Shown here in pieces: positions 1 to 49,855 of a stretch of DNA of 49,855 nt. The DNA comes from a virus. Made by a program: the position numbers and the translations under genes. The stretch's first letter is position 1. Each line of letters starts with the position of its first letter. The notes beneath the pieces were generated by a model that worked only from the letters and a program-made list of their open reading frames with translations, searched no databases and had not been told where the DNA came from. The stretch is taken from positions 1-49,855 of IMG/VR virus record IMGVR_UViG_3300031972_002168; one strand, given 5' to 3'.

Positions 1-1367
1 TTGATCCGGTTGAAAATATGGGTGCAACCCTTATTAAAGAAGCTGCTAGAAATACAGTGAGAGAAGCAGGTGATGGTACTACTACAGCTACCGTCCTTGC
101 TGAATCACTATTAAAAGAAGTTAACAATAGCGATGTTAACATTAGAGAAATTAAAGACGGAATAAAATCTGGTCTTAAAAAAGTAAATGATTACCTTGAT
201 AAGATTTCTGTCAAGATCGAAGGCGACATGCTGAAATCTGTTAGTTCAATAAGTTGCAATAATGATGCAGAACTAGGTGAGATTATAGCAGAAGCTTATA
301 CTAAAGTAGGTAAAGATGGTGTGGTGTTAATGGAAGAGTCTCCAACTGAAGAAACTTATGTTGAAGTTGTAGATGGTGTACAAATAGATTCAGGACTCAC
401 ATCCCCACATTTCATTACTGATAAGGACAAGCAAATATGTGAGCTTGATAACCCATTAGTATTAATAGTATCTTCAGAAATACCTAACATACGTAAAATA
501 CAAACTGTATTAGAACATGTTATAAAACACAAACGTCCATTACTTATAGTAGCTCCAGTAGATCAGCAAGTTAAAGCTGCTCTTTGTATGAACAAAGTAA
601 AAGGTAATATTAAAGTTAACATCGTTGACTTACCAGGCTTTGGTCCCACTAAAGAAGATACAGTTGCTGATTTAGCGTTTTTAGTTGGAGCTAAAGTAAT
701 TAATGAGCAATTAGGCGATGATCTTGATTTAATAGACATTGATTGTTTAGGTGAAGCTTACTCTGCAATAACTGATGATAAAAATACAGTACTAACTATA
801 GAAACTCCAGAAGAAGAAATGGAGGAGAGAATAGAAAGTATTAAAAAAACTATAGACAAATGGGAGAAAAACCCGTTTATACAAAAGAAACATAGAGAAA
901 GATTGGCTATGCTATCAGGATCGGTTGGTATGGTAAAAGTAGGTGCTGACTCTAAAGTTGAAATGAAAGAAAAGAAAGATAGAGTTGAAGATGCTATCTA
1001 TGCTACAAAAGCAGCTTTGAAAGAAGGTATTGTACCTGGCGGTGGCGTAGCGCTAATAGATGCTTCTGCAAAAATATCTGCCAAACCAGGTGGAGAGCAA
1101 ATACTACTCAATGCTATTCAAGCTCCTTTTTATACTATATTAGACAATGCTGGTATTGAGTATCCTAACAATGAGCAATGGAATAAAGAAGAAGGTGAAG
1201 GTATAGACGTTGTAACTAGTGAATCAGTTGATATGATTAAGTCTGGCATTATAGATCCAGTACTTGTAACTAAGTCAGCACTTAAAAATGCAGTAAGTGT
1301 AGTATCAACGATTATATCTGCAGATTGTGTAATTTCAAATATGAGGATGAATGAAAGCAATCAATAG
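1..1367 (+). CDS. groEL: Chaperonin GroEL (Hsp60), 5' end missing
   Basis: ATP-dependent group I chaperonin subunit that folds proteins in a double-ring cage; a phage copy would probably fold capsid or other virion proteins. The reading frame is open to the window edge: bases 3-17 encode DPVEN directly before MGATLIKEAA, matching the GroEL core (DxxENMGA...), so roughly the first 60 residues lie outside the window. Visible signatures are the nucleotide motif GDGTTTATVL, RVEDAIYATKAA (carrying the conserved hydrolysis Asp) and VPGGGVALID. The C-terminus ends NMRMNESNQ and lacks the Gly-Gly-Met tail usual in bacterial GroEL. It overlaps groES by 17 bases in the order groEL-groES, the reverse of the usual bacterial operon. 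Family certain; phage rather than host origin is inferred from the neighbours. Confidence 0.95.
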   Translation, partial: DPVENMGATLIKEAARNTVREAGDGTTTATVLAESLLKEVNNSDVNIREIKDGIKSGLKKVNDYLDKISVKIEGDMLKSVSSISCNNDAELGEIIAEAYTKVGKDGVVLMEESPTEETYVEVVDGVQIDSGLTSPHFITDKDKQICELDNPLVLIVSSEIPNIRKIQTVLEHVIKHKRPLLIVAPVDQQVKAALCMNKVKGNIKVNIVDLPGFGPTKEDTVADLAFLVGAKVINEQLGDDLDLIDIDCLGEAYSAITDDKNTVLTIETPEEEMEERIESIKKTIDKWEKNPFIQKKHRERLAMLSGSVGMVKVGADSKVEMKEKKDRVEDAIYATKAALKEGIVPGGGVALIDASAKISAKPGGEQILLNAIQAPFYTILDNAGIEYPNNEQWNKEEGEGIDVVTSESVDMIKSGIIDPVLVTKSALKNAVSVVSTIISADCVISNMRMNESNQ

Positions 1368-1608
1368 ATATATTATAGTAGATAAAATAAAAACAGAACC
1401 TAAAAAGGTTGCTGGGTTGATAATGACAGATGAAACTGATCAAGACAACCGTTACATAAAAGCAAAAATAATATCATGTGGAAACCTTGTAGAAGGTTTA
1501 AAAGATGGAGACATGATATATTACGATAAACATGCTGGACACGACATATCATGGAAAGATACTCTTTATAGAGTTATTCGTGATGGTGACGTTGTTTTAG
1601 TATGCTAG
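1351..1608 (+). CDS. groES: Co-chaperonin GroES
   Basis: Cpn10 lid protein that caps GroEL. At 85 residues it is slightly shorter than the usual 95-100. The order of elements fits: an N-terminal strand (NRYIIVDKI), a mobile-loop-like segment (KKVAGLIMTDE) with the hydrophobic LIM tripeptide expected to bind GroEL, a central AKIISCG segment, KDGDMIYYDKHAG, and a final strand VIRDGDVVLVC. It starts inside the 3' end of groEL, so the two are probably translationally coupled. GroES equivalents are known in phages (for example T4 gp31, which is needed for capsid folding); that this one serves the capsid is inference. Confidence 0.9.
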   Translation: MKAINRYIIVDKIKTEPKKVAGLIMTDETDQDNRYIKAKIISCGNLVEGLKDGDMIYYDKHAGHDISWKDTLYRVIRDGDVVLVC

Positions 1609-1669
1609 TTATCATTACAACCCGATGGTAGCGATTAAAACAAATTAATAACTAAAAAAACAATTAAAA

Positions 1670-2077
1670 ATGGGAAGAGTATTTTTTAATACAAGAAAAA
1701 ACATAGTAGATGTTGCTGCTGCTAAAGTTTTAACAGCTGCTGATTCTGGTAATGTGTTTAACATTAACCAAGCATCTGCATATGAAATTACATTACCTTT
1801 ATCAAGTACAATTGAAAAAGGATGGAACGCAACATTTGTTATAGGGACTGTGGCTGCGAATGCAGTAACAATCGCGAACAACACTGCTGAAGACTTAATA
1901 GTTGGTGGTGTGGCTGGTGCTGATGGTGGCGCCGCTACTCACGCTGAAACTGCAGTTGATGAAATAGTATTTATTTCTGGAGCAGTACTAGGAGATCAAT
2001 GTACTGTTCTATATAACGGTGCAAATTTCTGTGTAACTGGTTATGCTGCTGATGTAGCACATATTACAGTATCATAG
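1670..2077 (+). CDS. Decoration-like virion protein (putative)
   Basis: 135 residues, no signal peptide or membrane segment. It is Ala/Val/Gly/Thr-rich and predicted to be mostly beta strands. The segment LTAADSGNVFNINQAS followed by a Thr-Leu-Pro strand and repeated TIANNT-like strands resembles small beta-sandwich decoration or fibre-tip proteins seen in marine phages (general family impression, not a specific match). The start is the first ATG after an A-rich leader (acaattaaaaATGGG). It lies alone between groES and the next gene and may be one of the virion clients of the chaperonin. An exact role cannot be read from the sequence. Confidence 0.6.
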   Translation: MGRVFFNTRKNIVDVAAAKVLTAADSGNVFNINQASAYEITLPLSSTIEKGWNATFVIGTVAANAVTIANNTAEDLIVGGVAGADGGAATHAETAVDEIVFISGAVLGDQCTVLYNGANFCVTGYAADVAHITVS

Positions 2078-2165
2078 TAAATTAACAGATTAAACCTAAA
2101 CTAAAAACCTTAAACCTAAAACTTAAAAATTAAAACGAATTATTAATCAAACAAAACAAAACAAA

Positions 2166-2495
2166 ATGGAAAAATTTTTAATGTTTATCGACGACGGTGA
2201 TGATGCGGCTACGTATCCAGCTTCAAGATTATTAGGTATGACTTGTGCTGGTGATGGTGCGTTACTTTTGAAATTTGAAGGTTCTGCAATGGACACTACG
2301 GTTGAAGAAGACAACATCGATTTAATTACGCTAACTATTACTGCTGACACTGAAAAAGCTGTTATGTCAGAAATTGCAAGAGCAATTAATGGTCAAAGAA
2401 ACACTGACGACGGACTTTTAGTTGTTTGTGATGATGTAAACTCTGTGTTCTTACATCCAAACATTTTATCTTGTACTATAACGCTTGATGCGTAA
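2166..2495 (+). CDS. Hypothetical small acidic phage protein
   Basis: 109 residues, acidic, without signal peptide or membrane helix. It begins MEKFLMFIDDGDDAATYPAS and has alternating strand-like stretches (ALLLKFEG, LITLTITAD, ILSCTITLD) around one helix (EKAVMSEIARAING), suggesting a compact alpha/beta fold. I do not recognise a functional family. It follows an 88-base A-rich gap holding two copies of ttaaacctaaa, and is followed after 3 bases by the winged-helix gene, so it belongs to the same transcript. A virion or accessory role is only inferred from position. Confidence 0.6.
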   Translation: MEKFLMFIDDGDDAATYPASRLLGMTCAGDGALLLKFEGSAMDTTVEEDNIDLITLTITADTEKAVMSEIARAINGQRNTDDGLLVVCDDVNSVFLHPNILSCTITLDA

Positions 2496-2498
2496 TAG

Positions 2499-2939
2499 AT
2501 GAGATTAACCGCGCAGGATCTGCGTGATATGAATATCCTTAAGTATTACAGGCTCACTAGAAAGTGGGTCTGTAAAACTTACGGGTTAAAAGATGCAGAT
2601 TTAGAATTATTAATTTATTTAGATTGTAAAAAAAGATTTACACGAAACGATTTTATCAACGGAGTTTATACATACTCGTGGGATAAAGCAAGGTGGGAGA
2701 GATTAAAAAGAGAAGGTTGGATCGATGTATGGAGACACAGAAACAGAACTACTATAATGTACTCTATATTTAAAACTTCTTGGAAATGCTCTCAGATGAT
2801 TAGTAGGGTATATAGAATCTTACTAGGTGAGGAAGACTTACCCACTTCAGAACGAAGTGTATTTTATAAGAATAAATCATATACAGACAAAGTTTATAAT
2901 AAAGCTATAGACGATATGATAAAAGATAAAGATAGATAA
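2499..2939 (+). CDS. Winged-helix (MarR-like) DNA-binding protein, putative
   Basis: 146 residues, basic. The N-terminal half reads as a winged helix-turn-helix: helices around YGLKDADLELLIYLDCKKR and RNDFINGVYTYSWDKARWERL, then a wing-like hairpin GWIDVWRHRNRTTIMYSI. The C-terminal half is helical and basic and ends DDMIKDKDR. The layout resembles MarR-type regulators, but no ligand or dimer motif can be identified, so a structural or packaging DNA-binding role is also possible. Its stop codon overlaps the next start (TAATG at 2937-2941), implying coupled translation with the HExxH protein. Confidence 0.6.
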   Translation: MRLTAQDLRDMNILKYYRLTRKWVCKTYGLKDADLELLIYLDCKKRFTRNDFINGVYTYSWDKARWERLKREGWIDVWRHRNRTTIMYSIFKTSWKCSQMISRVYRILLGEEDLPTSERSVFYKNKSYTDKVYNKAIDDMIKDKDR

Positions 2940-3361
2940 TGGGATTTAAACTAGGTAAAGAAACAGGTAATTATGCTGTAGGTGGTGAGATCAAAACAAA
3001 AATGCGTTTTGGTAAGCAAGCTGGAGACGTAGGCTCTGTACCTGGTACACCTGTTATTAGAGTACCATTAGAAGAAGGTGTCATGGGTGAAGCTAATATG
3101 GATGGTACTATATATGTTAACAAAAACATAATACCAGGTAGTCTTGAGGACAAACAAGTTATAAATCACGAAATGAGACATTCTACTGACATGAAGCTTG
3201 GTAAGTTAGCTTATAGTGATGATGAAATAACTTATAACGGTGAGGTTTTTCCAAGAGAAACAAGAAACGGTAAAGATATGATATTAGTAGAAGGTAAATG
3301 GAAAGAAGCTGGTGACACTGGTTTTCCATGGGAAAATGATGCAAATAACGGAACAATATAA
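2939..3361 (+). CDS. Putative zinc-metallopeptidase-like protein (HExxH)
   Basis: 140 residues. The segment QVINHEMRHSTDMKLGKLAY carries an HExxH motif (HEMRH), the zinc-binding and catalytic signature of zincin peptidases, in a predicted helix. A third ligand is not obvious, though several acidic residues follow (YSDDE, FPRE). The N-terminus is Gly-rich and short of hydrophobic residues, so it is cytoplasmic or virion-borne. Translation is coupled to the preceding gene by TAATG. It could be a small protease or a zincin-fold virion protein; activity is inferred from the motif alone. Confidence 0.5.
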   Translation: MGFKLGKETGNYAVGGEIKTKMRFGKQAGDVGSVPGTPVIRVPLEEGVMGEANMDGTIYVNKNIIPGSLEDKQVINHEMRHSTDMKLGKLAYSDDEITYNGEVFPRETRNGKDMILVEGKWKEAGDTGFPWENDANNGTI

Positions 3362-3362
3362 T

Positions 3363-3608
3363 ATGTGGGAATTATTTAAAGATAAAAACACTATAAACGA
3401 GAAAAATATAATTGGCTTTATATCTTTTGGTATAATGGTATTGTTTGCCATTATAGATTTAGCCACAGGTATTTTATATATGGGATACGTAGGCGGAGGA
3501 CAATTAGAAATTAACGACACTATATACAACTCTTTTGTTATGGTAACATTAGGATGCTTTGGTATTAGTGCTTTTGAAAAAGTAAAAAAGAACGATGAAA
3601 AAGTGTAA
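3363..3608 (+). CDS. Small two-TM membrane protein
   Basis: 81 residues from the ATG at 3363 (MWELFKDKNT), chosen because it follows the previous stop by one base; a longer in-frame start at 3312 would lie entirely inside the upstream gene. Two hydrophobic segments are visible: IIGFISFGIMVLFAIIDLA and, after a polar loop containing GGGQLEINDT, SFVMVTLGCFGISAF. The C-terminal tail is charged (EKVKKNDEKV). Size, topology and the position just before a holin-like gene fit a lysis-associated membrane protein, but no named family is recognised. Confidence 0.6.
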   Translation: MWELFKDKNTINEKNIIGFISFGIMVLFAIIDLATGILYMGYVGGGQLEINDTIYNSFVMVTLGCFGISAFEKVKKNDEKV

Positions 3609-3645
3609 AAAGTGTGGAAGGTTTAAAAAGAATTGCAAATGTTAA
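3595..3645 (+). CDS. 16-residue Cys/Lys micro-ORF
   Basis: ATG at 3595 encodes MKKCKKCGRFKKNCKC and stops at 3643-3645. It bridges the gap between the membrane protein (ends 3608) and the holin-like gene (ATG at 3639), overlapping both in other frames. The peptide has a CxxC knuckle followed by CxC, with eight basic residues of sixteen, like half of a zinc ribbon. It could be a real micro-protein, a leader that couples translation of the holin-like gene, or chance. No ribosome-binding site helps decide. Confidence 0.35.
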   Translation: MKKCKKCGRFKKNCKC

Positions 3646-4025
3646 GTAAATTATTATCAGGTGGAGCTGCAGAGCTAGTTAAAGGTATAGGTGGTGTTGT
3701 AGATAACTTACATACATCTGCCGAAGAAAAACTAGAAGCAGAAAGAAAAATAAAAGAATTAATTGCTAGCTATCAAATAGAAATGGAAAAAAACATTACT
3801 AGAAGATGGGAGGCAGATTTAAAATCAGACTCGTGGCTAAGTAAAAACGTTAGACCATTAGTCTTAATATTTTTAATAGTATGCACCATGCTATTAATTT
3901 TTATTGATGCTGGTGCAATAAATTTCGAAGTTAAATCCAGTTGGGTGGATTTACTTCAATTAGTATTAATAACTGTGATCGGTGCTTATTTTGGCGGTAG
4001 ATCACTAGAAAAAGTAAAAAAATAA
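3639..4025 (+). CDS. Holin-like protein (3TM holin family, putative)
   Basis: 128 residues from ATG 3639 (MLSKLLSGGAAELVKG); an upstream TTG two codons earlier is less likely. The N-terminal half is amphipathic and coiled-coil-like (EEKLEAERKIKELIASYQIE), then a conserved-looking DSWLSKNVRPLVLIFLIVC leads into one membrane helix, followed by a second (WVDLLQLVLITVIGAYFGG) and a basic tail SLEKVKK. The pattern W...D..S.S.....RP with a C-terminal pair of helices is typical of the phage/GTA 3TM holin family. It would permeabilise the inner membrane at the end of infection, releasing or activating the peptidoglycan hydrolase. Function inferred from family resemblance. Confidence 0.65.
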   Translation: MLSKLLSGGAAELVKGIGGVVDNLHTSAEEKLEAERKIKELIASYQIEMEKNITRRWEADLKSDSWLSKNVRPLVLIFLIVCTMLLIFIDAGAINFEVKSSWVDLLQLVLITVIGAYFGGRSLEKVKK

Positions 4026-4029
4026 AATT

Positions 4030-4446
4030 ATGGGACAAAATTCAACAGATGTAGCATATGGCTTTGGTCAATTTGGATCTACATTTTTAAAAGGCGATGG
4101 CGCTTTTTTAGATTTAACAGCTAGTACTGCTAAGTATTATGTATGCGCTGTCACTATGATAACAGACGTAACGTTTGAAGCTTTAGAAACTCTTGACGGT
4201 GGTGTTAACATGGGCATGGGTGATACTGCGTTTTTTGGAACTGATGTACTAGCAATAGACAGTCATTGGAACGCTGCTGCAGCTGATACTACAAATGAAA
4301 GTAATGAAGACGCTGATCCAATTACAAGTTCAGATACTTTCCCTAAAGGATTAACAGTTTATGGAATGTGGGATAAAGTAGAGTTAAACGGTGGTTCTGC
4401 TGTGGTTTATGTAGCTCCAAGACCAGATTATAGATCTAGAGCGTAA
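4030..4446 (+). CDS. Hypothetical virion protein
   Basis: 138 residues, Gly/Thr/Asp-rich, no signal peptide. Beta-strand-like segments (KYYVCAVTMITDVTFEAL, KGLTVYGMWDKVELNGG, AVVYVAPR) suggest a beta-sandwich. The DVTFEAL element and the pattern of a strong central strand resemble small fibre or decoration proteins found in many marine phages. It follows the holin-like gene after 4 bases and its stop overlaps the start of the LamG-like gene (TAATG), so the two products are probably made together, perhaps as parts of one surface structure. Specific function unknown. Confidence 0.55.
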   Translation: MGQNSTDVAYGFGQFGSTFLKGDGAFLDLTASTAKYYVCAVTMITDVTFEALETLDGGVNMGMGDTAFFGTDVLAIDSHWNAAAADTTNESNEDADPITSSDTFPKGLTVYGMWDKVELNGGSAVVYVAPRPDYRSRA

Positions 4447-5237
4447 TGTTAGGTTTAGGAAATAGTATAATAGGTGGCGCATCCTTAGATGCTGCATACA
4501 ATAAATTTGCATTATCTTTTGATGGTACAAATGATTTTGTAAATACTGGCGCTTCATTTCAAAGTACATTTAGAAATAGCTTTAGTGTTAGCTGCTGGCA
4601 AAATACTGACAACTACACCCAAACAGATACAATATGGGGTGCGTCAGCTGATACTAATAACTTTATAAAATTATTTCAAAGAGGTACGGGTCGTAAACTT
4701 TGTTTTCAATTTAAAGCAAACGGATCTAACTCAAGGCAAGAAACTGCATCTGCAGAGTTTGATGCTGATGATGGTTTAGATGGTGCTTGGGTAAACTGGG
4801 TTATAACAGCTACTAAAACTGGAACAGGCTCTGATAATATTACTGTTAAAATATATAAAAACGGTTCAGATGTTACAGCTGGAAGTGCTTTAACTGCCGG
4901 TTGCACAGCTGCAGACCAAGGTGCTTTTGCTACTGATCAAAATATTTATATAGGAGCTTTTAATAGCGGCGGATCAGCTGCCAACTTACTTCCAGGTTTA
5001 ATTGATGAATGGGCATTATGGAGTGTTGCTTTAGATGCTAACGCGGTTGCAGCTATATATAATTCTGGTGTACCATTTGATTTAACAGCAGATAGTGGTA
5101 ACTATGACAACTCAAGTAGTTTAGTTGCTTTTTATGGTTTTAACGAAGGAAGTGGTACTACAGCTACAGATGCAACTGGCGGTTCAAATGGTACTTTAAC
5201 AAACGGACCAACATACAGCACAAACATACCTGGATAA
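4446..5237 (+). CDS. LamG / concanavalin A-like lectin domain protein
   Basis: 263 residues made almost entirely of one LamG-type (concanavalin A-like) jelly roll, roughly residues 20-225. Diagnostic segments are FALSFDGTNDFVNTG near the start, FSVSCWQ, a run of strands through DNITVKIYKNGSD and NIYIGAF, then LIDEWALWSVALDANAVAAIYN, the usual LamG end element, and a late LVAFYGFNEGSGTTATDATG. Such domains bind glycans or serve as fibre modules. No signal peptide is present, so it is probably mounted on the virion rather than secreted. Placed head to tail with the preceding small virion protein through a TAATG overlap. The ligand cannot be predicted. Confidence 0.8.
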   Translation: MLGLGNSIIGGASLDAAYNKFALSFDGTNDFVNTGASFQSTFRNSFSVSCWQNTDNYTQTDTIWGASADTNNFIKLFQRGTGRKLCFQFKANGSNSRQETASAEFDADDGLDGAWVNWVITATKTGTGSDNITVKIYKNGSDVTAGSALTAGCTAADQGAFATDQNIYIGAFNSGGSAANLLPGLIDEWALWSVALDANAVAAIYNSGVPFDLTADSGNYDNSSSLVAFYGFNEGSGTTATDATGGSNGTLTNGPTYSTNIPG

Positions 5238-5249
5238 TAAACAAAAACA

Positions 5250-5474
5250 ATGGATAGAAAATACGTTATATTAGAATCAAGTGAAATATCAAGTGTAGAT
5301 TTTTCTAAAGTACTAGAAGATTCTTCTAATACACTTAGGTACAATAACAACAATACAAAAACATTTGTAAAATACACTGGTGACCAACCAGATTTCTTAA
5401 ATGGTAAAACAGAGCTTACGTATACTGAGATTATAACTGAACTAGCAAAATCTGAGTGGCAGTTAGCAGAATAA
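5250..5474 (+). CDS. Small conserved phage protein of unknown function
   Basis: 74 residues. The pattern KYVILESSEISSVDFSKVLE, then LRYNNNNTKTFVKYTGDQP and a terminal EIITELAKSEWQLAE resembles a small protein I associate with marine phage structural regions (recollection of the pattern, not a verified match). It has no catalytic signature, membrane segment or signal peptide. It lies 12 bases after the LamG-like gene in the same transcript. Its role is unknown; a virion-associated or assembly role is inferred only from its constant company. Confidence 0.6.
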   Translation: MDRKYVILESSEISSVDFSKVLEDSSNTLRYNNNNTKTFVKYTGDQPDFLNGKTELTYTEIITELAKSEWQLAE

Positions 5475-5496
5475 TAATTAAATTAAATTAAATAAA

Positions 5497-5805
5497 ATGG
5501 CAACAACAAAAGTAAAAGGAACAAGTAAAAAAATTAAAGAACTTAAAGGTGTTAAACCTGAAAGAATAACTGAAGAGCAGTTAACAAAAGTTCAAGATAC
5601 AGTAAACGGTATTAATAGAGCACAGCTAGAAATAGGTTCTATGGAGTTAAGAAAACATGAGATGATGCATAATATTGCTGGTCTTAGAGAGCAACTAACT
5701 TCTTTACAAGCTGAGTTTGAAAAAGACTACGGCACGTTTGATATTAATATACAAGATGGAACTATAAACTACACTGAAGATGGCGAAGCTGATAAGAAAG
5801 ATTAG
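5497..5805 (+). CDS. Coiled-coil hypothetical protein
   Basis: 102 residues. A basic N-terminus (TTKVKGTSKKIKELKG) is followed by a long predicted coiled coil, about residues 25-80 (EEQLTKVQDTVNGINRAQLE through HNIAGLREQLTSLQAEFEKD), then a short strand region FDINIQDGTINYTEDGE. It could be an assembly chaperone or a small structural rod; no family is recognised. The leader is a short TTAAA-type tract ending in ATAAAATGG. Its 3' end overlaps the next gene by 26 bases. Confidence 0.6.
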   Translation: MATTKVKGTSKKIKELKGVKPERITEEQLTKVQDTVNGINRAQLEIGSMELRKHEMMHNIAGLREQLTSLQAEFEKDYGTFDINIQDGTINYTEDGEADKKD

Positions 5806-6001
5806 TGTAGGTAAAGATTATAAAAACGATGCAATGCATTATGCTGTAGGGCAAGAAGTTTACGGTGGCCATACTATTTGTGATATATTAGAAGAAGATG
5901 ACAAGTACTCTATATATATTAAAAAAAATAAAGATGTGTTACCTTGGAAAGACTTTAATAAAAATATGGCTGTATCTGTAGAGTATAATTTAGAATACTA
6001 A
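5780..6001 (+). CDS. Hypothetical small protein
   Basis: 73 residues, starting at ATG 5780 inside the previous gene and ending in a TAATG overlap with the following one. Strand-like segments predominate (GQEVYGGHTICDILEEDDKYSIYIKK, MAVSVEYNLEY). No signal, membrane segment or motif of known function is visible. The tight overlaps on both sides suggest it is translated as part of a coupled series 5497-6814 leading into the terminase genes. Confidence 0.55.
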   Translation: MAKLIRKISVGKDYKNDAMHYAVGQEVYGGHTICDILEEDDKYSIYIKKNKDVLPWKDFNKNMAVSVEYNLEY

Positions 6002-6591
6002 TGAAAAGTGTTTACAACTTTGTTGTAACGCCAATAGGAGAAAGATATAACAATAGTAAAAAAGTTGAAGGTGTAAATTTAATACTTAATACTGAAATAT
6101 ATAATCATCATTATGTAAATAGAAAAGCTAAAGTTATATCAACACCTATAATTGGTGATACAGATATAAAACCTGGTGATACTGTTATAGTACACCATAA
6201 TGTTTTTCGCAGGTGGCATGATGTAAAGGGTGTAGAAAGAAACAGTAAGGCTTATTTTAATGAAGATACTTATCTTATAAACCGCGATCAAATATTTTTA
6301 TATAAAAGAACTGATAAGTGGATAGCTCCAAAAGGTTATTGTTTTGTAAAGCCTTTAAAAGCTGTAGATCAATTTAATATTGAATCTGAAAAACCATTAC
6401 AAGGTATTGTTAAATATTCAGACGGTACCGTAAAAGTTAATGACTTAGTTGGTTTTAGACCAAGTAGTCAGTACGAGTTTATTGTTGACAACGAAAGACT
6501 ATATAGAGTTTTATCTAATTTTATTACAATTAAATATGAGTATCAAGGAAACGAAGAAGAGTATAATCCAAGCTGGGCGAAAAGCAGTTGA
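6001..6591 (+). CDS. Tandem GroES-like domain protein (putative)
   Basis: 196 residues that read as two successive Cpn10-like folds. The first (about 1-105) has a mobile-loop-like stretch KKVEGVNLILN, a strand KAKVIST, the DIKPGDTVIVHHNVFR turn that matches the GroES 'GD' segment, and a closing strand INRDQIFLY. The second (about 108-185) has GYCFVKPL, LQGIVKYSDG, VKVNDLVGFRPSSQYEF and LYRVLSNFITI. It differs from the true 85-residue groES upstream. It may bind the phage or host GroEL as a modified lid, or use the fold for another purpose. Starts by TAATG coupling and its last 56 bases overlap the TerS candidate. Assignment inferred from motif order. Confidence 0.5.
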   Translation: MKSVYNFVVTPIGERYNNSKKVEGVNLILNTEIYNHHYVNRKAKVISTPIIGDTDIKPGDTVIVHHNVFRRWHDVKGVERNSKAYFNEDTYLINRDQIFLYKRTDKWIAPKGYCFVKPLKAVDQFNIESEKPLQGIVKYSDGTVKVNDLVGFRPSSQYEFIVDNERLYRVLSNFITIKYEYQGNEEEYNPSWAKSS

Positions 6592-6814
6592 TGAATTAAT
6601 CAAAGTAGCAGAAGAAAAGATTATTACAAATACAGAAGATGATGTATCAGCTGATAGATTAAAAAACGCAGCAGCTACTAAAAAATTAGCTATATTTGAT
6701 GCATTTGAAATACTTAACAGAATCCAAGAAGAAGAAAACTTGCTTGAGGGAAAAACACCTAAAGAGACAGAGAAAAAAGCTTTTAAAGGATTCGCAGAAG
6801 GTAGATCTAAATAA
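6536..6814 (+). CDS. Putative terminase small subunit
   Basis: 92 residues from ATG 6536 (MSIKETKKSIIQAGRKAVDE), chosen because it begins a charged helical protein; a longer in-frame start at 6449 would add a sequence unlike a natural N-terminus. Entirely helical and highly charged, with a helix-loop-helix core (VAEEKII...DRLKNAAATKKLAIFDAFEILNRIQEEE). Small terminase subunits recognise concatemer DNA and hand it to the ATPase-nuclease. The evidence is the size, helical charge pattern and position directly before TerL with a TAATG overlap; no classic HTH can be pinned down. It overlaps the preceding gene by 56 bases. Confidence 0.5.
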   Translation: MSIKETKKSIIQAGRKAVDELIKVAEEKIITNTEDDVSADRLKNAAATKKLAIFDAFEILNRIQEEENLLEGKTPKETEKKAFKGFAEGRSK

Positions 6815-9027
6815 TGTACGAGCAAAGTTTAGTTAAAATAATAGAACCTATTAAACGCACGACTATTAGTCGGCTTAACAAATCTAAAAAATGGAAATAT
6901 GGATATGATAAAGAACATGATGTCGTGGTTATCTCAAAAACTGGGCAAATCGGTGAAGTGGTTGAAATACAAAATTTGCGTATCGCGCTGCCAAAACAGC
7001 CAGTGCGAGTGCACATACATGAGTTAAATAAGTGGGTAAGATTTAAACAACCAAAAGATTTAGAACGTTTAAAAAATATATTTGACTGGAGATCGTATCC
7101 TGAAGAGCAAAAAGAACAGTGGTATGATTATATAGACGAAGAGTTCAAAAGAAGAGACGAAGGTTTTTGGTTTACTAACAACGGTAAGCCAACTTATATA
7201 ACAGGTACACACTACATGTATCTACAATGGAGTAAAATAGATGTAGGTGCACCAGACTTTAGAGAAGCAAACAGATTGTTTTATATATTCTGGGAAGCTT
7301 GTAAAGCAGATAAAAGATGTTATGGTATGTCTTACCTTAAAAACCGTCGTTCTGGCTTTTCTTTTATGTCAAGCGCTGAAACAGTTAATTTAGCTACATT
7401 AGCGAGTGATAGTAGATATGGTATCTTATCTAAAACAGGTGCTGACGCGAAAAAAATGTTTACTGATAAAGTTGTACCTATTAGTATAAACTACCCGTTT
7501 TTCTTTAAACCTATTCAAGATGGTATGGATAGACCAAAGTCTGAGCTTGCGTATAGAGTACCTGCTAGTAAGTTTACAAGAAAAAAGATTACAGCTAACG
7601 AAAAGCTAGAAGATATACAAGGATTAGATACAACAATTGACTGGAAGAACACAGGTGACAATAGCTATGATGGTGAAAAACTGGCATTACTAGTACATGA
7701 TGAAAGTGGTAAATGGGAAAGACCTGATAATATATTAAACAATTGGCGTGTTACAAAAACATGTTTACGATTAGGTAGTAGAATTATAGGTAAGTGTATG
7801 ATGGGTTCAACATCAAACGCTTTAGACAAAGGAGGTGATAACTTTAAAAAATTATACAATGCATCAGATGTCACTAAGCGAAATAGAAATGGTCAGACAA
7901 AGTCTGGTTTATACTCTTTGTTCATCCCAATGGAATGGAACTACGAAGGATTTATTGATGAGTACGGAGTTCCAGTATTCACTACTCCTGACGCAGATGT
8001 GTTTGCCCCAGACGGTGAACTAATAGATGTAGGTGTAGTAGATCATTGGCAAAACGAAGCTGAAGGTTTAAAAGGAGACCAAGATGCTTTAAATGAATTT
8101 TACCGTCAGTTTCCTAGAACCGAAGAACATGCGTTTAGAGATGAGACTAAAAATAGTATATTTAATTTAGTTAAAATATACGAGCAAATAGATTATAACG
8201 AGGAAATGTCTAGAACACTAGGTATTACAACTGGTAATTTTCAATGGGTTAATGGCGTTAAAGATTCTCAAGTTATATTTTATCCAGACCCAAAGGGTAG
8301 ATTTAAAGTTAGCTGGGTTCCACCTCAGCAGCTACAAAATAGAGTGGTACTTAAAAACGGTGTAAAATATCCTGGTAATGAACACATGGGAGCATTTGGT
8401 TGTGACTCTTATGATATATCAGGAACTGTAGATGGAGAAGGTTCTAAAGGAGCATTACACGGCTTAACCAAGTTTAGTATGGAGGACGCTCCTGCGAATA
8501 GCTTTTTTTTAGAATACTTATCAAGACCACCTACAGCTGAAATATTCTTTGAAGATGTATTGATGGCGTTAGTATTTTACGGCATGCCAATACTAGCAGA
8601 GAACAATAAACCACGTCTTTTATACTATTTAAGACGTAGAGGTTACAGAGGGTTTAGCATGAATCGACCTGATAAAGTTTGGAATAAGTTATCTGTAGCT
8701 GAAAAAGAAGTAGGTGGCATACCTAACTCTTCTGAAGATATAAAACAAGCACATGCTGCCGCGATTGAAATGTATATACAAGATCACGTAGGCATGAAAC
8801 AAGATGGAACGTTTGGAGATTTATACTTCAATGCTCTATTAAACGATTGGAGTAAGTTTGATATAAACAAAAGAACAAAGTTTGATGCTTCAATAAGTTC
8901 TGGGTTGGCAATTATGGCTAACAATAGACATTTGTATGCGCCAAACGTAAAGGTTGAAAGGCCTAAATTAAACATAAATATTTCTAAGTATAGTAATACT
9001 GGAACTAATTCACAAATAATAAAATAA
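6814..9027 (+). CDS. terL: Terminase large subunit
   Basis: 737 residues, typical of TerL proteins in crAss-like and related podoviruses. It is the motor that pumps DNA into the prohead and cuts the concatemer. The ATPase part (about 100-350) contains a Walker-A-position segment LKNRRSGFSFMSSAE, in which the usual GKT/S is replaced, and a Walker B candidate LALLVHDESGKW. The RNase H-like nuclease part (about 440-640) includes HMGAFGCDSYDISGTVDGEG with a likely metal-binding Asp. The C-terminal end is polar and Asn-rich. It lies between the TerS candidate (TAATG overlap) and the portal gene, the canonical order. Family assignment rests on motifs, length and position; the missing P-loop lysine is unusual. 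Confidence 0.85.
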   Translation: MYEQSLVKIIEPIKRTTISRLNKSKKWKYGYDKEHDVVVISKTGQIGEVVEIQNLRIALPKQPVRVHIHELNKWVRFKQPKDLERLKNIFDWRSYPEEQKEQWYDYIDEEFKRRDEGFWFTNNGKPTYITGTHYMYLQWSKIDVGAPDFREANRLFYIFWEACKADKRCYGMSYLKNRRSGFSFMSSAETVNLATLASDSRYGILSKTGADAKKMFTDKVVPISINYPFFFKPIQDGMDRPKSELAYRVPASKFTRKKITANEKLEDIQGLDTTIDWKNTGDNSYDGEKLALLVHDESGKWERPDNILNNWRVTKTCLRLGSRIIGKCMMGSTSNALDKGGDNFKKLYNASDVTKRNRNGQTKSGLYSLFIPMEWNYEGFIDEYGVPVFTTPDADVFAPDGELIDVGVVDHWQNEAEGLKGDQDALNEFYRQFPRTEEHAFRDETKNSIFNLVKIYEQIDYNEEMSRTLGITTGNFQWVNGVKDSQVIFYPDPKGRFKVSWVPPQQLQNRVVLKNGVKYPGNEHMGAFGCDSYDISGTVDGEGSKGALHGLTKFSMEDAPANSFFLEYLSRPPTAEIFFEDVLMALVFYGMPILAENNKPRLLYYLRRRGYRGFSMNRPDKVWNKLSVAEKEVGGIPNSSEDIKQAHAAAIEMYIQDHVGMKQDGTFGDLYFNALLNDWSKFDINKRTKFDASISSGLAIMANNRHLYAPNVKVERPKLNINISKYSNTGTNSQIIK

Positions 9028-9031
9028 ACAT

Positions 9032-11449
9032 ATGGCATATTCTAGCAAAAGCTATTTTCCAAGCCAAACGGTTAGTGACGCTGAAAAGTTAAGCTATGAC
9101 TATGGTTTAAAAGTAGGTAAAGCAATAAAGCAAGAGTGGTTTAACGAAGATAGAAGTAATAATAGATATAGAAATAACTATAATGATTTTCATAATTTAA
9201 GATTATACGCTAGAGGTGAGCAATCTATACAAAAATATAAGGACGAGTTATCTATAAACGGTGATTTGTCCTATTTAAATTTAGACTGGAAACCAGTGCC
9301 AATTATTTCTAAGTTTGTAGATATAGTTGTTAATGGTATAGCTGAAAGAACTTATGATATAAAAGCATACTCTCAAGATGCCAACGGCATGAAAGAAAGA
9401 ACTGATTATATGGAGGCTATAATGAGTGATATGGAATTTAAAGAGTTTGATCAATTTGCAGTTGAAAACTTTGGAGTAAATACTAGAAAAAGCGAAGAAA
9501 AAAACTTGCCAGAAACAACAGAAGAGCTACAACTACACATGCAGCTTACATATAAACAAGCTGTTGAGATTGCGGAAGAACAAGCGTTAAATGTTTTGAT
9601 GGAAGGTAATAATTACGAGTTAATAAAGAAAAGATTTTATTATGATCTTACAGTTCTTGGTATTGGTGCTGTAAAAACTTCTTTTAATACATCTGAAGGC
9701 GTTGTTATAGACTATGTAGATCCAGCTGACTTGGTTTATTCTTATACTGATTCTCCTTATTTTGATGATATATACTATGTTGGCGAAGTTAAAAGTATTC
9801 CAGTAAACGAATTAGCTAAAGAGTTTCCACATTTATCTGAAAGTGATCTTGAAGATATAATGAAAAACAAAGATTACTATAGAGATAATTATAATTCAAG
9901 ATACTCTTCAGACAGAGAAGATAATAATACTATTCAGGTTTTATACTTTAACTATAAAACATATATGAATGAAGTTTACAAAGTAAAAGAAACTGGTACT
10001 GGTGCTGATAAAATTATACCTAAAGATGATCAGTTTAATCCGCCTGCAGATATGGAAGGGGGTTTTAGTAGAATGTTAAGATCTATAGAAACTCTTTACG
10101 ATGGAGCTATGATTCTTGGTACAGATAAATTACTAAAATGGGAGATGTCAAAAAACATGATGCGTCCTAAAAGTGATTATACTAAAGTAAAAATGAATTA
10201 CGCTATAGTTGCACCTAGGATGTATGATGGTAGAATTGATTCATTAGTAAAACGTATAACTGGTTTTGCTGATATGATTCAATTAACTCATTTAAAGCTA
10301 CAGCAAGTAATGGCTAGGATGGTTCCTGATGGTGTTTATTTAGACGCTGATGGATTAGCAGAAGTTGATTTAGGTAATGGAACTAATTATAATCCACAAG
10401 AAGCTTTAAATATGTTTTTCCAAACTGGATCCGTGATAGGAAGAAGTTTCACGTCAGAAGGTGATATGAATCCAGGTAAAGTACCTATTCAAGAAATTAC
10501 ATCTGGTAGTGGTGGTAATAAAATGCAAGCACTTATAGCTAATTATAATTACTATTTACAAATGATAAGAGATGTAACCGGGCTTAACGAAGCAAGAGAT
10601 GGTAGCATGCCAGATAAAAATGCTTTAGTAGGTGTGCAAAAATTAGCTGCAGCAAATAGCAACACGGCAACTAGACACATATTACAAGCTGGTTTATTTT
10701 TAACAGCTGAAACAGCGGAGTGTTTATCACTTAGAATATCTGATATTATAGAGTATTCACCAACTAAAGATGCTTTTATACAAGCTATAGGTGTTCATAA
10801 TATGGCTACATTAGAAGAAATATCTAAGTTACATCTTTATGATTTTGGTATATTTATAGCATTACAACCAGACGAAGAAGAAAAAGCTATATTGGAAAAT
10901 AATATTCAAATGGCGTTGCAACAAAAAAGTATAGAGTTAGAAGATGCTATTGATCTTAGAGAAATAAAAAATATAAAACTAGCTAATCAACTTCTTAAAA
11001 TAAGAAGAACTAAAAAGCAAGAAAAAGATAGACAGTTGCAGCTAGAAAATATACAAGCTCAATCTCAATCAAATACTCAGGCTGCACAAGCTTCTGCTCA
11101 AATTGAAATGCAAAAAAACCAAGCTTTAACTCAAAGCGAGCTTCAGTTAGAACAAATGAAAGCACAAATTCAAGCTCAAAAAATGCAACAAGAAGTTATG
11201 CACAAAAAAGAGTTAATGGAGTTAGAGTTTCAATATAGTATGCAATTGAAAGGTATTGAGGTTGAAGGTATGAAAAGTAGAGAAAAACAAAAAGAAGATA
11301 GAAAAGACGAAAGAACAAAAATACAAGCTACACAACAATCAGAAATGATTGATCAAAGAAAAAGTGGTAAACCACCTAAAAACTTTGAGTCCGCAGGTAA
11401 TGATATACTAGGTGGAGGATTTGATTTAGGTAGTTTTGACCCTAAGTAG
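9032..11449 (+). CDS. Portal protein
   Basis: 805 residues; dodecameric portals form the DNA channel at the head-tail vertex. Evidence: size, position between TerL and the scaffold/capsid genes, and typical content. The N-terminal and clip region carries YLNLDWKPVPIISKFVDIVVNG; the stem and wing include DYVDPADLVYSYTDSPYFDD; the crown region has DVTGLNEARDGSMPDKNALVG, a portal-like element followed by long helices. Residues about 640-770 form a long Gln/Glu-rich coiled coil (QLQLENIQAQSQSNTQAA and MQQEVMHKKELMELEFQ), a tail seen on crAss-like portals. The C-terminus is Gly-rich. It starts 4 bases after terL. Confidence 0.85.
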   Translation: MAYSSKSYFPSQTVSDAEKLSYDYGLKVGKAIKQEWFNEDRSNNRYRNNYNDFHNLRLYARGEQSIQKYKDELSINGDLSYLNLDWKPVPIISKFVDIVVNGIAERTYDIKAYSQDANGMKERTDYMEAIMSDMEFKEFDQFAVENFGVNTRKSEEKNLPETTEELQLHMQLTYKQAVEIAEEQALNVLMEGNNYELIKKRFYYDLTVLGIGAVKTSFNTSEGVVIDYVDPADLVYSYTDSPYFDDIYYVGEVKSIPVNELAKEFPHLSESDLEDIMKNKDYYRDNYNSRYSSDREDNNTIQVLYFNYKTYMNEVYKVKETGTGADKIIPKDDQFNPPADMEGGFSRMLRSIETLYDGAMILGTDKLLKWEMSKNMMRPKSDYTKVKMNYAIVAPRMYDGRIDSLVKRITGFADMIQLTHLKLQQVMARMVPDGVYLDADGLAEVDLGNGTNYNPQEALNMFFQTGSVIGRSFTSEGDMNPGKVPIQEITSGSGGNKMQALIANYNYYLQMIRDVTGLNEARDGSMPDKNALVGVQKLAAANSNTATRHILQAGLFLTAETAECLSLRISDIIEYSPTKDAFIQAIGVHNMATLEEISKLHLYDFGIFIALQPDEEEKAILENNIQMALQQKSIELEDAIDLREIKNIKLANQLLKIRRTKKQEKDRQLQLENIQAQSQSNTQAAQASAQIEMQKNQALTQSELQLEQMKAQIQAQKMQQEVMHKKELMELEFQYSMQLKGIEVEGMKSREKQKEDRKDERTKIQATQQSEMIDQRKSGKPPKNFESAGNDILGGGFDLGSFDPK

Positions 11450-11478
11450 GGATTTATTAATTATTATTATATTATATT

Positions 11479-12690
11479 ATGGAAGAAAAATTAGAAGAAG
11501 TAGTTGAACAGGCTACACAAGAAAACCAACAAGATCCAGGTGATGAAAACGTGGTAAAAGTTGATGAAAGTAAATTTGAATCTGCAAATGACGATAGTGT
11601 TATAAAGGTAGATTTAAATAAACCACCAAAACCAGAAGAAAAAAATGAAACTAAAAAAGATAACGCTGACGACAGCGGAGTGGTTACAGAGTCTGAAAAT
11701 GCCGAGCCCACACAAGAACAAGAAAAAGTACAGCCGGAAGCAGAAGCACAAGAAACTCCAGTACTAGAAGAAATAACTGAAGAAGCTACTGAAGAAGAAG
11801 TTACAGAAGTAGAAGAACAAGTTGAAGAAGCTATTGCTGAAGCAGAAGCTACTGGAAAACCAATACCAGAAAATATTCAAAAGTTAATGGACTTTATGGA
11901 AGAAACTGGTGGTGACATAAATGATTACGTTAAGCTTAATCAAGATTATTCAAAATTAGATGATCAAAATCTACTATATGAATATTACAGGCAAACAAAA
12001 CCTCATTTAAACAATGAAGAAATTAACTTCCTTATGGAAGACTCGTTCTCTTATGACGAAGAAGTTGACGAAGAAAGAGATGTACGAAGAAAAAAATTAG
12101 CGTTAAAAGAGCAAGTTGCCAACGCTAGAGCCCATCTGGACGGGCAAAAGTCCAAATACTATGAAGATATCAAAGCTGGAAGCAAGCTTACAAGTGAGCA
12201 ACAAAAAGCTGTAGATTTCTTTAATAGATATAACAAAGAGTCAGAAGCAACTCAAAAAACAGTTAAAAAGAACTCTGATATTTTTACACAAAAAACTAAT
12301 CAAGTTTTTAACGACAAGTTCAAAGGTTTTGAATATAACGTCGGTGATAAAAAATACAGGTTTAATGTAAACAATGCTGAAGAGATTAAAAATACTCAAA
12401 GCGATATAAGTAATTTTACTAAAAAGTTTTTAGATAAAAATTCTACTTTAATAGACGCTAAAGGCTATCATAAATCTTTATATACAGCAATGAATGCAGA
12501 CGCTGTTGCAAAACACTTTTACGAACAAGGAAAAGCAGATGCTATGAAAAATAGTATTGCTAAATCTAAAAACGTAGATATGAATCCAAGACAAAGTCAT
12601 GGTAAAATAGAAGCGGGTGGTACGAAGTTTAAAGTGTTAGGTGATAATGCTGCTGATTTTAAGTTTAAAATTAAAAATAAAAATAAATAA
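11479..12690 (+). CDS. Scaffold-like capsid assembly protein (putative)
   Basis: 403 residues. The first 130 are extremely acidic and low in complexity (runs such as EEITEEATEEEVTEVEEQVE), then a helical middle (QKLMDFMEETGGDINDY, EINFLMEDSFSYDEEVDEE, long Lys/Glu helices) and a basic tail ending KFKIKNKNK. Acidic, helical proteins with a basic C-terminus encoded directly before the capsid gene are the usual form of internal scaffolds, whose basic end contacts capsid protein. No protease is visible. It is preceded by the TATTATATTATATT leader also used before 14282. Confidence 0.65.
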   Translation: MEEKLEEVVEQATQENQQDPGDENVVKVDESKFESANDDSVIKVDLNKPPKPEEKNETKKDNADDSGVVTESENAEPTQEQEKVQPEAEAQETPVLEEITEEATEEEVTEVEEQVEEAIAEAEATGKPIPENIQKLMDFMEETGGDINDYVKLNQDYSKLDDQNLLYEYYRQTKPHLNNEEINFLMEDSFSYDEEVDEERDVRRKKLALKEQVANARAHLDGQKSKYYEDIKAGSKLTSEQQKAVDFFNRYNKESEATQKTVKKNSDIFTQKTNQVFNDKFKGFEYNVGDKKYRFNVNNAEEIKNTQSDISNFTKKFLDKNSTLIDAKGYHKSLYTAMNADAVAKHFYEQGKADAMKNSIAKSKNVDMNPRQSHGKIEAGGTKFKVLGDNAADFKFKIKNKNK

Positions 12691-12708
12691 CAATTTAAAA
12701 AATAAATT

Positions 12709-14208
12709 ATGGCAATTACAGGTGTTCCTTCGGGAACTATTGCTCCAGCTCCGGCACAACAAACTCTAGCTTCGAATTATATCGATTTTACGAGTACAAC
12801 TACTGCTGGTTGGGCGCAACAATATTTACCAGATCTTATGGAAAAAGAAGCTGAGATTTTTGGAAACAGAACAATTTCAGGATTTCTTTCACAAGTAGGA
12901 GCTGAAGAGGCTATGACAGCTGATCAAGTTGTATGGTCTGAACAAGGAAGGTTACATTTATCATATACTGCTACAGTAGATGCTGATGGTGATACAAATG
13001 GTACATTATTAATTACTGCTGATATCGACGGTGATACTACAGTAGGTTCTACAACAAGTAGAACTCATGCTATTAGAGTTAATGATACAGTATTAATAGC
13101 ACAATCTGGTGTTGTAGTTAAAGCACTAGTTGTTGAAACCCCAGATTCAAACTTGGTTTCAGTTGAACCTTATGCTACAGCTGCTTTATCAACTTTATCT
13201 GATGGTGCTGCTACTGTACTAGTTATTGGCTCTGAGTATGGTAAAGGTCAATCTTATTCTGATGTTACTGGTACTCACAGTTCTGATAGAAGAGAAGCTA
13301 TTGAGCCAACTTTTAAGCATTTTGACAATAAGCCAATTATAATGAAAGACTACTACGAAGTTTCAGGTTCTGATGCTTCTCAAGTAGGTTGGGTTGAAGT
13401 TTCTGGAGAAGAAGGTCAATCTGGTTATATGTGGTATTTAAAAGCTGAAGGCGATACAAGAGCACGTTTTACTGATTACTTAGAGATGAGTATGATTGAA
13501 GCTGAAAAAACAGCTGCTAACTCTGCTATTGGTTTTGCTAATAAACAAATTAGAGGTGGTGCTGATGCTGGCGCTGATGGTGCTGGTACTGAAGGTTTAT
13601 TTGCTGCTATTGAAGCTAGAGGTAATTTAACTTCTGGTGTTACTGGTGTTAACGCTGCTACTGATTTAGCTGAGTTTGATGCTATTTTAGCAGAATTTGA
13701 TAAAAACGGTGCTATTGAAGAAAACATGATGTTTGTAAATAGAGCTACTAGTTTAGCTATTGACGATATGTTAGCTTCAATGAATTCTTATGGGGCTGGT
13801 GGTACTTCTTACGGAGTATTTGACAACTCAGAAGATATGGCATTAAACTTAGGTTTCTCTGGTTTCAGACGTGGATCTTACGATTTTTACAAGTCTGACT
13901 TTAGATACTTAAATGACAAAGCTACAAGAGGTGGTATTAATGATAGAGCAGGTAGCGCAGCTATCCGTGGTGTTATTATTCCAGCTGGTACTTCTTCAGT
14001 TTATGACCAATCGCTAGGAAAAAACCTTAAACGTCCTTTCTTACATGTTAGATATAGAGCTTCACAAACTGATGACCGAAGAATGAAAACTTGGGTTACT
14101 GGTTCTGTTGGTGCTGCTACGTCTGCGCTTGATGCAATGCAAGTACACTATTTATCTGAAAGATGTTTAATTGTACAAGGTGCTAACAATTTCATGTTAA
14201 TGAACTAA
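12709..14208 (+). CDS. Major capsid protein
   Basis: 499 residues, expected to adopt the HK97 fold and form the icosahedral head. Supporting features are position (portal - scaffold - this gene), length typical of crAss-like capsid proteins, no membrane or signal sequence, and an E-loop-like Gly/Asp-rich region (VDADGDTNGTLLITADIDGD) after an N-terminal helix YLPDLMEKEAEIFGN. The middle has helices (FTDYLEMSMIEAEKTAANSA) that fit the spine helix, and the C-terminal half contains RRGSYDFYKSDFRYLNDK and LKRPFLHVRYRASQTDDRRM typical of P/A-domain strands. It is followed by a hairpin terminator, as is common for highly expressed capsid genes. The fold is inferred, not demonstrated. Confidence 0.8.
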   Translation: MAITGVPSGTIAPAPAQQTLASNYIDFTSTTTAGWAQQYLPDLMEKEAEIFGNRTISGFLSQVGAEEAMTADQVVWSEQGRLHLSYTATVDADGDTNGTLLITADIDGDTTVGSTTSRTHAIRVNDTVLIAQSGVVVKALVVETPDSNLVSVEPYATAALSTLSDGAATVLVIGSEYGKGQSYSDVTGTHSSDRREAIEPTFKHFDNKPIIMKDYYEVSGSDASQVGWVEVSGEEGQSGYMWYLKAEGDTRARFTDYLEMSMIEAEKTAANSAIGFANKQIRGGADAGADGAGTEGLFAAIEARGNLTSGVTGVNAATDLAEFDAILAEFDKNGAIEENMMFVNRATSLAIDDMLASMNSYGAGGTSYGVFDNSEDMALNLGFSGFRRGSYDFYKSDFRYLNDKATRGGINDRAGSAAIRGVIIPAGTSSVYDQSLGKNLKRPFLHVRYRASQTDDRRMKTWVTGSVGAATSALDAMQVHYLSERCLIVQGANNFMLMN

Positions 14209-14226
14209 GCACAATTATTTTAAAGA

Positions 14227-14257
14227 GTCGGGGCTTAGGCCTCGACCCTTTATTTTT
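14227..14257 (+). terminator. Intrinsic terminator after the capsid gene
   Basis: GTCGGGGC (14227-14234) pairs with GCCTCGAC (14239-14246) around a TTAG loop; the stem is 8 bp with one G-T wobble and is followed by CCCTTTATTTTTATT. This GC-rich hairpin in a very AT-rich setting lies in the 73-base gap after the capsid gene and is a convincing Rho-independent terminator or attenuator. Confidence 0.8.
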
Positions 14258-14281
14258 ATTAATTTTATTATATATTATATT

Positions 14282-15133
14282 ATGGCAAAAAAAACAAAAA
14301 ACACAGAAGTGGAACCAACTCCACAGGTTGTAGAACAACCAAAAGTTGAAACATCGGTGATGGAAACTCCAAAACCAAAAAGAGTTGAAAAGAAAAATCC
14401 AATACTAAGTGACGGTTGGGAATTAAAAGATAGAATATACAGATTAAAAGGTAGTAAAAAACCTATATCAAGATCTATTAGATCCGCTAATATACATTGG
14501 TTTGATCAAGAAAAAGGTTACGAAAGAGAACTTAAATATTGTCAAAACCAAAAAACAGTTTTTGTTGACGAAATGAAAGGCGATCAAAGATTAGAGCATA
14601 TTATCTTTAGAAATGGCATGTTAATTGTTGAAAAAGAAAAAACAGTTTTACAAAAATTACTTTCATTATATCACCCTGATAAAGAGAAAATATTTTATGA
14701 AGAAAAACCAGTTGCTGTAGCAACAAATGAAATAGCTTGGTTAGAAATGGAAATAGAAGCGTTAAATGCTGCTAGAAATATTGACATTGATATGGCTGAG
14801 GCTATCATGCGTACAGAGATTGGTTCTAAAGTATCAGAGATGAGCTCTAAAGAACTTAAAAGAGATTTATTATTATATGCTAAAAGAAATCCTGAGTTAT
14901 TCTTAGAGTTAGTAAACGATGATAATGTTCAACTTAGAAACTTTGGTATTAAAGCAACTGAAATGGGTATATTAAAATTATCTTCTGATCAAAGAACTTT
15001 TTCATGGGGTTCTAACGATAGAAAGTTAATGAATGTTCCATTTGATGAACATCCTTACTCAGCTTTAGCCGCTTGGTTTAAAACTGATGAAGGTATGGAG
15101 ATTTACTCCAATATAGAAAAAAGATTAAATTAA
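14282..15133 (+). CDS. Conserved head-region protein of unknown function
   Basis: 283 residues, no signal peptide or membrane segment. The first 35 residues are Lys/Pro/Glu-rich and probably disordered; the rest mixes a small beta region (WELKDRIYRLKGSKKPI, LEHIIFRNGMLIVEKEKTVL) and a helical C-terminal half (DMAEAIMRTEIGSKVSEMS, RDLLLYAKRNPELFLELVND). It lies directly after the capsid gene and its terminator, where phages of this layout keep head-completion or minor head proteins. I recognise no named family. The start is the ATG following a TATATTATATT leader identical in style to that of the scaffold gene. Confidence 0.6.
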   Translation: MAKKTKNTEVEPTPQVVEQPKVETSVMETPKPKRVEKKNPILSDGWELKDRIYRLKGSKKPISRSIRSANIHWFDQEKGYERELKYCQNQKTVFVDEMKGDQRLEHIIFRNGMLIVEKEKTVLQKLLSLYHPDKEKIFYEEKPVAVATNEIAWLEMEIEALNAARNIDIDMAEAIMRTEIGSKVSEMSSKELKRDLLLYAKRNPELFLELVNDDNVQLRNFGIKATEMGILKLSSDQRTFSWGSNDRKLMNVPFDEHPYSALAAWFKTDEGMEIYSNIEKRLN

Positions 15134-15140
15134 TCTAACT

Positions 15141-15177
15141 GTAGATGCAGTCGCTCTACGGGGCGATTGCAAACTAC
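15141..15177 (+). promoter_or_regulatory. Intergenic hairpin before the small Cys protein
   Basis: GTAG (15141-15144) pairs with CTAC (15174-15177) and GCAGTCGC (15147-15154) with GCGATTGC (15163-15170, one G-T wobble), leaving the 8-base loop TCTACGGG. It is not followed by a T-run, so it looks more like an RNA processing or stability element, or a control structure just upstream of the ATG at 15190, than a terminator. An in-frame ATG at 15145 lies inside the stem. Confidence 0.4.
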
Positions 15178-15189
15178 AAATTATATTAT

Positions 15190-15354
15190 ATGGAAAATAA
15201 AAAATCTAAAGGATTAGGAGACACGATAGCAAAAATTACAAAAGCAACTGGAATAAAAAAAGTTGTAGATAAAGTTGCTAAAGCAACAGGTAAAGATTGT
15301 GGTTGTGATAAAAGACAGGATACTTTAAATAGATTATTTCCTTATAATAATTAA
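15190..15354 (+). CDS. Small basic protein with CGC motif
   Basis: 54 residues from ATG 15190 (MENKKSKGLGDTIAKITKAT); an ATG at 15145 in the same frame is rejected because it sits in a hairpin and adds an atypical N-terminus. Two near-repeats IAKITKATGIKK and VDKVAKATGKDC precede the ending DCGCDKRQDTLNRLFPY. The ending pattern CGCDKRxDxLNxLFPY is one I associate with small proteins in marine phage structural blocks; its function is not known to me. The cysteines could bind a metal. It lies between the post-capsid protein and the 222-residue head-tail protein. Confidence 0.6.
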   Translation: MENKKSKGLGDTIAKITKATGIKKVVDKVAKATGKDCGCDKRQDTLNRLFPYNN

Positions 15355-15363
15355 AAAGAAATT

Positions 15364-16032
15364 ATGGTAAATATAGATACAGTATATCAAAAAGTTTTAG
15401 TTTTTGCTAACAAAGAGCAAAGAGGCTATGTTACACCGCAAGAATTTAACTTATTTGCCGATCAAGCTCAGATGGAAATATTTGAGCAATATTTTTATGA
15501 TTTAAATCAATACATGAGGATTCACGGTAGCGACCAAGAGTATAGTGATATAATTCATAATATAAATGAAAAAATAGCAATTTTTGAAAGCACAAGTTCA
15601 ATTGGCAATGGAGCCATAGCCGCTACAGATTTATATAGACTAGGAACTGTAATATCTAACGGTATAGAAGTAGAAGAAGTTCAACAGAACGAAATATTGT
15701 ATATGAACAATTCGGCTCTTTTGCGACCAAGCGCATCTAGACCTGTTTACATTAGAACTGGAGAAACAAGTATACTAACATATCCAGCTGGTATTTTTGT
15801 TTCTTGCACTTATGTTAGAAAACCAGCAAGGCCTAACTGGAGTTATGTAGTTGTAAACGGAAATGCAATGCACGATCCAGCAAATAAAACAGATTTTGAA
15901 TTGCACGCATCAGAAGAAAACGAACTAATATATAAAATATTAAAGTTTGCTGGTATAGCTATGAAAAGAACTGATATTGTAAAATCTGGCGAAGGTATGG
16001 AAATTATGCAAATTCAACAAGAAAAACAATAA
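15364..16032 (+). CDS. Head-tail connector-like structural protein (putative)
   Basis: 222 residues. N-terminal helices (VNIDTVYQKVLVFANKEQRG, PQEFNLFADQAQMEIFEQYF) lead to a central region with strands (YRLGTVISNGIEVEEV, PVYIRTGETSILTYPAG, IFVSCTYVRKPARPNWSYVV) and a C-terminal helical segment (SEENELIYKILKFAGIAMKR). Helical N-terminus with a small beta domain placed between the capsid and the tubular protein fits a head-completion or adaptor protein that attaches to the portal. The run from 15364 to 17612 has only 3-4 base gaps, so it is one unit. Assigned from position and shape only. Confidence 0.6.
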   Translation: MVNIDTVYQKVLVFANKEQRGYVTPQEFNLFADQAQMEIFEQYFYDLNQYMRIHGSDQEYSDIIHNINEKIAIFESTSSIGNGAIAATDLYRLGTVISNGIEVEEVQQNEILYMNNSALLRPSASRPVYIRTGETSILTYPAGIFVSCTYVRKPARPNWSYVVVNGNAMHDPANKTDFELHASEENELIYKILKFAGIAMKRTDIVKSGEGMEIMQIQQEKQ

Positions 16033-16036
16033 ATAA

Positions 16037-17608
16037 ATGGGATTATTAGATAACACAACACATAGAGAATATTACCAAGGTAATGATTTTGGAAATTATC
16101 AATTTACATCCTTAGAAAATATTATAAATCAATTTCAAGTAGCTTATGTTGGTGAAGATAAATTAATATCAAAAATAAAAAGAGTTGATGTTGCTTTTCA
16201 TGCAATGAGAGCTTTACAAGAATTATCTTTTGATACTTTTAAATCTGTAAAATCACAGCAAATAGATCTTCCACCAACACTAGTAATGCCTTTACCTCAT
16301 GATTATGTAAACTACACTAAGTTATCATGGGTTGATTCTGCTGGTATTAAACATCCTTTATATCGCACTAACGATACTAATAATCCGTTTCAAATAGATC
16401 AACACGCTGATGGTGATTATAAGTTTGATGTTGTAACTTCTGATATTGGTATTTTAGAAAACTCTGATTTTGCTGATACTACAAACGGCTGGAATATAGA
16501 ATCTAATATGCCAAACGTTTTAGACAACGTAGATCAAGGTGGTATGGGTGTTGAAGATGGTGTTTTAAAAACATCATTTCACACAAGAGGTGGTGGTGGA
16601 GCAACTAACTGGGGTTATGTTCATGTTGCTTATCAAGCTATAGATGCTACTGGTATAAACTTTTTAGATATTTCAGCGTCTGGTACTGCTGATACATTTG
16701 TAGCCTCTGCTTCACCTAATACAAATACAGCTGCAAACGTTGGTGTTTTAAGATTTGGTTTAACAAGTCAAATTCCAGATACTTCAATAAAAGCAAATAG
16801 AACAAACAATGCTACGGTTCAAGTTACATCAACTAGTCCTAATGTAGAAACTTCAATTTTTGATCTTTTTAATGTTAGTGGCGATCCAAGTTACTTAGAG
16901 TGGGTTGGTCCTACGGCTGTTGGCTCAACTACAAGCGATGAAGAATTAATAAGTGTAGATGTAAGTCAATACAATACAGTTTACGCGGTTATAGTTTCTT
17001 ACGTAGACTTCAACGTACCAGCTAGTGCGTCACAAACAAAACAAACAGGACAAGCTGCTTTTAAGGCAAATTCAATAGATAACGTAATTGTATCTCAAAC
17101 AGAAGCTTCTAATAATTTAAAGCCAAAACCTGGTAATGAAAAAAATTCATCTACTTGGGATAGCTACAAGTCTCATACACCTTCGGAAAACAATACAAAC
17201 GATTATCAAGATTATCAAAACGATATATATTGGCCTAACGAAGGTAAAAGATATGGTTTAGATCCAAAGCATGCTCAAGTAAATGGTAGTTTTTACATAG
17301 ATCAAAGATTAGGAAGAATACATTTTAGCTCTAATGTTTCCGGAAAACCAGTGATATTAGATTATATAAGTGATAGTCTTGGTACAGATGCTGAAATGCA
17401 AGTACATAAGTTTGCTGAAGAAGCAATGTATAAATATATAATGTACGCTATATTATCTACAAGAGCTAACACAAACGAAAATGTTGTACGTAGATATAAA
17501 AAAGAAAGATTTGCAGCTATAAGAACTGCAAAATTAAGATTATCTAGTATTAAACTAGAAGAAATTACTCAAATTTTAAGAGGTAAATCAAAACAAATAA
17601 AACACTAG
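16037..17608 (+). CDS. Tail tubular-like protein with inserted carbohydrate-binding-like domain
   Basis: 523 residues. Residues 1-135 (FTSLENIINQFQVAYVGEDK, FHAMRALQELSFDTFKSVKS, LVMPLPHDYVNYTKLSWVD) and about 365-523 (DPKHAQVNGSFYIDQRLGRI through EEITQILRGKSKQ) form one recognisable adaptor or tail-tube fold of marine Bacteroidota podoviruses. Between them, roughly residues 138-350, is a Gly/Ser/Thr-rich beta domain beginning ENSDFADTTNGWNIES and including a GGGGATNWGYVHVAYQ strand, like CBM4/9-type jelly rolls. The core would extend the portal into the short tail; the insert would project from the tail and could bind cell-surface glycans. Family and insert are inferred from pattern, not search. 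Confidence 0.6.
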   Translation: MGLLDNTTHREYYQGNDFGNYQFTSLENIINQFQVAYVGEDKLISKIKRVDVAFHAMRALQELSFDTFKSVKSQQIDLPPTLVMPLPHDYVNYTKLSWVDSAGIKHPLYRTNDTNNPFQIDQHADGDYKFDVVTSDIGILENSDFADTTNGWNIESNMPNVLDNVDQGGMGVEDGVLKTSFHTRGGGGATNWGYVHVAYQAIDATGINFLDISASGTADTFVASASPNTNTAANVGVLRFGLTSQIPDTSIKANRTNNATVQVTSTSPNVETSIFDLFNVSGDPSYLEWVGPTAVGSTTSDEELISVDVSQYNTVYAVIVSYVDFNVPASASQTKQTGQAAFKANSIDNVIVSQTEASNNLKPKPGNEKNSSTWDSYKSHTPSENNTNDYQDYQNDIYWPNEGKRYGLDPKHAQVNGSFYIDQRLGRIHFSSNVSGKPVILDYISDSLGTDAEMQVHKFAEEAMYKYIMYAILSTRANTNENVVRRYKKERFAAIRTAKLRLSSIKLEEITQILRGKSKQIKH

Positions 17609-17611
17609 CAC

Positions 17612-20600
17612 ATGCCAGAGATGAAGCGTAATTTTACCGGTGGTAAAATGAACAAAGATCTTAATGTAAGACTTGTTCCACCAGGTGAATATAGAGATGC
17701 TATGAATATAGAAATATCAACTTCAGATTCTTCTGATGTTGGTACTATTCAAAATATATCAGGTAATATTAAAGGTTGTAATTATAATGCCGCGTCACAG
17801 TATGTAGCGGCTAACAATACTAATTTTACTTACGTAAGTCAAACAGAAAATCCAGTTAAACCAGGTTCAACAACAGTAGCGTCTATATCTGACGAAAAAA
17901 ATAATTCTTTATATTGGTATGTTGCAGGACCAGCTTTTGAAGTTCCAAAAGATTTAGGTCCTACTGCAGATGGCGGTTTTAATGCTTCTACATCTTTTAA
18001 AGATATGATTATGCGTACTAATCACGATGTAAAAGTTTCTCCATCAAGATGTCAACCTGTATTTGTTGATCAATTTGCTTATTGCGCTGCTAATATAGCC
18101 GCAGATACCTCTACAGATACTATACTTCTTTATAGTCAAGATATCGATGGCAACGTTGGTGTAGATGAATCTATGTACGACAACATACAAGTTGGTATGA
18201 AAGTAACTGGTACAAGATGGGATCAAGATGTTTTAATTAAAGAATTTTCAAGTACTGTAGTAGGAGTTGGTTTTAAGAAAAAAATATCAGCAGTTTACGA
18301 GTCTGATACTGCTAACATTACACAAGCAGGTACTACTCAAATTATAGGACCAGGGCCAATTGGTAATGTAACTACTGGATTAAGACTTAGAACTTGGGAC
18401 AACGGTTTATCTTGTGAGTTTACTGATCCTTCAGATGGAGGTTTTAAAGCCAATACAGCTATAAATCAATATCCACCACCAGCAGGTCAAATTCAATTTT
18501 GGTATCCAGGAAGTCAAGCTATAGGCGGACCACAACTTCCAAACCTACCAACAGCATTTCAAAATACCCCTCCTACAAACTTAGTTGTTGGCGCAACTGT
18601 TAAAATTAAAAACGCAATTAGTGGTAATAATATTAGTAATCCTCAATATGATTTTGCTACACAACAGTGGAACTACGTAGATCAAGTTGGTACAATAACA
18701 AATGTTCGACTTGTTACTCTTGATATAGCTCCTTGTGTTGGCTCAGGTACAAAACAAGTGTGGTTAATAGATGTTGATGGATACGGTAACAGTATAAATA
18801 TAGGTAACGGTTTTATTGACTTTGTCGCTAGTGACGCTTGTGGCGCTATAAACCCAGCTACTGGACTAACATATTCAACAGCGCCGCCGGCAACTTCATC
18901 TCCACAGTTTACAAGTTACTATGATCCTTTTGGTCAAGTACAAACTGTAAATCCTTTGTGGTATGGCTGTACTGATCCTACTGCAAATAATTATAGTTCG
19001 TTAGCATATTACGACAACGGAACCTGTGCTTATTGCACGCCGTCTGATAGTCAGCTTTATACTTATAAAGAACTTGTTGCAGAAATACTAGCTCCAGATA
19101 TTCAAGTTCCAATACCTACTAATAGAATAAATATTACACAGTCTATATCTGGTGTTTCCGTGTTTTTTGCAAACGCATACGATATGTTGCGTGATGCTAA
19201 TGGTACTGCTATTCCTAATGTTAAGTTAAAAATAAATAATTCTAGTGGTGCTGGTAAATATTTTGTAAACAATTCTTGTGTTGATACTACTACGTTAACA
19301 TCTCCAAATCAAACTTTTCTTGATATAGTTGATTGTGATGATATGACTACACCTAACAATGCGCAGGGTTTTAACAGGCCTAAATACACGCTTACTTTTG
19401 ATCTTGTTGGCGCAAACACTGGTTTAAAGTCAATAACAATAAGTGATACTGTTGATTTATCAAGTGTTAATACAGTATGCTTTGAATCTGAAAGAATTTT
19501 AAATTTAGATCCTAATAGATTAATTACAGGTGTTAATATTATTGATAATTTATTATTTTGGACTGATAACTTTACAGAGCCTAAAAAAATAAATATAGAT
19601 CGTAGTATAAAAGGAACTGATCCTCGAGGTAATAAACATACTTTACTTATAAATGAATTAGCAGATATAAACACTTCAAACAACGAAGTAATACGCCAAG
19701 AACATGTTAATGTTATTAAAGGAGCGCCTAAACATCCTTTAACTTTAGATCTTTTAACAGGTAGAGATGAAAACTTAATATATACTGGTGTAATTAATAC
19801 TAGTGTTGATCCAGATTTTATAGGTGGTGTAAATACTTCTTCTATAGTTAGTAGTAGCAATCAAAATGTAATACATGATTTTAGTGATTTACAAGTTGAC
19901 GATACTATTAGACTTGTTATAGAGCAAGATATAAACGCTGCCAACTATAGTAGTATAAGTAATTTTAGTTTAAGCTGGAAACAAGGAGATTTTTTATTAC
20001 TAAAAGAATTTACAGATAGCGTAGGTAGTTCAGGCAGTGGTTTAGTTCCTGATTTGGTACCACTTGATGATCACACTATACGGTGCAAGATAACAGATTG
20101 GTCTGGTAATAGTTTTACCTCTAACAGTGCTTCTATAACATATGGTTCTCAATATCAGTCAGGTTCTAGCACAGGAGTTGCTGTTGTAGAAGTTGTTGTT
20201 GTTAGTATACCCTCGCGTCCTCCAGTACCAGAATTTGGATTAAACAACAATGAATTAAAATATGTAGTAGATTTAGAATCTAAAAAAGAACCTATATTTG
20301 AAAATAAATTTCCAAGATTTTCTTATAGATATAAATATCAAGACGGTGAATATTCAGCTTTTGCACCTTGGTCTGATGTTGCTTTTGCCGCTGGTAATCT
20401 TAATTTTGATGCTAAATACGGTTGGAATAACGGCATGATAAATAATGCTATAGAAATAAAGCTTAAAAACTTCACTAACAATATTCCTTTAGATGTTTCA
20501 GAGATAGATATATTATATAAAGAAGAAGGATCTCCTAATTGTTACATAGTAGAAACTATTAGCCCTTTAGATCCTTCTCCTGGACAAGTTCGTGGTGGTA

Positions 20601-23600
20601 GAGGTACAGTTCTTTTTACTGATCTTCCAAACGCTTGGTACGCAAACGAGTACTCTGTAAAATCTGAAACTATAAAATCTACCGTTTCTTCTAATCAACT
20701 TTTACGACCTTGGGACAATGTGCCTAAAAAAGCTTTAGCACAAGAAGTTACTGGTAATAGAATTATTTATGGTAACTACGAGCAGGGTTATAATTTAGGT
20801 AATTATAAACCTCAATTTAAATCTTATGTAACATCTTGGATTAATAAAAGTAAAGCGGGTGTATCTGCAAAATCAATAAAATCATTAAGAGAATATAACC
20901 TTGGTGTTGTATTTACAGACAAACAAGGAAGAGAAACACCTATATTAATTAGTAACACTGGTGGTTTTAAAATAGATAAAAGTAAATCTACAGATAGCAA
21001 TAGATTAGTAGCAGGATTAGTTGGTAGTCCACCTGAAAATGTAGATTATTTTAAGTTTTTTATAAAAGAAACATCTACTGAATATTATAATTTACCTATG
21101 GATCGTTGGTATCCAGCTGAAGATGGAAACATTTGGATAGCTTTTGCTTCTTCTGATATAAACAAAGTTGATATTGATACTACTTTGTTTTTAAAAAAAG
21201 GAGATTTATATGCTGTAGAAAATTCTTATAAGTATAAAATACTAGCAATAGAAGAGCAAGCTCCAATTTTTATAAAAACAAGAAAAGTACGTATAGGAAC
21301 TGTAGTTCATAATAGCGGAAGAGAAAATGGTGGTATATTTGGAGGGGGCTTTGGTAATTCACCTAATCCAGGTGGTGTTTCTTTTTCTATGAATTTTAGT
21401 GATGGCGATTTTGGTAAATCAAGTTTATCAGATTTAGATAGTATTACAGATGATTTATATATTAACTTTTTAACCCTTGAAGATGGTAAATCTCCACTTT
21501 ACAAAATATCTAAAATAACATCAACTAGAGGTATTGACGCTAACGATGATCAATTTGAGTATTTTGTAACTATTGACAAGCCTTTTAAAGATGATATAAA
21601 CTTTATATTTGACAACCCTTTAGATCCATCTAGTGTCAAAGATAACGTTAGTGTTCAATTTACTCAAGCTTTAATAGAAAACTCTCCTAAATTTGAAGGA
21701 AGATTTTTTGTTAAAATTGCTAATGATGGAGAAATAAAATTAGATATATCTACTGGCGACTTTGAAGGCGAGTATGTAGAAACAAGTTCTAAAATGGTAT
21801 ATCTTTTAGAAGATAAAAACCCAACTTGGTACACTGGCGCAGTTTCAGGTCAAAACACAGGAAAATCACCATTAAGAAAAGTAAGTGAACAAGCTTGGTA
21901 TCATCCATACGATATTTCTACAGGACCTACAGGAACAGCAAGACCTTTACATGAATATTTTGCTCAAAATGGTTTTCCAACAAATTGGATTACATTTGAA
22001 AATACAAATAATGCTGGTGGTACAAGTCTAAGAGGTGTATTACAGTTTGGTGGAGATGCTTTTCCACAAAGAGCAGGTGAGGAAGAATACATGAGATTAA
22101 ATGCTAGGCAATGTTTTTTTGGTCAAATACCAACAACAACTACATCTGATGGTACTGAACCTGCTACATATTTTACTAGTGGTAATACTGATTTTGGTGT
22201 TCCGGTTACTGATAGTAGTACACCTGGTATTGATATGAACGCTGGAAGTGGTGTTAATTCACATGGTTATGGTCCAGATGGTCCAAGACCAAGGTTTGAT
22301 GGCGTTTGGTTTATTGATAAAAGTCATCATAATTTTTGTAGGCCTCTTACAGGTAATAACACTGATAATCTTATATGGTATCAAGGCACAGGACCTATTA
22401 GGTTTGACGTGCCTGAAAGTCAATGGATTTCAGATGTTACAGCGGCTTCAGAAGGTAATATTCCTCAACCTGATGGTATTAATAAAATTGAAGGCTTAGA
22501 CTCTAGTATTATGGAGTTAAGCTTTGGAGGTTTTGGATATAAACTTTGGGATGATGGTGGACAAAGCGATAGTTTTAACAATAAAGGTTTATGGAGAAGA
22601 ATGTACGGCAATTCATTTAATAGTAGCCCGGGCACAAGTATACTTAAAGAAGATTCTTTTTTTGGCATTGGTACTACTAACGAAAATTATCCTGCAGAAA
22701 AATCTTTTGTAAATAAAATAAATCCTGGGCTTACTTTTAAATGGAACGATGATCCTAGCGGTACACTGTACACTATATCTATGATCAAAGAAAGAAATAT
22801 AGCTACTTTCCATAAAGAAAGTGGCAAGCTTTTTGGTAATATAGGTGGAACAAATTTTGATGATTATAATAACAAAATATACACAAAGCACTTTATAACA
22901 AATCCTGCTAATTATCTTAAAAACTGGAAAATTACTGTTCAACCAGAAATGAAGTGGAATCCAGCTGGTCCTGTTGGAAATAGAATACCTACTGGTTTAA
23001 GGATAGGTGAAGAATTTGAAAACCTTACAGGAAACTCAACAACAAGTGGAAATAACGTTATTACAGTTCAAAATGGACAGTTAGATAGTATAAAACTAGG
23101 TATGACGGTTCACGGTACTAATATTGCTAACTTTTCAAAAATTATAAGTATAGATGGAACAAATGTAACTTTAGATAAAGATGCTACTGGAACTGGATCA
23201 AGTTTAACTTTACAGTTTGGTTTTACTATAAGATTTGTTAGCAGTAACACACTTAACAATGATTTTTCAAACTGGACGCCGACAGTTGGTGATCCACATA
23301 TAGTAGTTGATAGTATACAAGCTACTTGCGCTGAAAACAATGAATTTGGGCAAAGGTATACACTTAGCAAAGGTATGAGATTATTTGCATACAACGATAT
23401 TACAACTAGTGGTAGCGCTGTAAACCCAGGAAATGATTATCGTGGCCATAGCAATTGTATTGTAAAAGAAGTTGGAAAATTTGACGGAGATCTTGGTGGT
23501 TACAAAATAACTTTAGCTGGTTATACTTCGCCACTTATACCTGCAGATGTTTTACCTACCGCTTTTACAGCTGGCACAACGATGCAGTTTGATCAAGTAA

Positions 23601-26600
23601 CTATGAACAGTGCTAGTAACAACACAGAAAGAAATAGTGATGTTTGTTTTGATTACCGACAGAAAATGACAACTCAAAATTTAACTCCAAATATTGAAGC
23701 TAAAACAGCTGGTATTGGAGCTGTTGGTTATAAACTATCAATGTTAGAACCTGTGGAAACTTATGAAGATGGTGGTGTTTTACCTCCAAACCCTTATGTT
23801 TGGGAGACAGAACCTAAAAGCGATGAAGGATTAGATGTTTATTATGAAATAAGTGAAAGTAATCCAATTTATTTAACTCCAGAAACTATAAACATAGCTA
23901 TTCCAATTGGTTCGTCAGTGCAGTTTGGCGCAAGTGGAGAAAATGCTGGTTCACTAGCAGATGATCCTGTACAACTTACAGTCACAGAAATAACTTTTGA
24001 TAATATAATTACTTTATCAAGACCTATTTATGTTGGAAGTGGCAACGGCGTTGGAACCGCACCTTATACAACCGCAAGTGGTGTTGAAATACAACCGGTA
24101 AAAAATGGAGATTCTATAAAAATAACAAGGCCTAGTGGCGTTGTATTTAATGTAAAAATAGATCAAGCCGTAGGTCCTTATGATCAAGGTTCTTTTACAA
24201 GAAGATTTAAACTAATGTCATCATCAATATATAATAGTGATTATTATTTAAATTGGCACAATTGTTATTCTTTTGGAAACGGTGTTGAATCTAATAGAAT
24301 TAGAGATAACTTTAGTTTACCTTTCATGTTAAATGGAGTTAAAGTTTCTACAACTTCAGAGCAAGATTACAAAGAAGAAAGAAGGAAGCACGGTTTAATA
24401 TATTCTGGAATATATAATTCTACATCAGGCGTTAATAATTTAAATCAGTTTATACAAGCTGAAAAAATAACAAAAGATTTAAACCCTGCTTATGGTAGTA
24501 TACAAAAGCTACACGCTGGCTGGGGTAGTGGTGGTGATTTAATATCTCTTTGCGAAGATAGAGTTGTTAAAATACTAGCTAATAAAGATGCTTTATTCAA
24601 TGCCGATGGAAATCCTAATGTTGTAGCTACAGATAAAGTTTTAGGTACAGCAACTCCTTATGCTGGTAAAAATGGTATATCTAAAAATCCAGAATCATTT
24701 GCTTCGTATTCTTATAGAGCTTACTTTACAGATAAAGTTAGAGGTAAAGTCATGAGATTATCTAAAGATGGTTTAACACCTATATCTGACGCTGGTATGA
24801 GAGATTGGTTTAGAGATAACTTAAAGTTTAACGCTACAAATTATCAAGCTTATCCATCTGCACACTCGCAACATGTTAATGATAAGTTGATCGGTAGTTA
24901 TGATGATAAAAAACAAGAGTATAACCTTACTATCAAGGTAATGCCAAGGCCTAGTAAAACTATTACATATAGAGAAGATGTTAAAGGTTGGACTACTTTT
25001 AAATCTTATATATCTGAAATGTCAAAAAGTTGTAATAATGAATATTATACTTTTAATCAAGGTGATTTATGGATACATCATATTGAAGGTACTGCCAGAA
25101 ATAATTTTTATGGAGCGCAATACTATTCAAGCTTTAAAGTTATTTTAAACGATGCGCCAGGAACTGTTAAAACTTTTCACACTTTAAATTACGAAGGATC
25201 TCAATCTAAAGTTGATAAAATGTTGTCATACGATACTTATGATCTTACTTCTTGGGATAACGCAACACAGTCTTATACTTCTGCTACAAATACCTATGTA
25301 AATAATGAGCATTATAATTTAGATAATAAAATTGGTTGGTTTGTTAGAAATATAAAAACCGACATGGAAGAAGGTTCTTTAAATGAATTTATAAAGAAAG
25401 AAGGAAAATGGTTTAACTATATAAAAGGTAAAAAGCAAACAAAATCTGGTTTTGGTGCTGGTGGTTTTGATAGTGCTGATATTTCTTTTCAAGGAATAGG
25501 TATACTACAACAAGGACAGGCGGTAGCAAGTGTGTTTGGTTGTACAAACCCTACAGCGTTTAATTACAATGCTGCGGCTAATGTTGATAACGGTACTTGT
25601 GAAGCCGTAGTAAATGGCTGTATGGATCCTTTAGCTGATAATTACAACTCAGCTGCAAATACAGATGCAGGTTGTATATTTGTAGGTTGTATGGATATTT
25701 CTTATCAAGAGTATAATCCTTTAGCGAATGATGGTGATCAAAGTGTCGAGTGTGTAAATATAGCTATATATGGATGTACAGACACGACTCAATTTTCAAG
25801 TGGCGGAAGTTTTTATCCTAACTATACTAACGCTGACAGTAGTTATTATGCTCCTTGTAATGAAACTAATTCACCTGGCAGTTGTGTTAGTGGTCAAATA
25901 GGTGATAATTGTTGTTGTCAACCAACTATAATAGGTTGTACAGATGCTAGCAAATTTAATTATAACGCTAGTGCTAATGTAGATGATCAATCGTGTATTG
26001 ATATATTAAATGGTTGTATAGATCCTATAGCGGCAAATTATAACAGCGCAGCTAACACCGATGATGGCAGTTGCTTTTTCAATGGTTGTACAGATCCTTT
26101 AGCTGTTAACTATGATGCAACTATCCTTGCTAGCGGTGGTACTGATGATGGTAGTTGTACATATCAATTAGATGGTTGTACAGACCCAACTGCGTTTAAC
26201 TACGATTCAAATGCTACTGATGACGATGGTTCTTGTATTCCAGTTGTAAATGGTTGCACAGATAGTACAGCATTTAATTATGATTCTACCGCTAATATCG
26301 ACGATGGCTCTTGTGAAGATGTAGTGTACGGATGTACTGATCCTACTCAAGTTAATTATAGTGCGCTTGCAAACACAGATGATGGTTCTTGTATTTTGCC
26401 TGTAAATGGTTGTACAGATCCAAACGCAGATAACTATGATGCTAATGCTAATGTTGATGATGGCAGCTGTACATATCCTACTGTAAATGGCTGTACAGAT
26501 GCTACGGCAAACAACTATGATCCATTGGCGAATACTGATGATGGTTCATGTACATATGATTTGGCTGGTTGTACAGATCCAGCGGCTAATAATTATGATG

Positions 26601-27094
26601 CCGCTGCTGTTGTAGATAATGGTTTATGTACATACGATATATTAGGTTGTACTGATCCAGCAGCTACTAATTATGATGCTTCGGCTAATAATAACGATGG
26701 TTCATGTACATATCCTAGTGCACAAACTTATTCTTTACTTATTAGTTCAACAGCAAGTCAAGGTAAGCTTGGAATACCAGTAAGCAAAGGCGCTATGTCA
26801 GCGTTCTTACAGCAATATATTGCAGATGCAGCGCCGCTTTCAATATATGGCTCTAATGACCCTTATGGTAATTCTTATCAACCGCAAAACTCACCTAATT
26901 TTAACAATGCATTTATTCCACCTGGGTTATTTAAGCTATTAAGAAACGGGCAGATTGTACGTGATGCAGGGTTTTTTGCTAGCACTCAATCAGCAAGTCT
27001 TAGTGTGTATATTAAATATGGAACTGGCACTGGTAATATTGGTGATTTTGTACCTGGTGATGAACTTATTGGTCCTGGTCACCCTAATTATTAA
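17612..27094 (+). CDS. Giant tail stabilisation protein with C-terminal Cys-rich repeats
   Basis: 3160 residues. The N-terminus MPEMKRNFTGGKMNKDLNVR, then EYRDAMNIEIS and GTIQNISGN, is the signature start of crAss-like tail stabilisation proteins. Further core blocks are FWTDNFTEPKKINIDRSIKG, FPRFSYRYKYQDGEYSAFAP and GISKNPESFASYSYRAYFTD with MRLSKDGLTPISDAGM. Such proteins usually have roughly 800-1000 residues (from memory), so about two thirds is added material. This includes beta modules (VTGT/VHGT type), one lone Cys-rich repeat at about residues 451-474, an array of 14 such repeats at about 2642-3035, and a final 125-residue domain ending VPGDELIGPGHPNY. It would form the tail hub with fibre-like extensions contacting the host. 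Confidence 0.8.
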   Translation: MPEMKRNFTGGKMNKDLNVRLVPPGEYRDAMNIEISTSDSSDVGTIQNISGNIKGCNYNAASQYVAANNTNFTYVSQTENPVKPGSTTVASISDEKNNSLYWYVAGPAFEVPKDLGPTADGGFNASTSFKDMIMRTNHDVKVSPSRCQPVFVDQFAYCAANIAADTSTDTILLYSQDIDGNVGVDESMYDNIQVGMKVTGTRWDQDVLIKEFSSTVVGVGFKKKISAVYESDTANITQAGTTQIIGPGPIGNVTTGLRLRTWDNGLSCEFTDPSDGGFKANTAINQYPPPAGQIQFWYPGSQAIGGPQLPNLPTAFQNTPPTNLVVGATVKIKNAISGNNISNPQYDFATQQWNYVDQVGTITNVRLVTLDIAPCVGSGTKQVWLIDVDGYGNSINIGNGFIDFVASDACGAINPATGLTYSTAPPATSSPQFTSYYDPFGQVQTVNPLWYGCTDPTANNYSSLAYYDNGTCAYCTPSDSQLYTYKELVAEILAPDIQVPIPTNRINITQSISGVSVFFANAYDMLRDANGTAIPNVKLKINNSSGAGKYFVNNSCVDTTTLTSPNQTFLDIVDCDDMTTPNNAQGFNRPKYTLTFDLVGANTGLKSITISDTVDLSSVNTVCFESERILNLDPNRLITGVNIIDNLLFWTDNFTEPKKINIDRSIKGTDPRGNKHTLLINELADINTSNNEVIRQEHVNVIKGAPKHPLTLDLLTGRDENLIYTGVINTSVDPDFIGGVNTSSIVSSSNQNVIHDFSDLQVDDTIRLVIEQDINAANYSSISNFSLSWKQGDFLLLKEFTDSVGSSGSGLVPDLVPLDDHTIRCKITDWSGNSFTSNSASITYGSQYQSGSSTGVAVVEVVVVSIPSRPPVPEFGLNNNELKYVVDLESKKEPIFENKFPRFSYRYKYQDGEYSAFAPWSDVAFAAGNLNFDAKYGWNNGMINNAIEIKLKNFTNNIPLDVSEIDILYKEEGSPNCYIVETISPLDPSPGQVRGGRGTVLFTDLPNAWYANEYSVKSETIKSTVSSNQLLRPWDNVPKKALAQEVTGNRIIYGNYEQGYNLGNYKPQFKSYVTSWINKSKAGVSAKSIKSLREYNLGVVFTDKQGRETPILISNTGGFKIDKSKSTDSNRLVAGLVGSPPENVDYFKFFIKETSTEYYNLPMDRWYPAEDGNIWIAFASSDINKVDIDTTLFLKKGDLYAVENSYKYKILAIEEQAPIFIKTRKVRIGTVVHNSGRENGGIFGGGFGNSPNPGGVSFSMNFSDGDFGKSSLSDLDSITDDLYINFLTLEDGKSPLYKISKITSTRGIDANDDQFEYFVTIDKPFKDDINFIFDNPLDPSSVKDNVSVQFTQALIENSPKFEGRFFVKIANDGEIKLDISTGDFEGEYVETSSKMVYLLEDKNPTWYTGAVSGQNTGKSPLRKVSEQAWYHPYDISTGPTGTARPLHEYFAQNGFPTNWITFENTNNAGGTSLRGVLQFGGDAFPQRAGEEEYMRLNARQCFFGQIPTTTTSDGTEPATYFTSGNTDFGVPVTDSSTPGIDMNAGSGVNSHGYGPDGPRPRFDGVWFIDKSHHNFCRPLTGNNTDNLIWYQGTGPIRFDVPESQWISDVTAASEGNIPQPDGINKIEGLDSSIMELSFGGFGYKLWDDGGQSDSFNNKGLWRRMYGNSFNSSPGTSILKEDSFFGIGTTNENYPAEKSFVNKINPGLTFKWNDDPSGTLYTISMIKERNIATFHKESGKLFGNIGGTNFDDYNNKIYTKHFITNPANYLKNWKITVQPEMKWNPAGPVGNRIPTGLRIGEEFENLTGNSTTSGNNVITVQNGQLDSIKLGMTVHGTNIANFSKIISIDGTNVTLDKDATGTGSSLTLQFGFTIRFVSSNTLNNDFSNWTPTVGDPHIVVDSIQATCAENNEFGQRYTLSKGMRLFAYNDITTSGSAVNPGNDYRGHSNCIVKEVGKFDGDLGGYKITLAGYTSPLIPADVLPTAFTAGTTMQFDQVTMNSASNNTERNSDVCFDYRQKMTTQNLTPNIEAKTAGIGAVGYKLSMLEPVETYEDGGVLPPNPYVWETEPKSDEGLDVYYEISESNPIYLTPETINIAIPIGSSVQFGASGENAGSLADDPVQLTVTEITFDNIITLSRPIYVGSGNGVGTAPYTTASGVEIQPVKNGDSIKITRPSGVVFNVKIDQAVGPYDQGSFTRRFKLMSSSIYNSDYYLNWHNCYSFGNGVESNRIRDNFSLPFMLNGVKVSTTSEQDYKEERRKHGLIYSGIYNSTSGVNNLNQFIQAEKITKDLNPAYGSIQKLHAGWGSGGDLISLCEDRVVKILANKDALFNADGNPNVVATDKVLGTATPYAGKNGISKNPESFASYSYRAYFTDKVRGKVMRLSKDGLTPISDAGMRDWFRDNLKFNATNYQAYPSAHSQHVNDKLIGSYDDKKQEYNLTIKVMPRPSKTITYREDVKGWTTFKSYISEMSKSCNNEYYTFNQGDLWIHHIEGTARNNFYGAQYYSSFKVILNDAPGTVKTFHTLNYEGSQSKVDKMLSYDTYDLTSWDNATQSYTSATNTYVNNEHYNLDNKIGWFVRNIKTDMEEGSLNEFIKKEGKWFNYIKGKKQTKSGFGAGGFDSADISFQGIGILQQGQAVASVFGCTNPTAFNYNAAANVDNGTCEAVVNGCMDPLADNYNSAANTDAGCIFVGCMDISYQEYNPLANDGDQSVECVNIAIYGCTDTTQFSSGGSFYPNYTNADSSYYAPCNETNSPGSCVSGQIGDNCCCQPTIIGCTDASKFNYNASANVDDQSCIDILNGCIDPIAANYNSAANTDDGSCFFNGCTDPLAVNYDATILASGGTDDGSCTYQLDGCTDPTAFNYDSNATDDDGSCIPVVNGCTDSTAFNYDSTANIDDGSCEDVVYGCTDPTQVNYSALANTDDGSCILPVNGCTDPNADNYDANANVDDGSCTYPTVNGCTDATANNYDPLANTDDGSCTYDLAGCTDPAANNYDAAAVVDNGLCTYDILGCTDPAATNYDASANNNDGSCTYPSAQTYSLLISSTASQGKLGIPVSKGAMSAFLQQYIADAAPLSIYGSNDPYGNSYQPQNSPNFNNAFIPPGLFKLLRNGQIVRDAGFFASTQSASLSVYIKYGTGTGNIGDFVPGDELIGPGHPNY
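18962..19026 (+). repeat. Isolated Cys-rich repeat unit in the tail protein
   Basis: A single copy of the GCTDPTANNYSSLAYYDNGTC unit sits about 2200 residues before the main array. It shows the same spacing (GCTDP, NY, DNGTC) as the array and is followed by AYCTPSD. Confidence 0.8.
25534..26716 (+). repeat. Array of 14 GCTDP...DDGSC protein repeats (tail protein)
   Basis: Coding repeats of about 26 residues (78 bases), 14 units including divergent ones. The consensus is G-C-T-D-P-x-A-x-N-Y-(D/N)-x-x-A-N-x-D-D-G-S-C. Each unit has two cysteines, presumably one disulphide per unit once outside the cytoplasm, and the Asp-rich end could bind Ca. Later units (from about 25940) are more regular than the first four; one is expanded around a CCC segment. 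DNA identity between units is moderate, so this is an old array rather than a recent duplication. Confidence 0.9.
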
Positions 27095-27105
27095 AATATA
27101 AAAAT

Positions 27106-27480
27106 ATGAAAATACACACTTTAACTTTTGGTAGTGAAATTAATTTTAGCTTACAAGTAGGTGATGCTGTATATTATTCTCCAGTTAGTTCTGTGGCTAG
27201 TGAAGGTAGTTTTAACACTGTGGATAATTATGCTGATATAGTAAATTTTGGAGTTGTATCTGCTTTACTACCACCAAATAGTATTGATGTTGTATATGAT
27301 GAAACACAAGTAAACCCACCATCAGATAATCCTGGTGATTATATTATGTTTGCTAAAAACAAACAAGTTAACTCTTCAAGTTTAAAAGGTTATTATGCAG
27401 AAGTAGAATTTAATAATTTATCTACAGGTAAAATAGAATTATTTTCAGTTGGTTCAGAAGTTTCAGAAAGTAGTAAATAA
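27106..27480 (+). CDS. Hypothetical tail-region protein
   Basis: 124 residues, beta-rich, without signal peptide. Segments HTLTFGSEINFSLQVGDAVY, FGVVSALLPPNSIDVVYDE, YIMFAKNKQVNSSSLKGYYA and EVEFNNLSTGKIELFSVGSE suggest a small sandwich domain. The LQVGDAVYYSP element resembles the VGDxV turns that recur in the neighbouring 738-residue protein. It follows the giant tail gene after 11 bases and precedes two genes with a shared N-terminal module, so it is probably a small virion component or assembly partner of that block. No family recognised. Confidence 0.55.
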   Translation: MKIHTLTFGSEINFSLQVGDAVYYSPVSSVASEGSFNTVDNYADIVNFGVVSALLPPNSIDVVYDETQVNPPSDNPGDYIMFAKNKQVNSSSLKGYYAEVEFNNLSTGKIELFSVGSEVSESSK

Positions 27481-27494
27481 ATAAAATAAAACAA

Positions 27495-27890
27495 ATGTCA
27501 AACGGATACGGAAGCTCATCAGGTAGTAGTAATAGAACAAGTGGTCAGTCTAATCAAAGAAGAACTAACCCGCAAGGTAGAGTGGCACCAGAAGGTTTTC
27601 ACTACATGCCAGACGGTACTTTAATGTCTGACGCGGAGCATACTAAGTTATACGGAGACTCTCCAGATGATAGTACTGTTGATACAAGCGAACAATTACA
27701 AGAACAAAGTTCTACATATAATTGCGTTAGAACAAAAGGAGTTAATGCAACATATTTACACGAATGCGTTGAAGTAAATTTTCCTTTATATGGCTCGTAT
27801 ACAACATTAAATGATTGTTTAGCGGAGTGTGGTAAAGATAATAATATAGATCCAGAAGCTTTTGGAGGTGCTTTATATTATAGAAAATAA
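27495..27890 (+). CDS. Tail-associated protein with shared N-terminal module and Cys-rich tail
   Basis: 131 residues. The first 30 are Gly/Ser/Asn-rich (MSNGYGSSSGSSNRTSGQSN), followed by the module QGRVAPEGFHYMPDGTLMSD and EHTKLYG, which recurs in the next gene. The C-terminal 65 residues form a different Cys-rich domain (STYNCVRTKGVNATYLHECV, YTTLNDCLAEC) with four cysteines. The shared module is probably a virion-attachment or assembly tag, with each protein carrying its own C-terminal domain. No signal peptide. Confidence 0.6.
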   Translation: MSNGYGSSSGSSNRTSGQSNQRRTNPQGRVAPEGFHYMPDGTLMSDAEHTKLYGDSPDDSTVDTSEQLQEQSSTYNCVRTKGVNATYLHECVEVNFPLYGSYTTLNDCLAECGKDNNIDPEAFGGALYYRK

Positions 27891-27911
27891 TAACAATAAA
27901 AATAAAAATAA

Positions 27912-30128
27912 ATGTCAAACGGATATGGTGGTGGATCATCAACTGGCTCAGGCCAAAGAGTAGCCGCACCACAGCAAAGTAGAGTTAATACTCAAGGTCA
28001 AGTTGCCCCTGAAGGTTTTCATTACATGCCTGATGGTAGCTTAATGTCAGATGAAGAGCATGCTAGACTATATAGTAGTAAAACAATTAAAGGTTTTGAC
28101 TTAGATCTTTCTGATTTATCAGCTGTTGGTGAAACAAGACCTTTTAATATAACTGGCGATGCTGATGGTGAATTTATTTTAGAAGTTAAAAACAATGCTA
28201 ACGGTAATTATTACAACTTTGCTACAAATAAATTTCAAACAACTCAATACAAGTTAGGAGGAATTTTAACTGGTGGCGTTTATAGTGGTCAAATACAATT
28301 TCCATCAACTATAACTACAGATACTGTTAACGGCGCTGTTTCTAGTGGAGTAAAAGTAGTTATGGACACTGTTGTTGCTAACACTATGGCTGTTGGAGAT
28401 AGAGTTAGAGGTAATACTACTTTAAACGAAGGTTCTATTACTGTAGCTGCTTTAGACCCAGATGGTGATAATACTAGTGAGTTTTCTTTATCGTCAGCAG
28501 TTGCTTTAGATGATGGTGTAACTCTTTCATTTGCTAGTAGTGCTCAATATGATATTTATTTGTATGCAAAACCAGGTACTAAGCATGTAGAATATAATGA
28601 ATTTAGATTTTTAGATAATTCTATTGATTTAAATTCTTCTATAGGTTCTAACTCTTTAATGTTACAAAAAGTAATATATCAATATCCTGATGTATCTTTA
28701 ACAATAGATAAAATATCTCCTAGTTCAACAATTGAAATGACTGGATCTGGACATACTACTAAAACTATAGTAGTTCCTAGAGGTAAAAGTAAAGGTAAAG
28801 TACCTTTTTCAATAAAATCTATAGTAAGTACTGCTAGTAAAGCTTATCAAATTTTAAAACAACCTGATATAAACGATATACTAAGCAAAAAAGATATTAC
28901 TATAGGTTCTGCTCCAGAAACCTTACCAAATGAAAATATATATCCAACAGCTAGAACCGCTTTTGATGGTGATGATGTTAACGGCGCTGTAACTAGTGGT
29001 AGCTTAGTTAGAATGGACAATACTGATTTATCCGCGGTTATTGAAGTTGGAGATAAAATAACCTCACCAAAAACCACTGGTACAATAGATGGCAATATTG
29101 CAGATGGAGATAAAGTAATTTTAGATCAAAATGTAGCAACTATAATGGCCGTTGGTGATCAAGTAACTGGGTGTGCCGCGTGTAATTCTAATACAATAGT
29201 TGTTAAAACTTTAAATCCAGATGGTGATAACGCTAAGGAGTTTGATGTAGAATTAGAAGGTGGTGGAGATGCATCTACTCAATTTGATGATGGTAAAACT
29301 TTAACATTTAGCTCTAAAGTTAATAGAAGTTTAACAACAGTAACAGTTGTAGAAACTAGTGGTAATGCCACTGATTTTACAATGTCACAAGCGATACAGT
29401 TTCGTGATGATCAACCATTAACTTTTACGCCACAAGCAAACTACCAATGGCCAGTAGATGATATTAGTGGTATTTCTCTTGGTGCTTTTGTTGCACCTGC
29501 TACAAATGTCGCTTCTAATACAATACTGGCTGATTACTCAGATACTACAATTTTAAACCAAGGAACAGCAAGCGAGCAAACAATAGTAAATTATCAAGCG
29601 CCTTTTAAAACAACTGGTGGTCAAAAACCAACAATAACAAATGGCGTTATAACAACACAACCAGGAAGCATTATTTTTGATCAACAACAAGCATTGTTGT
29701 TAGCTAGCGATACTATAAGTATTCTTGGCGCTGGGCAAAGTAATATATTATCTCTTTCTGGTTTTGAATTACGTATTACTGATCTTAAAATTTCATTGGC
29801 ACCAATACAAACTACATCAACAGCGGTTTGTAATAGCGCAACACTAGCTGTTTCTTCTGTAAATGGTATACTACCTAATGTAAGTACAGTTAGTGGTATA
29901 GGTATTAATGCTGCTTTATCTAATCCAACCGTTACAGCTAGAAGTGCTACTAGTGGTGCTGGTAATTTAACGTTAAGTACATCACAAGTTTTAGAATCAG
30001 GCCAAACATTTACATTTGCAGGTGCTGGCCAAGAGGCAACTATTAGTGGTAATATAGAAATTATAAAAGCAGGTACTAGTGATGGTACTATTTTCTTTGA
30101 TATGGAAAACCTTGTATCTATCACATAA
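27912..30128 (+). CDS. Fibre-like tail protein with repeated beta modules
   Basis: 738 residues. It begins with a Gly/Ser-rich stretch, then QGQVAPEGFHYMPDGSLMSD, the same module as the preceding protein. After it comes a long beta-rich region with repeating elements. Units near residues 140-215 and 355-480 share the pattern VNGAVxSG, MAVGDxVxG, TIxVxxLxPDGDN, then xDDGxTLxFSS. The last third (LGAFVAPATNVASNTILADY onward) is Thr/Ser/Ala-rich. Such repeats suit an elongated fibre or whisker. No signal peptide, chaperone or enzymatic motif. Its role in host contact is inferred. Confidence 0.6.
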   Translation: MSNGYGGGSSTGSGQRVAAPQQSRVNTQGQVAPEGFHYMPDGSLMSDEEHARLYSSKTIKGFDLDLSDLSAVGETRPFNITGDADGEFILEVKNNANGNYYNFATNKFQTTQYKLGGILTGGVYSGQIQFPSTITTDTVNGAVSSGVKVVMDTVVANTMAVGDRVRGNTTLNEGSITVAALDPDGDNTSEFSLSSAVALDDGVTLSFASSAQYDIYLYAKPGTKHVEYNEFRFLDNSIDLNSSIGSNSLMLQKVIYQYPDVSLTIDKISPSSTIEMTGSGHTTKTIVVPRGKSKGKVPFSIKSIVSTASKAYQILKQPDINDILSKKDITIGSAPETLPNENIYPTARTAFDGDDVNGAVTSGSLVRMDNTDLSAVIEVGDKITSPKTTGTIDGNIADGDKVILDQNVATIMAVGDQVTGCAACNSNTIVVKTLNPDGDNAKEFDVELEGGGDASTQFDDGKTLTFSSKVNRSLTTVTVVETSGNATDFTMSQAIQFRDDQPLTFTPQANYQWPVDDISGISLGAFVAPATNVASNTILADYSDTTILNQGTASEQTIVNYQAPFKTTGGQKPTITNGVITTQPGSIIFDQQQALLLASDTISILGAGQSNILSLSGFELRITDLKISLAPIQTTSTAVCNSATLAVSSVNGILPNVSTVSGIGINAALSNPTVTARSATSGAGNLTLSTSQVLESGQTFTFAGAGQEATISGNIEIIKAGTSDGTIFFDMENLVSIT

Positions 30129-30183
30129 AAGTAAAAAAACAGTGAAAACTGTGACTATAATACTTATAATTAAATAAAATATT

Positions 30184-30597
30184 ATGGGTGATGATTTAGT
30201 AGTACGTAATCTACAAAAAGATGATTACAATTTTATAGCAAAGTGGTGGAAATGGTGGAGATGGAAAGTTATACCAAAAGAAATGTTACCAGAAAACGGG
30301 TTAAGTGGTTTAATGTTAGAAAAAAAAGGAATTAAAATAGTAGCTGGATTTATTTACATGACAAACTCAACCACTGCAATATTAGACTGGATCGTATCTA
30401 ATCCAGATTACAGAGATAAAGATAGAAAATACGCAATAGAACTTTTAATAGTTACAGCAGAAGAATATTGTAAAAAGCTAGGATATGATAATATGTTTAG
30501 TATAGGTAGAAATAAACATTTAATAGATACACATAAAAAATTAGGATGGGCGGTTGATAATAAATCGTCTTATGAAATAATAAAAAAATTAAGATAA
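30184..30597 (+). CDS. GNAT-like acetyltransferase (putative)
   Basis: 137 residues, the length of a single GNAT domain. The order fits: strand VVRNLQKDDYNFIAKWW with a helix, strand LSGLMLEKKGIKIVAGFIYM, strand AILDWIVSNPDYRDK (position of the acetyl-CoA pyrophosphate loop, although no clear Q/RxxGxG/A is present), helix YAIELLIVTAEEYCKKLGYD, then NMFSIGRNKHLIDTHKKLGW, which resembles the usual C-terminal NxxxxxxYxKxGF element. A weak CoA loop means it might be a non-catalytic relative. Preceded by a 55-base gap with a short ACAGT-GAAA-ACTGT hairpin. Confidence 0.55.
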   Translation: MGDDLVVRNLQKDDYNFIAKWWKWWRWKVIPKEMLPENGLSGLMLEKKGIKIVAGFIYMTNSTTAILDWIVSNPDYRDKDRKYAIELLIVTAEEYCKKLGYDNMFSIGRNKHLIDTHKKLGWAVDNKSSYEIIKKLR

Positions 30598-30598
30598 T

Positions 30599-31336
30599 AT
30601 GGGCATAGCAACAGCAGTGACAATAGGTACATCTTTGTATGGCATTTACAGCTCTAGCCAAATGCGTGAACAAGCTGAATCACAAGCCAAAGAAGCTTTA
30701 GCTGCAAGAAAAGAGCAGCAAGATAAAGTAGATGCAGAAATGGCTAAATATAGAGCTATGAAGTTTACAAATCCATATGCTGACATGGAAAATACTTTTG
30801 AAGATTTAAGAGTGTCTACCGCTGCTGCTGAGTTTCAAGCAGATCAAGGTGCTCAGCAAAGAGCAGATATATTAAGTCAACTACGTGGTGCTGCTGGGCC
30901 TAGCGGTGTTGCTGGTTTAGCACAAATGCTAGCTAATCAAGGTCAATTACAAGCAAGGGCAATATCTGCTGATTTACAAAAACAAGAAGTAATGAACGAA
31001 AGGCTTAGAGCTACAGGCGCACAAAAAGTAGCGCAACTACAAGCGAGTGGTGATGCAATGGTTCAACAAGCTGAATCTGGAAGGCAAGCTAGTATATTAG
31101 GCGCTCAGTATGGCCAAGCTGCTGGTGCTAATGTAGATTATCAAAGAGCTTTATTAAACCAACAATATGCTGATCAAGCTGCTGATCAAATGATGATTAG
31201 TAGCTTAGGTTCGTTAGCTGGTAGTATAGGTGATGTTGATTTTGGTAAATTAGGAGGAAAATTTAAAAGTTTTGGTGATCAATTTAAAAGAATAGGTATT
31301 TTTAATAGGATGGATGAAATGGTTAAAATTCCTTAA
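30599..31336 (+). CDS. Internal virion (ejection) protein, putative
   Basis: 245 residues. A short hydrophobic start (GIATAVTIGTSLYGIYSS) is followed by a long Ala/Gln-rich helical region (REQAESQAKEALAARKEQQD, SGVAGLAQMLANQGQLQARA, QQYADQAADQMMISSLGSLA), then a Gly/Phe/Lys tail. This composition, size and location between tail genes and very large virion proteins match T7 gp14-like internal core proteins that are ejected into the host envelope with the genome. The Ala/Gln-rich helices could insert in membrane or form a channel. No sequence match is claimed. Confidence 0.6.
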   Translation: MGIATAVTIGTSLYGIYSSSQMREQAESQAKEALAARKEQQDKVDAEMAKYRAMKFTNPYADMENTFEDLRVSTAAAEFQADQGAQQRADILSQLRGAAGPSGVAGLAQMLANQGQLQARAISADLQKQEVMNERLRATGAQKVAQLQASGDAMVQQAESGRQASILGAQYGQAAGANVDYQRALLNQQYADQAADQMMISSLGSLAGSIGDVDFGKLGGKFKSFGDQFKRIGIFNRMDEMVKIP

Positions 31337-31354
31337 TAGATTAAAAAATAAAAT

Positions 31355-33166
31355 ATGGCAACAAGTTTACTAGGAAAAGCAGATGCAACAATTGCAGATA
31401 TGTCTCTAAAAGAGGCTATGGCTGATGTTACACCTAACTTAAAAAGTGTATATGATGAAAAAGTAAAAACACAAGCTTTGCTTCAAACTAAAGTTGAAGC
31501 TTATTTTGACGGATTAAACAAAGAAAACAATGCTTTATCTGACATGTTAGATGAAACGTTAAACACAACTGTTGAGGGCGCTGATAATGAAGTAACTCAA
31601 GACATGTATTTTAACTTTATTAATCCTATGCGAGATGAGATAGAAGGTTTACCTAATACCAGAGAAGGTGATTTACAAAGAGCGAAAATAAAAGCTAAAC
31701 TAAATAGATTAAAAGATAACGCCGCTACTACAAGTCAAACTTTAATTGATTTAAAAACTAAAGTTTTAAATCAAGATTATAATGTAGATGGTACTGGTGG
31801 TCCAACTTTAGCGTTTCTTAATCAAATAGCTAATGGCTCTGTTAAAAGAAGCATTAGTGACGATGGTAGAATAGTATTTACCAACCCTGCTACTGGTGAA
31901 AAAGTTGATGAAAAAGGTTTGAGAGCTTTAATAGCTGCAAAAGATCCTAATGACAGCGCTGGTTTTAATAAAGTAACAGTTGGTGCCAATGCAAATGGTA
32001 AAACTGGTAAAACTTTTGAAGATAGTTACCAATCTTATGTAAACGATTATTATAAATCTTTTAAAACAAAAACTGGTTTTGCAGATAACATACATACAAG
32101 GCAAGAAGGTTTAGAATTTACTTTTGCAGAATATTTATCAGGTAAAGGCGATGGTACAGAAAATATGAAAATATTTGATGCTTTAAGAAAAATCATGCCA
32201 GATCAAATACCACAAGATAAAACTGGTGACGGTAAAATTACAGCAGAAGATTTTGCTAGTCCAGAAAATGCTATAAAGCTAATAAAATCATTAACACAAA
32301 TAAACAACCCTGAAAGTGAAGGTGGTTTTAATTTTCAACTAGCAAAGCAAGTTGCAGCTGAATTTTATACAGATAATATAGCAAGAAAAGAGCACCAAGA
32401 TGGTATGACTATATTTAATAGAGCTAGTAATAGAGGTGGTGGTGGTATTAACGAGGAAGGAGGAACAGGCTTTTTAACAACTAAAAAAGGTGTTAATAGC
32501 GGCTCTTTAGGTTATTATGTTTTTCCTGATTTCAACAGCGCTAAATTTGCTTATGATCAATTTAATTTGGCTAGTAAAGGTGAAAAAGCTAAATTTAGTA
32601 TAGGTAAAGCTCAATATGTTTTTGATGTTAAAGGAGATAATGCTTATAAATGGATTGAAAAAACAGCTGGTGGTGACCAAAGAGTTTTAGGTACAACTAC
32701 CGAAACAATAGGACCTGATGGATTTGGTATAACAGATCCTGATTTTTTAAAAATAAATAACTTTGAAGGCTCAAGTACTAATGAAATAGAAAAATTTGAA
32801 GGTTTAGGTAATACAAAACAAATTGGATTAACTTTTGAAAATTTTCAACAAGATGAATATAATTTTACAACTTCTTTACAAGAAAAGTATGATTTAAGTA
32901 ATTTTGTAATTAAAGATACACCTGGAATTACAACAAGTTTACTTGGTTTTGGAGAATCTTTTGGAAATGCTATTGACATTGTTGATAAATCATCTGGTAG
33001 AGTAATATATAGAGATCGTACAAATTATACTGACAATGAAAAAGCACAAGCAGCTGCTGATAGATTTAATGAATTTTTAACAAAATACAATATTAAATTA
33101 AAAGATCCAACAGCAGGAATGAGTGCAAAAGAAAGAATCGAATATTACCAAAAAAATCCAAAATAA
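31355..33166 (+). CDS. Large internal virion protein, putative
   Basis: 603 residues, mostly soluble and mixed helix/strand. The first 150 residues are helical (SLLGKADATIADMSLKEAMA, QTLIDLKTKVLNQDYNVDG), the remainder is globular. Around residue 290 there is an EF-hand-like loop, DKTGDGKITAED, with Asp at positions 1, 5 and 12. No peptidase or lysozyme motif is evident. The gene lies between the internal-protein candidate and the 2244-residue polyvalent protein (1-base gap to its start), the position of ejected proteins in podoviruses. Role inferred from position and size. Confidence 0.55.
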   Translation: MATSLLGKADATIADMSLKEAMADVTPNLKSVYDEKVKTQALLQTKVEAYFDGLNKENNALSDMLDETLNTTVEGADNEVTQDMYFNFINPMRDEIEGLPNTREGDLQRAKIKAKLNRLKDNAATTSQTLIDLKTKVLNQDYNVDGTGGPTLAFLNQIANGSVKRSISDDGRIVFTNPATGEKVDEKGLRALIAAKDPNDSAGFNKVTVGANANGKTGKTFEDSYQSYVNDYYKSFKTKTGFADNIHTRQEGLEFTFAEYLSGKGDGTENMKIFDALRKIMPDQIPQDKTGDGKITAEDFASPENAIKLIKSLTQINNPESEGGFNFQLAKQVAAEFYTDNIARKEHQDGMTIFNRASNRGGGGINEEGGTGFLTTKKGVNSGSLGYYVFPDFNSAKFAYDQFNLASKGEKAKFSIGKAQYVFDVKGDNAYKWIEKTAGGDQRVLGTTTETIGPDGFGITDPDFLKINNFEGSSTNEIEKFEGLGNTKQIGLTFENFQQDEYNFTTSLQEKYDLSNFVIKDTPGITTSLLGFGESFGNAIDIVDKSSGRVIYRDRTNYTDNEKAQAAADRFNEFLTKYNIKLKDPTAGMSAKERIEYYQKNPK

Positions 33167-33167
33167 T

Positions 33168-36100
33168 ATGGAAGAATTAGAGCAAATTGTTCAAAGAATG
33201 ATGGACGCTGGTGAGTCTGAAGAAAACATTAAAGCCGTTATATTAGAATATAATAAAATGGGAAAAGCACAAGGCTCGACGGTAGACTCGACGATGAGCC
33301 CAAGTACTATGGGGTCACAATTGGAGGTTGGTTTATTGGAGCCACAAAAAGAACTGTCTGACTCAGAGCAGTTTAAAAATGTTTTTAATAATGCAGGGTT
33401 AAGTTTACAACAGGCGTGGGAAAGTACTAAAATTGCAGGAGCTCAATTTGGTAGCTATTTAGGTATAAGCAACGAAAGTGAAGTTGATAATTATGTAGTT
33501 GAGCAGTATAAAAAATTAGATGAAATATCTGCTAAAATGAGTGATACTGGTAAAGGTATTATTAAGGGTATAAAAGAAGGTGATGTAGCCGATGTTGGGA
33601 TAGGTGTTGCTAACGCCTTAACAAGCGTTATAACTACAGTAGCACCAGCTGTGTTAACAAGAGGAGCTTCTTTAATACCACAGATAATGGCGCCTATGTA
33701 TACAGAGTATAATTCTGAAAAAGCTAAAGCACTTTATGGTAAAGACGATGAAAGAGCTATTGAAAAATTAATAGAAAACAATGAAGGTGAAGTAGCCGTG
33801 CCAATGGCGCTGGGCGCTGCTTCTGTTGCTTTAGAAAGAATAGGTATAAAAGGTATTAGTAAATATGTTTTAAATAATGCTAGAACAAAAGGAGCTAAAA
33901 GAATTGCTGATTTAACACTAACTGGTAACAAAGAAGGTTTAACAGAATATTTTCAAGGTGGTTTAAATGTAGCAAATAAAAGTTTAGCGCAAGGTGATGA
34001 TGCAGGAACTGTTAGTAAAAAAGTTTTTGATCACATGTCTAGTGAAGCTGCTTTTGAAGAATATGTACAGGGCTTTGTTGGTGGCGCCGGTGTTTCTGCT
34101 GGTAGTGCTAAAATAAACTCTGCTTTTAGAGATCAAAATGATAATATAATAGTAAATAATTATGTTAATGCTTTAGGCGCTTTAAATCAACAAAAAGTAA
34201 ACTCAAAAACTCAAGAAGCTAAAAACGCTGTAGATAAAAAAATAAAAAAAGTAGAGCAGCAGTTTAAAAATTTTTTAATAACAAATCAAAAAAAATCAGA
34301 ATACCTAACTGAAGAACAAGCTACAGAAGCTATTAGTATATTAGACGGCAAAAACGAACTAAATGTTAAAATAAAAAATATAAATAATCAGTTAAAAAAT
34401 GGTGATATAAACAAAAATGAATATGATTTAATATTAGAAGATGTAAACTCTGAGTTAGAAGCTAGTGATAAAAAATTAAATGATATTAAAATAGAGGCTA
34501 ATAAAAAGCTTTTACAAGATGATTTAAGAATTAGTAATGAAGCAATAAGTAAAATAAGAGGTTTGTCTAAACCAAAGGTTTACAAAACAGCTGAAGGATT
34601 TTTAAAAGCGCTAAACGCTAGAAGTAAAAAACAATATACTTTAGATGAAATAAAAAATATTGACGGCACGGTTATAGGTAAAGAAATATTGATAAACGAA
34701 ATTGTAGCTGCAGAAAATAATGCTATTACTGTGGGTTCTCACGAGTTATTACATGCTATTGTAAAATCTTCTATAACAGGTGAAGTAAGAAAAATAAAAG
34801 ATGAAAATGGTAATATAGTTGAAACAGATTTGACTACAGAAGGTGCTACTTTAATAAAAGATTTTTTAAACGAGCTTAGTTCAAAAGAGAGAAAAATAGT
34901 ACAAAAAAGAATAGACGATAACTATCGATACAACAAAGATAAATCTGAAAAAGCATTTGAACAATATGCTGAAGAGTATTTAAACGCATATGCTGACGCT
35001 GCTATTAAAAACGAGCTTAACGACGGTTTGTTAAATAAAATAGGTAAGTTTTTACAAAAAATATTTAACAGTGGTAATAATGGTTATCAAGATTTAAATT
35101 TTAAAACAGGTAAAGATGTTAAAACTTTTTTAAAAGCATACGTATCAGATAGAAAAAAAGGTCAGTTTAGAGAACAGTTTGTTGAAATGGCAAAGGAAGG
35201 TGTTAAACAAAAAACTAAAACTAATATTGTTAAAAAATCTATAACAGAAGATACGTTTGATAAAATAAATAATCTTATACCAAAAGATGTAAAAACAAAA
35301 GATGATTTTGATAAATTTTTTATTGATCCCGCAAGAAACAAAGAGTTAGGTAAAGCTTTAGCACCGGGTGGTTTAATAGACAATATTGTAAAACAAAAAA
35401 GTATTGGTGATGAATATGAAAAAACTATAGATGGTGTTAGAGATAGAGTCATGGGTTATGATCCTGCTGCAAAAAGAAAAACAGGTGATGAAACGCCTGT
35501 AACGTTTGCTGAAAGAATATTTGCCGACACTAGATTTGCACGTATGGATGCTAGAAAAGCTTTAGCAACTAAAAAGCCTACTACTACTATAGATACAAAA
35601 GAAGCTAAAGAATTAGTTGAAGAAACAGCAAGTCAACAAGAAGAATTAAGCATAACAAAAGCTAGAGAATTAAAAAACTTTGATGTTGAGTTAGAAGATG
35701 GCTTAGTCGATGCTGAAATTGAAGCTGAGGTTGAAGCGCTAATAGAACAAAATCCTCCAGATTTAAAAGAGCGTTTAGGTAAATTAGTTAAAAAAGATTT
35801 TAGAAAAAAGCTTGACAATGCTATAGGTAAAATACGTAAAGTAGAAGGTAAAGTTGAGATCGATCCAGAATACGAGGCTTTTATTAGAGACGAGTACAAC
35901 GAAATAGTAAATAGTTTTAGTATAGTACAAATAAGAACTACATATAAAAATTTATTTGATCGTGAAAAAGTTGGCGTTGAAGATGTTAAAAAAATTGATC
36001 GTGAAACAGGTAAAGTAACTTACTTTAGAAAAGATAAATTCATAAATAAAATAAATAAACCTAAGTTTATAAAATACTTTACACAAGGTGGGTTTACAAC

Positions 36101-39100
36101 CATAAGAGAAAGAAGAAATAGTTTACTTACTCGTATTGCTGAAAGAAAAACAGATATAGTAATAGACAACTATATTGAAAGAAACTCAAAAGATATAAAT
36201 AAAGTTGTACAAGCTAAATTAAGAGGTTTATCTAGAACAGAAGATAATGCTTTAAATGAATTAAAAACTTTTGATACTATTAAATATTCTTTAACAAACG
36301 AATTTAATAATATTAAAAAAATAGTAGATACTGGTAAGAAATATATAAATCCAAACTTTGAAAACTCTAAGCCACAAACTTTTGCTGATGATGGTAGAAT
36401 ATGGGAACAGGCGTTTGCTAATTATTTTCATAAGTTAGGTATACCAGGTTTAGAAGTTAAATCAACGCGTATCGGTGAAAGTGGTGGTATGGCAGATTTT
36501 GTATTTCAAATATTAGGTGATAAAGAAAACCATGAAATAAAAGGTGGTTTAGATCAAGTGTTTATGGGTAGCACTTTAGTTAACAACTTTAACATTGAAA
36601 CTGGTGAGTTTACTTTAGCTAATGAAGCACAACTTGGTATTGAAGGTTTAGACAACTTAATGAAAAATGAAGTAAAATCTAAACTAAAACAAATAACAGA
36701 TTTTGTAAACGAAGAAATAAATGCTTATAACGAAAGCAATAATACTAATATAAAGCCTGTAAGCAATATAGTAAAAGGTAAGAAAAATTATAATTTTTTC
36801 CCTGATGAAATATATCAAAAAATTAACAAAAAGTTTGGTAATAAAGAATTAGGCGTAAAAATAGTAAAAGATACACCTTCAAAAAAAGGTCCTATAAGAA
36901 CTAATTATTCAACCAAAGTTGATAAAGATGGCTTAGCTGTTAATTCAATAACTATTTTAAATACACCGCAATTTGGCAATGCAACATTTAATCTTGATGA
37001 ATCTTCATTGCTTAACATGGGTAAAAAGCCAGCGCCTGGACTTGAGGCAGATGTACAGGTTAGAGTTAGTGTTGGTACTTCTGGTCATAAAACGATTAAT
37101 GGTATAAAGTCTAGAAAACTTCAAGTACGTATACAGCTTAAAATAGATAAAATACTAAATAAGAAAAACGAAATAGTAGATATTACAACATTAGGAGGTT
37201 TTATGGATGCTACTATAAACGCTGGTATTTCAAAACCAAACTTACCAACTGTTAAAAGCTTGCAAAAAGCTAAAAATATAGCTAGCACGCCTTTAAAATA
37301 TAGTATTTCAAGCAGAGGCATGAGTACTTTTGATTTTGATGAAACACTTATTATTGATGGTGAAAACTTTATAATAGCTAAAAATCCTTCTACTGGAGAA
37401 GAAGTTAAAATAAGTAGTGGTAATTGGCCTTTAGAAGGCCCAAGATATACTGAGCAAGGTTATGAATTTGATTTTACAGATTTTGTAAATGTAAGAGGAG
37501 GTGTTGACGGACCTTTGTTGCAAAAAATGAAAAACCAAATTGAAAAGTTTGGGCCTAAAAATGTTTTTGTTTTAACTGCTAGACCAGCTTCTAGTGCTAA
37601 AGCAATACACGAGTGGTTAAAAACAAAAAATATAAATATACCTTTTGATAATATTACTGGTCTAGGTAATAGTACTGGTGATGCAAAAGCGATGTGGATG
37701 CTTGATAAATTTGCTGAAGGCTATAATGACATGTACTTTGTAGACGATGCCTTGCCTAATGTAGAAGCTGTTAAAAACGCATTAGAACAACTTGATATAA
37801 AATCTAAAGTACAACAAGCTAAGGTTAAGTTTAGCCAATCAATGAATAATGACTTTAATAAAATACTAGAAGATGTTACTGGTATTGATGCTGTAAAACG
37901 TTTTTCAGATATTAAAGCTAGGAAACGTGGAGAAAAAAAAGGTAAATTTAGATTTTTTATACCACCGTCACATGAAGACTTTGTAGGTTTACTGTACAAC
38001 TTTATGGGTAAAGGTAGAAAAGGTGATCAACATAGAGACTTTTTTGAGCAAGCTTTAGTTAGGCCTTTAAATAGAGCATATAGAGAAATAGATACAGCCA
38101 AACAAGCTATAGCAAATGATTATAAAGCTTTAAATAAACAGTTTGAAGATATTAAAAAGAAGCTTAGAAAGAAAACTCCAGATGGTGATTTTATATTTGA
38201 AGATGCAATAAGAGTTTACCTTTGGAATAAACACGGTTATGATATACCAGGTTTATCACCAACTGATCAACAAAATTTAGTTGAAATGGTAATGAACGAT
38301 AACGAACTACGTTCTTATGCTGATGCTATTAATATTATTTCTAAACAAGATAAATATGTAGATCCAGGAACAGGTTGGGAAGGTGGTAATATACAAACTG
38401 ATTTAATAGATGCTACCGGTAGAGTTGGTAGAGCAGAATACTTTGCTGAGTTTAATGAAAACGCTAATATATTATTTTCAACTGAAAACTTAAATAAAAT
38501 AGAAGCTGCATATGGTAAAGACTTTAGAAGTGCTTTAGAAGATATGCTACATAGAATTAGCACGGGTATTAATAGACCAAAAGGACAAACCGGTACTGTT
38601 AACAAGTTTATGAATTATTTAAATGGTTCTGTTGGTACAGTTATGTTCTTTAACGTAAGATCTGCAATACTACAGCAAATGTCTATTGTAAACTATATAA
38701 ACTTTGCTGATAACAATATGTTTGCAGCAGCCAAAGCTTTTGCTAATCAACAACAATACTGGGCTGATTTTGCTTTTATATTTAACTCTGACATGTTGAA
38801 ACAAAGAAGAGGTGGTATTGGCACAGATATTAACGGCGCTGATCTTGCACAAGCGGTTAAAGGATCAAAACAGCCAACTAAAGTTGTTATAAGTAGGTTG
38901 TTAAAATTAGGATTTTTACCTACACAAATTGGTGATAATATTGCAATTGCTACTGGTGGAGCTACTTTTTATAGAAACAGAATAAACAAATATATTAAAG
39001 ATGGTTTAAGTAAAAAAGAAGCAGAAACAAAAGCGTTTACTGATTTTCAAGATTTAACACAATCAACTCAGCAGTCATCAAGGCCTGATATGACATCACA

Positions 39101-39902
39101 ACAACAATCTAGTTGGATAGGTAAACTAGTATTAAACTTTCAAAATATTACATCGCAGTATAATAGAATAATTAAAAAAGCTGCTTTAGATGTGTATAAA
39201 AGAAGAATATCACCACCATACACTACGCAAACACAAAGTGATTTAGGTAATTTATCTAAAATATTATATTATGGTGGTATACAAAATGTTATATTTTATA
39301 GCTTACAAACAGCTTTGTTCGCTGTTATGTTTGATGATGACAATGATGAAGATCAAATATTAAAGAAAAGAGAAAGAGTTATAAATGGCAGTATTGACTC
39401 TATACTAAGAGGTGCTGGTATATATGGTGCTGTTGCTTCTACTTTAAAAAACACTCTTATTAAATTTAAAGAACAAAGAGAAAAAGGTTATAATAAAGAT
39501 GAAAGCGCTGTACCAATGGAGCTATTAAACTTTTCACCTGTAGTTGGTATTAAAATAAGACAAATAGTTAATGCTGAAAAAACTTTAAATTACAACGAAA
39601 ATGTTATAAATGAAATGGAAACATTTGAAGCTGATAATCCAATGTGGTCTGCTGTGACTAATTATACACAAGCTTTAACTAATTTTCCAGCTAATAGGTT
39701 GTATCAAAAAAGTATAAACATGCGTAACGCTCTTGACAAGGACTATACTAACTTCCAAAGAGTTTTATTTTTTAGTGGTTATACAACTTGGAGCTTAGGC
39801 TTAGGTGATACAGAGGCTGTTATAGAAGCAAAAGAAAAAATTCAAATAAATAAGAAGAACACTAAAAAAAGAAAACGATCTGGGTTGCCAAAGTTTAATT
39901 AA
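33168..39902 (+). CDS. Giant polyvalent virion protein (zincin-, nuclease- and HAD-like)
   Basis: 2244 residues from ATG 33168 (MEELEQIVQRMMDAGESEEN); an upstream in-frame ATG at 33123 lies inside the previous gene. The N-terminus is helical, with a hydrophobic segment about residues 144-168. At about 524 there is a zincin motif (GSHELLHAIVKSS). At about 1080-1125 the order WEQAFANYF, GGMADFVFQ, NHEIKGG fits a PD-(D/E)XK nuclease. At about 1385-1550 the order FDFDETLI, VFVLTARPAS, YFVDDALPNVEAV fits a HAD phosphatase. A helical C-terminal third includes STQQSSRPDMTSQQQSSW, as in other phage polyvalent proteins. It would be ejected with the DNA and act early in the cell. Activities are inferred from motifs only. 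Confidence 0.65.
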   Translation: MEELEQIVQRMMDAGESEENIKAVILEYNKMGKAQGSTVDSTMSPSTMGSQLEVGLLEPQKELSDSEQFKNVFNNAGLSLQQAWESTKIAGAQFGSYLGISNESEVDNYVVEQYKKLDEISAKMSDTGKGIIKGIKEGDVADVGIGVANALTSVITTVAPAVLTRGASLIPQIMAPMYTEYNSEKAKALYGKDDERAIEKLIENNEGEVAVPMALGAASVALERIGIKGISKYVLNNARTKGAKRIADLTLTGNKEGLTEYFQGGLNVANKSLAQGDDAGTVSKKVFDHMSSEAAFEEYVQGFVGGAGVSAGSAKINSAFRDQNDNIIVNNYVNALGALNQQKVNSKTQEAKNAVDKKIKKVEQQFKNFLITNQKKSEYLTEEQATEAISILDGKNELNVKIKNINNQLKNGDINKNEYDLILEDVNSELEASDKKLNDIKIEANKKLLQDDLRISNEAISKIRGLSKPKVYKTAEGFLKALNARSKKQYTLDEIKNIDGTVIGKEILINEIVAAENNAITVGSHELLHAIVKSSITGEVRKIKDENGNIVETDLTTEGATLIKDFLNELSSKERKIVQKRIDDNYRYNKDKSEKAFEQYAEEYLNAYADAAIKNELNDGLLNKIGKFLQKIFNSGNNGYQDLNFKTGKDVKTFLKAYVSDRKKGQFREQFVEMAKEGVKQKTKTNIVKKSITEDTFDKINNLIPKDVKTKDDFDKFFIDPARNKELGKALAPGGLIDNIVKQKSIGDEYEKTIDGVRDRVMGYDPAAKRKTGDETPVTFAERIFADTRFARMDARKALATKKPTTTIDTKEAKELVEETASQQEELSITKARELKNFDVELEDGLVDAEIEAEVEALIEQNPPDLKERLGKLVKKDFRKKLDNAIGKIRKVEGKVEIDPEYEAFIRDEYNEIVNSFSIVQIRTTYKNLFDREKVGVEDVKKIDRETGKVTYFRKDKFINKINKPKFIKYFTQGGFTTIRERRNSLLTRIAERKTDIVIDNYIERNSKDINKVVQAKLRGLSRTEDNALNELKTFDTIKYSLTNEFNNIKKIVDTGKKYINPNFENSKPQTFADDGRIWEQAFANYFHKLGIPGLEVKSTRIGESGGMADFVFQILGDKENHEIKGGLDQVFMGSTLVNNFNIETGEFTLANEAQLGIEGLDNLMKNEVKSKLKQITDFVNEEINAYNESNNTNIKPVSNIVKGKKNYNFFPDEIYQKINKKFGNKELGVKIVKDTPSKKGPIRTNYSTKVDKDGLAVNSITILNTPQFGNATFNLDESSLLNMGKKPAPGLEADVQVRVSVGTSGHKTINGIKSRKLQVRIQLKIDKILNKKNEIVDITTLGGFMDATINAGISKPNLPTVKSLQKAKNIASTPLKYSISSRGMSTFDFDETLIIDGENFIIAKNPSTGEEVKISSGNWPLEGPRYTEQGYEFDFTDFVNVRGGVDGPLLQKMKNQIEKFGPKNVFVLTARPASSAKAIHEWLKTKNINIPFDNITGLGNSTGDAKAMWMLDKFAEGYNDMYFVDDALPNVEAVKNALEQLDIKSKVQQAKVKFSQSMNNDFNKILEDVTGIDAVKRFSDIKARKRGEKKGKFRFFIPPSHEDFVGLLYNFMGKGRKGDQHRDFFEQALVRPLNRAYREIDTAKQAIANDYKALNKQFEDIKKKLRKKTPDGDFIFEDAIRVYLWNKHGYDIPGLSPTDQQNLVEMVMNDNELRSYADAINIISKQDKYVDPGTGWEGGNIQTDLIDATGRVGRAEYFAEFNENANILFSTENLNKIEAAYGKDFRSALEDMLHRISTGINRPKGQTGTVNKFMNYLNGSVGTVMFFNVRSAILQQMSIVNYINFADNNMFAAAKAFANQQQYWADFAFIFNSDMLKQRRGGIGTDINGADLAQAVKGSKQPTKVVISRLLKLGFLPTQIGDNIAIATGGATFYRNRINKYIKDGLSKKEAETKAFTDFQDLTQSTQQSSRPDMTSQQQSSWIGKLVLNFQNITSQYNRIIKKAALDVYKRRISPPYTTQTQSDLGNLSKILYYGGIQNVIFYSLQTALFAVMFDDDNDEDQILKKRERVINGSIDSILRGAGIYGAVASTLKNTLIKFKEQREKGYNKDESAVPMELLNFSPVVGIKIRQIVNAEKTLNYNENVINEMETFEADNPMWSAVTNYTQALTNFPANRLYQKSINMRNALDKDYTNFQRVLFFSGYTTWSLGLGDTEAVIEAKEKIQINKKNTKKRKRSGLPKFN

Positions 39903-39943
39903 TGCAATAGTAAACAATCAAAAAAATAAGTGATAATAAAAAG

Positions 39944-41044
39944 ATGGTAAGAAAACTAATAATATTATTATTAACAACTGTTTTAGTAGCTTGTACAGTT
40001 CCTAAAAAATGTTGTGGGCAAACATTTGGAAAAGAAGATGTTAAGAAACTTTTAAAGTTTTCAACGTTCTACGCTGCTGTAAACGGTGGAACGTCGCTGT
40101 CTGATGTTGATGTTTTTTCTGTAAATAATGGTTTGTCTACACAAACTATTTCAACTCCTTATGATTATAATTTTACCATAGGATTACGTAAAATAGCAAG
40201 GTTTGGTTATGAAAATAAAGCTCAAACGTTTTATGATGGTACGGAATCTAATTACAGTGATGCGGCCACTGTCGGTAAAGTAAAAGGAGTTGAATACTTA
40301 TTTGAAGTAAATCACAAAAGACAAGAAGGTGTAGATTATATGGATCAACACCACTTTATTAGATTTAGCTCTGATGATGGTTGTCCAGACGAACTATGTA
40401 TAAACTTTTTTGCTTTAAAATTAGAATACTTAGAAGATGGTTTTGCTGATATTAAATATTTTGAAGCATCTGAAAGATATAGACAACGTAAAAATAAAAA
40501 CTTATCTTGGAATGTAGGGTTAACACATCGTTTAGCTGAGCCATATGGTTATAATGCTTTAGACGAGTGGATGTTAGATAATGGTAATATACATTATACT
40601 TATCTAGCATTAGAAGAAGGATATACGGTAGATGTGTATAGCAACACATATTATGATCCATCTGGTAATATTGTAGCTAATAGTGCTGAAGTTTGGGAGG
40701 CAGTAGTAATACCACAAGTGCTATCAGATTACACACAAAGTAAAAGAGAACAATTAAAGAAAACTATACAACACTCTATTGTTGTTGGTTTTGATTATTA
40801 CAAATACACTAAACAAACTTGGATGCACGCTTGGGGAAGTTTAATGCCTTGGCATTATAACGATGGTAGTGAGTTTAGTTATCATAACTATGTTGATGGT
40901 CAGTGGTACGATTATTCTGCTGGTTTAATTTATGGTATAAAAGTAAATAAACAACTAGGTTATTTTGTAGAAGGTAAATACAACAAGTACTGGAACAGAG
41001 AGTGGTACGATTTTAAATTAGGATTAAATTACACTATATTTTAA
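39944..41044 (+). CDS. Outer-membrane barrel-like protein, possible lipoprotein
   Basis: 366 residues with an export signal (MVRKLIILLLTTVLVAC) whose LVAC is a perfect lipobox; cleavage by signal peptidase I after CCGQ is an alternative. The mature part is rich in aromatic strand patterns (YEFDYK-like; HFIRFSS, LSWNVGLTHRLAE, YYDPSGNIVANS, WYDYSAGLIYGIK, WYDFKLGLNYTIF) and ends in Phe, as many outer-membrane barrels do. It resembles a Bacteroidota OMP beta-barrel. A phage-made envelope protein here could mask receptors or modify the outer membrane; no function is known to me. It begins the envelope-related block after the virion genes. Confidence 0.6.
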   Translation: MVRKLIILLLTTVLVACTVPKKCCGQTFGKEDVKKLLKFSTFYAAVNGGTSLSDVDVFSVNNGLSTQTISTPYDYNFTIGLRKIARFGYENKAQTFYDGTESNYSDAATVGKVKGVEYLFEVNHKRQEGVDYMDQHHFIRFSSDDGCPDELCINFFALKLEYLEDGFADIKYFEASERYRQRKNKNLSWNVGLTHRLAEPYGYNALDEWMLDNGNIHYTYLALEEGYTVDVYSNTYYDPSGNIVANSAEVWEAVVIPQVLSDYTQSKREQLKKTIQHSIVVGFDYYKYTKQTWMHAWGSLMPWHYNDGSEFSYHNYVDGQWYDYSAGLIYGIKVNKQLGYFVEGKYNKYWNREWYDFKLGLNYTIF

Positions 41045-41045
41045 A

Positions 41046-41327
41046 ATGGCAAAAGAGTTAAACGAAGACACAGGGTTTAATGTAAGTATAAAAAGCTTAA
41101 TAGCTATAGGTTTTGCTATGGCAACTGTTATAGGTATGTGGTTTGCTTTACAAGCAGATATAGCTGAAGCTAAAGAATTACCTGTAGCTCCACCGCCAGA
41201 TGTAACTCGTATGGAGTTTGATATGAAAGATCAAATGATACGTAATACAATTATGACTACACAAAAAGATGTAGAAGAAATTAAAAAGTCTTTAGAAAAA
41301 ATAGAAGACAAGCTTTATAACAGATGA
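41046..41327 (+). CDS. Single-TM coiled-coil protein (lysis-associated, putative)
   Basis: 93 residues: a cytoplasmic N-terminus (AKELNEDTGFNVS), one membrane helix (LIAIGFAMATVIGMWFALQ), a Pro-rich linker (ELPVAPPPDV) and a C-terminal coiled coil (DVEEIKKSLEKIEDKL) with a basic end. This N-in/C-out layout suits an inner-membrane spanin-like or pinholin-like accessory protein. No named family is certain. Its end overlaps the next start in an ATGA (41324-41327), so it is translated with the secreted thioredoxin-like protein. Confidence 0.55.
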   Translation: MAKELNEDTGFNVSIKSLIAIGFAMATVIGMWFALQADIAEAKELPVAPPPDVTRMEFDMKDQMIRNTIMTTQKDVEEIKKSLEKIEDKLYNR

Positions 41328-41647
41328 AAAAGCTATTATTTATATTAATGTTGTTTAGCCAAGCTATTTATGCACAAATAACAGCAACTCACTTTAATGC
41401 TGGTTGGAACGATGCTAACAGTGTTTCTTGGTTTATGGATTTAGACTGTAAAACAAAAGGCCTTGTTGATATAGCTAAACACGCAGATGAAGCTAAAAAA
41501 TATAAAATAGCAGTTGTACCTACTATTATAATATTTAAGGATGGTGAAGAGGCGTTAAGATTTCAAGCTGATTTATCATTTAAAATGCTAGCAACAAAAG
41601 AAGAAGTAACAGAAGCAATAGACGAATTATTAATGAGTGACTTTTAA
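41324..41647 (+). CDS. Secreted thioredoxin-like protein without CXXC
   Basis: 107 residues with an N-terminal signal peptide (MKKLLFILMLFSQAIYAQ). The mature part fits a thioredoxin fold: strand and loop THFNAGWNDANSV, where thioredoxins have WCxxC, then LVDIAKHADEAKKYKIAVVP, with the conserved cis-Pro strand (VVPTIIIFKDGEEALRFQ), and a helix EEVTEAIDELL. The redox CXXC is absent; only one Cys (DLDCKTKG) is present in the mature protein, so classical disulphide exchange is unlikely. Probably periplasmic. It may bind a partner or chaperone cysteine-rich secreted proteins such as the 918-residue repeat protein nearby; that is speculation. Confidence 0.65.
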   Translation: MKKLLFILMLFSQAIYAQITATHFNAGWNDANSVSWFMDLDCKTKGLVDIAKHADEAKKYKIAVVPTIIIFKDGEEALRFQADLSFKMLATKEEVTEAIDELLMSDF

Positions 41648-41649
41648 TT

Positions 41650-42033
41650 ATGCCAGGAAGCGAAAAACAAAATAGTATGTTTAAAAAAACTAAAGGATAC
41701 GTTCAAGAAGGTAATCCTTTTGCTGTTACTAGTTGTGGTCGTAGAAGAAATGATGGTTCACCATTAGAAAAAAGAAAAAAAAGTAACGAGCCTAGAAAAA
41801 CTACAAAAGGTAAAGGGCGTAACTTTAGAACAGTCAAGGAGGGCGCTGGTATGACTTCTAAAGGAGTTAAAGAATATAGACGTAAAAACCCTGGAAGTAA
41901 GCTTAAAACAGCTGTAACAGGAAAAGTTAAACCAGGCAGTAAAGCTGCAAAAAGAAGAAAGTCGTTCTGCGCTAGATCAAAAGGTTGGACCGGTGAAAGA
42001 GGTAAAGCTGCTAGACGTAGATGGAAATGTTAA
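41650..42033 (+). CDS. Highly basic small protein (DUF6321/DUF5872-type pattern)
   Basis: 127 residues, very Lys/Arg-rich and low in acidic residues. The part GAGMTSKGVKEYRRKNPGSK followed by LKTAVTG and KPGSKAAKRRKSFCARS resembles small conserved domains of unknown function found in phages and giant viruses (DUF6321-like, from memory). The C-terminus GERGKAARRRWKC is arginine-rich. Likely binds nucleic acid and may help compact or protect DNA. First of four such basic genes (41650-43387), interrupted by the PAP2 gene. No membrane segment or signal. Confidence 0.6.
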   Translation: MPGSEKQNSMFKKTKGYVQEGNPFAVTSCGRRRNDGSPLEKRKKSNEPRKTTKGKGRNFRTVKEGAGMTSKGVKEYRRKNPGSKLKTAVTGKVKPGSKAAKRRKSFCARSKGWTGERGKAARRRWKC

Positions 42034-42050
42034 CAATAAAAATATAAACT

Positions 42051-42281
42051 ATGCCAAATCCAAAAGTAAAAGATATGCCGCGTAAACAACAAATGGCCGT
42101 TAAAGCAACAATGGCTGACGGTGGAGCGGGTAATCCAAATAAAATGTTAAAGAAAACAAGTCCTGCTTTAGCTAAGCTTAGCGCTAGTTGTAAAGCTGCT
42201 GCAAAAAGAAAGTTTAAAGTTTATCCTTCTGCGTATGCAAATATGTGGGCTTCTAAAACACAAAAAGCAGGGAAGTGTTAA
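42051..42281 (+). CDS. Basic small protein with YPSAYAN motif
   Basis: 76 residues, basic. The C-terminal half (SCKAAAKRKFKVYPSAYANM, ending with WASKTQKAGKC) carries the KVYPSAYAN pattern that I associate with small basic phage and giant-virus proteins (DUF5872-like, from memory); the function is unknown. Three cysteines, no signal. Probably another nucleic-acid or virion-associated basic protein. Its last 7 bases overlap the following GTG-started gene. Confidence 0.6.
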   Translation: MPNPKVKDMPRKQQMAVKATMADGGAGNPNKMLKKTSPALAKLSASCKAAAKRKFKVYPSAYANMWASKTQKAGKC

Positions 42282-42799
42282 AAGATTTTGACATATCAAA
42301 ATTTAAAAAACAAAAGCCACCTAGTGATAATAGCTTTGACACTGCTCAAGAAATTAAAGCTTTAAAAAAAATAAAACTAAATAAAAGTTTTGTTAAAAAG
42401 TACGACGATATAGAAGCTGCGTTTAAAAAAACTGCTGAAGAGCAAGGTATAAAAGATTATGATAAAAGTATTGCTAAAAAACTTATAAAAGAGTCTGCAC
42501 CTGTAATATTAAAATTAAAGAAATACCACAACAGACCAAGACCATATGAGCTAGATAAAACATTAAGCTCTGTTAAAATGGATTCAATGAACACACCTTC
42601 ATATCCATCTGGTCACTCAGCTCAAGGCATGTTAATAGCCTTGGTATTAAAAGATAAATACGGTAAAAGTTCTGCATTTATGCAAACAGCTAAAAACATA
42701 TCTGACAGTAGAAACATGGCGCATGCTCACTACATGAGCGATAGTAAAAACGGAACTGAATTAGGAAAAAAATTATACAAACACATTAAAAAAACTTAA
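42275..42799 (+). CDS. PAP2-family acid phosphatase (lipid-phosphatase-like), GTG start
   Basis: 174 residues. All three signature motifs of the PAP2 (type 2 phosphatidic acid phosphatase/haloperoxidase) family are intact and in order: Kx6RP in KKYHNRPRP, PSGH in PSYPSGHSAQ, and SRx5Hx3D in SRNMAHAHYMSD, supplying the catalytic His and the phosphate-binding residues. It would remove phosphate from lipids, undecaprenyl pyrophosphate or small molecules. Unlike typical lipid phosphatases it has no clear membrane helices and no signal peptide, so it looks soluble. The only plausible start is GTG at 42275, overlapping the previous gene by 7 bases. It sits between DNA-binding-like genes. Confidence 0.85.
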   Translation: MLKDFDISKFKKQKPPSDNSFDTAQEIKALKKIKLNKSFVKKYDDIEAAFKKTAEEQGIKDYDKSIAKKLIKESAPVILKLKKYHNRPRPYELDKTLSSVKMDSMNTPSYPSGHSAQGMLIALVLKDKYGKSSAFMQTAKNISDSRNMAHAHYMSDSKNGTELGKKLYKHIKKT

Positions 42800-42800
42800 A

Positions 42801-43103
42801 ATGAAAAAAGCACCCGCAAAAATGAAAAAAGCAGCAATGAAAATGAAGAAAGCTCCAGCTAAATTTAATGCAAAGTTAAAAAAAGCTTCTGCAGAAGGTA
42901 AATTAAAAGGAGAATTTAAAGCTGCAGTTGATAAATCTAGTCCAGCTATGATGAAAAAAGCTGCTATGAAACTTAAAAAAGAAAAAGACTCTGCTATGAT
43001 GATGAAAAAAGCAGCTATGAAAATGAAAACAGCTGGAATGAAGATGGTTAAAAAGTCAGCTATGATGATGAAGAAAGCTGCTATGAAAATGAAAAAGAAG
43101 TAA
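42801..43103 (+). CDS. Lys/Met/Ala-rich repetitive basic protein
   Basis: 100 residues composed chiefly of Lys, Met and Ala. A motif MKKAAMKMKK recurs about five times (MKKAAMKMKKAPAK at the N-terminus, then MKKAAMKLKKEK, MKKAAMKMKTAG, MKKAAMKMKKK at the end), separated by spacers (FNAKLKKASAEGKLKGEFKA). Highly positive, likely helical, resembling Lys-rich histone H1-type tails. Methionine content is unusually high, far above that of normal DNA-binding tails. Possible roles are DNA condensation inside the head, RNA binding or membrane interaction. Its stop overlaps the next start (TAATG). Confidence 0.6.
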   Translation: MKKAPAKMKKAAMKMKKAPAKFNAKLKKASAEGKLKGEFKAAVDKSSPAMMKKAAMKLKKEKDSAMMMKKAAMKMKTAGMKMVKKSAMMMKKAAMKMKKK

Positions 43104-43387
43104 TGTACGTTCAGAAGAACAATCCTATAAAGAAAGTTAAAAAAACAAAAGCTAAGGGCGGTGGTACCACTAAGGTGTGCCTGCCCAAAGCTAAAATTGC
43201 TAGTATGAGCAAAGCCGAAAGACAAAAAGTCATAAGGGCTAAACGCGCTGCTGGTAAGGCTGGTAAGTATAAACGTTCTTCTAAAAGTAATGTAACTGGT
43301 ACTAGTAGTGGTGGTAGTTTAAAAACATGGGTTAAACAAGATTGGAGACAAGTTGGTAATCCAAGTAAAAAATGTGGAGAAAAATAA
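43103..43387 (+). CDS. Basic small protein (DUF5872-like)
   Basis: 94 residues, Lys/Arg/Gly-rich. The first half is a basic tail (VKKTKAKGGGTTKVCLPKAK), the middle SKAERQKVIRAKRAAGKAGK is helical, and the end SLKTWVKQDWRQVGNPSKKC resembles a small conserved module seen in giant-virus and phage proteins (DUF5872-type, from memory). It is the last of the basic cluster. No signal peptide. Probably nucleic acid-associated; no specific activity can be assigned. Confidence 0.6.
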   Translation: MYVQKNNPIKKVKKTKAKGGGTTKVCLPKAKIASMSKAERQKVIRAKRAAGKAGKYKRSSKSNVTGTSSGGSLKTWVKQDWRQVGNPSKKCGEK

Positions 43388-43390
43388 ATT

Positions 43391-43759
43391 ATGTACACTT
43401 ATAAAATACAACTAGATAGAGTTGTTGATGGTGACACTATTGATGCTTATATAGATTTAGGTTTTAATGTGTCTGTAAAAAAAAGAATTAGATTTATAGG
43501 TATAAACACTCCAGAATCTAGAACAAGAGATTTAGAAGAAAAAGCTAAAGGATTAGCAGCTAAAGATAGACTAAAAGCTATATTAGAAGGAGCTAATACA
43601 ATACAATTAACTTCTCATGGTGTTGGAAAATACGGAAGATGCTTGGGTGAATTAGAAGTAGATGTTGTAGATGGAAAAGAGTGTTTAACTTTAGCAAATA
43701 TAAATGAACTATTAATTAAAGAAGGACACGCTGTGAAGTATCATGGCGGTAAAAGATAA
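43391..43759 (+). CDS. Thermonuclease-like (SNase/Tudor fold) nuclease
   Basis: 122 residues matching the staphylococcal nuclease domain. The key positions are present: RVVDGDTIDAYIDLGF (metal-binding Asp), KRIRFIGINTPESRTRD with the catalytic Arg and Glu in the loop, EKAKGLAAKDRLKAIL helix, and GKYGRCLGEL with the second catalytic Arg, followed by a conserved NELLIKEGHAVKYHGG end. These enzymes cut single- and double-stranded DNA and RNA with Ca. No signal peptide, so the target may be intracellular (host DNA or RNA) or the enzyme may be released at lysis. It is transcribed with the basic proteins and the secreted repeat protein. Confidence 0.85.
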   Translation: MYTYKIQLDRVVDGDTIDAYIDLGFNVSVKKRIRFIGINTPESRTRDLEEKAKGLAAKDRLKAILEGANTIQLTSHGVGKYGRCLGELEVDVVDGKECLTLANINELLIKEGHAVKYHGGKR

Positions 43760-43761
43760 GT

Positions 43762-46518
43762 ATGAAAAAGTTATTATTATTATTATTATTATTACCTATA
43801 TTCAGCTTTGGACAAGTTATAAATAATTTTCCATGGGTTCATGACTTTGAAAACGGCATTGTTTTAGAGCAAGATACAAATGATTTTGGTGATTGGTTAT
43901 TAATACAAGGAAATACAAGCTCTATTAGCACTGGTCCTTCTGGAGACCACACAACGGGTAGTGGTAATTATTTTTATATAGAATCTTCTGGGCAAAACTA
44001 TGGTGGTAAAGTTTTTACAACTTACACTCCAACATTTGATATATCACAAACACCTGGTAAAGTTTTATCATTTTGGTACCATATGTATGGTGCTGCTATG
44101 GGTGACTTAGAAATCGGTGTATTAGACAGCGCTGGGTACACCGCTTTAGATACTATATTTGGAAACCAAGGGGATCAATGGAAACTTGCATATTACCCAA
44201 TATTATCAACTACACCATTTAAAATAAAATTTAAAGGTATTACTGGTTCTAGTTATACTAGTGATATATCTATAGATGACATAATGATTAGCGATCCATA
44301 TACAGTTTTATATGGTTGTACTGACACTGTATCGTCTAATTACGACTCAACAGCTACGCATGACAATGGTACATGTATATACTATTACGGCTGTATAGAT
44401 GTTAATGCTACAAATTATAATCCATGGGCTAATGTAGATAATGGGTCTTGTATTCAAGAAGTTACTTGTAACACTGGTCAATCGCTAATAGATGTAGCTA
44501 TAACTTTAGATAACTGGCCTGGTGAAACTTCTTGGTTGATATATTCTGCTACAGATACACTTGCTTATGTTCCAACTAATACTTATGATTATACTCAAAC
44601 AGGTCAAACAGTACATACACAAGTTTGCGTACCTGTTGGTGATTCTATAACGTTTACAATTAACGATAGCTACGGCGATGGTATTGGTGGTGGTTCTGTG
44701 GTTGGTGGTTGTTTAGTTACAAATATAGATTGTCAAGATACTGTATTTTTATTAAGCCCACCAAACTTTGGTGTTACAGCATCGTCAAATACTTACGTCT
44801 CAGACACTTGTAATAATGACACTGTTATATATGGTTGTACAACCAACTCTTACTTAGAGTATGATTCACTTGCTACTATAGATGATGGTAGCTGTATGAC
44901 ATTAGCTACTTACGGCTGTACTGATGCCACTGCGTTTAATTACGATCCTAACGCAGATAGAATGTTACTAACTTCACCTTGTACTTATGATTTGATATTA
45001 TATGATGATGGTGGTGACAGCTGGGGTAATTGTTGGCTAGGTGTTGAACAAGGAGATTCGTTGTGGCAGTTTAGAATAAACCAAAATGGAGTTTATACAG
45101 ATACATTTGAATTATCTTTAAACTCATATGATGAGGTTCAATTGTACTATTTTGAAATAGCTACACCACAACAAAACCCTCAACAATTAGATATACAAAC
45201 GATTCAAAACTCGTTTAAACTAGAGAATAGTTATGGAGCTATATTACACGAAGGAAATAATCCTTGGCCTGGTCCTAACGAAAATAAATTAAGAAATTAC
45301 AAAAGCGCTTTAGATGTTTATGTAGCTCAACCATATTGCGGAACAGAGTGTGTTCCAGTAATAGTTGGTTGTATGGATGCTAATGCTTATAATTATAATA
45401 GTGCGGCTAATACAGCTGATGCTTGTTATTATAGTCCTGGTTGTACATCTCCGGCTTATTTAGAGTATTATACCCAAGGTTTTGTTGCTGATATTGATGA
45501 TGGAAGTTGTGGCATTTTAGCAGTGTTTGGTTGTACTGATCCAACAGCATTTAATTATGATGCTGGTGCAAACGTTAATAACGGTGGTTGTATAGATGTT
45601 ATTGTCGGCTGTATGATAAGTGGTTCATTTAATTATAATCCTAACGCAAATACATCAGGACCTTGTATACCTATTATTTACGGCTGTATAAGTAGTATTG
45701 CCTTAAACTATAATCCTTTAGCTAATACCGATGATGGTAGTTGTATAGGCGTGGTTTATGGATGTACAGATCCCACCGCTTTTAACTTTAACTCACTAGC
45801 AAACGTTGATGACAGTTCTTGCGTTCCAGTTGTTTATGGATGCGCAGATGCTACAATGTTTAACTATAATCCTAGTGCAAACGTAGACAATGGCTCTTGT
45901 GAACCATTTATATATGGCTGTATGGATTCAACAATGTTTAATTATAACCCACTAGCAAATGCTGACAACGGTTCTTGTATATCTTTTATATATGGTTGCA
46001 CGGATCCTTCTATGCTTAATTATAACCCACAAGCCAACACGGAGGATTTTAGTTGTATCGCTTATATTTATGGGTGTATGGATAGTGACGCTCTTAACTT
46101 TGATCCACTTGCTAACACGGATAACGGTTCGTGTATCGAAATGGTTGTGGGTTGCATGGATCCAAACGCGTATAACTACGAACCAATTGCTAACACTAAT
46201 GATTCTTTATCTTGTTTATATAGTGCTAATTGTATTACTGGTGCAGGAAGTCCTTATTGGTTAAATGACGAGTGTTATGCTTGGGTTATATCTGTAGATG
46301 ATTATTGTTGTGAAAACGAGTGGGACACTATATGTCAAACAACATATGATTATTGCGATGGTACTTGGTCGGGACCATTATTAAGCAGAACACAACAGGA
46401 CAGCGATTTAATAATGATAACTGATTTGTTAGGTAGACCAGCGAAAGAAAATAAAAACGAACTTCTCTTCTATATTTATAAAAATGGAGTAGTAGAGAAA
46501 AAATTAATTAAACAATAA
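43762..46518 (+). CDS. T9SS-secreted MAM domain and Cys-repeat surface protein
   Basis: 918 residues. A signal peptide (MKKLLLLLLLLPIFSFGQ) is followed by a MAM-like domain (about 22-180: HDFENG, SISTGPSGDHTTGSGNYFYI, LSFWYHMYG, DISIDDIMI), then Cys-rich repeats in three groups (2+2+11). Between them are NDSYGDGIGGGSVVGGC and YDDGGDSWGNCWLGVE domains. A Cys-rich segment (NDECYAWVISVDDYCCENEW) precedes the last 38 residues, whose pattern DLLGRPAKENK then FYIYKNGVVEKKLIKQ is a type A T9SS sorting domain. It would be exported across the host outer membrane and anchored or released. Bacteroidota use such proteins for adhesion; finding one in a phage structural region is unusual. Function unknown; acquisition from a host is likely. 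Confidence 0.8.
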   Translation: MKKLLLLLLLLPIFSFGQVINNFPWVHDFENGIVLEQDTNDFGDWLLIQGNTSSISTGPSGDHTTGSGNYFYIESSGQNYGGKVFTTYTPTFDISQTPGKVLSFWYHMYGAAMGDLEIGVLDSAGYTALDTIFGNQGDQWKLAYYPILSTTPFKIKFKGITGSSYTSDISIDDIMISDPYTVLYGCTDTVSSNYDSTATHDNGTCIYYYGCIDVNATNYNPWANVDNGSCIQEVTCNTGQSLIDVAITLDNWPGETSWLIYSATDTLAYVPTNTYDYTQTGQTVHTQVCVPVGDSITFTINDSYGDGIGGGSVVGGCLVTNIDCQDTVFLLSPPNFGVTASSNTYVSDTCNNDTVIYGCTTNSYLEYDSLATIDDGSCMTLATYGCTDATAFNYDPNADRMLLTSPCTYDLILYDDGGDSWGNCWLGVEQGDSLWQFRINQNGVYTDTFELSLNSYDEVQLYYFEIATPQQNPQQLDIQTIQNSFKLENSYGAILHEGNNPWPGPNENKLRNYKSALDVYVAQPYCGTECVPVIVGCMDANAYNYNSAANTADACYYSPGCTSPAYLEYYTQGFVADIDDGSCGILAVFGCTDPTAFNYDAGANVNNGGCIDVIVGCMISGSFNYNPNANTSGPCIPIIYGCISSIALNYNPLANTDDGSCIGVVYGCTDPTAFNFNSLANVDDSSCVPVVYGCADATMFNYNPSANVDNGSCEPFIYGCMDSTMFNYNPLANADNGSCISFIYGCTDPSMLNYNPQANTEDFSCIAYIYGCMDSDALNFDPLANTDNGSCIEMVVGCMDPNAYNYEPIANTNDSLSCLYSANCITGAGSPYWLNDECYAWVISVDDYCCENEWDTICQTTYDYCDGTWSGPLLSRTQQDSDLIMITDLLGRPAKENKNELLFYIYKNGVVEKKLIKQ
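44311..44457 (+). repeat. Two Cys-rich repeats (T9SS protein, first group)
   Basis: Units GCTDTVSSNYDSTATHDNGTC and GCIDVNATNYNPWANVDNGSC in tandem, about 26 residues each, matching the consensus of the tail-protein array at 25534-26716. Confidence 0.9.
44829..44989 (+). repeat. Two Cys-rich repeats (T9SS protein, second group)
   Basis: Unit GCTTNSYLEYDSLATIDDGSC followed by the longer unit GCTDATAFNYDPNADRMLLT, in which the acidic DDGS end is replaced. They lie between two beta domains of the secreted protein. Confidence 0.85.
45364..46216 (+). repeat. Array of 11 Cys-rich repeats (T9SS protein)
   Basis: Eleven consecutive units, from GCMDANAYNYNSAANTADAC to GCMDPNAYNYEPIANTNDSL. The regular ones from about 45670 have the form Y-G-C-x-D-x-x-x-x-N-Y-N-P-x-A-N-x-D-(N/D)-G-S-C, about 25 residues. 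Two units are expanded. The array is the main body of the secreted protein and uses the same consensus as the tail array, with Met often replacing Thr after the first Cys. Confidence 0.9.
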
Positions 46519-46533
46519 TAAAAAAAAACAATT

Positions 46534-46977
46534 ATGGCAACAACAACGGCAACAATAACGCTTTCTAGTGCAGATTTGCTTAGCGACAACTTATCGTTGT
46601 CGGCTACTACTACTTTAAATAAAGGTGGTACTACAGGTACTGGATTAGATCAATTTAGAATGGAAAGGTTTAAAATCGCAACAGGAACACAGTTTGATTT
46701 AATTGAAGCTACAACAGCTGCTTCAGAAGATGCAAACTATGTTTACATTTGTAATAAAAATACAGATCCTACTCATTATGTAATAATATCTATTTATGAT
46801 GTTGTAATAGGTAGATTATATGCGGGAGACTGGATGTTTATGCCTTGGGATTCTGACGTAGTAGCAGTAGGAGCAGGAGGTTCTGCTATAGAAGTTCAAG
46901 CTTATGTAGCAGAAGCAGAATTAGAGTATTGTCTTTTCCATAATGGAGAAACAAAATTAACATCTGACGATTCATAA
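46534..46977 (+). CDS. Virion decoration-like protein, paralogue 1
   Basis: 147 residues. It begins MATTTATITLSSADLLSDNL, and the next gene begins with nearly the same words, so the two are paralogues. Both show a predicted beta sandwich with a central IGRLYAGDWMFMPW segment (IGRLYGGDWMLIPY in the other). No signal peptide or enzymatic motif; Thr/Ala/Ser-rich, as for small capsid decoration or fibre proteins. It follows the T9SS protein after 15 bases, at the return from envelope-related to virion genes. Role inferred from composition and duplication. Confidence 0.6.
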   Translation: MATTTATITLSSADLLSDNLSLSATTTLNKGGTTGTGLDQFRMERFKIATGTQFDLIEATTAASEDANYVYICNKNTDPTHYVIISIYDVVIGRLYAGDWMFMPWDSDVVAVGAGGSAIEVQAYVAEAELEYCLFHNGETKLTSDDS

Positions 46978-47004
46978 TAGTAATAACAATATAAATAAAT
47001 AAAC

Positions 47005-47430
47005 ATGGCAACAACAACAGCAACAATAACTTTATCTAGCTCTGATATTACTGATAATGCATTATCTATATCTAACACAGCTACTCTTACAACAGCTGGT
47101 ACTGACACTGGAATTACAGAGACTACTGGTTTAGCTAGAGTTAAAACTAGTAGTGGTAGTAACACTTTACTATTAGACTTTGGTTTAACAGGTGGAGTAG
47201 CACAAGATGTAACGGCAGATAAATCAGCTAAAGTATACATTAAAAATGTAAATGATAGAGGAGACGGAACTAAGTTTGTTAATATTTTAATAAAAACAAG
47301 AGAAATAGGTAGATTATACGGTGGTGATTGGATGTTAATTCCTTACTCTGGTGGAGATGGAGAAGATATAGAATATACAGCATCTGATACTACTGAAACT
47401 ACTTTAGAGTATATTGTATTTTACGAATAG
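47005..47430 (+). CDS. Virion decoration-like protein, paralogue 2
   Basis: 141 residues, paralogous to the gene at 46534: both open with MATTTATITLSS, and both contain a KxxNVND/KNTDP turn, then a V/I-IGRLYxGDWM strand and a final VEYxxF/LEYIVFYE strand. The family is a small beta protein, likely displayed on the virion. Divergence between the copies is substantial outside the shared segments, so the duplication is not recent. It ends 3 bases before the next gene. Confidence 0.6.
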   Translation: MATTTATITLSSSDITDNALSISNTATLTTAGTDTGITETTGLARVKTSSGSNTLLLDFGLTGGVAQDVTADKSAKVYIKNVNDRGDGTKFVNILIKTREIGRLYGGDWMLIPYSGGDGEDIEYTASDTTETTLEYIVFYE

Positions 47431-47433
47431 TAA

Positions 47434-47949
47434 ATGGCTCGGTATTTTAATATATCTGGTGAACTTACTCAACAACTACTAGCCCCGGGTGACAATTTTA
47501 ATGTATCTAAGATATCTTTAACTAATATACAAAAAGTTAGTAATTGTAAAGTAGACTTGTATATAGAAAAAGCGCGTAAGGGAAAATTTTACCTTATAAA
47601 AGGTGTAGAATTACCTATAGGCACTACTTTAATATACGATGACACCAAGTTTAGCAACGCGGCTGATGAGTTTGGCTTATATATCAAACTAACAGATGGT
47701 GATACTTTTACTTTAAATGGAACTATAGATGTAACAGGTACAAATGTTAATGTTCCTGGTACTAACACTTTATTTTTATCAGAGTTATCTGTAGGAGATG
47801 AAGTAGTAATATCAGGAGAAACTAGAACTATAGCAACAATAACTAGTGATACAGCCGCAACAGTTACAGCTGCTTTTGGTAGTGATTTAGCTAATGATAC
47901 TACGCCTGATTGTAATCCAACAGCTTTAGTAGACGTAATAATAAACTAA
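47434..47949 (+). CDS. Virion protein with GD-turn beta module
   Basis: 171 residues, entirely beta-rich. The N-terminal half (ISGELTQQLLAPGDNFNVSK, VSNCKVDLYIEKARKGKFYL) and a C-terminal module NVNVPGTNTLFLSELSVGDE then VVISGETRTIATITSDTAAT, a pattern I know from phage tail and fibre proteins in which T-x-F-x-x-E-L-x-x-G-D-x-V is followed by an I-x-x-I-x-S-D strand. No signal peptide. It probably belongs to the same particle surface as the neighbouring decoration proteins. Confidence 0.55.
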   Translation: MARYFNISGELTQQLLAPGDNFNVSKISLTNIQKVSNCKVDLYIEKARKGKFYLIKGVELPIGTTLIYDDTKFSNAADEFGLYIKLTDGDTFTLNGTIDVTGTNVNVPGTNTLFLSELSVGDEVVISGETRTIATITSDTAATVTAAFGSDLANDTTPDCNPTALVDVIIN

Positions 47950-47950
47950 T

Positions 47951-48385
47951 ATGAAATTTATTGGTCAACATAAGCCAGATCTTTATAGTCGTGTTGTAAA
48001 GATTTTACCATCAGATTTCATGAGTAATGATGATGGTGGATCAACTAAGTTTGGTGTTGGTTTTGTAGAAACTGACGGTACTAGTTTTGGTATGAAAATA
48101 CCAAGTAATGATACAGAGCTTATAGCTTTTGTAGATATTCCAAAAGGTATGAAAGCAGTTAAAGTTGATATTTTTGATCAAGCAGATAATAGAGCTATTG
48201 AGGTTTTCGAAGCTAATGTAAATTCTAGAACAATTACATCTAAAGCTTCTGGAAATTGTAATACAACTATTGTTATGCCTAACGGTGTTAAATCAACTGA
48301 TACAAATTATTTGTTGATATTAATAACAACAACTGCTACTAGTGATAGAACTTACGGTGGGCAAGTAACATTTGTGGCACAATAA
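47951..48385 (+). CDS. Hypothetical virion protein (beta-rich)
   Basis: 144 residues. Opening MKFIGQHKPDLYSRVVKILP leads to strands (TKFGVGFVETDGTSFGMKIP, ELIAFVDIPKGMKAVKVDIF, NYLLILITTTATSDRTYGG) typical of a jelly-roll virion protein. No catalytic motif. It starts one base after the previous stop and precedes the peptidase gene, so it is part of the same transcript. It may be a head fibre or a tail component; nothing more specific can be said. Confidence 0.55.
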   Translation: MKFIGQHKPDLYSRVVKILPSDFMSNDDGGSTKFGVGFVETDGTSFGMKIPSNDTELIAFVDIPKGMKAVKVDIFDQADNRAIEVFEANVNSRTITSKASGNCNTTIVMPNGVKSTDTNYLLILITTTATSDRTYGGQVTFVAQ

Positions 48386-48395
48386 ATAAAATAAA

Positions 48396-48851
48396 ATGAT
48401 AAGTAAACATATAAGTTATAAAGAAGGCGTGTATAGCAACACTGCAACTAGACGAGATATAGATAATACACCTACAGATGATCAATTATACTTCATGGAA
48501 ATAGTTGCTGAAGAAGTTTTTGAACCTTTGAGAGAGTGGGTTGGTGGACCTATAAAAATAAATAGCTTTTATAGATGTCCAGAGCTTAATACAGCTATTG
48601 GTGGATCTGCTACTTCACAACATTGTAAAGGTCAAGCTATTGATATTGATGACACTTTTGGCAAAGCTACAAATGCTGAAATGTATCACTTTATAAAAGA
48701 TAATTTAGATTTTGATCAAATGATATGGGAGTTTGGAGATGATGATAACCCAGCGTGGGTGCATGTTAGTTATGTGTCACCAGAAAAAAATAGAAACAGA
48801 TGCTTAAAAGCATATAAAGAAGGTGGTAAAACTAAATATATGGTTATATAA
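48396..48851 (+). CDS. Peptidase M15-like endolysin (D,D- or L,D-peptidase)
   Basis: 151 residues. The zinc site of M15-family peptidases is visible: SATSQHCKGQAIDIDDTF gives H...D with the conserved SxHxxGxAxDI, and NPAWVHVSYVSPEKNRNR gives the second His (WVHVS). NSFYRCPELNTAIGG supplies the usual substrate-side loop. These enzymes cut peptide cross-bridges in peptidoglycan, so it is the probable endolysin. No signal peptide, so release would depend on a holin such as the one at 3639. It is the last sizeable plus-strand gene before the bidirectional terminator. Confidence 0.85.
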   Translation: MISKHISYKEGVYSNTATRRDIDNTPTDDQLYFMEIVAEEVFEPLREWVGGPIKINSFYRCPELNTAIGGSATSQHCKGQAIDIDDTFGKATNAEMYHFIKDNLDFDQMIWEFGDDDNPAWVHVSYVSPEKNRNRCLKAYKEGGKTKYMVI

Positions 48852-48907
48852 TGAAGTTTGAAATAATAATTACAGAAGAAGATATTACTACAGATCTTAA
48901 CATATAA
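48851..48907 (+). CDS. 18-residue ORF after the peptidase (doubtful)
   Basis: ATG at 48851 overlaps the peptidase stop (TAATG) and encodes MKFEIIITEEDITTDLNI before TAA. The TAATG overlap, used five other times in this window, gives it some support. It has no recognisable motif and could be chance. Confidence 0.25.
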   Translation: MKFEIIITEEDITTDLNI

Positions 48908-48909
48908 AA

Positions 48910-48933
48910 AAAGGGAGCTAAAAAGCTCCCTTT
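48910..48933. terminator. Bidirectional terminator between convergent genes
   Basis: AAAGGGAGCT (48910-48919) pairs perfectly with AGCTCCCTTT (48924-48933) around an AAAA loop. A-rich flank on the left and TTTCTT on the right mean that it works as a Rho-independent terminator on both strands. It separates the plus-strand late genes from the minus-strand set. Confidence 0.9.
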
Positions 48934-48951
48934 CTTAATTTAATAATATAA

Positions 48952-49146
48952 TTAAAACTGAGCGTTCTTTTGATCTTGAACTTCAACTCTAATATTTTGA
49001 GCTAGCTGTTTTACAACTTGCATAGCTTTTCTCACCCGCGTTCCCGCGGAATTATTACCTTCAATAAACTTAGTTACATCAGATTGGCAATCGTTGATTG
49101 CATCTTGTAATTCATCGAAAGCACTATTTAATTTATTAAAACTCAT
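48952..49146 (-). CDS. Histone H1/Hc1-like protein
   Basis: 64 residues. The pattern FxxLxxAFDELQDAINDCQSD, then TKFIEGNNSAGTRVRKAMQ and VKQLAQNIRVEVQDQKN closely resembles the short histone H1-like (Hc1-type) proteins of Bacteroidota, in which K-F-x-x-G-N-x-x-A-G-T-R-x-R-K-x-M/L-Q-x-x-K is the core. Host homologues are thought to bind DNA and affect nucleoid structure. A phage copy could condense host or phage DNA, or act in the virion. No Lys-rich C-terminal tail is present, so it is the bare core. First minus-strand gene after the terminator, ending close to it. Confidence 0.7.
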   Translation of the reverse strand: MSFNKLNSAFDELQDAINDCQSDVTKFIEGNNSAGTRVRKAMQVVKQLAQNIRVEVQDQKNAQF

Positions 49147-49180
49147 ATTTAATTTAATTTAATTTAGTTATTATATTTGA

Positions 49181-49405
49181 TTACTTTTTAACAAAAAATC
49201 CTGCTACTAATAATAATACAACTAAACCAGTGAAGCCACCAGTTCCAAAGTTATTTATTAGCGCTGTAAGATTAGCTATAATATCCATACCCCAAACGTC
49301 TCCGCCTGTTAATACATACCATAGTATCGTTACTGGGATAATAGCCATCATAATTGACATTAATCCCTCAAAAAATCCTGTTAAATAATTAGTTACTTTT
49401 TCCAT
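49181..49405 (-). CDS. Small two-TM membrane protein
   Basis: 74 residues. An amphipathic N-terminus (MEKVTNYLTGFFEGLMSIMM) runs into one hydrophobic helix (AIIPVTILWYVLTGGDVWG), then a Gly-rich linker and a second helix (FTGLVVLLLVAGFFVKK) with a terminal Lys pair. No family recognised; holin-like or membrane-stress proteins are possible. It lies 34 bases upstream of the H1-like gene on the same strand and 28 bases downstream of the barrel-like gene, so all three probably form an operon. Confidence 0.55.
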   Translation of the reverse strand: MEKVTNYLTGFFEGLMSIMMAIIPVTILWYVLTGGDVWGMDIIANLTALINNFGTGGFTGLVVLLLVAGFFVKK

Positions 49406-49433
49406 TGTTTTTTACTTTTAAATTAATACTAGT

Positions 49434-49853
49434 TTAAAGCTTGTAAGATATTCCTAATCTAAACTCACCTTCTCTTTTACCTTCATCATTTTCTTTCATA
49501 GGCACTACATAATAAGGATCAACGTATAATTTTTTCCATACGTTAAAAGAATATCCAACACCTAATTCTAACTTGTCTTTCATTTCAGCTTCAGAATCTT
49601 TTTCGTAATTATATATACAAGTAGCCCAAACGCCATTGTATACATCATAACGACCAAGTAATTCATAAGCATCTTCACCGTCCATAGTTGCAGCTACCAT
49701 TAACTTTTCGTTAACTACATAACCAACACCTATTTTATCAGTAACATTCCAAGTTGAATCAGTTCCTTCATTAAAAGTTGTTAATCCTACAAATTGAGCA
49801 GATGCTAAAGTTGTAGATAAAGCAAACAACATTGTTAAAAATAGTTTGTTCAT
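49434..49853 (-). CDS. Outer-membrane beta-barrel-like protein, secreted
   Basis: 139 residues with a signal peptide (MNKLFLTMLFALSTTLASAQ), followed by alternating strands (FVGLTTFNEGT, KIGVGYVVNEKLMVAATMDG, YELLGRYDVYNGVWATCIYN, LELGVGYSFNVWKKLYVDPY, EFRLGISYKL). Paired Gly/aromatic strands and an end in Tyr-Lys-Leu resemble a small 6-8-strand outer-membrane barrel. A phage-made porin-like protein could modify host surface receptors. Complete: its start codon (CAT at 49851-49853) is just inside the window edge. Confidence 0.65.
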   Translation of the reverse strand: MNKLFLTMLFALSTTLASAQFVGLTTFNEGTDSTWNVTDKIGVGYVVNEKLMVAATMDGEDAYELLGRYDVYNGVWATCIYNYEKDSEAEMKDKLELGVGYSFNVWKKLYVDPYYVVPMKENDEGKREGEFRLGISYKL

Positions 49854-49855
49854 AA

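Follow-up and report, generated by a model that had tools for sequence, protein, structure and literature searches.

Giant proteins that join unrelated enzymes in one chain have been described in phages and conjugative elements as polyvalent proteins (Iyer et al., 2017, PMC5512222). They are located among virion genes, may carry LPD and toxin-like modules, and in phages most commonly contain a zincin, which is nevertheless not obligatory. These zincins combine an HEXXH motif with a Glu on the second C-terminal helix, are related to the lethal factor peptidase, and are thought, as internal domains, to cut their own polypeptide (PMC5512222). The main text of that paper mentions neither phosphatase nor haloacid (HAD) nor polynucleotide kinase. 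In crassviruses, which infect the same host phylum as the virus considered here, large cargo proteins have been described as stored and ejected (PMC10172136). The N4-type virion RNA polymerase, too, is giant, is ejected and has a zincin embedded in its chain.

The window analyzed here, i.e., the whole stretch of 49,855 nt of virus record IMGVR_UViG_3300031972_002168 (IMG/VR, positions 1 to 49,855), appears to derive from an uncultured podovirus of flavobacteria, with the Flavobacterium phage elemo, the Cellulophaga phages phi40:1/phi38:1 and phi46:3, the Maribacter phage Panino and the Tenacibaculum phage Gundel as kin. It contains a stop-free frame of 2244 codons (Table 1), or 2259 aa if an upstream GTG is counted, for which an earlier note had proposed three enzymatic signatures in a single chain. 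All three are present, their catalytic residues have been confirmed through relatives, and to judge from this conservation they are no chance matches. The likeness to polyvalent proteins extends from the unrelated enzymes in one giant chain to the HEXXH zincin with its second-helix Glu, the location among virion genes, and the LPD and toxin-like modules, which occur here in relatives. In contrast to the N4-type, an RNA polymerase module has not been identified in the window protein, and the weak structural matches include a virion RNA polymerase at rank 20 (E about 1, not significant). The window protein fits best among the polyvalent virion proteins, with zincin and HAD as its constant core, the nuclease as an accessory and a kinase as a swappable part. 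The giant multi-enzyme type is known; the phosphatase slot and the module swapping look new. A HAD phosphatase, plus a swappable P-loop kinase in relatives, would hereby join the injected phage enzymes described so far.

Table 1. Coordinates of the giant protein, its predicted parts and the neighboring virion genes in the window.
Feature	Position	Strand	Basis
Terminase large subunit	6814..9027	+	PHROG 6681, 6e-173
Portal protein, head of colinear virion cluster	9032..11449	+	PHROG 6547, 1e-152
3160-aa tail protein, crassvirus muzzle C-terminal domain	17612..27094	+	phi40:1 gp97 profile, 8e-136; PF25729, 1.8e-8
245-aa gene, phi40:1 gp99 homologue (MS/MS structural protein)	30599..31336	+	profile, 3e-7
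603-aa gene in phi40:1 gp100 slot (MS/MS structural protein)	31355..33166	+	position
Giant putative polyvalent virion protein, 2244 aa	33168..39902	+	open frame
Predicted zincin metallopeptidase domain, about aa 480-625, H525/E526/H529 and third ligand E603	34605..35042	+	invariance, AF2, profile matches
Junction motif IKYS, aa 1038-1041	36279..36290	+	before nuclease module
PD-(D/E)XK nuclease-like accessory module, aa 1071-1222, E1080/E1104/D1110/E1123/K1125	36378..36833	+	relatives, AF2 order
Junction motif LKYS, aa 1376-1379	37293..37304	+	before HAD domain
Predicted HAD phosphatase domain, aa 1384-1556, D1389/D1391/T1470/K1507/D1526/D1527	37317..37835	+	motifs, AF2, profiles
Junction motif VKFS, aa 1553-1556	37824..37835	+	after HAD domain
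Conserved C-terminal domain, aa 1570-2224	37875..39839	+	in all full-length relatives

Relatives and place in the virion cluster

The whole 2244-aa protein has matched no family in Pfam or PHROG and nothing significant among PDB sequences, and the signatures have therefore been tested through relatives. A whole-query scan of IMG/VR has returned 11 of them (2391-3787 aa where complete, one cut at a contig end), and a profile of the HAD segment has led to 223 IMG/VR loci. In each of the 80 loci read, the HAD domain lies inside a giant ORF (2138-3601 aa where uncut), and HExxH has been found in all ORFs read except two, both of them truncated 5'. The parts always follow one another as zincin, variable middle, HAD and C-terminal domain. 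In bacterial genomes, the HAD domain has been met in two contigs only, both in MAGs and probably viral, and a tblastn search of the giant protein against 50,697 cultured phage records has given no match; sequence detectable in cultured phages comprises weak zincin and C-terminal matches only. The family of giant virion proteins that the window protein represents is large and unannotated, with more than 200 metagenomic loci and no cultured member found. Its core consists of the zincin, the HAD and a C-terminal domain of ~660 aa, with the nuclease as an accessory. Of the earlier proposal, three enzyme-like domains with intact residues at the end of the virion cluster have been recovered, whereas the nuclease has proved not to be a constant part, and 12 of about 91 relatives possess it.

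From the portal to the giant gene, the virion cluster is colinear with gp91-gp101 of phi40:1, most window genes up to the 245-aa gene being matched in the same order; for the 603-aa gene, which lies in the gp100 slot, no sequence match has been found. The phi40:1 annotation lists gp91-93, gp95 and gp97-101 as structural proteins on the strength of experimental MS/MS. The giant gene is the last of the cluster and occupies the gp101 slot. It shares with gp101 this end position and the giant size, but gp101, a structural protein by MS/MS, has 1691 aa and neither HExxH nor the HAD motif, and sequence homology between the two has not been detected. Genes in the same slot are also labelled structural in Calle, elemo (gp21) and Gundel (gp74). 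Homologous zincin or C-terminal domains are found in the giant genes of elemo and Gundel, and likewise of the uncultured Manatee Spring podovirus: the zincin profile matches elemo gp21 (2e-9) and the Manatee Spring gene (1e-6), and the profile of the C-terminal domain matches Gundel gp74, a 'structural protein' (4e-10). As gp101 offers no sequence match and the two matched genes, elemo gp21 and Gundel gp74, carry a structural label, slot and more distant homologues together suggest that the giant protein is packaged in the particle, and its class that it is probably ejected.

This indirect route to packaging leaves some room for a protein that is absent from the virion and acts as a late intracellular host-takeover enzyme, merely encoded beside virion genes. 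We regard this as very unlikely, since the same slot has been detected by MS/MS in phi40:1 and is labelled structural in the three phages named above, two of which, elemo and Gundel, carry a homologous zincin or C-terminal domain.

The reading that we consider probable as a whole is that of a packaged and probably ejected polyvalent virion protein with a self-cutting zincin, and with HAD and nuclease acting in the host. The giant protein would be made late, along with the virion genes, be packaged as the last component of the internal (ejection) set, and probably enter the cell with the DNA. The zincin would most likely cut its own giant chain, either while still inside the head or once in the cell, and the [VIL]K[FY]S junctions (see below) that lie between modules may be the sites. 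The freed HAD would be a phosphatase, most likely acting on nucleic-acid 3' ends or nucleotides, by which damage or signals of the host defence may be countered. In proteins that have it, the PD-(D/E)XK module would cut DNA. The delivery of three enzymes into the host at once, as the earlier note had imagined it, is plausible, although the zincin may cut the chain first.

The zincin, HAD and C-terminal core

The HELLH sequence pointed out earlier occupies residues 525-529 of the 2244-aa protein. In an alignment of 57 relatives with a mean column identity of 17%, H525, E526, H529 and E603 are the sole invariant columns, and HExxH and the later Glu are likewise kept in the longest relatives. An AlphaFold2 model that spans aa 391-745, with a mean pLDDT of 79.7 and values of about 90 near the zincin site, predicts three strands followed by the HExxH helix, with E603 on a later helix. 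Helix order and invariant residues are those known from the zincins of polyvalent proteins. Comparison of the model with solved structures has been less specific: the metallopeptidase domain of anthrax lethal factor matches weakly (Z 5.7, rmsd 4.7, 150 residues) in a match list dominated by a long helix, and Foldseek against the PDB has given nothing better than E 0.6. As the zincins of this class are thought to be self-cutting, each enzyme may reach the host by itself, or else the zincin may serve as a maturation protease.

Terminases from 36 relatives share mostly 80-94% identity with that of the window, and the zincin region is mostly 15-30% identical, as would be expected of a conflict protein. 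Even where the terminase is nearest to that of the window (one contig, 99%), HAD and C-terminal segment reach identities of only 51% and 53%, so that the giant gene is exchanged or evolves much faster than the phage core. These values bear on the alternative that the zincin is a maturation protease only, in a protein that forms an ejection-channel scaffold comparable to the last internal core protein of T7, with an active HAD and nuclease serving capsid assembly or DNA packaging. Such a role would suit the position of the giant gene as the last in an internal-protein order of 245, 603 and 2244 aa, and a glucosaminidase in one relative fits an internal protein that crosses the cell wall. Unlike an assembly part, however, the modules between zincin and C-terminus are swapped among phages with 80-99% identical terminases, and every catalytic residue is kept; we therefore hold the scaffold to be unlikely.

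For the HAD domain, the motifs announced earlier lie at 1388-1393 (FDFDET), 1470-1473 (TARP) and 1526-1531 (DDALPN), and motifs I to IV follow in order, with D1389/D1391 in motif I (DxDxT), T1470 in motif II, K1507 in motif III and D1526/D1527 in motif IV. The four motifs are invariant among 11 aligned proteins with 60-75% identity to that of the window, and are elsewhere nearly so. Ten contigs that have been fetched through their terminase, and thus chosen independently of the HAD motif, carry the domain at 29-71% identity; in 8 of 8 such loci read out, all motifs are retained, several loci having DFDDT in place of DFDET. DUF2608 is the only Pfam family common to all HAD members (11/11, best 1.3e-5), and PHROG 415 (polynucleotide kinase) matches 8 of the 11 (best 0.003). 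Matches of the HAD profile to ResA cover about 40 residues only and have been taken as chance.

Structure prediction, the check recommended for this region, has yielded a Rossmann-like HAD fold. In the AlphaFold2 model of aa 1040-1575 (mean pLDDT 79.6), the nearest solved structure to the HAD part is T4 Pnkp (Z 11.8, 116-127 residues, 2.2-2.4 A; VIA-align), followed by bacterial Pnkp1 (Z 11.3) and other HADs at about 9-10, the top rows being mostly HAD enzymes. With T4 Pnkp the protein shares the phosphatase fold and, in one relative (L010), an adjoining kinase; it differs by the lack of a kinase in the window, by the placement of the HAD inside a virion protein, and by the long stretch inserted between motifs I and II. 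The kinase of L010 is of the P-loop type (AAA_33, 5e-10) and lies directly behind the HAD. A second relative (L200) is devoid of the HAD and has in its place a homologous P-loop kinase (AAA_33, 6.5e-12) with 37% identity to that of L010; for the C-terminal domain of L200, the family profile gives 2e-269. Ahead of the C-terminal domain, there is therefore a slot that can be filled by a phosphatase, by a kinase, or by the two together.

Kinship to Pnkp phosphatases is indicated by the best structures and the best PHROG alike, with small margins. Judged by the model, the fold does not fix the substrate specificity, as other HAD phosphatases reach Z 9-10. Instead of being a polynucleotide 3'-phosphatase, the HAD may thus act on nucleotides or small molecules, e.g., by removing nucleotides that serve as defence signals. 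This alternative concerns the substrate only, is compatible with the reading preferred above, and in our estimate falls not far short of an even chance: many small-molecule HADs lie within about Z 2 of Pnkp, DUF2608 is the one Pfam family that matches every member, and no RNA ligase has been found. The two best structure groups and the best PHROG, on the other hand, are polynucleotide kinase/phosphatases, and a P-loop kinase is fused directly behind the HAD in one relative. As to a ligase, 9 of 15 large relatives have given a match to Pfam RNA_ligase; two ORFs have been scanned as candidate repair partners, and both are ATP-dependent DNA ligases, which therefore lend no support to RNA repair. 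PF09511 has given no match anywhere, not even in the controls.

Junction motif and accessory modules

The short motif [VIL]K[FY]S, which stands before the nuclease module and on both sides of the HAD domain (Table 1), recurs in the family. Among 91 relatives, it occurs 35 times in N-terminal parts versus 13.7 ± 3.2 in shuffles, in counts that are not independent because the sequences are kin, and it is absent from the C-terminal domain. Ends of local alignments lie within 20 residues of the motif in 270 cases versus 81 ± 23 for random positions, a value reached in 0 of 200 draws, again among related sequences. Four control motifs have shown no association with alignment ends, and the looser [KR][FY]S is not enriched in N-terminal parts (112 versus 100), so that enrichment and breakpoint association are limited to the stricter motif. 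Giant genes from cultured relatives show no enrichment of [VIL]K[FY]S. It appears to mark module junctions, and as a recurring motif it looks new; it may be a zincin processing site, a linker or a recombination junction. As a candidate processing site, it bears on the role of the zincin in polyvalent proteins. One may go further and postulate a self-processing polyprotein made up of injected enzymes, in which the zincin cuts at [VIL]K[FY]S and frees a PNKP-like HAD that would repair or modify nucleic-acid ends upon entry, with modules shuffled at these tags; we rate this full combination as rather unlikely.

The nuclease residues E1080, D1110 and E1123-x-K1125 have been found in the places where they had been claimed. 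In all 12 relatives that carry the segment aa 1071-1222, at identities down to 24%, G1076, E1080, Q1081, E1104, A1109, D1110, E1123 and K1125 are invariant. The AF2 model predicts the order helix-strand-strand-strand-helix-strand for this part, which is that of the PD-(D/E)XK fold. A PD-(D/E)XK fold is thus supported by residues and by the modelled order of strands and helices. When the joint nuclease-HAD model is compared with solved structures, the match list is filled by the HAD domain, and by profile a Holliday junction resolvase matches the nuclease only at E 0.85. Further effector-type modules in relatives include Zeta_toxin/AAA_33, LPD14, DUF5763 and the glucosaminidase mentioned above.

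Variants of the giant protein among its relatives

The region of the HAD domain has been found to vary among the metagenomic relatives of the 2244-residue giant protein, and a P-loop kinase module (AAA_33/Zeta_toxin) adjoins the domain in L010 (at residue 2839) and replaces it in L200 (residues 1907–2059). In L192 and L194, HAD motifs I and II are separated by ∼200 additional residues, a stretch that is a large cap insertion. Beyond the conserved C-terminal domain, the long relatives in alignment A5 carry a Cys/His-rich tail, which matches DUF5763 in four members (best 3e-7).

Neighboring virion genes

The 3160-residue tail protein ends in a domain of the crassvirus muzzle C-terminal family (PF25729, 1.8e-8) and so links the podoviruses of this group to crassvirus tails. 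The order of the 245-, 603- and 2244-residue genes resembles that of the T7 internal core genes gp14-gp15-gp16, and no sequence match has been found.

Further genes

MAM is an adhesion-type domain usual in eukaryotes. A GroES gene adjoining terminase has also been observed in the phages elemo, phi46:3 and Calle.

Features of the window outside the giant gene
Feature	Position	Match
GroEL-like protein, phage-encoded	18-1367	PF00118, 2e-44
GroES-like protein, phage-encoded	6001-6591	PHROG 13932
Tail protein, 3160 aa	17612-27094	homologue of structural protein gp97 of Cellulophaga phage phi40:1
245-aa then 603-aa gene, followed by giant gene	30599-33166	
918-aa protein with MAM domain	43762-46518	PF00629, 4e-22
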